From Saccoglossus kowalevskii (lineage: Eukaryota > Hemichordata > Enteropneusta > Harrimaniidae), in assembly GCF_000003605.2 (NCBI RefSeq), contig NW_003122410.1:40146-91014 (forward strand): a stretch of 50,869 nucleotides of DNA, given 5' to 3'. Shown here in pieces: positions 1 through 50,869 of the stretch. How positions within the stretch are numbered: the stretch's first letter is position 1; the number at the start of each line of letters is the position of its first letter. Below the pieces are notes generated by a model. That model saw only the letters and a list, made by a program, of their open reading frames with translations, searched no databases and was not told where the DNA came from. Made by a program: the position numbers and the translations under genes.

Positions 1-218
1 TATTCACTTGCATCATAAATAGTAGTACTGCACTTGCAAAATACTTAAAAAATACAATTTATAAAACCTAATTGTAATACATATTTTATATATATCCTTT
101 GATTTGTTTGTAATTTTGTAACTTTTGTTGTTTTTGTTTATTTGTGTTTGTTTTTTCTGATCTGTATCCTTACCATACAGCACCCACTGATGGTGCAGTT
201 GTGTAATAAAGTTATTCA

Positions 219-220
<2 letters not shown>

Positions 221-302
<82 letters not shown>
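221..302. repeat. (ATT)n microsatellite
   Basis: About 27 consecutive ATT/TTA triplets. Read on the minus strand in one frame it gives a long run of asparagine inside a 119-codon open frame. That frame has no other protein-like content, so it is treated as a repeat artefact. Confidence 0.97.
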
Positions 303-303
<1 letters not shown>

Positions 304-3300
304 AATAATATATTTAAGTAGAATAGATAAATAAAGAATACTTAAAAATGATCGTGACCAAACCAAATACATTTGTATTAATTACTGTATATTCGGGGTG
401 AAATGATAAATTGTATTAAATTGTAATACAGTTGATCTACATCACCGTCTACATAGAGTTTATTTCTGTTTATAGTTTTAGTTTGTTTACTCAGCTTAGC
501 AACAGTATAGGCGATTCCATTCAATACTTGTCAAGAGGCGAACGAGCTGTGATGGGTGGTGTGAATGTTGAACTTGAGAAATGCCGCATCGTCCATTCAA
601 GTTAAAGGTGAAATCTACGTGTTGATGACGTAACCGATTTTATCGCATTGACGAACACCAGTCTTAATTTGCACACAGTCAGAGGGACTGTGATTTGCAT
701 TTCAAAAAAGGAACATCAATGGTTGACCTTGTGGGTATCTAAGAGCTGAAGAACCGCTAAACGTTTTAGCCCTGAGTGTATCACTGTCTGCGATACCGTG
801 CAGATAGCCAGGTAAGTGACGGACTAAACAGAGTACCGATTCAGAGGAAATGCTTCTACGTTGCCCAGCACGCGCTGCTCCCCGCATACCTCTTGAAGCG
901 TTCATGCCACAGTAAATATCAGTGCAGGCATAACCGCTACGACAGCGACACAGCCTCAGTATGTCTACAGTCTAGCACTGTGGTTTGTATTTGTAGGACA
1001 ATACTGGGAAACGAATATGAAACGCTGCATTCGATTTACATTATACGACCACAGTGTAGGGTCACTGTAGTTGAGAGTTACTAGTCGGATTTAATCATAG
1101 ACCCTCCAGTAGAGGACTGGAGACTGGAGGGTCTATGATTTAATTCAGCAATAGTCCTATATTGTAAAAGCGACCACGGCACAGCCTTTTTTCCCATCAG
1201 CTACTGTTCGTGGAGACTCCTAGACGTGCTAGTGTTTCAGAGAGATCACCACATAATACGTTTTGTATTGTTTCCCTCTATCGACTGAAGCAAGTAGGCA
1301 CATGTTATTATTCCTAGAGCACAACGGTTTAGCCAGGCAAGCAGTATCAGAATGGACATTACCCGTATGTGTACGCTAAGTATAGTCATGGAGGTAAAAA
1401 GAGGAGGAGTCACAGCCAAAATAATCCTCCTAAACTTAAACAAGTTTAATCCCATAATTTCCTTTGTCATATCGTCCTTCGCCCCAGGATCGTCGCCGAC
1501 GCATGATTTACTCTCAAGCGTTGCTGCGCACAGTACACATTCCAAGGTCTTGTTTTACGGTGTCGCAGTAAATGTCAAAGGACATAAAGCATGCGCAGAT
1601 CTTCTATACGTAAAGGAATCGTGTTTGTGAGATCGGGAAAGTTGGAAAATCGGAGAACTTCTTCTTAAGTTTATGTAATTTTTCGTTTTCAGCACATTTT
1701 CCGTTGTATTTTTGAATCAGCAATATGGTAATGTTTTGAAACCTTGCTAGTACTGTTTTTTAGTCCCAAATAAAGCTTGTTTAATGATCTTTGCAATGGT
1801 GCATGGCATGGACCGCACCCGAGGGGGGTGTCACTCTATATTAAAACCTTACACCATGTGCGTTCTTGCTAAAAAAATAATAGCCCCCTAGAGCTGGCAG
1901 CACATTGGCAAACCATACCCCCTATTGCGGACGCAATGTAAATTAAGTACCTCCTAGAGCAGACATATTGAAGAAAAAAACACCCCCTATTTCAGACACA
2001 TATTGAGAACATCCTACCCCATATTGCGAGCATTCTCTGCCGTTTTTTTGCAATCAAGTGGAGTGTGATCAACTCAAACAAGTTACTATGTATGCAACTC
2101 CTGTTGGTGTCATTCGTTGTTTGATGAAGAAAAATGAGACTAGTGACATGATTGTGAATATAATCATTTATTTTATAATTTAATACACAATGCACACGAC
2201 TTTGCCAGTATTCTCATTCCATCAGATATCATTACGCAATTTTATGTTCAGCTCCGAGTGACTTTGGCATGAATACAGGGTAGAAAATCCAGAGAAAAAA
2301 AACAGGAGCTGGATGCAAATGAGACTGAGGCGCGAAAGAAGTTTCGGAAGTGTGGATGACTCTGGGGAATGACTTTCTGTATGCGGCTTATTGTAATCGA
2401 CGAAACGAAACAATAACACACATAATAAAAATTACACTGTAATCAGTGAAAATGAATTTTATACGCACAATATTTACAAAATATTTGCCGAAAATAATAA
2501 TATTTAATACGTATATGGCTCGTTTCGCTAATTACAGATAATCAAAAATCTGTAACCAGAAGTTGGAAGTGGCGGGTAAGTGGGAAAGTTCAGGCGGACG
2601 TTTGTGGCCTAGTCGGGACTATGGGTCCGCCAATTTGGGGCCTAGGGCGGTGTATGAGAGTGGTTGTTGCGAGAGAAGGCCTACGGCGGGCGCAGCAACC
2701 CTGTGAGTTTATTTCTGGGGGCCTATTGCAGACATTAGCATTTTAAAGGGGGCCTATTTGCCTCCCGCGCGGGCCCGCTCTGGAAGGTGAAAAACATCCC
2801 ACTTTCCCGCTAAATTTGGAACGCACTTGGGGTAGTAACAGCATATAGAGTGAACCCCCGGGGGACCGCACCGCGTTGTGCCAGAGACTGAATTTTGAGG
2901 TTCGAAATGACACTTTTTGAAGTTTATATCCCGTGTATGTCCTACTTCCTATGGCAGTGCGTCAATTTTCTTTAAACACAATGTACAAGAAATTCGCTGC
3001 ATTTTTTGTTTTCGAGCAATCGTTTCGATCACAGCATATGCAAAACAATTCTTCGTCTGTAATATGCTCTTCGATTTTGTTTTACGTCTTCTGAACTGAA
3101 GAATATAGCAGTTTCAGCATCGTAGTCAAACTCGTTATCGATCGTCGCCATATTTGTTCATAAGAATTTGACTAGAATTGTCACGAAAATCTCCGAGTGC
3201 TGCCGTACCATCCTGGTACCTTTGATCTAAGCTTGGCTGTGACTCCTTCTCTTTTTACCTCCATGGTATAGTATAGTAGTATAGTACGTTACACCAGTTT

Positions 3301-3790
3301 GTTTGCTTACTAGCATTTATGAAAGAATTTTTCGACTGTGGCGAAATTATTTCAAACAAGCTGCGTATAATTATTCAAATAAAATCAATCGGGAATTTGA
3401 TTCAAATTATGATATAAATAATTCGGTCTAATCGAACAAATATCCATAATTGCTAATTTGCATAATTATGACTAATTATAAGCAGTGAATAAATGTAAAT
3501 TCGGGATTTGTTGATTTCATACGTACTTCCCTCAGTATAAATTAGATTATAAAATTTTACTTTGAGAAACACGTGTGTAATAGTCTTCTCAATAATCGAC
3601 GAATCTTTTCCAAAAAAACGATGAGTGTAAGTTGTCGTTTAAATATACAACTGTTTGGTTGTGTTCGTTTCATTAAACTATTTGTAATCTCTGAATAAAA
3701 TTAATTTTATTGACGGACTACAGCACATACAGAATTGGCGACGTTGTGATCGGCCCCATATACTCATTAACATCATAGAGAGCGATGCTG
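303..3790. other. intergenic, no gene recognised
   Basis: Scattered short open frames occur on both strands, all under about 105 codons, with no recognisable domain and no chain of phased splice sites. One hairpin is listed separately. The stretch around 2560-2880 is richer in G+C than its surroundings but shows no coding signal. Confidence 0.6.
1093..1140. repeat. perfect inverted repeat, 18-bp arms
   Basis: The arms at 1093-1110 and 1123-1140 are exact reverse complements around a 12-nt loop, so the transcript or single strand could form a strong hairpin. No gene is assigned to it. It may be the remnant of a small foldback element. Confidence 0.9.
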
Positions 3791-4013
3791 AATTGTCCGA
3801 GTTACGGACATCGAGTTAAGAAAACATCGAGTTACAAAATTTGAAAGTTAAACAAAACAAAAAATATATGTTGCCCGTAACTCGAAGTTTGGTTAACTGT
3901 TAATTGAACACCGAGTTACAATTTGGGCATGGTTTCACAAAAGTGGGCGTGGTTTCAAAAATATGGGCGTTACTCGATGTTTTCGTAACTCGATGTTTGT
4001 AACTCGAACAATT
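3791..4013. mobile_element. MITE-like element with ~45-bp terminal inverted repeats
   Basis: The left arm (3791-3835) and right arm (3969-4013) are reverse complements with only a few mismatches over about 45 bp. Each arm is itself built of copies of a roughly 10-bp word, CGAGTTAC or its variants, spaced about 15-20 bp apart. The interior is short and non-coding. This is the shape of a non-autonomous DNA transposon or foldback element. It lies about 250 bp upstream of the start codon of the protease-hemocyanin gene. No clear target-site duplication was seen. Confidence 0.75.
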
Positions 4014-4127
4014 GAACATCTCATTCGTTCTTGCATGCGTATCACAGTGGAGTTTCTGACAGAGGTCCACTAAAGACACCTACATACCAATTAAGAAAGA
4101 AGAAATTGAAATGATCATTTAATAATT

Positions 4128-4170
4128 GTGGTAATTCCCGGCTCACCTTGGGTAAGCCCGGAATTACCAC
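4128..4170. repeat. hairpin upstream of the protease-hemocyanin gene
   Basis: The 16-bp arms (4128-4143 and 4155-4170) pair with a single mismatch around an 11-nt loop. It sits about 45 bp 5' of a TATA-like sequence and 90 bp 5' of the proposed start codon. It could be a promoter-proximal structure or simply a foldback remnant. Confidence 0.7.
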
Positions 4171-4214
4171 GTGACCTAACCCACACGCCATCTGTTCATT
4201 TTTACAACACAGGT

Positions 4215-4222
4215 GATATAAA
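4215..4222 (+). promoter_or_regulatory. TATA-like box
   Basis: The sequence GATATAAA lies 37 bp before the proposed start codon at 4259. Position and sequence fit a core promoter with a very short 5' leader. No transcript evidence is available. Confidence 0.35.
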
Positions 4223-4258
4223 CACAGACGTTCCTAGAGTAGTCTCTCTGATAGTTTC

Positions 4259-7200
4259 ATGGCATCTGCGGACATCGCTATGCACGGTACGTGATTTCTT
4301 TTAATCAATATTTGTCTTTGTAATGTCTCTGCATTCTCAACGCTGATTGGCCGAATTAAAAAAAACTATATATCTTGCAAAACAATACTGAAAACACTTT
4401 TTTGGATGTATCTCTCTAACTTATAAATATTGTGTACAATGTTTTTAAATATACTGGCAGGTTTTGACAATTTGAAGAGAAAAAAAATACCCTTGATGAG
4501 ACCCTTTCTTTGCCGAGGTGCTTCACTTCTCCACCCAACTTAAGACACAATATTTTCTCTGATCCTAACTGATATATTTCATCAGCAGTGAGTGGCAGTT
4601 ACCGGGGTGATGAAGTAGACGGTAAGATACATGAAGTACGTATAGATGTAGACTCATTACGGGACTACTCGCCTAATCTTGGTGTCATCAGTGGAGAACA
4701 GACCCAGAATGGTCATGTGGTGGCGCACTTTCAGTCATCTTCCTTGAAGTAAGTATTAGTATCAGTTTCCTAGATTTCCATATTCGGCAGTGTTCCATTC
4801 GTATAGAGCCCGAGGCCGCTATCCCACATTTTTAAACATTGCACCCTTTGATTTTCGATGAACGATGTAGACCATTGCACTGATGAAAAATGCCATGCTA
4901 GCAATATAATATTCTAATCCAATCACAATTCTATTTTGTAAAGCCGTTAGGATGAACGCCACTGTCTAGTAAAAATGCAAACAATATACAAACACCATAA
5001 GCGTTTGATAATCTGCAGAGCGAACGGTCATCAAATAAATGAAAAAAAGTGGTAATAACAAAAGAGGTATTCAAACTTGTTTCCATGGAAACAAGAACTA
5101 CGTAGTTTTCTCATAGTGTTAAGCGGGCATTTCGAATTTCCAAAATGGTTGGCACTAAGGATCATAAGGATTGTCAGAGAGAGACATGTGCTAAACACGC
5201 ATATCCTTAAATGATTAAAACATAGACAATCGCGCCAGCAATGTGAATGGTACATAATTCAATGGTATATAATGATATCGCTTCATATACTGGAAAACGT
5301 CTTCCATGATACTGGTACTCCAAGTTGTGGTTTGCTGTGTGTACGCCCTCTTCAGTTCAGAGATACATTGTACAGGTTTAATTGAACATACCTTACCCTG
5401 GTTATTGTAATTCATATTTACGTTTAATATATATTCTCAGAAAGGAAGAAGAATATACTTATGTTGGTTTTTGTATTGTAATAAACGGAGATGGAGAGAA
5501 AACGCCGAGCAAGTTGACTGTAAGGTTAACTAAACAGTGCATGGAAAGCAGACGTTAATCTGCCCCAGGCAGGCATGGCATTCCAATGTATCAAGTACAG
5601 TGACGTAAGTAACAGTCTCAGAATAATTAAACATTTGTAGACGTGTGGGTGAGGTGAAACACGAAGTTGATCAGTACATACCCACAAATTATTATGAATA
5701 TGGACTCGTAATTCTCGAAACGAGAACGTCATTGAAATTGAACTGTTGATATCAGTTATTTCATAACAATAAATGTTGGCAGTATACATTGTAGGTTTGT
5801 TTAAAGATATTCATTCAGTTTATTCTGGAGTGGAAAATAGTGATTTTTTTGCCCAGTAGACGAAACACATTGAGTGACGTGCCATTTTACATGGGCATTT
5901 AGATATCCATTGTTTTTTTTAATTGTATATATTTACTTGGTTTTAGTTTAAATAAAAATACAAGTACAATGTACATGTATTTAAATGTCTTATATGATTT
6001 ACATGATGGTCACGAGATTTGACTATCGAAATGAGGACCATAGTTGACAGCAAAAACAAAATTTAACAAAAAGTTATACCTCATAACTGCATAACCTGTA
6101 CATTTGCTATGCGTTTCGTATGTCCAGAATTGAAGTTATAATTTAAGAGAATTAAAATAGTTATGCTCTGGTCATTTTTTATACTAGAAAGTAATTTAAA
6201 CTATTTAATAAAATTCTTTAAAAATGCTACTATAAATATTATTACATAGTCTATTAAGTAATGTAGGCATACAGTTCTTTACAGAAATATTTAATGTATA
6301 GTGACTATTAGTCTATTACGTTTCTAAGATCATCTTACCATTGAACTCTACTTAGGCTGAAGCGTCTGCCCTAGACGAAATTCTTGGCCGAAACGTCCGT
6401 CCACCACAAACTCGCCCACCCATCTAGCTACGGTTTCTAACTGAAGTACTGAAGTAAAAAGGTGTCAGTCTCGTAAAGCTAAATGTTGAAGCCCTCCATT
6501 GTTTCAATTCAGTAGCCAAGATAGATGCATGTTATTTCAACTATGATATGGAAAATAATAAAACATATTAAAATTAGAATGAATGAATGAGTAGAAATCG
6601 TATACACTTACATGGTTCCTACAGTTAGACAGCTTGCAGCCGAAAACAGTAAAACAAATCATAAAAACAAACTTCCCAGTGAAATTAATGTAGTATAATT
6701 ATAGTCCAATAATATAATCATACATTAAACAAATTTGATGTTACAACAGGGCTCTATGAAAAGATACGAGCCCCCTAACGCCCTCTATATATTTTCTATC
6801 CCACAGTCTTTTGCAAAATCCAATATGGAATTAACACATTTCTTCCCTATATACAAGTATAAGGACCATCAGTGGGTGGTTGTTCGATTTCGAACAAATA
6901 AATTAGTAAATAATTTCTAGCCTTTTATTCAGGTAATTAACTCCACTGACAAACACCACAAATCATCGAAAGTCGTAGCAAAATAACGCAGTTGAAAAAG
7001 TTTCTCTCATCGTCTGCACACATTGTCATGATTTGCTCTGTTCTCGCGCTGTATCACGTTCTACGATTACGTCAGTTCTATTTTTAGTAATATCTCATAA
7101 TCGTAAAACACGCTATACATAGTAATGCAAAGTACATGCCATATATTAGCCTGGAAAGTAGGCGTACGTGGCGCCCTGGACCCCACCAGCCACCTACGCA

Positions 7201-10200
7201 AACTTTTCAGGCTAGCCATATAAGTATTCAGTCTAATTTCCTTTAATAATTTAAATGTCTGTTCTAGTTTTTTCGTCATATCATGGTGGATATTGATTAC
7301 AGTCTAGACAATTTATTGTTGCCGATATTTGACACGACAAGCCATCCAAATCGATCAGTAGAGCTACCAGAGAGGCAACTATCAGTATTCACACCACTAG
7401 AAGACGCCGGTATCCAGGTTACATTTAACAAGAAGATGACTTCAAAGGTATTATGAGTTGACCATTGTTTTATGAAAGATGAGGGGGTAAATTTTCTGCC
7501 AAATTGTTACTTTGTTGTCTAGATGGTTTTAGACGGACTGTGTCGAGATCCTGCGTCGCTCTTCATCTCTCATTTTCCCAAGTGAATAACAACTTTTTAT
7601 AACAACTTTTTATATCCTATTTTATTTTCCTTTTTTTACTAAACATTTTTTGTAAGAAAAAAGGGAAATATCGTTGATTTGGGGTGCTCGAAATAATCTT
7701 AACTTGAAATCATCATGGTCTCCTCCAAACATGCTTGTTCCATAATTATTTTAACCATTGGTTCTAAAGTAAGTAAACAATTGGCAATTTAAAACTGCGT
7801 GTTTTAAAGAAAATATTTGTTCTACTTTCAGATTGAAGATCCCGATCCTTCAACCCCTTGGACGTTAAGTGAGCTCTATGAAGCTATGTTGTCCCATCAA
7901 GATAAGGACCCAACCACATGGAATGTATGGATACTTTTAGCACCGAAATACCGGGATCCTCGCACAGCGGGTTTAATGTTTGACCGAAAAAATAGGAAAG
8001 GTTTTGCTTTATTCATGGATCACAAGTGGTTCCGAGATATGAACCTGGCTGCAGGGAACGACAAGATAAAGAAAAAGAAAAAAGCAGCTGCAATTCGTAG
8101 ATTTGTACATACATTTGTCCACGAGATGGGGCATACGTTCAATCTACAACATGCCTGGGAAAAAGGAAAACCAGATTCTGTATCCTTCATGAATAGTGAT
8201 TATAGATATGACACAAGAAATGGCGTGGGTTCCTACTTCCGCGAATTCAAATTCATGTTCGATGAAGATGAAATTCGGTTCTTACGTCATGGTCGTCCTG
8301 AATGGGTACAGCCAGGTGTCTCGCCTTTTGGAAGAGATTTACCTGCAAGTAGCCTTCCCGCTGACCCTGATGACAGTGATCAGGTATCTAAACGATTAAC
8401 GCTTACACTCAAGCCCAGCAAAGAATCATACACTCAGATGGAAGTAGTTCGAGTTGAGTTAAAGCTGCAGAATCAGCATAAATACCCTGTGTATGTTGAA
8501 AGTAGTTTAGACCTAAGCCAGGAATGGGTTAGGGTGTTCATAACGTGTCCAGATGGTGGAGTTGTGCAAGCGGACACATTTGCCAATGGAGCCGTGGCTA
8601 ACCATATCAAAGCATTATACCCTGCTGGCTCAGAAGAAGGATCAGATAGAGTCAGTGAAGTTATACCATTGGTTTATGGAAAGGATGGTTTTTACTTCAA
8701 AGAACCGGGAAAATATTATATCAAAGCAATTTATACATTTGGCAGTTATTATGTGGTATCGGTGTTGGCAAGAATAAATATCATACCATTTGCAGGAGAG
8801 AATGCCATTGTGGACGCATTTTTTACTGAGGAAATTGGAGAGTACATTGCCATTGGCGGATCTGGTTCAGTAAGATACAGAAAGGCCAGAGAACTGATCA
8901 ACAGGCTTGCAACATCTGAAGAGCACAAGGTTTGGGCAGGAGAAATTGCAGTAATTGCTAGCGATAATCTATCTCACTCAACAAGAAAATCATTCACAAT
9001 AGACGGTACTGCAGTTAGTGTTAGCAGAGAAGATGGAGATGCTCTAGCTAAAGATGTTATTAAATCAACACAAATCATTGCTGATAATTTCCATATTGAT
9101 GGAACTCAGGCAGACAACATCATGTACCGGAAAACAGTTTTTCTTCGCGCCCAGGCATATTTGAAGTCACACTATAAGGTCAAAGCCCAAAGTGAAGTGA
9201 GGAGATTGATAGCTGATTTAAAATCACGTGGAGTTAAAGATTCTATTATCCAGGAAATGGAGAATGAATGGTTGATATTGCAAGGTGATCATGTTAATCT
9301 TTCATTAGATTCAGATCCCCAACGTAGGGCATTATGGAACATAATAACACCTACAGTAAAAGAGTTGCAACAAAGAGTGAAAGATATTCTCTTCTGGCAA
9401 GCAAATGATGACAGTCAGGAAGAAGATGAATGTGGTATAGCACATGGAAAAGTTTTTTCTGAGTTTGATGATGAACATCTTCAGAAATCTTCTAATGTGA
9501 TTGAGCAAATCTTTCTCAAGGCTGATGAATCATTTGACATAATCGACACCTTAGAATTTGTTGATTCTCTGCAGAAAAGCAGACGTTACAATCGTTATGT
9601 TATCCAGTATGCCTTTGAAATATTTCTCACTCATCATTCCCTTGCTCGTAGTAATAAATTGAAGGTTCCAGAATTTACTGATGCACCATCTGGTATGGAC
9701 ATGTCCACTCATGCAATGGTACCTCCTGTTGGTGAGCCAGAAGAGATATGGATGGATTATTGGAGGCATGATGCTGATTTTGTTGATCATCATCGTCATT
9801 GGCACAGAGTATACAGAGCACGAGGTATTCCTGGTACAGAAGCAGATCATCTGGATCGCCAGGGAGAATTGTTTGTATATATGCATAGACAAATGTTGGC
9901 GAGGTATAATGCGGAGAGAGAGGCATGGGGACTTGAACCTGTGGAACCTTGGGAATTTACAGACGTAGATCCTTTGGGTAGTGATGCTGGAGACGAGTTT
10001 CATAATAGTGACCGGAACTCTGGTATTCGTCCTCGGCCAGCTGGACTAAAGTGGTCCATGCCTGATATTCGACAGTTCCAAGTGTGGACTAACAACATCA
10101 GACGTGCATTCCGAGAAAATATTATTCAACCAAATCAAGGAGCACAGAGTGCTCTACAACAAATTAGACTAGGTGAAAACAATGACCTTGAAAATCCAAG

Positions 10201-12146
10201 TTCTAGCTCAGCGAATTGGGTTGGGCATATTGTCGAAGCCACATCAGGAACATTCTATGATAATTATGGCAGCCTTCACAACAGTGGACATGGTGTTTTT
10301 GGTCAACTTGGCCAACAGTCTGGTTTCAGCACATATATGGCCACAACTGCTCATGCTGTGCGAGATCATATTTTCTTTCGCTGGCATAAATTCATTGATA
10401 ACTTGGTTGAAGAGTATCACCAGACACAGAAAACCGAACTTGGTGTTGACTCGCCACCTGTTGTTATTGAAGAAAACGATATCATAATCAGCACATCAAC
10501 ACATCCTCCAGATGGATTCTCAGACTGGAATGAAAATCACTGGAGTAACAACAACTTTTCATCTGACCTTATAGAAACCACTCTAGATCTACCCCAGCGA
10601 CAATTTGAATGGGGAAAGTTATCTCACAATGCATTCAACTACCATCTACGAATCCGAAGACGTGGTGTCACTGGTCAGGAACTTCGTCTAACATTTAGAA
10701 TTTTTATTTGCCCAGCACAGCATGCTAATGACAGAAGACGGTGGATTGAAATGGATAAGTTCAGATATATTCTTGGTGCCATGGAAACTAACAGCATAAT
10801 CACAAGACAAGACGTGCATTCATCTGTCATTAGAAGATTCCCACAAGACGCTGCAGATGACCTTGAGGTACCACTTGCAAGAACTGTTAGTGGGTTTTGT
10901 GAATGTGGTTGGCCATACAACCTACTGTTACCAAGGGGAAAAGCAGATGGTGAGAAATATCTGATTGCAGTGTTGATATCTGACAACTCAATTGATTCTC
11001 TGAGAATTCGTTCTTCTTGTGGAAGTCTGAGCTACTGTGGAGCACGTGATAACAAATACCCTGATCGTCGGCAAATGGGATATCCTTTTGCAACACCAAT
11101 ATCAGTGAATGGCCAAGAGATGTCTGTCACTGAAACCATTAGCAGCTTGGACAATTTCACGTCATCAGCTTTTGTAATAAAAAACACTGATCGACGCTTT
11201 GGAGATAAAACCCATCATGAACCAACAAGTCATCTATCAGATATTCATACTGATATTGTAGCATGGAGGTCTCGTAGCCAACTAAGTCTACGCATAAGTG
11301 ATGAATTTCGCCTTAGCAGCTGGGACGGACGATTTCGATTATTAATTGATGGCAGACAGATTATAGATACCAATGCATTTGCAGAAACTGGATACATACG
11401 GTTAAGATTACAGGTGAATTGATATTTATATTCAACATATTTCATTGGCTTTTGGAAATATCAAATATATTACAAAAGCAAAATTAGTAATGGGTGAATT
11501 TGGAGAGTCGTTACTGTCTAAGAATACTCATTGTACATTTGTGTTACTGGTGAACTGTTTCTTTTATAATATAGAAAATCAATACCTCCAAGCAATATCA
11601 TATTCGATCAGTTTGATTAGTAACATTGAATAAAAGACAATTAACCATTGAAAGATGGGCTTAGGTATACTTTTTTTGTGATGATGCTATGCAATACAGT
11701 ATATTCAGTACGTTATTTATCTTTACTTAAAGATTTATTATTCTACCATTTTCTCTCTGCAGGGTCGAGGGCAGGGACGTGGTGTTTATGTCATCACAGG
11801 TGTTACCATGGCAACAAGACAAGGCCAGACTCTGAATACTTCTGGGGAAGTATATGAAATCACATTCAATGACGGAGAACCCAGTGCAACCATTCCCGAG
11901 ACTGGTATTCTGACAGACCCGATACAGATGACACTCATTCCACAGTCTGATTACTTTCTGACCTTTACCTTGCAGGCACCCGGAGTGTATCTCGTTGGTA
12001 ATGGCGACACATGTATGTGGAGAATTGCCAACCCTAGAGGGCGTGCACTAGATGAAATGAACTGGGACGTCGATGAGGTCAATGATCAGATTACACATAC
12101 TAGGCGAAACCTTTATGTAGTTGCAAGAATTCTCATAAACAATTAG
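4259..12146 (+). CDS. metzincin-like protease / arthropod-type hemocyanin-phenoloxidase fusion
   Basis: Five exons join in phase: 4259-4286, 4589-4748, 7303-7447, 7832-11413 and 11763-12146, giving 1432 residues and a TAG stop. No signal peptide is visible. Residues ~1-300 look like a zincin: HEMGHTFNLQH at 208-218 gives the HExxHxxxxxH zinc motif, with Asn where metzincins usually have Gly, and SFMN near Met231 resembles a Met-turn. A beta-rich Ig-like stretch follows, with EPGKYYIKAIY. A helical region (~610-750) resembles hemocyanin_N. The type-3 copper centre is complete: CuA H765, H769, H796 (context HHRHWH and GELFVYMH) and CuB H927, H931, H963 (LHNSGH and FFRWH). The C-terminal hemocyanin domain shows GWPYNLLLPRGK and KYPDRRQMGYPF. 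The last exon adds a ~127-residue unassigned tail. Likely activity is phenoloxidase or O2 binding plus proteolysis; this is inference. Exons 1-3 are less certain than exons 4-5. Confidence 0.85.
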
Positions 12147-12422
12147 AAAACAAAACAAGCTGACGTGAAAATATGCAAATGCTTAGGGAGACAACGTTTG
12201 TTTAAATAGAAATGCGTAATCGCTAAATGAAGATGTGTATGTTTTAAAAGCAGTCACACTTACACGGTTCGTATTTTTTCCACTTAAATTGTATACGACA
12301 AATACAAACAAAATTATAGTCAAATCTGACAATATTTTGATTGCTTGACTCCTACATATCTTAATAATTTAAAAAAAAAAACAATAACAGAAGATCGAGC
12401 ATAATTTATAAATTAATTAGCA

Positions 12423-12445
12423 CATGGAACTATAATAGTTCCATG
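12423..12445. repeat. 23-bp palindrome in the 3' spacer
   Basis: The 11-bp arms CATGGAACTAT and ATAGTTCCATG flank a single A. It lies about 280 bp past the stop codon, probably in the 3' UTR or just beyond it. No known regulatory class is recognised. Confidence 0.85.
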
Positions 12446-12652
12446 ATTAGCATAACATATCAAATTGTGTAACATGTATCAGAATCGACCCCTCCACTAT
12501 TTTCCACAATCTAATTGCCATGTTTGTAACATTTTTAAAGAAATTACCAATCTCAGACAGTTTATCAAGTCTGTACTTTGTCTGTAGTTTAAATAGAGAA
12601 CATTTTTTCTCATCACAACACTTAAACTTGACACTTGATTATGTTCGCATGT

Positions 12653-12658
12653 AATAAA
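12653..12658 (+). terminator. candidate poly(A) signal
   Basis: AATAAA lies about 510 bp downstream of the stop of the protease-hemocyanin gene on the same strand. In such AT-rich DNA the hexamer is expected by chance, so this is only a candidate. Confidence 0.3.
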
Positions 12659-13050
12659 TCATGACTTTTTCAAATAAAAAAAAAACGTTTCAAAAAGACA
12701 TTGTAATTTTCTCTCGTTTTGCATAAAGTTGAACTTGATACATGCAAGGAAAAAATATATTCCCGAAATAAGTGAAACTGTGTCAAACATTGAAAGGTGA
12801 TGGTCGTTTCGCGGCACGTGTTCGAATTTCGGGTACATGCGTAGTATGTGTTGGACCCATATCAAACACGACAGCGGCGCGACGACCACCGCCCTTTAAT
12901 GCATATAAATAATTGTTTAGCTTGGCAATATCAATGTGTTCACTACCGACGGCAGTGTGTGAATATGTCAGGCTAGCCATTTCCCGATCATATCACTGTT
13001 TAATTCCGAATGATAATAAATTATTTGAATAAACACGTGACAGTGTTTTG

Positions 13051-13056
13051 TTTATT
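13051..13056 (-). terminator. candidate poly(A) signal of the nucleoside hydrolase
   Basis: AATAAA on the minus strand overlaps the TAA stop codon of the nucleoside hydrolase. A signal this close would give a very short 3' UTR. More AATAAA or ATTAAA-like words follow within 50 bp. Confidence 0.3.
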
Positions 13057-16000
13057 ATTCAATAGACTTTGACATCATTGCCATAAGTATTCCCATGTCT
13101 ATTTTGGTCACTATGGTAGATATCTTTCTGTTCGGTAGATGGTCGGCCCAATCCACTACCATCTGGCCTCTGCTGTATGTACCATTGAGTTCTACCGTGG
13201 CATGGCGCTGTTCCATCTCCAGTATTGCCCTTCTATCTATCGCCACCATCATTGCAACCGCATCAGGCACATTCCAACCATAATTTAAAAACAGATCTTT
13301 ACTCTGGAAAATAAATGATTCCAACTATTGCAACAACATTAATACATTATTATCTGAAAACATCAAACTAAATGTAACTTCCCTGGCGATGTTTATTTCA
13401 TAAAACTACCTAAACTATGATGGTATATACATATACCATCATAGTTTAGCTAGTATAAATACTAGATTTCAAATTGTTTCCGGGGAGTATGCCCCGGACT
13501 CCCTTGGTAAGGTAACGCCTTTGGCGAGAGGGATGGTGAGGAGAAGTGCCCCCATGCAAAATGACATGCCGCCGCCTCTGCTTTCTACACTGCCTCTTTA
13601 TTACTAGTATATTATTGTAATTTGTCTTATTCAAAACATGTATATTTTGTTACAATTCCTATTTAGAACGTTGGGTCAAATATCATTTTTCTGTAGTCAC
13701 ATTTTAAAAATACATAAACTGTTTTGTCCTTTTATAGATTACGGCAGCCATCTTGAATATTCAAATTTCCCCAGGGGTACAAAAAGTGTATAAAATACAT
13801 CAAACAAATTAGGTAAACCATTATTATAGATTCGGTGGAACCGGGGTTAGAAACTGGTCTAATCTGCAAATATCGATTATTTCAAACAAAAAGGGCAAAG
13901 AGTATTTGGTTTTCATCGCACTTTACACTGAAACAACCACTGCCTGTTTGAGTGTTTTGGCAATGATGGCTACTGATATGGAGGGGATACCATTGGATAG
14001 TGGGAATATGGTTTACGTCTGCCTTAGAATCATCTGGGGTGCTGCTTTCGATGATTCTAAGTCAAAAACTCGTCGAAGTGGCCAATTATCTATTTAACTT
14101 CTGCAGCTGTAATAAAAAAATCGTTTGGTAATCCCTCTCCTCGTGACCTGGTACCATCATCGTCCTAAAAAGAGGGTATTTGTTATGGTTATAGCAGGGG
14201 TACCGGGACCTCGTTTAATGTATCAATTTACTCCAAAAAATGTTTGGGGGTTATGTATGGATGACGATTGTACCAGCACACCTGGTAGTGCTCGGGACAA
14301 AATGATACTTGCCTTGAATTCATAATCGTGTATACGTTTCCGGGTAATTATTTTCAAGAACTCTGCTTTCCTTGTCTTGGTTTCTAAATATTGTTTATAC
14401 CATGTCTACAAATGATAAAGTTGTTGCGTCTCAGAAACGAAGAATAATGGTACACTTTTTAATTTAAAATACATCACAATGTTGGAATAAATATGAATCT
14501 TGAATGTGTTTTTTTTGTAAATAAGTATCATTAATATTGAGCGTGATTGTGCGTATTTATATAGATTGTGAGTTGTATAACTGTATATGGAATGCAGGGA
14601 ATTCGAATTACGGACATAAATCGAATTGCGCATGCCCACACCCCTTTGATACGGACACCCTAAAGTAGCATATATTTACATGATGATTATTTTCACAGAT
14701 GTTTTAACATCGCTGGACATATCAGCACGGTATTATATTTAAGTGATTTTAATTTGTGACTCTTGTGGATTCGTTCCAAGTTGGGTTTGCCCGACCCCGA
14801 CACAACTGGTCCAAGCGACTTCATGACACTATAAATAGTTCAGGAACTTCAAATAAAAAAAAATCCACTGTCAAGTCGTAGGGTATTTTGGTGACTATTT
14901 CGGTGATTATTCGATGTCTAGCCACGAAAATATCAGGTGAGTCGTTGAAACCCACAAATTAATATATTCTGCAAATGAGAGTTTAACACTCACCCATTCA
15001 ATAGCGCTCTTAATTGATAACTCCCAACCATTTATATAGACTGGACAATCGAAGTCATTTAGTACAATCTGAGCAGCTTCGGGATCTGCATAAAAGTTGA
15101 ACTCGGCAGAAATCGTTATATTACCTCTCCCTGAATGAAACATATTTGTACATATTTCGTTACTGTGACATACAATACGTACATTTAATTAATAGGCTCG
15201 TACAAGAATAGTAGAAAGACCAAATAGTCTACAGACCATTATATACAACTCGAGTAATGAGAATTATCTGAATTCCCATATTCATCTTATATGTACCATA
15301 TTTCTATTACATACTATTGTGATAGACTACATCTGCATTCAACCAGATAGAAGGGTCCAATCGGTCCATATAGGATATAAAAGTGATATTCACCTGCAGT
15401 ATTGCCTCCCATTAAAATGAGCTCTTTGATATTTTTCGAGAATTCTGAGTCCAATCTAGCTGCGAGTGCCAAGTTTGTTAATGGACCCAGTGCAACAAGC
15501 GTTAATTGGCCAGGATGTTGTCTGACTAAGTCTATTAATGCATTCACGCCGTGCTTGGACTCGATATGGCTGTCATCCGGGGCATTTGGGTCTGGAGTGT
15601 CTCCCAAGCCATCATCACCATGAACACCAGTTGAGTCAAAAGCAGAGTGTCGCGGAAGGATGTATTTTTCAGCACCCCGATGAACCGGTATCTAAAATAA
15701 TACAACAGTCGCAATTATAATATCGATGAAAAGTAAACTCATTTATTATTTATTTCTGACAATTAAATAACTTAAAGGCAATTCTACGAGAAATGTGTAA
15801 AACAATGAATACAAATATCGGAGAAACGTGTCATTGGGGTCTATGTAAACCGCTGCTAAAATGCGTGCATTCTTTGAGGTATCCTCGTAATAACCTCATA
15901 TTATTATTATAGCAGAGAATGCCCGAATTACATTGCTGGGATGGACACATTGAAATTATGAATTTTTACGATTTTTTAAATTTAACACGATTGGAACTAT

Positions 16001-16800
16001 TTCGGGATAATTGGATTCGCTTAAAATGTGCTACTGGTTTGTTTTCACAAAAATATTTTATTTGTTCGTTTTAGATTTTTTTCTGATAATTTCTTGTATT
16101 GATATCAGAAATGAGGAAATTAAGAACAATACTACCCTACAGTAGCACATTTTAAACGAATCTAATTATCCTGAAATAGTTCCAATTGTTTTATTTGTAT
16201 AATACATTATAAATATTAATAAAGCGCTACAAATAATGCATATTTTATCTGTTAAAGTCGTTCCCCGCGATCGTGTATGCATAATAAAATAACATATATA
16301 TAAACCAACCAACCAACCAACCAACCAACCAACCAACCAACCAAACAAACAAACAAACAAACAAACAAACAGACAAATAAATAAATAAAGTCGCATTCTG
16401 TCCAAAGCCGTTGATCCGTCGCCTATCTCGATATGATTTGTTGTTGCTTACAATTGAAATTTTATGTCTCAATTTTATTTCTCAAATACGAAAACAATTT
16501 ATGATATATTATTTTTTCCCAATATTTATAAAAGTTTCGTGGCGAACCACTTCCGTAGTAGACGCCCTCCTCCATTCACCAAGACCTCACCAGATATAAA
16601 CTTACCTTGCCAAGTTTACCGCAGACTTTCAATATTCGTAGAACATTAAGGCACACTTGATTTGTACTGCTGATATTTCCCAGCACGCATGTTATTGCTA
16701 ATATTTTCACATGAGGCTGTGACAAAGCAATCATAATTGCCTGTGCATCGTCAATGCCAGCATCGCAGTCTATCACCATTAATAATTTCCCATCACCCAT
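13055..16800 (-). CDS. inosine/uridine-preferring nucleoside hydrolase
   Basis: Four exons were read on the minus strand: 16800-16606 (start ATG), 15691-15394, 15130-14994 and 13303-13055 (TAA stop). They have good GT-AG ends and compatible phases. The product hydrolyses the N-glycosidic bond of ribonucleosides to free base and ribose, probably in the cytosol. Exon 1 has the family's calcium-binding start, DCDAGIDDAQAI. Exon 2 has LVALGPLTNLALA and LILMGGN. Exon 3 has AEFNFYADPEAA. Exon 4 has PDAVAMMVAIDR and ELNGTYSRGQMVVDW. The joined model is 292 residues. Family members usually carry about 25-40 further residues between the ends of exons 3 and 4 (a WxFxxW...TxKAxF-like segment), so one phase-0 exon is probably missing between 13303 and 14994. 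I could not find it. No sign of pseudogenisation is seen. Confidence 0.9.
13410..13449. repeat. perfect 40-bp palindrome, 19-bp arms
   Basis: The arms at 13410-13428 and 13431-13449 are exact reverse complements separated by 2 nt. It lies in the last intron of the nucleoside hydrolase. It would cruciform or snap back efficiently and may be the junction of an inverted duplication. Confidence 0.92.
13830..14325 (+). pseudogene. protein-like frames of unknown identity, probably broken
   Basis: One open frame runs from about 13830 to 14097 and contains KEYLVFIALYTETTTACL and GIPLDSGNMVYVCL. A second, shifted frame runs 14125-14325 and contains RVFVMVIAGVPGPRL and NVWGLCMDDDCTSTPG. Their composition is protein-like, and both run antisense to the nucleoside hydrolase inside its last intron. 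I do not recognise the family. A frameshift and stop between them suggest a decayed insertion, but they could be two exons or chance. Confidence 0.3.
15863..15906. mobile_element. solo end of a MITE family
   Basis: About 42 bp match, with some mismatches, the right end of the MITE at 28301-28399 and its flank (core GGTATCCTCRTAATAACC). Only this end is present here. It lies in an intron of the nucleoside hydrolase. Confidence 0.6.
15990..16186. mobile_element. MITE with 47-bp terminal inverted repeats
   Basis: The arms at 15990-16036 and 16140-16186 are reverse complements over 47 bp with roughly four or five mismatches. The ~103-bp interior is AT-rich and non-coding. It is inserted in the first intron of the nucleoside hydrolase. 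No clear target-site duplication was identified. Confidence 0.8.
16304..16389. repeat. compound (CCAA)n-(AAAC)n-(AAAT)n microsatellite
   Basis: Tetranucleotide runs follow one another: CCAA, then CAAA, then TAAA. They generate repetitive minus-strand frames rich in Cys-Leu-Phe-Val and Gly-Trp-Leu-Val that are not genes. Confidence 0.95.
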
Positions 16801-17309
16801 TGCGACAAATCACCTGTCAATAAACACGTCTGAAGGAGTGCCGTGAAGCAGTAGAGAGCGGAATGACTGAATAAACAGATTATAAGATGGGAGAATTATA
16901 TTATTTTACTGTTATAACGCCAATCACATTGCGATATATAGTCGAACCGCTGTAAAGCTCTGCCTTAATAGCGACCGTAATGAAACATTCCCGACCGAAT
17001 ATAAAGTAACAAATCTTGTATAATCTTGTATAAAATTATATATCTGAGTGACTGTTGTGAAATTAAAGGGATTAGATGGGAAAGTGGTTCATGGCGATGA
17101 ATTGCACTAATTATACCGTGTTTGCTAATTGGACGTAAAAAACGGGTTTCGATGATTCCTATTTAGAAATTTACTAAAGTAGATTGATGGTAATTTTAGA
17201 CGCAAGTCCAGAATCAATATTTGTAATTAATCCGTTCAATAACCGCTGTTTCCAAACGTGAGGGTTTTGATTTTAATAACCATTTACAACCTGTACACGA
17301 TCGAACAAT
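16801..17309. other. 5' flank of the nucleoside hydrolase, with repeat remnant
   Basis: No gene was seen. Around 16970-17070 the sequence resembles 21105-21200 (shared words include AATATAAAG and GAGTGACT), so it carries a diverged copy of the anonymous repeat described at 19198 and 21306. Confidence 0.45.
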
Positions 17310-19130
17310 TAACTTCATGCTAAATGTGTATCCCATCGGAGGAAGACAATCATTTTTTTATTGATATGCTTAAAAAAACGAAGATACAATACACAAATAC
17401 AAACTTGTGTTTCAAAATACTCAATGAATGCTCCCCATTTTTTATTATGACTTCCCTGTCTATTTTCTATAATTGCGACTTTATTCTCTGTATGATAAAC
17501 TAATTTGATATATGATCTAAAACCACCAATGTCTGGTTTTGTCCCAACAATTTTACATTTAAATATATAATAGCGTGTCAATAATAATATAGTATTATGT
17601 AATGGTCTAGCACTGTGTACATCCCCCCCCCAAATACATGTGACTGCACTTAACGTCAAAGTATCACATGTAATGAAAGAAAATCATTCATTGACTGATG
17701 TCCAAAATACAAATACACATCTACAGTCCCAAAATAAATGAAAGTAGTCTGACTTCTCCACAAAAAGAACACGGGGGGGTCAATTAAGCCCCACAAGCAA
17801 AACAACCTATTTGAATGCAATATTTTCATAATAATTTATATATTGAAGATAGCGTAATTTGGCATCGCCAGTAATAGAAAGGGGAGCTAGATAAATAGTT
17901 TTCTAAGGTAAAGGGGTGTTCAAAATGTCCAGCCAATATTTCTGTATAACTGAAGGGGTTGCATCAGGAAATTCCTCATGGCAATTCCAAAGGTAAACAC
18001 TTGTATTAACCTTAGTTTCTGACAGCCAGATATTGTTATGCATATTTGGCATACAGACCCTTAGTTTTGACATGTTAGATTAAACAACACCGCGCTTCCA
18101 AATAGATGGAATTGCTGATAATACCATGTTGTATAAAACAGTCGTGTTGTCAATACGAATATTAGAATTATTCCATATTGTTTTTGAAGTATATAATCTA
18201 TGTTACTTGCACTCGTATAATTATACTGCCCATGGTGAAATTATATTTTTTAGAAAACTTGATCGAAAAGGGCCGAACTTAAACACGTCCAGTTTACCCA
18301 GCTTAGCAAAGTAAGCCAGAGCACCACCAAAGTCGAAAGAAAGTATTTAAATATTTTACTGCAAAAGGAAGTATCATCATGGTAAATACGCAGAATCCAA
18401 GCTGCTTTCAAAGCTTTATTGCCCATAAGTAAGTAAGTTTACCACCACCTTTCTCATATGACTTGTACAGTACATTTCGTTTAACAAAGACTCTCCTACC
18501 ACCCCAAATAAACGGGAAAACAATATTTTCATATTACTTAAAGAACTCATCACCAGGAGGTGGTAGAGACATAAAAAGATGGGTGAACTGAAAAATTATC
18601 AACGATTTATAATGGTAATTTTTCCAAATATAGTCAGACCCTTTCTGTACCATGGTTGCAGTATCTTCCTCACCTTTTCAATGCGATAGTTAAAATTAAC
18701 ATAGGTTAATTGAGATAAATCAATAGGAATATGAATCTCGAGAACATCGACAGCACCATCAATCCATACTAAGGGATACGGCGTGTCAATATGAAAGTCT
18801 GTATTTTTTAAAGAACCAATGCGCAACACCTTACATTTATCATAATTAGGCGATAAGCCAGAAATCCTAGAAAATTCTTCAAGAATATTGAATAAAGCAA
18901 TAAACGAATCATAACTAGCTTCTATTGAAAAAATTTGTGTCGTCTGCGTATTGTGACACTTTGTTTCTTATTGGTCCAATGAATAAACCTTTAATATTAA
19001 CACAACTTCTCACCCGAATAGCTAGTAGTTCTACGCTAATGACAAATAAATATGGCGATAACGGACACCATTGCCTAACGCCTCGAAAGAGGTCAAATGT
19101 ATCTGAAATATTACCATTTTGCTAAAATGC
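17310..19130 (-). mobile_element. decayed LINE (non-LTR retrotransposon), 5'-truncated
   Basis: Reading the minus strand from 19130 downward gives reverse-transcriptase blocks in family order. GVRQWCPLSPYLFV comes first, then QYADDTN with the catalytic YADD, then NYDKCKVLRIG, and then WYRKGLTIFGKITIINR near 18600-18640. Frames shift between blocks. A C-terminal segment at 17315-17659 includes KCKIVGTKPDI and NRQGSHNKKWGAF, as at the end of L1-like ORF2 proteins. The endonuclease and ORF1 are absent. Frameshifts and missing parts make it non-functional. Boundaries are approximate, and assignment to a LINE clade needs phylogeny. Confidence 0.75.
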
Positions 19131-19197
19131 GGTAATCACAGTATAGTAGAGTCAATGGCCGAAGAGAGTCGGGTCTTTATCACGCCCCTGATCTCCA

Positions 19198-19640
19198 CGC
19201 CATAACCAGGTCAAGGCATATAACCACGGGAATTCGTGAATGCCGTTCTACAAATGTCACATGTTTCGAAAAGAGTGGGCACGTCCTGCTCAATATGTGG
19301 CATTCAGAAATACGGTCACCTTCAATTCGTCAACCAATGTCCTAGCTATTCAGCTATTACTAAACTAGCCACGTGTACATGTCTATTGTTCCAGCCGTTA
19401 CGCCTGCACCTATTCACAGGGCTATTACTAAACGCGTTGTGACCACCGGACGATGCTTTTAGTGTGCAGAGCTTGGTACAGTTGGACCACTGACGGGATA
19501 GCCCTGACGTGGATTATTCAGAGTTATGTACTACTATCTTACATTCAAGTAGAGTTACTTACCAGGAAAATTCCAGTGGAAATCAGTGACACAAGTATAT
19601 ATCCGGAGTTAATTTTGATTTATAAGTTCGATGAGTAGTA
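19198..19640. repeat. anonymous dispersed repeat, copy 1
   Basis: It is related to 21306-21650 in direct orientation. Both copies begin with CCATAACCAGGT, include a block that is identical over 97 bp (19469-19565 and 21489-21585), and continue to AAGTTCGATGAGT. The mosaic of identical and diverged blocks suggests partial gene conversion or a recent local duplication. No coding capacity was recognised. Confidence 0.8.
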
Positions 19641-20203
19641 TTGTTAGGTGTTTGGTCGGCAAAAGCTTGTGTCTATCTGGCCGAGTCGTGGTCGGCCGAT
19701 AAGTTACTGACGCTGACTTTTATGTTTACACAACTAGTAGCTTCGCGGTGAGTGGCTTTCGCGGTAATTGGGTTTCGTATCTGTAGGGTTTCGCGGGGAG
19801 TAGGGCTTTGTCTCAGTAACTGGTCCTTTCATCCTTGTTGAGAATTAAAGTTTTATGTTTCTTTAACAACTGGCACTATTCTTGAAATACCATCCTAGCA
19901 GGAGTTCCAAAATAAGACCCATGCTCTGATAATGCCTCTAGTTTCAAAGACCAATAAACACGAATGATTACCATTATGATCTTCTTGGTGTTGCAAAGGA
20001 TAGTTGAATATTGTTTATTAAAATTAATAATTCCCATAACCGTTTTCCAATATAGATAAATTGTAGTACGTAACAAACTGTATAACTCGGTCTCAAAAAT
20101 GAAATAAAGGAATGTATATACATTTGTATTTACATTACTTATACTTATTTATTATACTTTTATTGCTACTGTACTGATAGAAATACTGTATTTTTAAAGA
20201 TGC

Positions 20204-20204
20204 A

Positions 20205-20260
<56 letters not shown>

Positions 20261-20270
20261 TACTATTATA
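20204..20270. repeat. (ATT)n microsatellite
   Basis: About twenty ATT triplets, degenerating at the right to ACT units. It produces a poly-isoleucine frame on the minus strand that is not a gene. Confidence 0.95.
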
Positions 20271-21305
20271 ATGTTCTGGTTATATTTGGTGCGACTGTGG
20301 TCTTTGGAACAAACTTGAGGGACTGTAAAACGCAATTTATGGTACGCGACTTAAAAACGTGAATTTCCCAACAAAGGTTTAAATGTTTTAGTTGTATGCG
20401 GGTGGCACTAGTGTGGAAAGATGTCGAATAAAATGGCAACAACCTTCGAACGCAACGAATTTTCGGTGATAGCTACGTGGATTTGAACCAAGATGTTATG
20501 GCAGCCGTCCCTCAGCAAACAAAAAATGAAACAAAGGCATTTTCGATGTCAAAATCGCGAAACTCTCCCTTATTACGCAAACTGGGAAGTTCGAATTACT
20601 AAACGAAGTACAGGACGACGAAGCTTAGATATCCAAGAACCAACACATACCAAAAATTATACCTCAAAAGTGAATATTCGTGGTGTATTTTAAGTCTAAC
20701 CGGACCATAATTTTGAATCCGTTAGTACTCTAAATATCCAAATATATTTTAGTATAAGGTAGTAAATATAGACTACCAGATATAATAGAGTATCCCGGTC
20801 AGGATTATTTCATTAATGACCAGACAAAACATTATTACAAAAGGAACAAGCTCACCTAATATCAATATTGTCGATATCTATATTGTAATATAATTGATAG
20901 TCGACCAAGAATTACATTTGTGTATATTAACTAGGTCACACGACCCCATTATCTATATAATGTGCGGGGTTACGACTAATGTTGCCTGCGTATGTAAATA
21001 CAGTTCAACCAAACACGTGATCAAGATTGCAGATTACGAGTCAATTTAAACAAAATATCAAAGTTGTGTATATATCCAAATAGGCATATTAACTAAATTA
21101 ATGGCGACCGCAATGGAACAATCCTGACCAAATATAAAGCAACAAATCATGTAAAGTATGTATTGAGATTATGTATGGGAGTGACTTTTTGTGAAATTGG
21201 TTTAGATACGGAGAGATTCTGCTAATCAGTTTGTTGGGAATACACGTTGCACAATGTGTTACATATTCAAAGTGTTTCGATCTGGGCTTTGATCTAACAT
21301 GTACC

Positions 21306-21650
21306 ACGCCATAACCAGGTTACGGCGTATAACCATGGGAATTCTTGAAGCCCAATTCAACTGAAAACAGCTGTTATACAAATACGAAGTGATGTCAGAT
21401 GTTTGGGCATATACTGCTCAATGTGTGGGACCCAGGAATATTGTCTCGCGTTCTTGCCACTAGACGATGCAGTTTAGACAAGTGTATAGAGCTTGGTACA
21501 GTTGGACCACTGACGGGATAGCCCTGACGTGGATTATTCAGAGTTATGTACTACTATCTTACATTCAAGTAGAGTTACTTACCAGTATATATTCGGAAAA
21601 ATAGTGAAGTTGATTTTGATTTAAGTTCGATGAGTGGTTAGGCCTAAGTA
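21306..21650. repeat. anonymous dispersed repeat, copy 2
   Basis: Direct-orientation partner of 19198-19640, including the identical 97-bp block at 21489-21585. The region just upstream (21105-21200) also matches 16970-17070, so the family has at least three partial copies in the window. Confidence 0.8.
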
Positions 21651-22472
21651 CTGTTTTGTGTTTGGTGAGAGAAACTTGATTGTGCATACATGACCAAGTC
21701 ACGTTCGACCAATAACTTACTCACGCTGACTTTTATGTTTACACAAATATAGACTGCGAAATGATACAGTATCTCGATCAGGTTTATTTCAGTAATGACC
21801 AGACAAAACATTATTACAAGAGATACAATTTGGTGATATAATAATCATTTTCCGTTTCGTGTGATATCTCGCGAGATACACAGCTGCAAGTGGTAAAAAA
21901 AATACCATGTTATGTTAGTCTCATTTTGACCCAGGTGAGGCACGCTCTCAAACAGGGCGAAACTAAAAAAAGAAGAGAAAAATGACATTGGTTCTTGCAA
22001 GGCAATTCACTGATCCTATGAAATTACCTGGTTCACACTCCTTCTAAAAAGGGACTGTGCCTGGTTAAATGTTCCAGAATTCGGCTTATCTGATGCTTAT
22101 CGGCGTTAGAAGTATCCATTAGCCACATTAGCTTATACCATGGAGCTACTAGTATGTGAATCCATGCATTGAAATGGCTAATGTGATAGCCGAAATTGCT
22201 ACTCATGTTCTGAAATATCATGCAATTCTATAGCATGATGTAAGAAAATCATATCGACTATAAAGCAGAATACCTATATAATGATAATAATAGCTTATTA
22301 CGCAACTGTAATCTGATGTGGATACAGTAAGGTAAAATCAGTGTAAAATAATTCAATTAAAAATATTAAACTACAAATTTAAAAGGTCTAATAACTACAA
22401 CAAAATCAGAAAGTAATAAAAATACAGTAAATACAATGTACATCAAAGTAAAGGTTCTCCCTACCCAGGGGG

Positions 22473-22690
22473 TTACACAGGCAGTGCTTTGTATATGGTA
22501 TTTTTTAGATATAGTGAAAGACCAATGTCATTTTTCATATTTTTTAGAAACATTACGTCTTTGTTCTCTTCACTTGAGGTAATTTCGCAGTTTTTCAGTG
22601 AGAGTATTTTTTCATTTTCAAAATACGAACAGCTCAAAAGAAAATGTTTTTCATCTTCAATATCGCCTTGATCACATTTTTAAAGACTCT
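22473..22690 (-). mobile_element. LINE 3'-end fragment
   Basis: A minus-strand frame of about 70 codons contains CDQGDIEDEKHFLLSCSYF and ends in a stop. The pattern C-x-IEDExHFLLxC-xxY is the short Cys/His-containing tail found after the reverse transcriptase in many invertebrate non-LTR elements. The reverse transcriptase itself is not adjacent, so this is a truncated remnant. Confidence 0.65.
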
Positions 22691-23008
22691 TTCTGCTGCT
22701 GGTAGTTTTGGCCCTCCTCCTCAGGTCAATTTCCAATGGGGGCGAGATCTCCCCACCAGTCGGCGCGACCCTACTAGGGGGTCTGGGGCATGCTCCCCTC
22801 CAAAATCTAGACGTTCCGAAGCGCTATTCCCCGCATTTTGAGGGTCAAATTTTGCTGACACAAAGGGTTTCAGCTTGATTTTGGAGCGATGTCCCCAACA
22901 TTCTTTTCGCCCCGCTACCCCATGTACCGCCACCATGATTTCTGATCATGAAATAAATTGATGTGCACATGTATAATGTAATATATGTATGATGTATGTG
23001 TGAAGTTT

Positions 23009-23368
23009 GATTTAGGCAGAGGGTTTTCAACCCGCCAATTCACATGGTTAATACCCACCATAGACTACAGTCAGTTAAAATGACTATTTTGAACTGTAGG
23101 CATTAATCTGCGATTCAGCCAATGACGGAGAGAGAAATCTAGGTCACTGAAAGCCCCATGACCTCAAGATTTTCCTTCACCTCACGAACCACATGACCAA
23201 GGTAATGAGGCGATGCCATATTGCCTTCCTGATCACTCTGGTTCTTTTTCTCTGCACCGAAGCCTAAGCCAACCCTATGGAAAACGTGGGATGGTCGGGA
23301 GGAACCTGGAATCTATGGTGAGTATGAACTATGTCAATAGGCGGGTTGAAAACCTTCTGCCTAAATTC
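23009..23368. repeat. ~28-bp inverted repeats bracketing 300 bp
   Basis: Arms at 23009-23036 and 23340-23368 are reverse complements with one or two differences (core GGTTTTCAACCCGCC). They enclose a segment that starts with a diverged copy of the DIRS-like terminal repeat (23048-23101). This probably represents a nested or rearranged end of the neighbouring element. Confidence 0.7.
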
Positions 23369-23677
23369 ACTACATTCAATTACCCACCATAGACTCCAGT
23401 CAGTCAAAATGACTATTTTGAACTGTAGGCAGAGTCAGAAGCCTATAGATGGCATGTTTCCTAGCGAACCAAACTCGATAAAAGGGTGTCCCATCTGGGA
23501 TAATACCTTCTACTTATGACTACCATCTACTTGAGACCAGTGAAGTAACGGTGTCCGACCTTGCCAGTGTCATCCCCAGAACGAAAGCAAAATGCTAAAA
23601 CGGTGACAGGGTTCAGTATACCTGAGAACGCTAGACCCAAACCCAAATGCTTGGGTAACTAGCTTTCAAAAGTAAGG

Positions 23678-24676
23678 TCAAAACAATTTTGCATGAGGGC
23701 ATAGGTGGAAAGCAATACCTGGAAAGTTCCAAGCAGAGCTGATGGGAGAAATCTTTCTGCAACAATGTGATGCCGAGACTGTTCTATCACCTATGCACAG
23801 GGATCCCTGAGGTCGTTCGGCTGGGTCAGTAACCAAAGCCTGACCCGCTACCACGGCCCATCCTAAAAAGACCCTCCTCAATAGATTGGGTATCTCTTAG
23901 GTAGTAGTGGTAAAGACATTTTGAGTTCTCCAGAAGCTTGCCCTCAGCACATGCTCAAGGGGGCACCTGACGCATGAGCCAATTAGATAGCAATCACAGA
24001 CTTCATGTGCTCATACTTGGTGTCTCTGTAGACCCTGTGTCAAGGAAGCCAACATGGTCACAGTGATCCACCGGGCCAATCGGTTGTGGATTGTGTCCTG
24101 GGATTTGATTCTTGGCAAGGAACCTGATTTGTGTTTATAGCACCGCATCCGAAAAGGACAGGTCCCTAGTTCAGACCAACACCTACCTGAGGCGAGGGCT
24201 AGTAGGAAGACTGTTTTCCCATTTGAGTGATGCTGATTGGAGAGACTCAAAGGGTGGTCTGCTTAGAGCGGACACTACAACTGACAAGTCCCAATTGGAT
24301 GGTTCCCTCATTCGAGATCTAGGCCTCTGATTACGGGAAGTAGTAAACAGTCTCCTAATAATAGTAAGACAACCAGCTAGCCTTGTCCCCAGAAAATTCT
24401 CAATGGTAGGTGACAAGGCTAACATATAGCCAATGATCGCTGAATGGGACAAGCCCATTTTGTCAAACAGATGGACATAACATCAGCTACCTGGCCAACA
24501 GAGGGACAGCATAGATCGATCTCCCTTCCACTACACCAATCAGTATACGCTCGCCATTTCAAGTAGTAGGCTGGGTTGGTGGGATTCCTGTTCACCCTGT
24601 CCAGGATGTTGGCAGCCCGGTCCAACAATAGTAGAATCCAGGCCTTGCTTGGCCCATTGGGCGCCATCCGCGTCAA
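23678..24676 (-). pseudogene. DIRS-like tyrosine recombinase, broken
   Basis: The core-binding part (24676-24419) contains YLKWRAYTDWCSGREID. The catalytic part has LALASGRCWSEL with the first active-site Arg near 24184. An H-x-x-R box (HCCR) lies at 23767-23756 within ASHCCRKISPISSAW. These fall in at least three frames, so the gene is dead. The terminal catalytic Tyr was not located. Confidence 0.7.
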
Positions 24677-24861
24677 AGTGTAGGTGCGCTCTAGAAATGG
24701 AGCCGCCGTTAAAGGGCGTCCACTTGACTGTTCCTCACCCCTGGAAGGTGGTGTGCAGCTAGCTCCACATTGTATTCCAGGTACTAAAGGATAATTTGCA
24801 CTGCTAGGACTGACAACGATGGGGATCTAGTCCCCCCTCTTGTTGTTATAGAAGACCATCG

Positions 24862-25083
24862 CTATGTTGTCCGTGTGAAGCAAGACTCTGCGGCCTCGAA
24901 CTGGGTAGAAAGTGTATCAGTGCTAAGTGCACTGCTTTCATTTTTAGCCAGTTGATATGGCGGTACTGAATCCAATGCAGGGGCCATATTCCTTGGGTGT
25001 TCGTTCAATAGGTGCGCTTCCCAACCTGTGAGGGAGGCATCCGTTACCAGAGTCATACCCATGGTGAGTGGGTCCAGAAGCAC
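24862..25083 (-). pseudogene. DIRS-like RNase H fragment
   Basis: VTDASLTGWEAHL is the start of the retroelement RNase H fold, with the first catalytic Asp. The block sits between the reverse transcriptase and recombinase remnants, in the order expected for DIRS elements. Later catalytic residues are hard to follow because of frame breaks. Confidence 0.65.
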
Positions 25084-25149
25084 CCCCTGCCCGAGGTTGG
25101 CAGTAGCTGACCATCAGGGCAAAGCACTTGCTTGGTCCGAAAGTGTTAC

Positions 25150-25835
25150 TCACCTCTCCAGTTCCCATAGGTGAGCCCGGTGTTGTGACAAAGTGCGTTG
25201 TACTGGGCAGCTGTGTAACACAGCCTGGGGAGCTACCCTGCGAACCGAGGTCATCATTCCGATGATCTGCATTAGTTCTCGAAGTGACACAGAGGGAATG
25301 CCGACTAGGGGCTCGGCTAGGTCACTTATTGCTAGGCAACAGGCCTGCGATGGCCGTACCAAGCCCACCTCTCTGTCGAACTCCATGCTCAGGAACAGCA
25401 ACTGTTGGCAGAGGATGCTTGATTTACTAGGAAGCCCAATTGGTGCAGTAAATCCTGTGTTAGCCTTACTGTTTGGCAACCAGTCGTCTAGGTATGGGTT
25501 GATGTGTACTGACACCCGGCTCAGCATTAGCACCACCTGTTTCCACATCTGGTCAACACATATGGCGCCATGCAAAACACAAAGGGTAGCACCCTGTACC
25601 CAATTACTTGGCCCAAAGGAGGGTATCGAGGGTGTCGCTGACTCGCTGGGTGTATCAATATGTGCGGGTAAGCATCACTCAAGTCTAGCGAGGCTAACCA
25701 GTGGAAACAGAGCACAGAGAATAAAACGGTGCTCAGTGTTTCCAGGAAACATATACTGATTTAGACTGCTGAAGTCCAGAACTGGACGCAGCCATCTGTA
25801 GTCTTTGGAACCGCCAACACTTGCGAGTAGAATCT
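25150..25835 (-). pseudogene. DIRS-like reverse transcriptase, broken
   Basis: On the minus strand, FYSQVLAVPKTTDG (fingers) comes first, then LASLDLSDAYPHILIHP with a catalytic Asp, then GYRVLPFVFCMAPYVLT, then YLDD at 25494-25483 in NPYLDDWLP. The spacing fits a DIRS/Gypsy-type RT. Frame changes between blocks show it is inactive. Confidence 0.75.
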
Positions 25836-27246
25836 TGGACTTAATGCCGGGACCTCTCTTGTGTCTTGTGCTCTGTAAGCAAACTGTCTACCTCCTGTTG
25901 GATTGCTTTCGCTTTGCGGGAATCCCCTGTTAGCGCCCGAACAGGGGGATGTTGCCAGGGGGTGGAGATCTTGTAACAGTGTATCACCACCTGGAAAGTC
26001 CAGGGGTCGGTTACGTGCTGCCTCCCATCTGGAATACACTGGCGCAATCGATGTATGTGGGTATATGAGATATGTGGGTTTGGCGGTTCTACATGAGGAG
26101 TGATCTCTCCTCCGTCGAGGTGAGGTTCCGCAAGGCCTGTAGTCGATAGGTTCAGACTCTACTTCCCCCCGAACATATGCACACCCCCCTTGATGCAAGT
26201 GGAAGCATCAAACTTGCTTCCCCTGCGAGCTGGGTGGGCGACCACCCGAGGAAAAGGGGGGACCATCACTTCTTCTGGGGTGCGCGTCACCACACTACCC
26301 TCTCCCGGAAGAGTCAGGACACTTGCCAGTCGGTGCTGACTGTGGTCATTACGCTTTCTGAGCTTAGGGTCTTTTCTGCTTGCCCTAGGCAGAAGTCAAA
26401 CTGGCTCGCGGGTCCCACCTGTACCAACTGGTCGGAGGGACCCCGAAGCACAGAGACTGCTGCTTTCCTACTGAACCAAATAATTTGTGGTTCCGGGGTC
26501 GGGGAGGAACCGAAGGATCCGGTCGGTGTGAAATTTGGCTCCAGACTCTGCTGGCTCCTGTCTCAAACACTGCATCAATTAGGTAGCGCTTGTTCCAGAA
26601 GAAAGGGTTAAGCATGTAATTGCTCCACCTTCAGGACTTATACCTCTACTCCGCAGGAGACCAATGACACCGTCTGAGCGTTCCCACTGCATCCAGTACT
26701 CTGCCAGACTAGGAGAGTTATGATATCAGTGTTGTTTTGAATCCCGCCATCTGGATCCCAGAAGCGAGAGCACTACAGAGAGTGACAGCTTCAGGATTGA
26801 TGGTGGGGATCGAACATCAGGTCACAGCATGGCTCACGGAGTCGCCCGAGGTTGCACCCACCTAATCAGATATCCTTCTGATGGCCGGGCAGGTCCCCTC
26901 TGGGGGTGTCTGCGGGTCCTGGAAAGGAGAGTGACCTGTAGTGGAGGCAGGACTTAGAAAAAAATTTATCCCTTGTCACTGGGTCCGACAGACAATCCCT
27001 GGGTGACAGAGTGCAAGGGGAGGGTACAAAACCGCATGTCCTGCCCTGCTTGGTCCCCTCGAAATCGGAGGACTGACTGCCAGGTCTCTTGTTGGCTGCC
27101 TGTGGACTAGGTACCCGGTAACACCAAACTGTGCCCCACCTGTTTCCCAAACAATGGGGAGAACGAGGAAGGAAGGAACATGAATATTGCTTGCTGGTGT
27201 GTTTCTTCCAGCTTGCCAAAATAAGGGGCAACTGCGGTGGAGGCAA
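25836..27246 (-). pseudogene. probable DIRS gag-like region
   Basis: Proline-, serine- and arginine-rich minus-strand frames precede the reverse transcriptase inside the element's inverted repeats. Sequence similarity to a specific gag was not recognised; the call rests on position. RT N-terminal residues such as TGDSRKAKAIQQEVDSLL lie at its 3' end. Confidence 0.4.
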
Positions 27247-27535
27247 CCTGCTCCCCCTGCATTTAGTCTACCAGATCTGCAAGGGACACAATTTGTCTCG
27301 GCAGGTCCTCAACCAAAGCAAGAATCTCATAGACAAACCTGTTGCCGTGCGAGCATGGATCTACAGTGGGACCCGCAACAGGCCCCATAGGAGTAAAAAC
27401 CTCCAGGGGCACAGCCTCGCCGTTGCGGTACGACCACCACCTGCAGAAGCAGACCATGAGGAAGCCCTACGATCAGCAGGGGGGCCCTGCAGGGGGGGGG
27501 CATTTTGACTGACTGGAGTTTATGGTGGGTAATTG

Positions 27536-28979
27536 AACTTATTGAATTGTGATTGGCCCAGGCATGTGTAAGATACAGGTCCGAACGCATGCACTTGCGG
27601 ATGCACAAGGTCAATCCACGAGTCCCTGAATGGGGACTAATAAAGATGTAAAATCCTTAAAGCACTATGGCTGGATTAAACACAACAATAAAAAGGAAAA
27701 TCATATAAAAGATCCCTATATGATATAATGATGGCATCTTCCTCCTCTTTAAAGTGGGGGTCAAGCTCAATAGACTTGGAAGAGAATAAAACAGGATATT
27801 ATTATTTATACAAAGCGTCACAGACGTCAAATTGCAATGCCACGAGCATGTGGTCGACCTGCAGTGCGATTTTCAAAACAAGTTTTGAATGGTTTGTCAG
27901 GTTGCATGAGTGAGAATGTTATGTGGTTGGCGGAGTTGTGTTATATTCAGTCAAAACTATCCCACAATGCACTGTAATTTGAATTTCTGATATGGTCTAT
28001 ATAGTGCAAGATCAATGTAGACAAATATCTAAATGGTAGTATTAAATATAAATGCAGATTAAACCTAGCAATAACTTTCATTATTATACATCTGTCACTG
28101 TAACGCCATAAGTTACAGAGTGCCGTAATTTTGTGGTATTTGCTGTATTAGGATTAATAATAATAATAAAAACAAACATGGCAGCCCCCGGGGTATGACT
28201 GGTCCCCCATACAAAGAAGTTTTGCTCAATCTGTTCTAAACTTTTTGTATTTTGGTACTCCCATGCTGTATTCCTGGGAGGAAAACATGTATAATAATAA
28301 GGTTATTATGAGGATACCGAAAATTATGTACTCGGACAGTACGCTGCATGTCAGTTGATACTATCTACGTGCATACTTTTCGGTATCCTCATAATAACCT
28401 CATATTATGCAAATGACAGTGATAAAAAAAAAAGCCTATATGTACAAAACTTGCGTATATTGTGTAATGAACACTGCAGTGTTTGCAGCTAAAACATTAT
28501 TTTTATTTCACGGTAAATCAGACATTAATATGTCTATCAAGATGAAACATCCTATATAATGATTGCTGGATTCACGAATATGACAGGTGTACACTATTAT
28601 TTTGGTGTATGATGTGCAAGTGAAATATTGATTGATACAACTATTGCCACTTTAACAAAAATGCTCATTTTTATGAAACGGCCAACAGAAAATTGTTTTA
28701 CATTAGTGTCATACAACAATTAGTGTGACCTGATATAATTTACACAGGAAAAAAATTGAACAGTATTAAAACAATATGGCGGCAGGCAGAGCATTATGAA
28801 TCCAATAAGCACAAACATAATTGCATGCCCCCATTCAATGATGTTTAATAGACAAAGTTTGAATTCAATCAGTCACAGATTAACTTAAATCCATTTCCAA
28901 AATATATAACCTGATGCTTGATGTATTTAAACTATGTAGGTCAAGGCATGTTTGAGATATTGCTTTAAGGGATTTAACT
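27536..28979. other. gene-free spacer
   Basis: Right flank of the DIRS-like element. It holds one MITE (28301-28399) and otherwise AT-rich sequence with no coding signal on either strand. Confidence 0.5.
28301..28399. mobile_element. short MITE with 23-bp perfect terminal inverted repeats
   Basis: Arms at 28301-28323 and 28377-28399 are exact reverse complements (outer end GGTTATTATGAGGATACC) around a 53-bp non-coding core. A diverged single end of the same family is at 15863-15906. Confidence 0.85.
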
Positions 28980-29637
28980 TGTTTATTAAACAAGATGACT
29001 GCAAGTTGGCCATTTTAGATCTGGTGGTGACATCAGATGCATGTGCGTTTGGCCGATATGATATGTCTGATGTACCAGTATGTGTGAAGTTTGAACTTGA
29101 TTAGGCCAGGCATTTCAGTGATGTGGATCCAGAACTACATTCTTTAAAACAGAATGGCAGCCAGTCAGCCATTTTGAACCTAATCCAAAAAGTGCATCAA
29201 TGGTGCATTATGTTCAATGTATGTCCTAGGTTAAATAAAATCTATGCATGCACAACTGAGATCCGGTTCCTGAATGGTGTACAATCTTTAAAACAAACTA
29301 GCCGCCAGTTCGCCCCTTTGAACCCAATTCGAAAAATAAAATGGCATGTACTAAAGTCTAATAAGATCCAATGAATGTACTATGTCTGAACAAAATCTGA
29401 TCACACACAATCAAAATCTGGTTCTGGAATCACAGGAATTCTTGATTTTGATGAATTGTTAGCACTAAAATGGCCATCTCAATTCAGATCATTGAAGTGA
29501 ATGCATGTACATATGTATCCCAAGGTGTATGTGTAAAGTTTGGTCCAGGCATGTCTGAGATACAGATGCAAACAGACACACAAAGGTCAAATTATAAGTT
29601 CTTGCATTTAGACTTCGTCCAAGTGAGGACAAATTAA
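28980..29637. repeat. diverged copy of the ~322-bp intronic repeat family
   Basis: It shares ordered blocks with 34960-36290: GTGTGAAGTTTGAACT, then ATTCTTTAAAACA, then a CAGTCRGCCATTT core, then ACTGAGATCCGGTTC. It ends in AGACTTCGTCCAAG followed by GTGAGGAC, which parallels the end of the tandem array. Another fragment is at 32225-32570. Probably an old non-autonomous element. Confidence 0.65.
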
Positions 29638-29645
29638 AACAGGTG

Positions 29646-32600
29646 TCATGACTCTTCCCTCTTTTTTATGTTTCGATTTCCACCAAGTTTCCGTTTTTTG
29701 AAACCTGTGTTTGCCCCATCACTTGGCATTGATAGGGAGCTCACAGTCTTCTCTTTAAATTTAAATTTCCTTGGTTCGTCTACTGGTAGTGTTATTGGTG
29801 GTGCTATGTAATTCACTCTTGCTTCTGGCAGCTGTAGATCAGTTGTATCACTGTGGAAAAATAAAACACAAGTTTAGGTTACAATATTCTGTAAGTACCC
29901 AAGAAACGATAAAATTCGTAACAGCAGAACTTGAATTGTAATACTACCCAGTACGCAAATCATTGAAAATTGAACACAATACATTAACTCAAAAAAAATT
30001 GAAATTGACGTTGTGATGCAGTTCACATGGGTGACACCAATCTGTGATGCCGTGCAGATGGGTGAAAACTCTGTTGTAATGCAGTGTAAATAGAAGAAAT
30101 TGACATCTCATGCAGTTTAGATGTGTACAACCAATGTTGTGATGCAGTGCAGATGGGAAACTAACTACACCAAGTGTAAAAGCTGTGCAACTTACTCAGC
30201 TGCAGGGGCCACTTCTTGCTATAATCTGACCACACCAAGTGTAAAAACTGTGTAACTTACAGCTGCAGGGGCCACTTCTTGTTAAGATCTAACCATACCA
30301 AGTGTAGAAGCTGTGTTTTTTATTCAGCTTCAAGTGCCACTACTTGTTCAAATCTAACTACACCAAGTGTAAAAGCTGTGTAACTTACTCAGCTGCAGGG
30401 GCCACTTCTTGTTACGATCTAACTACACCAAGTGTAAAAGCTACGTAACTTACTCAGCTGCAGGGGCCACTTCTTGTTACGATCTAACTACACCAAGTGT
30501 AAAAGCTGTGTAACTTACTCAGCTGCAGGGGCCATTTCTTGTTATGATCTAACTACACCAAATGAAATGGCTGTGTCACTTACTCAGCTGCAGGGGCCAC
30601 TTCTTGTTATGATCTAACTACACCAAGTGTAAAAGCTGTGTAACTTACTCAGCTGCAGGGGCCAACTTCCTGCTATGATCTAACCATATCAAGTGTAGAA
30701 GCTGTGTATCGTATAATCTCTAATTTAGGCATTTTTTGAACATTTAAATCTTTTTTAATACATAAAATAGATCCTAATTTAGGTTTAAGAGTATGATGTT
30801 TATAGCGGCTAAGTGTGAATGATAAACTTTGTTTTTTCAATGATGTTTTATCACTATCAAAAGTGTTAAATTATTCTTCTTCATTGCGTTTATCTTTCAA
30901 AAACCAAAGCCAAATATTGCACTACAACATCGGTAAATCTCTTCCATGTTGCATTCACCACGAAGTCGCAGAATTGTCATTAACATATTTAAATGAGCTA
31001 CAGTAATTTGAACACGTTGGCACCATCCTGAATTTTGATTGGTTAATTAGCAACTTGAAAGAACACAATTTCAGGTGGCGGATATCCTATTGCATCAAGC
31101 ATTTACATGTGACCAAAATCATTTGTACAATAAAACTACCGGTAAGTTGAATTTTATTTGCATTTCATAACAATTCAACAAAAGTATTTTTTGTACGTTA
31201 TTATAATCACTGCTGAGTAATAATCAACAATTGCAACACTTTGAAAACAAGTAAGTTATTCACTTGTGAAATGCAGCATGGCTGGATTACGCTACGGTAC
31301 TGTGATCATTTGCTACTAAACAATACATTTGTGTTTGTTTTTATTGGAAACTTTTAGAATATACTTTTCTTTACCAACAAAATAAAAAAAATTAATGCAT
31401 ATTACATTGAATATACTTTAAGTATTTTTTATGTGAACAGTTTTTCTGATTGACTGTTTTAAAACATTTTGTGACGCCTATTTTAGAACCAAATTAAGGT
31501 CTTTCATTCTTCCCTGGCTCCTAAATAAGAGTGCATGTGACACCTATTCAAGATTATATGGTAACTTACTCAGTTGCAGGGGCAACTTCTTGCCATGATC
31601 CATAAGGGTTACTTCTTTTCTTCCCAGAGGTTTCAGCGTTTACTTTCGCTTTATCATCTTCTGCATCTACTTTATTTTCCGGTGTTTTCACTTTCGCTGT
31701 ACTAATATCAACCTGCTTATTGTTTTCTTCACCCTGAAAAACATGCATAATCAAAACAACAAAATACACAGATATTGTAACACATGCGTTCCTACTGCTT
31801 CACTATGCAGTCAAGATGTCTGGGATGAATGTTTACTACTGATGCCATGGCATTATATGTGACTTAAATTATCAAATAAATTTATTCATTTAATTAATTT
31901 ATTAAAGAGATGTGTGAACATCCCACAGTCCATCGTTACATCTCTATGTTAATGAATGCCATGATGAAAACAAAAAAGAAGTTAAAGATGGTTGCCAAAC
32001 TTCAGCCACTGCAGCTAAGGGGATAAGCAACATTTTAAAGTAGTCCCTCTATAAACTGTGACTTTTCAATCAAAGCATGTTCCAAAATGGCTCTGGTATA
32101 CAACGTATGTAATGAATTATAACTTGCCAAGAGATCAAGTCAACCAGGAATTCTGCTTTCCAATGCCATTCTCTATTACTGCACACATAGAAAATCAAGA
32201 TTCAAAATTGCAGAAATGCTTAACCATATCTTGACAAGGCAATATAAAAGCACATGGGGCTGGCAGGATAAGGGTTGAAATTAAAGAATTTTTACTATTA
32301 AAATGGCCATAATTCGACCATCTTGAATAAAATCACTAAATGAATAAATATGCATATCTGCAACACAAGGTATGATATAGAAAATTTTTACATGATTGGT
32401 CAAGAAATGTCCAAGATATAGCTCTGGAACAGCATACATTAAAACAAAATGGCTGCCAGTTGGCCATTTTGATCTGATCTGAAAAACAAAATCCATCTGT
32501 ACACAACCAAGATCCAATTCTGAAATGCAGAAGTGCTTGATCTTGATGAATTTCCACATTAAAATGTCTGTCGTAGCAAAAGAGCATGATATTATATATA

Positions 32601-35600
32601 GTTACCTTTGGCATATCAGTTGCTATTTTTTTTGTTACTTCAGTTTCTACTTTGTTCTCAGCTGAAGACACAAAGCCATCAGGTTTATCCCACTGTGAAA
32701 CTAGCAAATAAACATGATATTAAAAAGTTGCTTTGAAATGATATAACTGTATGAGTCTGATTAGAACATCTAACACAAAATATGTAGGATTAGCACATGG
32801 CCAACAGCCCTCGACCAATCAGAGTCGTGATAAAGTATGGTTCTATTTCACCACAAATTCATTTATATCACAGCTGTTAATTCACAAGTTTGATTGCTGT
32901 CAAAACGTCATCATTTGATTGGCTCATGCAAATCTTTTCTTGGGCTGATTGGCCAGCCGGTTAGATCACGCCCCTCGGTGACTATGAGAATTAGAAGTTT
33001 GCAAGTGGATCAAAATGTGAAAACATATTGGGTGAACAAGTTATACAGGACATAGGTAAAAAAAAGTATATTTAAATAGCTTCTACAATTCAGGGCAGCA
33101 GACCTGAACTCCTGGAGGACCCTAGCAGCAGTCCTATGTGCCAGTCAGGGCGCTAAGAGTCCTAAGTGAAGTGACAATTCAAGTAGTATTCTGCATAACA
33201 CTACTTACCTCCTGTCACACTGTTCCAGTAATATGTGTCCCCTTCTGGACTCACACCTTCTAGCCATGCTGCTGATGAATCTGCTTGGACTACGACAGGT
33301 AACTGAGGTTGTTGTTCTTGGGGGATTTCTTCAGCATCTTTGGCTTCTACACAACAAACAAATAAACATAGCAGTAATAGAGACAGTTATCAATTACTTT
33401 GTAATTTCCGCTAAAATTACCTACTAAATTGTATCACCAATGTTTTCAGATGGTGATACGATCACTAATAAGTATTTTTGATAGTCGCTAGTTGATCAAT
33501 TTTGAAAAAAAAATCTGAAAAATAATGGATGTGCCTCAGTATGCCAACAGGTAGAATCCCATATTCTCGGTTTCAACAGAATTTGCAAGTACAACTTGGC
33601 AATAATGCTCTGCTTTTAGACTATTTTCGAGACAAATATGGTTGCCAGTCGGCTATTTTTTATCTGAAGAAGAAGAAATCTGGGGCATATATCATGTATC
33701 AACCATGTACCAAGATTGGGAGAAACTGGCCCAGGAACTTGTGAGGGACACCAAACCAAAATATGTTCAGCTTCAACTTTTTTTAATAAGTGTAATGATC
33801 TTATGAGATACCAAATGGACATACGTGGAGTGAACTGTTGCTAGGATATTGGCAGCCATTGTGTAATTAATATTTTCATCGCCAATACAGTGTCAAAATC
33901 CAAATACAGTCAAACACGTGTATAGCAACCACCTGAGGGACTTCATTGAAAAGGTCTTTATAAACAGGTGGTCTTCATATGAAATATCATGTGATGAAGT
34001 GAATCTACATTTATGTAATACAATAGCATTCCTATACCATGTTATGAAGTGAATGTAAAGATCTCTATAACATGTGAATAAAGAAAAAAAGTTGTTTTAT
34101 AAATGAAATGCTAATTATTATTATAAGAATTTGCAAACATATTGCTGAAAGTGTGGTCACATAACACAGGTGGTTTTTATACATATGTTTCTCATGCGTC
34201 ATTCCTTGGGACTGCCAAAAAAGTGGTCTTTCTATAGAGGTGGTTATTAACAAAGGTCTGACTGAACTTAACCCTGTGACAAAACAAAAGAAACAAATTC
34301 TACCTTTGATTTTCTTTTGTATTAAAGCTGTTTTATACTGAGGGGCTAAAGTCGGGTCATTTGCAACATCTTTTTCAAATGCCTTCAGTGCAGCCTGAAA
34401 ATAATATAGAAAATAAGCACTGTCAGGTAAATATTATATGACATTCATGCTGGTTTCAGTGTTTCTGTATTCACACATACATGTAACCACTCATGTTTTA
34501 TTTTCAATATTATATTGGTAATAAAGTACAAATTTCATCTTAATTTCATCTTAGCAGGTATTGGAATGTGTGGTTCCTGGAAATCAAACTGGAAGATTTT
34601 TTCTATCACTGTGAATGTATCAAAAGGTGGACATTGGGACTTGGGAAGGAGAATTGTCCAGTCTATACCTCCTCCATTGCTTGAAGATCACTCTTGAACT
34701 TGGCATCTTGCTTCACTTTTTTGGCTCCTTTCTTCTGAACATCTACTATCTTTTTCTGTACATTTTCTTTGTGGCGCTTTCCCCTTTCATGAAAGTCGAC
34801 ACTCTGTGAAGGAACGGATACAATATATAGCAAACCAGTTTTAAAGATTAATTTTAAATTACTAACAGGATTATTACCATTTGATATTTATAAACATTCA
34901 TAAATATTTAATATAAAAACACAGGAAAACAAGTCATTGTCAATGACACGTCCCCGTTCTGTTCATATTTGAGTGAGATATACATTCAAAGCAGATCATG
35001 ACCGAAATGCACCTGTATATGTACAACACATTGTACTAAATCTGAACAAAATCCATCCATGCATGACTGAGATCCGGTTCCGGAATTGTGAAAATACGTG
35101 ATTTTGATGCATTTTCAGCCTTAAAATGGCCATCATTCAGCTATTGTTAAGCGGATCATGAAACAAATGCACATATCTATTTGTGACATGATGTACCTTG
35201 TGTGTGTGAAGTTTGAACTCGATCAATCCAGGCATGTCTCAGATACAGATCCAGATCTGAATTCTTTAAAACAAAATGGCGGCCAGTCGGCCATTTCGAA
35301 CTTGATCCGAAAAAAAAAATGACGTGCATCAAGGTCCTATTATGTTTAATGTATGTACCAAATTTCAACAAAATCTGTCCATGCATAACTGAGATCCAGG
35401 TCCGGAATGGTGAAAATGTGCGATTTCAATGCATTTTCGGCCTTAAAGCGGCCGCCATTTGGCTATCGTTAATGAGATCATGAAACAAATGTACATACAT
35501 ATTTGTGACATGATGTACCTTGTGTGTGTGAAGTTTGAACTCGATCAATCCAGGCATGTCTCAGATATGGATCCAGAACTAAATTCTTTAAAACAAAATG

Positions 35601-38600
35601 GCCGCCAGTCGGTCATTTCAAACTTGATCCTAAAAAAAAAATGACGTGCATCAAGGTCCTATTATGTTTAATGTATGTACCAAATTTGAACAAAATCTGT
35701 CCATGCATAACTGAGATACAGGTCCGGAATGGTGAAAATGTGCGATTTCAATGCATTTTCGGCCTTAAAGCGGCCGCCATTTGGCTATCGTTAATGAGAT
35801 CATGAAACAAATGTACATACATATTTGTGACATGATGTACCTTATGTGTGTGAAGTTTGAACTCGATCAATCCAGGCATGTCTCAGATACGGATCCAGAA
35901 CTAAATTCTTTAAAACAAAATGGCCGCCAATCGGCCATTTCGAACTTGATCCCCAACAAAAAAATGACGTGCATCAAGGTCCCATTATGTTTAATGTATG
36001 TACCAAATTTGAACAAAATCCGTCCATGCATAACTGAGATCCGGGTCCGGAATGGTGAAAAAATGCGATTTTGATGCATTTTCGACCTTAAAATGGCCGC
36101 TATTCGGCTATCGTTAATCGGATCATGAAAAAAATGCATGTGCATATGTCCCATATAATGTGTGATGTATGAGTGAAGTTTGAACTTAATCGGTCCATGC
36201 ATGTTCGAGATACAGGTGATCACAGACGCACGGACGCACACAGGGCAAAACATAAGTCCCCGTTTTCGGACTACGTCCGAACGGGGACTGATTATTATAG
36301 TTTTGCCCTTTGACCTGAGGGTCCAAGGTCAAAGCAAACAGGTGGTTTAAAAATATATATATATAAATATATACATACAACAGCTTTATGATATCTTTTT
36401 TGTACTACGATAACATCAGAAGATACAGTATGGTTTAAAGAAAATATTGAAAATACCATTTTTTACCAAAAATGAAAAAAACATATTAAATCCGATTAAA
36501 AGATGTAATATGGACAAGATCATGTAATTTTTATTTTTGTTGTTTGATAATGTATTGATATAGATATATTGAACTATGATTCATTATAAACTGAAAATGC
36601 TGTTCTTGTATCACAAATCTGTTTTGGTACGTACACTGCAAATATGTATAAGTGGTTTATCTAATGAATACTGTTGTGTGCCCTGCAAATACAAGATATT
36701 TAGTTCTCGATAAATCATAATCAAATTTGAACAATATTGATATTGTAAGATAGCATCCAAAAATGAACAAATGTAAGAGAAGTTTACCTAAGATATACCA
36801 ACTGTTAAAGCAATACAACTTTGTTGAAAATATCACTTTTTATCAAAAATGACAACAACAAATAATAATAGTCTTGGAAGATATTATCACAAAATAAACA
36901 AATCTAAGAGAGGTCCAACCAAGGTACATATATACTAAGTATTAAAGCCGGACAGAGAACTGTACTTATCTATTACAGTGACCTATGTGATTTCAATTAA
37001 TAAGTCCACCAGTCAGCATGTATATGAGGACATCCTGTCTTTTGAGATTCAATATGATAGAAGTAAAGTAAGTAAGTTTACAAGGTCAAACATATTTTAA
37101 AGATTATGCATGTGTGGCAGTCGTATTTCTTAATGTGTGGCAGTCCAATTTCTCAGCAGATCTAGATATCATAAGATGTATCAGTTTGAAATAAAACGTA
37201 TGGAATTTTGTTGCATAATCATGCTCATAAGTTCAATCATATTTTTATATTATCTTAAAAATTATCGTGTGTGGCAGTCTAATTTCTCAGCAGATCCAGA
37301 TTAGACACATACTAATACACGAGATGTATCTTATTGGAATAGATCACATGCAAACTTTTTTTGGGTAGTTGAACTGACAAGGAACCAGTGATGGACAATG
37401 GCAACATTTTGCAAACTATGCCTTGCCCTGAACTTTCGTTCAAGACCAAGGCAACAAGTTCATACCTCCAGTGGAACCCGGTAAAGATTACATTTTTGGT
37501 TAATGTTTTTAAGTTAAAATTTTGAAAAATATTACCATTTATATACACCCAAGACAATTGTCAGATCCCAATATAATGGCCGAGGTGCTCTGCAATATTT
37601 GTATTCGCATTTTTTGTTTGTTCTGTAATACTTGACATCCCTCAAATTGGAAAATACCCCCCCCCCCAAATAAATCAAACGACTTACGTAAAGCACACTC
37701 AAAGTACAATTTGTTAGTTTCTGGGTTCTCCCCACGCTGGACGGCGGTGGACGGAGCCGGCCGGCACTCAGAATTAGTGACCGGCACACAAGGCTGCCGT
37801 CCGGCACTATTGTTTTTGTCCATGACGCAGCGAGAGCGCTGGAAGACAAAAGAATGTTTGAGACGGGCGGATAATTAAAGCTTGGGTTATGTAACTCATT
37901 AAAAAAAAAAATAGGCGTGAAACTCAACTCAACGAGTTGGGGACATAAGAGGCCCAGTGGCAATCGACACTAGTAAGTGTGAAACCATACTTAGCACGGC
38001 GATAATGCATTGAAGTTGCCCGGTCTGAGTGGAGGCCCGACGTCACGTTTACATGAAAGAAAACAAGTGTCACTGCTTTCAATGACGTGATAAACAATCT
38101 TTTATTTTATTCGTGAAGTCCATAAAATTACATACTCACAAAATACAAACAATTGAATTTTCCTGTCAATCAAGTCAAATCTATTGAAAATGGGTGGATA
38201 AAAACACAGCAATCGTGCTGAACTGCATCATTTTATGATTGTCTAGCCAGAGAGAACACCGTACTTATCTATCCAATATGCTTCATTACGTCCAGCAAAC
38301 GCAAGAAACCCAGCAAAGAGAAAAAGAAAGAAGAAAACCACGATCTGACTAAGAAGAAAACCAGAGTAGACATCGACGAAGATCATACAAAATCACCACA
38401 ACAACGGAAACAGTCTTCAGGTTTCCGTGGCTTTACTGTCGTTATGATGAAGGGATGTTTTGCCGATTGTGTCAAAAATTCAACATGAGCTCATTTGATC
38501 GTGATACATGGAATGTAACTGCATGTAAACGAATTCGTCTGAGTAGTATAAAGGACCACGAGCAGACATCAGCCCATCGAGACGCCGTGAAACGCGAGAT

Positions 38601-39361
38601 GACTTCTGCTACCAGCCAAAACATCAGCGAAGTTATTTAACCTGAAGTGAAAGAAGATGCCATCACCTCTGCGTTTAAAGTTATGTATTTCCTCCCCAAG
38701 CGTCGTATACCGCATACAACAAACTTTGAACCAGTGTTGAATTTATTATCTCAATTTGGAATGTCAGTGAAAGCAGATTTACACGTCAGTAAGAGTGTCA
38801 CATATTGCAGCAAGAGATCCATGCACGAAATGATAATTATTTTATCATCAGTGCTAGAAGACAAAACAATCAACGAGTTGAAGCAGTCAGCAGTTTTATT
38901 CAATTATGCTGGACGAGACCACCGATGTGAGTGTCGGCGAACAATTAACATTAAACTGTAGGTACTTGAACTCAACTGGACATTTATGTGTCAAATTGTT
39001 GAAGATGGTCGAGCCACTGAAACCAGACGCTGACGACATTCATAATGTATATATAAGTTTTATATACACATTACGCTTCGTCAGTTGCAAAATGTATTTG
39101 TTTACTACTACCTACTTTACGTGTAGATACCCCGATCCCTACTCCCACCCAATACACACGCGATTGTGTTGTTGATATATTTGTTTGATATGCTTACGGG
39201 TTTGTTGTCAGTGATCCAACATTTGCAGAATTCGCAGAACTTCTTCGGTTGGGATTTCCAGTACTCAGACCTATGAAAAACAGAACGAAATTACAGAAAT
39301 AGATTATATGCATCGTAATCAATCTGCATAATAGCAACGAAATTTACTAATCGACGTACAT
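29646..39361 (-). CDS. WBP4: WW domain-binding protein 4 (FBP21-like), spliceosome-associated
   Basis: Coding exons on the minus strand: 39270-39198, 34803-34669, 34394-34304, 33346-33209, 32700-32606, 31733-31570 and 29850-29646. They are preceded by an exon supplying AT of the split ATG, best placed ending at 39360. All phases match, giving about 300 residues. EYWKSQPKKFCEFCKCW and SVDFHERGKRHKENV form the matrin-type (U1C-like) zinc finger. A helical linker follows, then one WW domain (WLEGVSPEGDTYYW through SQWDKPDGF), then KKRSNPYGSWQEV and a basic tail with KEKTVSSLSMPSDGA and FKKRKLGGNRN. In vertebrates the protein binds proline-rich splicing factors in early spliceosomes and has two WW domains; only one is seen here. 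Exon 5 uses the upstream acceptor CTAG, because the nearer CACAG breaks the frame. Confidence 0.92.
30162..30712 (-). repeat. 65-bp tandem array copied from a WBP4 exon end plus its 5' splice site
   Basis: Eight full units and one partial unit, in register at 30169, 30234, 30297, 30362, 30427, 30492, 30557, 30622 and 30688 (steps of 63-66, mostly exactly 65). On the WBP4 strand each unit contains about 40 bp nearly identical to the end of exon 31733-31570 and its donor: CAAGAAGTGGCCCCTGC then AGCTGA|GTAAGT. The array lies in the next intron, 860 bp downstream of the source exon. The GTAAG donor core survives in units 1, 2 and 4-8 and is lost in unit 3. There are no unique spacers, so it is not CRISPR-like. 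Confidence 0.9.
32225..32570. repeat. fragment of the ~322-bp repeat family
   Basis: A block with AAAACAAAATGGCTGCCAGT, a GGCCATTTTGATCTGATC-like continuation and CAAGATCCAATTCTG matches the ordered blocks of the array at 34960-36290. It lies in the WBP4 intron just 3' of exon 32700-32606. Confidence 0.55.
34960..36290. repeat. four tandem copies of a ~322-bp repeat
   Basis: The landmark GGAAT in GGTCCGGAATGGTG or its variant recurs at 35084, 35406, 35728 and 36051, giving steps of 322, 322 and 323. Each unit carries AAAATGGCCGCCAGTCGG followed by CCATTT, a short palindromic core, and GTGTGTGAAGTTTGAACTCG. The array ends in a hairpin-forming stretch near 36255-36290 (CCCCGTTTTCGGACTACG then TCCGAACGGGG). 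Repetitive frames of 60-97 codons inside are not genes. Located in the WBP4 intron between exons 39270-39198 and 34803-34669. Confidence 0.9.
36291..38284. other. WBP4 intron, no further feature
   Basis: AT-rich intron sequence. A G+C-richer patch at 37720-37830 contains several CCGGCAC words but no recognisable gene. No splice-compatible coding exon was found on either strand. Confidence 0.5.
38285..39060 (+). pseudogene. hAT-type transposase remnant (BED/TTF-like zinc finger plus start of hAT core)
   Basis: It is antisense to WBP4 inside its intron. A lysine-rich lead-in is followed, in another frame, by a zinc-finger-like block: MFCRLCQKFN, then SSIKDHEQTSAHRDAVKRE, giving Cys-Cys...His-His spacing. 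A stop precedes SFGMSVKADLHV-like helical sequence. After another frame change comes MLDETTDVSVGEQLTLNC, the conserved DETTD-type segment of hAT-like transposases and of host genes derived from them. At least two frame breaks and a missing C-terminal dimerisation region mark it as dead. A retroposed or decayed host ZNF862-like gene is an alternative. Confidence 0.6.
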
Positions 39362-40066
39362 TTCTGAGTTGCAAAAGCTTAGTTTACTAACACAGCGGCA
39401 TCCTCGATCGGTGGTTTCCTTCCAAACCGGAAGTGACATCAGAGCCTCTTTCAACAAATATGATATTCCACATAAGATTTGGTAGGCTGTTGTTATAATT
39501 TATTTTTCTTTAACATTAAGTATAAATTTGAATTTATTAAATCTCTATTCAACATACTATATTAGACTTTGATACATCTAAAAGCATTTCAAATCATTAT
39601 CAGTACTTGCCTTTAAACTTTTCTATGTAAAGGATAGTGCCCTGACGGTCTTATGCAACAGATTTTCTGATTGGTTGATAGTTGGTGGGGGCTTTCCAGA
39701 ATAAAAACACGCAGCATTTAATTTGGTAAATTAATATTAACACGATATTGCAGTACATAAAGTATTTTCAAAAATATTATCATCGGTCGGATTTATTCGG
39801 CATGTGCAATCAAAGCATCGGTTAAGTGCCAATACAAGTCAACTAAATCTGGAAATGGAGCGTACCAATGAAATCTCACGAAACAGTATCAGTTTTATGT
39901 TTGTGAGCATGCGCAAGATAGCATGCTAAATTTGTTGATAAATAGAGGACTTGAACTGGGTCTCGAAAAGTTCGTGTACTTTTCACGTTTTACTCATGTT
40001 TTGAGATTTTTTTGTACAGTGGTTCCATCGTAAAACAGTAGACGACGATCCGACTGAGCCCTCAAC
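39362..40066. promoter_or_regulatory. shared divergent promoter region of WBP4 and the MBTD1-like gene
   Basis: About 0.7 kb separates the first WBP4 exon (-) from the first coding exon of the MBTD1-like gene (+). The head-to-head arrangement implies a bidirectional promoter. No TATA box is obvious at either start. The exact WBP4 exon 1 donor is uncertain, because other AT|GT sites occur within this interval. Confidence 0.5.
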
Positions 40067-43000
40067 ATGGTATGTATGAAAATTATTAAGTTTTCCCAGT
40101 AGAAATGTGGCGTTCATCACCGGTGATCTTGGCGCGTCGCGCTGGGGATGCGAGGAGCGATAGTCACTGCTGAATAACCAACGAATTAAAATTGATGATT
40201 TTTTCCCCTATTTGCTAAGTTATTAATCTCAAAAATTTTGTGACAGTGGAGAATTTGTATATTTCGCTAATGGAAAAAAGTCAACAATGTCACTTTTAAT
40301 ACTGTTGAAAGCTTCAATCGCTCCCCACTTTCGGCTCGATTCGCGACTGTCAATTAAAGGTCTGTATTTTTAAAGTTCGTATTTTAGCGCGAAATATGCA
40401 AGTTTGTTCCGGGAATGAGCTGAGAAAATCGCATATATTATTCCTAAGTTCGGCAGAAGTGTCTTGCAAATTATACATTTGCCATGTTTTCCGAAAAATG
40501 TTACCAATCTTTCAACTCCGCTCTGTTTTTTGTCTCCCATAACAACACACACGTACGTACTCGTTGTTTGGCACATGGGTATGGCAAATTGGAAAAAAAA
40601 ACAAGGACACGTACACAACCATATAGAATATGTGTAACATATCGTGAAAATAGAACTCATTACTCTTTTGATTTTGTTATGATACATATCTTGTGTAATA
40701 TTTTACAATTCCTACACTCCATGTGTATGTATGCTGCCAATTGCTATTCTGTTGATATGTACTACTGTTTTAAACTAAAATATGAACTGCCATCAGTAAA
40801 ACCATCCATGGAAGTTAATGGTAAACAACCCACAAACCATTGACGAATATTCTTGCACTACTGTATTCCATTGAGGGGTAAAGTCTTAGCCACAGGAGAT
40901 AAAACTAAATTGTTTTTTCTCAGCCAAATACCAACCTGTTTAGCCACTTGACAACATAAGAAGATGACATTATGAAAATTCAAATTCATGTAGCAATTTG
41001 AAATATTTCACTGTGTCACACACTTATTTAATAATCGACAATATCTTTTCTTGATATTGTTAAATTTTACTTTTCTGTGGATGATGGCATGTTTTAAATA
41101 ATAACTATTTTCTTAGATTAATACCTGGTTTGAAATTCTACTCAAGCCATTGGTGGCAAAAATCCAAAAGAAATTCATCATTGGCAACCGGTCAATGACC
41201 AGAACTTTTAGACCCTTTGATTTTGCAGAGCAGGTTACATTTGACAAGAGACACACTAGTTAATTTGTATCTAAAATTGCATAGATAGTAACAAATCTAC
41301 CTGTAGATGGAAATAAGTTCTCTAGTGATATTGGTATATTTAATTGCACTGAATAATTCCTACAACTTTTCCAATTGGTTTTGAAAACCAAGACTATCCT
41401 CTAAAACAGTTGTGCAATATGACATGTTCTTTGTACTTTACATATATGCACATGTGCCTTGTGTTGATTACTAAACTCCAGCAATATGTGACTATTTTAC
41501 AATTTTTCTTCATTATGAACTGTTTCGTCTGAAACAATCTGAATGTGTGTGTGTGTGTGTCAACCTTGTATACAACAAGTATGAAAGAAACTGGCTCGTG
41601 TGATTAAAGTTACATACAGCGCATCATATTTCTTTCAAGTAAATCTTTTTCTGTTTTCTTTTTTCAAACAGGATTCCGATCCAGGTATGTAATTATAAAT
41701 TCATGTATCTACATATATATCATATACAGGAGCCTTGCGTTTAAATAAAATATCCAGCCGAATTCATGTGTCGCATATACTTCATGTTATAAAGTGCATG
41801 ACAAGGAGCTGAATATAATTGAAAACTATTGTTAAATGACAGGTTTTGAAGTTTTTCTTGTGTAGATCTGATAAAACTAAGATCTTATGATAAATCAGAC
41901 TAAAATTATTGATGGACAACCAAATGAAACAATACTGCTATTAGTAAGCCCAGTGACTCCCCCACAAACAAAATGTGTATTATGATAGATGTTGATTCCA
42001 GTGACTTGCATATTAACTAAATTTCAGTACTTCCTGGAGATTATTACTTTACCTAGAATTGCTAGGGGGATATTTATGTACATGCACATTTATAACAGAT
42101 AGACAATTAATGTACTGTAAGGGATGATAAATTTACTGGTGTATCTTTTTAAGAGGGTAGAGATTCAGGGTTTTTTCTAAACCGAGGAACAGGGGCGCAG
42201 CACCCTGATACTCTCGGATGGCGCCCTCTTACTGAATTGCCGATTGAACTTTCAAGTCATAAATATATTTCTTGAGCCGCGCACCTCTGTACAACATGAA
42301 CTCTTTCTCAAATATATTTTTCTCCATGAAAACTTCCCAGCAACACCTGCTGACATTGTGTCTGAACACCAAATACACTAAAATTACTCCAAAAATGTTT
42401 CCATGGCGATAAATACTGTTAAAACGACGCAGAAACCTTCCGATATGGCGTTTCCAGGTCGATACGCCATGTTGTTTCTGTGCTAGCTACTCTCACGAGA
42501 TTTGATGTCGTTACAATGAAGCGAGAGTTCTCAAGACTGGATGACCTTTCACCCACCGGCTTTGTCTTGGTCAATTTTTCTAGAAACACCACATTTGCTC
42601 TGTGAAAAGTGTATCGTCAATAGAAGCACACATAATTTAAAAATTGGTCTCATTACCATATGACGCATGACTGTAATTTACCTAAACTAAGGCCAGACTT
42701 TTTTAGCTCCACTGTCGACTTTGTCGAGCGGAGCTTATCATATGAATGATTGTCCGTCGTCCCACGTCCGTGTCAATGTTTTACTTTTTCGACTTCTTCT
42801 TGAAAACTACAAGCCTGAATGCTTTGATACTTGGTGAATATGTACCTTGGGTAGACCTCTCTCAGATTTGTTCATTTTGTAATGATATCTTTAATTCTCT
42901 AATTTTGGTGAATATTTTTGTCATTTTTGGTAAAAAGTGATATTTTCGACTTCTTGTTAAAAATTGCAAATCCAATTGCTTTGATATTATTACATATATA

Positions 43001-46000
43001 GGTACTACATGTGGATCTCTCTCAGATTTGTTCATTTTGTAATGATATCTTTAATTATCTAATTTTGGTGAATATTTTTGTCATTGTTGGTAAAAAGTGA
43101 TATTTTCTTCGTGTTAAAAACCACAATCATTTATGGTGAAAAATGATATTTTTGAATTCTTGTTGAAAACAGCAAGTCCGATTGCATTGATACTATACGT
43201 ATTGTTCATTTTCTAATGATATCTTCTGTTCTTTAATTGCAATGTGCATTGCTAACAGCAGAGCTATCTCAGCCGAGAGGCTGCTTGTTTATTCCTTGTT
43301 TCTCAGTTTTTATAAGGCATTTTTTTGGAAGAGGGCGGGAAAAAAATAAAATTAATTCTTTTTTTCCATTAGATTTGTGTGATTCTCAAAGAATTGTAAG
43401 TAAGATCATTGATCGGAGAGAAGAAATGAAATAAAATTTTATTCCATGTATAACCTTGTTTCTCATCTGCGCGGTACTCCCACGAAAATGCAACTTGGAT
43501 TTGGTATGCGGCGGGTGGTAAAAAAATGAAGATAAAAATAATATTTTTTAGCAATTTTTTGCGCTTACAAGTCGGCGTGTGCAAGAAATTATGCTGAAAT
43601 AAAATTTTATTTTTATTTCTATTTTGGCTCCTGTTCATTCGGCGGGTTCGCGAAACAAGGGATAATAAGTCTGGCCTAATGCCATGCAAATAGAGGTACT
43701 ATGTTATTTTTTATACAAATTCTATTGTACATGTACCTACACTTTTATTAGTGAAGTCAAAGACAATTATCTACCAATTTCTTCTTTTTCATTCTGTGTA
43801 TTTTAGGTTGGGGAGATTTTCAGTATTCTTTAGAGACTGACATAAGCCATGACTCCGGCGATGTGCATTCAAACTATGAAGGTGATCCTAGTCAGCTGAT
43901 GAATCAGGGGTCAACAACGTTTGATGATATTGGAGGAGCTGGAGATATGGTATGTACTTTTCCAATCGATTTTAATCTGAATGGACACAATAGTTAGTGT
44001 ACCTCTACCCACAGCCTGACACACTTTAGGTAATACAGTATTATGAGGGGTGAACATTTTGCTGGTTAGAAAGCCAGTCATGTTTTTGTTGAACAAAAAT
44101 GTTGGGCCAGTATATTACACAATATTGATTCATTTTTTGCATTATCTGACATTAAAGAAAGAAAATAATGTCTGTTAATAATGTATAAACAATGGCAACC
44201 ATACTTATTTATTTATAGACAAAACATTAATGGAACAGTTGGTAAAGTGTAACAATTCTAAATGCCAGGCATGAAACTAAAGTGTGCCATTACCTGGTAC
44301 ATAATGCAGCATAGTTGTTATTAGTGTTCCCGTATATTAATTTCTTGTCAGTTTCTGGCTGACAAATTCAATCCTATCAAATTAGAATGTCAATTTTCTC
44401 ATCATCAAATATTAAAAAATAAAAATAATTTGTCCATATTGATAACAAACTTATTTAGGCGACTTCTTTGGATGTTTTGATCCAGTTCTGTATGAAATTA
44501 TTACGAAATGTAGTACTATCACACAATTTTTTTTTCTGTGCTCACTGTTAAAAGTGCATAAAATGTTGATGTTTAACATCAATGTAATGATGTTCAAATA
44601 CCAAATAATATTTGATGCTAAATGTCATAACAGTGAATGATATGGTCATAATAATATCCTTATAATGCAGGGTGAATCTGGTCATGATAGGAGAGCTGAT
44701 GATGATATCTATCCCTTGTATGATGCATATGATAGCTATGGTGAACAAAGTAATAGCAATAGCAGTGGAATCACCTCAGATGATGACAGTGATGAGGATG
44801 ATGATGATGAGGAAGATGAAGATAACAATGATGCTTATTATAATGGTCTTAAAAATGGTGATTTTCAACTGGGACCTGGCATGGGTGAGGATAAATAATT
44901 TGTCTGTGTTCAGTAGACAGTGTTTGTAAAACTGGTGATTTTTTATTCGGACTTTGCATGGCTGAATATGAATATTTTGTCAATGTTCAGTAGACTGTGT
45001 TTGTTAAAATTGTGATTTTCAACTCGGACTTTGCATGGATGAGGATGAATAATTTGTCAGTGTTCAGTAGACTGTGTTTGTAGAAAATGTGATTTCCAAC
45101 TCTGACCTGGCATGGATGAGGATGAATAATTTGTCAGTTTTCAGTAGACTATGTTTGTAAAACTGGTGATTCTCAACTCAGACCTGGCATGGGTGAAGAT
45201 AAATATCTTGTGTATGTGTTCAGTACACTGAGTTTGTAAAACTGGTGATTTTCAACTCTGACCTGGCAGGGATGAAGATGAATATGTTGTCAGTGTTCAG
45301 TAGACCTGTGTTGGTAAAACTGGTGATTTTCAACTCAGACCTGGCATGGTTGAGGATGAATATTTTGTCAATGTTCAGTAGACTGTGTCTGTAAAACTGA
45401 TGATTTTACCTCATCTCAGACAAATTCAGAGAAAATACCTGTAACCTTATTCATATATATTTTATCGCAAATAGTTTAGTTTATTTCAGAAGCCAACAGG
45501 TCCATGGCTTCATTCAAAAAATATTGCAATATATTAGAACACAAGATAATTTACACACGTACACATGCTCACACAGAAAACATCAAAAATATTGAATCAT
45601 GAAAATTATACAAATAGATATCAAATGAAACTAAAAAAAGTGACTTTTTTGTTGTAATAATAACCAGAAATCCTCCTTCTAAACCTTGATTCACTATCAA
45701 ATACATCTATCCCAGCAGTGTTGGAAGCACATGTGTTGTATAGCCTTAGAATAGATTGCTGGTACAAATGTATTCAACTAAATAGTAATCTTCTAAATGT
45801 TCAAAGAATTCCTGACAACCACCCATCTTACAACTACATATGATTTTTTCACCATACATAAACTAAAACGTAATTTTAAGGCATGGTGAAAACTTTTTAC
45901 TATAGAAACCATAATGGTAAATGGCTCAAAAATTCTCATGGATGTTTGAACTGTTTTTTGTTAGAAGAGTAGTTTGGTGACCATATATTTTTATCTGGGT

Positions 46001-49000
46001 ATTGCACAGCGGCATAAAATAAAACCATAGTGTAAATGTCAAGGAAATCCATTAATTTGTTAATGGTGAATGAAATGTTTCCTAATATTAACAGCCATAT
46101 AAATTAATGAGGGATTATGTAAACATTTGTAAGGTGCGTAAAACAAAATTCGCAAGAGAAGATAGGAGCTGTCATAACTCCCCAACACCAGTCACATCAA
46201 ATCATAATTACAGCACTTCTTTTATGAGGTGTATCACCATGTACTATCAATAGGTGCCATCTTACTGACCACAGATGATCATAAGATATGTGCGCTTTAT
46301 AACAGATATCTAATAAAACTTTTTTTGACATGCTCTAGGCAATCAGTGACGTATTAATAATTTGTATTCGATAAAGATGAACAATAACCACATATTCTTT
46401 CCAAAAAAATATATATAGTGATTTCATGCAAACAATACAATCTGACAAATATTCTCAATATGATTTTTAGCTCCCATGTGTGAAGCACATAAGGAAAGTT
46501 ATGAGTTTGCTATGTTTGTCCTGTCTGTCAGGTGTGTGTATCCATGTAAGCAAAATCTCTATAACTTGTGAGTAGATTTTGATCAGATTGGTATATAGGT
46601 ATCTTGGGGTAATGTGCAAACACGATTATTTTTGGAGCCATGTCAATGCATATTAAGTAGCTAATTTGCGTGATAATTTTCACATTCCTGCCTGTGTGAA
46701 CAAAATCTCAAAAACTGATATGATTTTTGGCTTTTCAGATATGTTATTAAAAAATGCTCTGATTGCTTATATTCTGTATTGAAATGGAGCTTTGCAGAGT
46801 TTAACTTCGATTAAAATTAAAATCAGATTAAAACCCCTAGTTCTTTAATCTATGAAGATATTCGATAATTTTCTTCTTTTATGTAAAAGTGATATTGATT
46901 ACAAGTTTCCATGTTATGCACCACTTAGGAAAAACAAAATGATTAAAAAAAAGTGTTTTAACCCAAATTTTGAAGCTGCGACTTCTATTAAAATGGTACA
47001 ATGCAACAGATAGGATGCGGCTTCTATTAGAGCATCTACACATATGAGAAACAATGAAATTTGGGTTCTCAATTGTTTAAAAAGAATGGGTGCGACTTCT
47101 ATTAGAGATGCGGCTTCTAATACAGATTTTACAGTATTCCCCAACTTTTCCTCTTCAATATATTTTGATTGAAAGTTCAATTTGAACTTCAATCAAATTA
47201 TACCTGCATTTATAAACAGTTGAATTCTTTTATTAAAGCATACCTTTGAAACATATTTTTGTGCCAATATTTTTAATTTTAACTGCATTTAAATGGCCTT
47301 TTATATTTCAATTAAAACAATGGATTGGACAAAATTAGACACAATGCACGCTTAAGAATTGCTGCTAAAATGTCTCCTGGCATGTACTTTGAATAACACT
47401 TTATTATAAAGGATTCATAAATTGGTTTTGTTTATCTGTATCACAAATGAGGCCCCAACATAAAGGGACTCTTTCTAATTAGGGGTCCTAGAAAGAAAAT
47501 TTAAGATTCTGCAAGAAATAATCAGTTATAGCTGTGATCAGAGCATATACATTATAACTGCTATTTTCTCTTATTTTTCTTTCTGCAGCTACTTGTGAAT
47601 GGTGCGGTAAAATTGGTGTACAGCATGCTTTTTACTCGAAAACTAAAAGATTTTGCAGCTTATCGTGTTCGCGAAGTTCAGCCGCACAGAAAGCTGCACT
47701 TAGTAAGAGACCCAAATCGGGTTTATCACAATCGTCAAAGAAACCAAAAATTGAAGTAAGTTGTTTCATCTACAATTATCAAGTTATGAATATTCATGAT
47801 CTTACTGAAACAACAATGACTAATATTGTATTCCAAATAGCTCAATGTATGTTACATACGTTTTATACGCCCTGAGATGAACCCAGCTCTGAGGGTTTCT
47901 TCCTAGCTCGGGAAAACTTTCCTCTCTGATATCTTGTGATCTGTAAGAGCTCTAAAGCAATTTATGAAAAAAAAACAGACTTGTACTGGTCTTTGTGGGC
48001 TTACTAAGACATGACATTTGAATAATGTATACAAGTACATATGAATGGAGATTAATTCCCTTTTTTTTTATAGGCTACAACCAGTAAGCCAAAATGTGCT
48101 CCTAAGAAGTCTAATAGCAGTCCTACAGCAAGTAAGAAAAAAGCCAACGGAGAACCATTCAATTGGAGCAATTATCTTACTGACACCAATGGTGATGCTG
48201 CTTTAGTTAGTTGTTTTGGTCATGTAAGTACTCAGTTTATCATTATATTTAAAATGTGGAGAAAAATACTAATATGTAAACAAATATTGTCTACTTTTTA
48301 TTAATGATTATTTGACATCTTATTTATTATGTTATAAATGCAATTCCCAGTTTCATTGAGCATAGTTGTAGTTTTGATGGCCAATTTTGTACCAGTCTGC
48401 TATTCACCATGGTCTTTACAGCAAATCTCAAAAAGTAATGTGGCAGCAAATTAACAAACTGACTCATGAATTGACTTTTTTGCTGGCACACCCACTCCAG
48501 AGTAATCTGTATTACAGTAGGCAGACAGAGGTATCCATACTATTTTAGTTTTACATAGTGAGTGCCTAGAGTAAGATTGTCTCATCACACACCGCTTTAG
48601 CTTTCAGATAGTGAGCATCAAGAGTAAGAAATATCTCATCCTACTGCTGTAGTTTTTACGTAGTGAGAGCCAGAATTAAAAAAAAAATCGTCATACACCA
48701 CTGTAGCTGCTATATGCATGCAAATTTGGCTGAAATAAACAAATGAATGAGAATGGAGATATTTACACTGCTGATCATGCTTAGATACATGACAAGTTTT
48801 GTAGTACTGTTCATGTTGTATTATGCTATAAGGAACCTGAAGATTAATATACTGGGTAGTACATGTATTTTTAAAAGTGCAAATTTGATGCAGGGGACTT
48901 GTCACCTATGCATGCGTCAGGTGGTCATATCGTTTCATTGTTTACAAACAAGCGTCTACTCATTAGCCTTTGCGTTCTTAGCATGTGTTATCGTCGCTTG

Positions 49001-49983
49001 GGAATCAATATGCGCAGGTGACAACCTTCCTGCTTTTATAATACAAGTAATAGTAAAACCCATTTAATTTACCATACTTCCCCGATCATAAGCCCAGGAG
49101 CCTCAACATGTAAAATCGGGGAAAGTAAGGGGTCGGCTTTTACCTGAGGACCACCTCAGAAAAGATGATTTTTTTTTTTGGTTTAACATTGTAACTGTCT
49201 TACCACCCAAGGAAAATTATTTAAATTAAATCTTTCATTCACCATGCCAGGCTTGGGGGGAATATCGTGTCTTTTTGAAGAAAATACGTAGTCTAGTTTG
49301 TAGCTATCCTGAATTCTTATTTGATAGTCAAAAATATCTAGATTCTCAACAGGCAAGGTTGTAATAGTTACACTATATTCAATTAAAATGGCCACCAGAG
49401 TAGGCATTAACACTGCAGGGAAAGTTATTGTTTCCATGGAAACCAGTTAGAGTACATATATGATAGTAATTGTCTGTTTAGTAATCCAGACATGTCTTTA
49501 TTCTATATAGGACTTTATGCAATCCATGAATATGTTATTTAAGCCATAAACTACATGTGACCTGGTGTACTGAGGCCAATGATGGTTTATTGCTGTTGTA
49601 CTGAAAAAATTTCTCTAGCAATTTTGGTTAATTTAAATACAGATTACTCAACAACATCTGACATTACTTGATCCTGGTTTTATGTAACTAATGTGCGGTA
49701 CTTTTGTAAGTGTATTATCACAAATATATGCAGTGCAGTGCGCACATTTGAACTAGAACTGCACTTGTGATGTCATGGTATAATATAATTATTTATGTAA
49801 GCTTGTTTGCGAGGAATATAAAATGTTACATTTAAATATAGTTCATTATTTTGTGTTGTTTGTAGGCTCCAATGTCCAATTACTGGGAGGATATTGCTGT
49901 GGGTATGAAAGTAGAAGTTTTAAATACAGATTGTGATCTTCCTAATCATGTCTTCTGGATTGCTCAAGTTGTTAAAATTGCTG
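40067..49983 (+). CDS. MBTD1/L3MBTL2-like MBT-repeat chromatin protein, 5' part (continues beyond window)
   Basis: Seven coding exons in phase: 40067-40069 (ATG only), 41672-41684 (13 nt), 43807-43949, 44671-44884, 47589-47755, 48074-48223 and 49866-49983. Together they give 269 residues so far. An acidic, serine-rich N-terminus (YDAYDSYGEQSNSNSSGI and a D/E run) is followed by an FCS-type zinc finger (ATCEWCGKIGVQHAFYSK, then RFCSLSCSRS) and a basic linker. The first MBT repeat then begins (FNWSNYL, then NYWEDIAVGMKVEVLNTDCD and HVFWIAQVVKIAG). MBT repeats bind mono- and dimethyl-lysine on histones. MBTD1 belongs to the TIP60/NuA4 acetyltransferase complex and L3MBTL2 to PRC1.6. By eye the NTDC..LP...FWIA wording favours MBTD1. 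Remaining MBT repeats lie past the right edge. Confidence 0.9.
42701..43291. mobile_element. two-hairpin non-autonomous element, copy A
   Basis: It opens with a hairpin (42705-42735, AGCTCC...GTCGACTTTGTCGAG...GGAGCT). The middle holds diverged tandem units of roughly 120-160 bp (TCAGATTTGTTCATTTTGTA, then AATTTTGGTGAATATTTTTG). It closes with a small hairpin, CAGCCGAGAGGCTG, at 43270-43283, just before CTTGTTTA. A 5' stem, internal minisatellite and 3' stem-loop recall non-autonomous Helitron-like elements (DINE/HINE); that assignment is inference. It lies in an intron of the MBTD1-like gene. Confidence 0.65.
44935..45420 (+). repeat. ~77-bp tandem array copied from an MBTD1-like exon end plus its 5' splice site
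   Basis: Units start near 44935, 45012, 45089, 45166, 45245, 45323 and 45400 (partial). They directly continue the source unit, which begins at 44857 inside exon 44671-44884. Each carries the exon end and donor region (GTGATTTTCAACT, then GACCTGGCATGG, then GTGAGGAT) followed by intronic TTCAGTAGACTGTGTTTG. The GT of the donor is clearly kept only at 45166 (ATGGGTGAAG). The others read ATGGATGAGG, GGCTGAAT, GGGATGAAG or GGTTGAGG. The source exon is read because the zinc-finger exon joins to it in phase. Confidence 0.88.
45421..47588. other. intron of the MBTD1-like gene, no further feature
   Basis: AT-rich intron. Around 46920-47120 short related words such as GCGACTTCTATTA and GCGGCTTCTATTAG recur, suggesting a small decayed repeat. 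No coding signal. Confidence 0.45.
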
Positions 49984-50128
49984 GTGAGTGTGCCATATTT
50001 CTTGATGTATTGTGGCATGTCTAATGCTGATTTCTGATAATCATGTAACTCTGATACTCTTTCCTGCTGCGCCGTAAATAGCATTCTATTCACCATCTCT
50101 ATACAAAGAATTTATTTGCTCTTTTTTT

Positions 50129-50850
50129 TAGCTTCGCTGTTGACTTTGTCGAGCGGAGCTTATCATATGAGTGATTGTCCGTCGTCGTCGTCCGTATCAA
50201 TGTTTTACTTTTTCGACTTCTTCTTGAAAACTACAAGCCTGAATGCTTTGATACTTGTTGTATATGTACCTTGGGTAGACCTCTCTCAGATTTGTTCATT
50301 TTGTAATGATATCTTTAATTCTGGTGAATATTTTTGTTATTTTTGGTAAAAAGTGATATTTTCGACTTCTTGTTGAAAACCGCAAGTCCAATTGCTTTGA
50401 TATTACATATATAGGTACTACATGTGGACCTCTCTCAGATTTGTTCATTTCATGATGATATCTTCAATTCTCTAATTTTGGTGAATATTTTTGTAATTTT
50501 TGGTAAAAAGTGATATTTTCGACTTCTTGTTGAAAACCGCAAGTCCAATTGCTTTGATATATTATACATATAGGTACTACATGTGGACCTCTCTCAGATT
50601 TGTTCATTTCATGATGATATCTTCAATTCTCTAATTTTAGTGAATATTTTTGTAATTTTTGGTAAAAAGTGATATTTTCGACTTCTTGTTGAAAACCGCA
50701 AGTCCAATTGCTTTGATATATTATACATATAGGTACTACATGTGGACCTCTCTCAGAATTGTTCATTTTCGAATGATATCTTCTGTTCTTCAATTGCCAT
50801 GTGCATTGCTAACAGCGGAGCTATCTCAGCCGACAGGCTGCTTGTTTAGC
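50129..50850. mobile_element. two-hairpin non-autonomous element, copy B
   Basis: Same family as 42701-43291 and same orientation. The 5' hairpin is at 50130-50160, three to four internal units of about 160 bp follow (landmark TTGTTCATTT near 50291, 50437, 50599 and 50757), and the 3' hairpin CAGCCGACAGGCTG is at 50827-50840 before CTTGTTTA. The internal units here are closer to one another than in copy A, so this array expanded more recently. It lies in the intron after the last MBTD1-like exon in the window. Confidence 0.7.
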
Positions 50851-50869
50851 TTTGAAATGAGTTCAAAGC

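Follow-up and report, generated by a model that had tools for sequence, protein, structure and literature searches.

How did a zinc-protease-type site and a hemocyanin-type copper centre come to stand on one polypeptide in an acorn worm, and what might such a molecule do? The window analysed here comprises 50,869 nucleotides of the Saccoglossus kowalevskii contig NW_003122410.1, in which a sequence-only reading had proposed a fusion of this kind at 7832..12146. A single uninterrupted exon of 1,194 codons (7832-11413, forward strand) bears the zinc motif, the Met-turn, and the hemocyanin-type copper domain, and since both halves lie in one open exon, the fusion is independent of splicing guesses. 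The open frame spans 7817-11422, that is 1,201 codons, a length that at 61/64 sense codons for each step has, according to our own arithmetic, a chance of about 1e-25. In a deuterostome, a zincin-type site and a copper centre of the hemocyanin superfamily are indeed joined on one chain, all in one open frame, which also contains the C-terminal sequence regarded as diagnostic, KYPDRRQMGYPF. The features of the gene, all on the forward strand, are as follows.

4259 to 4286, +: putative coding exon 1 (MASADIAMH), an ATG followed by a GTACGT donor in phase with the next exon, placed by eye
4586 to 4748, +: exon in which the N-terminal beta domain starts (VSGSYRGDEVDGKIHEVRIDVDS...), placed by tblastn against 3500-7900 only
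5441 to about 5604, +: third exon, middle of the N-terminal beta domain, placed by resemblance to the bacterial domain by eye
7268 to 7447, +: exon bearing the last part of the N-terminal beta domain, followed by the protease start; acceptor by eye, donor in phase 0
7832 to 11413, +: large exon with protease, Ig-like, helical, and hemocyanin units, one frame throughout
8120 to 8152, +: zinc motif HEMGHTFNLQH, pattern HExGHxxNxxH; Met-turn codon at 8189-8191
8390 to 8785, +: Ig-like beta domain (model strands 189-318, mostly high pLDDT)
8801 to 9286, +: mostly helical, TPR-like region (model helices between 324 and 483)
9449 to 9724, +: start of the hemocyanin unit (FSEF...THH), aligning with Rhizobium L002 and Pseudonocardia L048
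9725 to 10405, +: Hemocyanin_M (Pfam, E 1.7e-23, 83.7 bits, cut-off 20.8)
10616 to 11104, +: Hemocyanin_C with CxCGW and KYPDRRQMGYPF (Pfam, E 1.4e-22, 80.7 bits, cut-off 26.4)
11105 to 11413, +: first part of a C-terminal extension of unknown kind
11763 to 12146, +: last exon with the stop codon and the rest of the extension; CAG acceptor in phase 0 and an open frame as far as the stop

The gene appears to start upstream of 7832, from about 4259, with putative exons that the span had left out. When bacterial relatives of the N-terminal domain were compared with 3500-7900 using tblastn, matches appeared at 4588-4707 and 7271-7441; the former exon resembled Microvirga L014 (43% identity, 44 columns, E 2.9e-4), and the latter Cellulomonas L015 (E 1e-6). 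The same search gave the exon at 5441..5604 no BLAST support of its own, and by eye its frame appears to be broken, with two stretches in different frames that both look like the bacterial domain. This break may be an assembly error or a true lesion, and because of it the full-length protein may not be made. Joining 7283-7447, 7832-11413, and 11763-12146 yields 1,376 amino acids, and the 1432-residue model proposed earlier could not be reproduced. The uncertain first exon lacks a signal-peptide-like stretch, and the modelled protein start that depends on this putative exon, MASADIAMHAVSG, shows no hydrophobic stretch by eye. In the C-terminal extension, 11129-11413 had no sequence match in the PDB and 11808-12143 no match in Pfam.

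The host is a hemichordate whose mitochondrial code is like that of Saccoglossus. The gene is integrated in host DNA, with putative introns. It sits in a 977-kb contig, its splice sites were inferred at both gene ends, its composition is host-like (GC 0.41, GC3 0.32), and exons in its neighbourhood gave matches to IU_nuc_hydro and zf-FCS over the cut-off and to WW below it. The large exon had one match in the whole host genome, and so did Hemocyanin_M.

The zinc motif HEMGHTFNLQH (exon residues 97-107) and its candidate Met-turn were found as claimed, with the Met of SFMN 13 residues later. Classical metzincins have a Gly in the motif, HExxHxxGxxH/D, at the position where Asn stands here; the three His and the Glu are kept, and all 29 bacterial relatives checked carry the same exchange. 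Each of these 29 sequences also has a Met-turn pattern, [ST][WFY]M[NP], within 40 residues of the motif, and 28 of the 33 near-invariant bacterial residues are kept in the acorn-worm protein, including the three zinc His, the Glu, and the Met. The model of a bacterial protease has the order strand, helix, three strands, helix with HExxH. The metzincin label is thus partly supported by motif, Met-turn, and predicted element order, all of which recall reprolysin, matrixin, serralysin, and archaemetzincin (HExxHxxxxxH, Met-turn, strand/helix order in the bacterial model), whereas no known metzincin profile was matched over the cut-off. Reprolysin_5 reached 17.9 bits against 27 and archaemetzincin 16.3 against 145, and the Reprolysin_5, _4, and _3 matches were weak (E 0.004-0.07). 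Foldseek gave 1,830 matches for the bacterial protease model (E up to 10), and none of the 50 that were listed was named a zincin; they were mostly weak matches to beta domains of complement, macroglobulin, and antibody type, and a single match had E up to 0.001.

A scan of bacterial and archaeal genomes gave 170 relatives of the protease half, and the best 80 of these, which we fetched, are all bacterial and come from at least ten phyla according to their record titles. The protease half belongs to an unnamed bacterial family of putative zincins. In its members, such as the 744-residue protein of a Spirochaetaceae MAG (L013), a beta domain, HExGHxxNxxH with the Met-turn, an Ig-like domain, and a helical repeat follow one another as they do in the N-terminal half of the animal protein. 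Weak TPR matches were found in a few of the 29 bacterial relatives. Viral contigs yielded no relatives in two scans, phages gave no match, and PADLOC had no match for four proteins. A plasmid of the archaeon Halocatena matched the Microvirga protein weakly. Two of the bacterial protease genes have caspase-domain genes nearby, and a BLAST search for more such neighbours in the fetched loci gave only one weak match beyond the two query genes, in Agromyces L016 itself.

The copper half is predicted from its sequence to be a beta-subclass type-3 copper protein of the hemocyanin superfamily. The six copper His, arranged as H-x3-H ... H in both sites and aligned with scorpion and Limulus hemocyanins, correspond to exon residues 654/658/685 for CuA (codons starting at 9791, 9803, and 9884) and 816/820/852 for CuB (10277, 10289, and 10385). 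The 27 residues from H2 to H3 of CuA are also confirmed, as in Limulus. Of the Pfam domains named in the sequence-only reading, Hemocyanin_M and Hemocyanin_C were matched over the cut-off, whereas Hemocyanin_N (PF03722) had no match at E up to 10, in a search whose HMMER filters drop most weak matches, and the zincin profiles stayed below the cut-off. The AlphaFold model of the 1,194 residues, built on an alignment with only one copper-half relative, has a mean pLDDT of 53, with nearly all of the copper domains under 50.

Bacterial hemocyanin-type proteins were found on a Rhizobium indicum plasmid (as 'tyrosinase family protein'), in Pseudonocardia asaccharolytica, and in a Microvirga MAG. They share 29-34% BLAST identity with the acorn-worm protein over the copper and C-terminal domains, but are encoded by stand-alone genes. 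Both intact ones have all six copper His, and CuA of the Pseudonocardia protein contains a long insert, with 96 residues from H2 to H3. Such proteins are rare: apart from the centre genome itself, 0/344, 0/336, 0/199, 0/198, and 0/396 sampled bacterial genomes (the samples may overlap) had Hemocyanin_M over the cut-off, compared with two of the 74 genomes having the protease family, one of which is Microvirga. In Pseudonocardia, the protease and hemocyanin-type genes are 2 bp apart, in the order of the animal fusion, an adjacency seen in one of 86 bacterial loci (80 scan loci and 6 plasmid loci, some of them short or ended by contig edges). The two Microvirga genes lie on different contigs, and the ORFs of the 86 loci searched contained no fused protease-copper chain. 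An S8 peptidase gene is located two genes away from the Rhizobium hemocyanin gene. A small bacterial family occurs in 19 of 87 loci scanned and, in those inspected, adjoins the protease gene or is near it. As the animal C-terminal extension looked similar by eye, we considered this family as a third fused gene; a profile search gave no support, and the idea was dropped with 107 of 2,000 shuffles (1,621 scored) matching the score of the real stretch.

In the protease tree, which has 36 bacterial rows and the acorn worm as its sole non-bacterial row, the latter is separated together with six bacteria (Desulfobacterales, Spirochaetaceae, Microvirga, Rhizobium, Cellulomonas, and Agromyces) from the other 30 rows with 98/96. 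The copper tree has seven rows, in which three arthropods are the sole eukaryotes besides the acorn worm; it places the acorn worm with Pseudonocardia and Microvirga (84/93) and the arthropods apart (100/99). When the Microvirga fragment was omitted, nothing was firm except the arthropod split and the fork within it. The acorn-worm branch is long in both trees (2.46 for the protease, 1.95 for the copper half). Since neither tree is rooted and no second non-bacterial row stands in the protease tree, nesting within bacteria is not proved, and the acorn worm is possibly an outgroup. In BLAST comparisons of the copper half, arthropods scored 160-182 bits and bacteria 172-179, the best single score being that of a scorpion. 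The reading as arthropod-type plus metzincin is thus partly right; 'arthropod-type' is not supported as an origin, with bacterial relatives for both halves and the arthropods grouping apart, though the BLAST scores give bacteria no advantage.

Together, we infer transfer over shared descent, as we do the introns, the N-terminal exons, and the function. We estimate a probability of about 0.5 that a bacterial gene pair was transferred to the animal and then fused: a protease and copper gene pair would have been taken up into the animal genome, its two reading frames would have been joined, and introns would have been added at both ends of the fused gene. It is rather unlikely that only the protease half is bacterial and was fused in the hemichordate line to an old, vertically inherited animal beta-subclass protein. 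Such proteins have been reported from fungi and amoebozoans as well as from arthropods, urochordates, a poriferan, and a hemichordate (PMC3658974), which together with the small, unrooted copper tree and the nearly equal pairwise scores would suit a mixed origin. Against it, the two Pseudonocardia genes stand in the same order as in the fusion, and the copper half groups not with arthropods but with Pseudonocardia and Microvirga, the latter having a near protease relative as well. We give less credence still to an early fused or paired protease-phenoloxidase that was mostly lost, or that bacteria acquired from eukaryotes. The spread of the protease family over many phyla, the weak Halocatena match, and an outgroup position in the unrooted trees would fit such old descent, against which the acorn-worm row groups with 6 of the 36 bacterial protease rows instead of being equidistant from all.

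With regard to function, the copper half would carry oxygen or, like fungal AsqI, be a non-oxidative enzyme that uses zinc, and the protease half would be independent cargo, in a reading that we find improbable. According to the accessible part of its description, AsqI exemplifies a loss of copper chemistry in this fold, but it has lost two site B ligands (PMC6053404), whereas the acorn-worm protein keeps all six His; likewise, a 2013 survey calls the hemichordate protein a 'hemocyanin' (PMC3658974), but a single-match gene whose model lacks a signal peptide would be a poor candidate for a blood carrier. It is similarly doubtful that the gene is decaying and the full protein no longer made. 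The apparent break within 5441-5604 would be the lesion in this case, but a further 1,194 codons are open, the near-invariant residues are largely kept, an ATG at 7283 would still give a 1,376-residue product without most of the first domain, and the break itself may stem from the assembly.

The product would most likely work inside the cell as an enzyme of defence or wounding that is normally silent. Its copper half would turn phenols into quinones for melanin or cross-linking, its protease half would control the copper half in cis or attack a partner or an invader, and the Ig-like and helical parts would serve the protease half as sensor or scaffold. One molecule would thereby couple a step of proteolysis to the oxidation of phenols. 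Self-processing by the putative protease half is possible. In arthropods, the proenzyme is cut by separate serine proteases. The acorn-worm protein has a zinc-protease-like unit on the same chain instead, with no activation site identified. The pairing of a protease with a hemocyanin-type phenoloxidase is common to both systems (on the arthropod cascade, see also PMC4700666). Only tentatively, and against the odds, do we suggest that a captured bacterial protease-phenoloxidase operon became a one-molecule melanisation switch, with the controlling protease on the same chain replacing the multi-protein cascade of arthropods.

The survey includes the 'hemichordate hemocyanin' without such an architecture in its main text, and found only the alpha-subclass in the bacteria examined (PMC3658974). 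As the genome gave one Hemocyanin_M match, the hemichordate protein of the survey is plausibly the product of the acorn-worm gene or of its orthologue. The acorn-worm protein resembles the beta-subclass proteins of the survey (PMC3658974) in Hemocyanin_M and _C over the cut-off and in six-His spacing, and may also resemble these cytosolic proteins in the lack of a signal peptide that its model suggests, but differs in the front protease unit of several hundred residues, the C-terminal extension, the missing Hemocyanin_N match, and a likely affinity to bacterial proteins. The fusion was not described in the accessible part of the hemichordate genome paper, and targeted searches of the literature on the gene, the superfamily, and transfer into hemichordates listed no description of the fusion, in agreement with the earlier claim. 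Nor did we find a description of the bacterial gene pair to which this animal gene is now linked. That some bacteria hold beta-subclass copper proteins reopens the origin of the superfamily. If the two enzymes cooperate, the acorn-worm protein would reduce a protease-phenoloxidase system to its minimum, in a form open to expression and testing as a single protein.

The protease half and the copper half of the fusion gene share one continuous reading frame. On the plus strand, frame 7817-11422 of the window is open over 1,201 codons, with HEMGHTFNLQH and SFMN both in its first part. The exons concerned are:

Large exon: 3,582 bp, + strand, bounded by acceptor AG at 7830-7831 and donor GT at 11414-11415
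Last exon: 11763-12146, + strand

The Pfam search placed Hemocyanin_M (exon residues 637-863, E 1.7e-23) and Hemocyanin_C (934-1096, E 1.4e-22) in the large exon, both over cut-off, in agreement with the sequence-only reading, which had described a zinc protease fused to an arthropod-type hemocyanin or phenoloxidase. Its zinc motif, six copper histidines, H2-H3 spacing and single frame were likewise correct. The histidines are exon residues 654, 658, 685, 816, 820, and 852; the H2-H3 spacing of 27 residues is the same in Limulus, and H5-H6 spans 32 residues versus 36 in Limulus. A phmmer search of the exon product against PDB sequences gave 16 sequences up to E 1, led by hemocyanin chain 3ixv (2.2e-48), which we take to be scorpion hemocyanin, and including insect phenoloxidases and fungal AsqI.

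The gene model needed revision. A product of 1432 residues could not be reproduced; three exons gave 1,376 residues. The proposed start at 7832 was also too late: bacterial relatives match at 4588-4707 and 7271-7441 (tblastn limited to 3500-7900, with a similar result from another search), and the gene therefore begins further upstream. Read by eye, the start codon is probably an ATG at 4259, and the third coding exon (5441 to ~5604) holds two stretches in different frames, each like the bacterial N-terminal domain. This apparent frame break is either an assembly error or real. As the fusion lies wholly within the single large exon, it is independent of the upstream exons and of the frame break.

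In the predicted model of the window exon, the Ig-like and helical parts were resolved, the zincin region moderately so, and the copper half hardly at all. The model of a bacterial relative, a Spirochaetaceae MAG protein (L013), had a mean pLDDT of 81 and comprised:

62-204: N-terminal beta domain
Next: strand, helix, strands and helix with the zinc motif
452-582: Ig-like domain
588-743: helices

Compared with metzincin topology, the predicted order of elements around the zinc motif fits a metzincin. None of the 50 PDB matches listed by Foldseek for this model carried a zincin name.

Relatives of the two halves were found in bacteria. Among 72,556 plasmid records, the exon matched seven by tblastn, the copper half in two Rhizobium indicum plasmids and the protease half in the remaining five. 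A scan of genome contigs from bacteria and archaea with the protease half turned up 435 candidate stretches, 170 of them encoding a relative; the best 80 of these 170 were taken as loci, which with six from plasmids makes 86 bacterial loci in all. Only two of the 86 held the copper half in their open reading frames (Rhizobium L002 and Pseudonocardia asaccharolytica L048). Hemocyanin_M was found in two of 74 genomes with the protease family, Pseudonocardia and Microvirga, in a search made in two runs, the second of which gave no match at all, controls included. The search drew on 76 of the 80 loci, less one; the other four lie in genomes already covered by title. In samples around these two genomes, which may overlap, 1/345, 1/337, 1/200, 1/199, and 1/397 genomes were over cut-off, in every case the centre genome itself; the 337-genome sample gave one further match below cut-off. 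The bacterial hemocyanin-type (beta-subclass) genes are:

L002 5716-7617: on a Rhizobium indicum plasmid, with the annotation 'tyrosinase family protein'
L048 11470-13512: Pseudonocardia asaccharolytica
L097 9006-11011: Microvirga MAG, split gene

The Pseudonocardia gene carries Hemocyanin_M (1.6e-26) and Hemocyanin_C (4e-22), and its ATG at 11470 follows the protease stop, ending at 11467, after a 2-bp gap. Protease and hemocyanin thus stand in the same order as within the animal fusion, but as separate genes; in the protease frame (8147-11464), an M28 peptidase domain precedes the zincin. In Microvirga, the copper gene is broken into two frames on a 17-kb contig, and the protease lies on a separate 64-kb contig.

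The protease-half tree (37 rows: 36 drawn from the 86 bacterial loci, plus the window as sole non-bacterial row) joined the window with Desulfobacterales, Spirochaetaceae, Microvirga, Rhizobium, Cellulomonas, and Agromyces at 98/96, on a long branch (2.46). The seven-row copper-half tree joined it with Pseudonocardia and Microvirga (84/93) and the arthropods together (100/99); in a second run that left out the Microvirga fragment, firm support was confined to the arthropod split and an inner fork within arthropods. By BLAST, the copper half was 33.9% identical over 316 columns to that fragment, which is part of the domain only. Its identity was 29.9% with Pseudonocardia, 28.6% with Rhizobium, and 29.1-30.2% with arthropods, and bit scores did not separate arthropods (160-182) from bacteria (172-179). 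On this basis, the link of the protease half to bacteria is strong, and both transfer and a bacterial origin of the copper half are likely.

We consider a bacterial gene pair that was transferred to the animal and then fused the best explanation, at a probability of about one half. We regard old shared descent of the protease-phenoloxidase pair or fusion as improbable. The protease tree has no root and, apart from the window, bacterial rows only, so that it indicates the nearest bacteria but not an origin among them; it leaves the window's nesting among bacteria uncertain, which lowered our estimate for transfer and fusion and raised that for shared descent.

In the sections covered of a 2013 survey (PMC3658974), 'Hemichordate hemocyanin' is placed in the beta-subclass, and the bacterial genomes examined there had the alpha-subclass only. 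Its table, as far as covered, gives the hemichordate protein without disulfides, whereas here four cysteines of the C-terminal domain align with arthropod cysteines. Neither 'metalloprotease' nor 'fusion' occurs in its main text, and the covered part of a hemichordate genomes paper (PMC11175523) does not mention hemocyanin, phenoloxidase or HGT. For AsqI, the covered part of PMC6053404 reports loss of two site B ligands. No description of a protease-hemocyanin fusion was found in the literature covered.

The host genome (572 Mb, 4,830 contigs; the window lies on a 977-kb contig) gave one match each to Hemocyanin_M, the fusion protein, and a bacterial protease relative, and six tyrosinase-family matches, all away from the fusion locus. 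Exons of neighbouring genes in the window were recognised by Pfam:

15317-16809, - strand: inosine-uridine nucleoside hydrolase exons
33204-33386, - strand: WW-domain-like stretch, below cut-off
47558-47872, + strand: FCS zinc finger exon

Window 24001-28000 is a G+C-rich island (0.51 versus 0.32-0.42 in the rest) with many open frames, two of which had no Pfam match; it may be a mobile element.

Separately, a 17-kb contig of the assembly (C4830; L010, L011) resembles a mitochondrial genome, unusual in that most other recognised protein genes are on the opposite strand from cox1. Its cox1 contains an in-frame TGA; ATA stands at usual-Ile sites, AAA at usual-Lys sites, and AGA at a cytochrome b site with usual Ser, and the tRNA-Lys anticodon is TTT. 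No AGG was seen inside recognised genes; one lies in an open frame ahead of cox3. The covered part of PMC3121625 gives, for Saccoglossus kowalevskii, AUA Ile, AAA Lys, AGA Ser, AGG without assignment and tRNA-Lys UUU, from which Echinodermata differ at AAA and Chordata at AUA. The code thus identifies a hemichordate host, most likely Saccoglossus or a close relative.

The bacterial neighbourhoods bear on function. Caspase-domain genes lie ~2 kb from the protease gene in two loci:

Agromyces L016 4958-7252, - strand: caspase-domain gene with VMAP-C
Pseudonocardia L048 4286-5953, + strand: caspase-domain gene

A LodA-like gene lies near the protease gene of Rhizobium L004, and the Rhizobium hemocyanin gene has nearby genes for a metallo-beta-lactamase-fold protein and an S8 peptidase. 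Five of ten neighbouring proteins checked had no Pfam match. Of 87 bacterial loci, 19 carry a member of a small protein family of ~100 residues, which in the inspected loci sits beside or close to the protease gene; one tested member had no Pfam match. Examples, besides 16 more loci, are:

L014 11651-12031
L013 8616-9083
L004 7519-7884

These neighbours weakly indicate stress or conflict systems that couple proteolysis with phenol oxidation. From this context, we infer that the fusion protein would be an intracellular enzyme, in which the protease unit would control the phenoloxidase or act alongside it.
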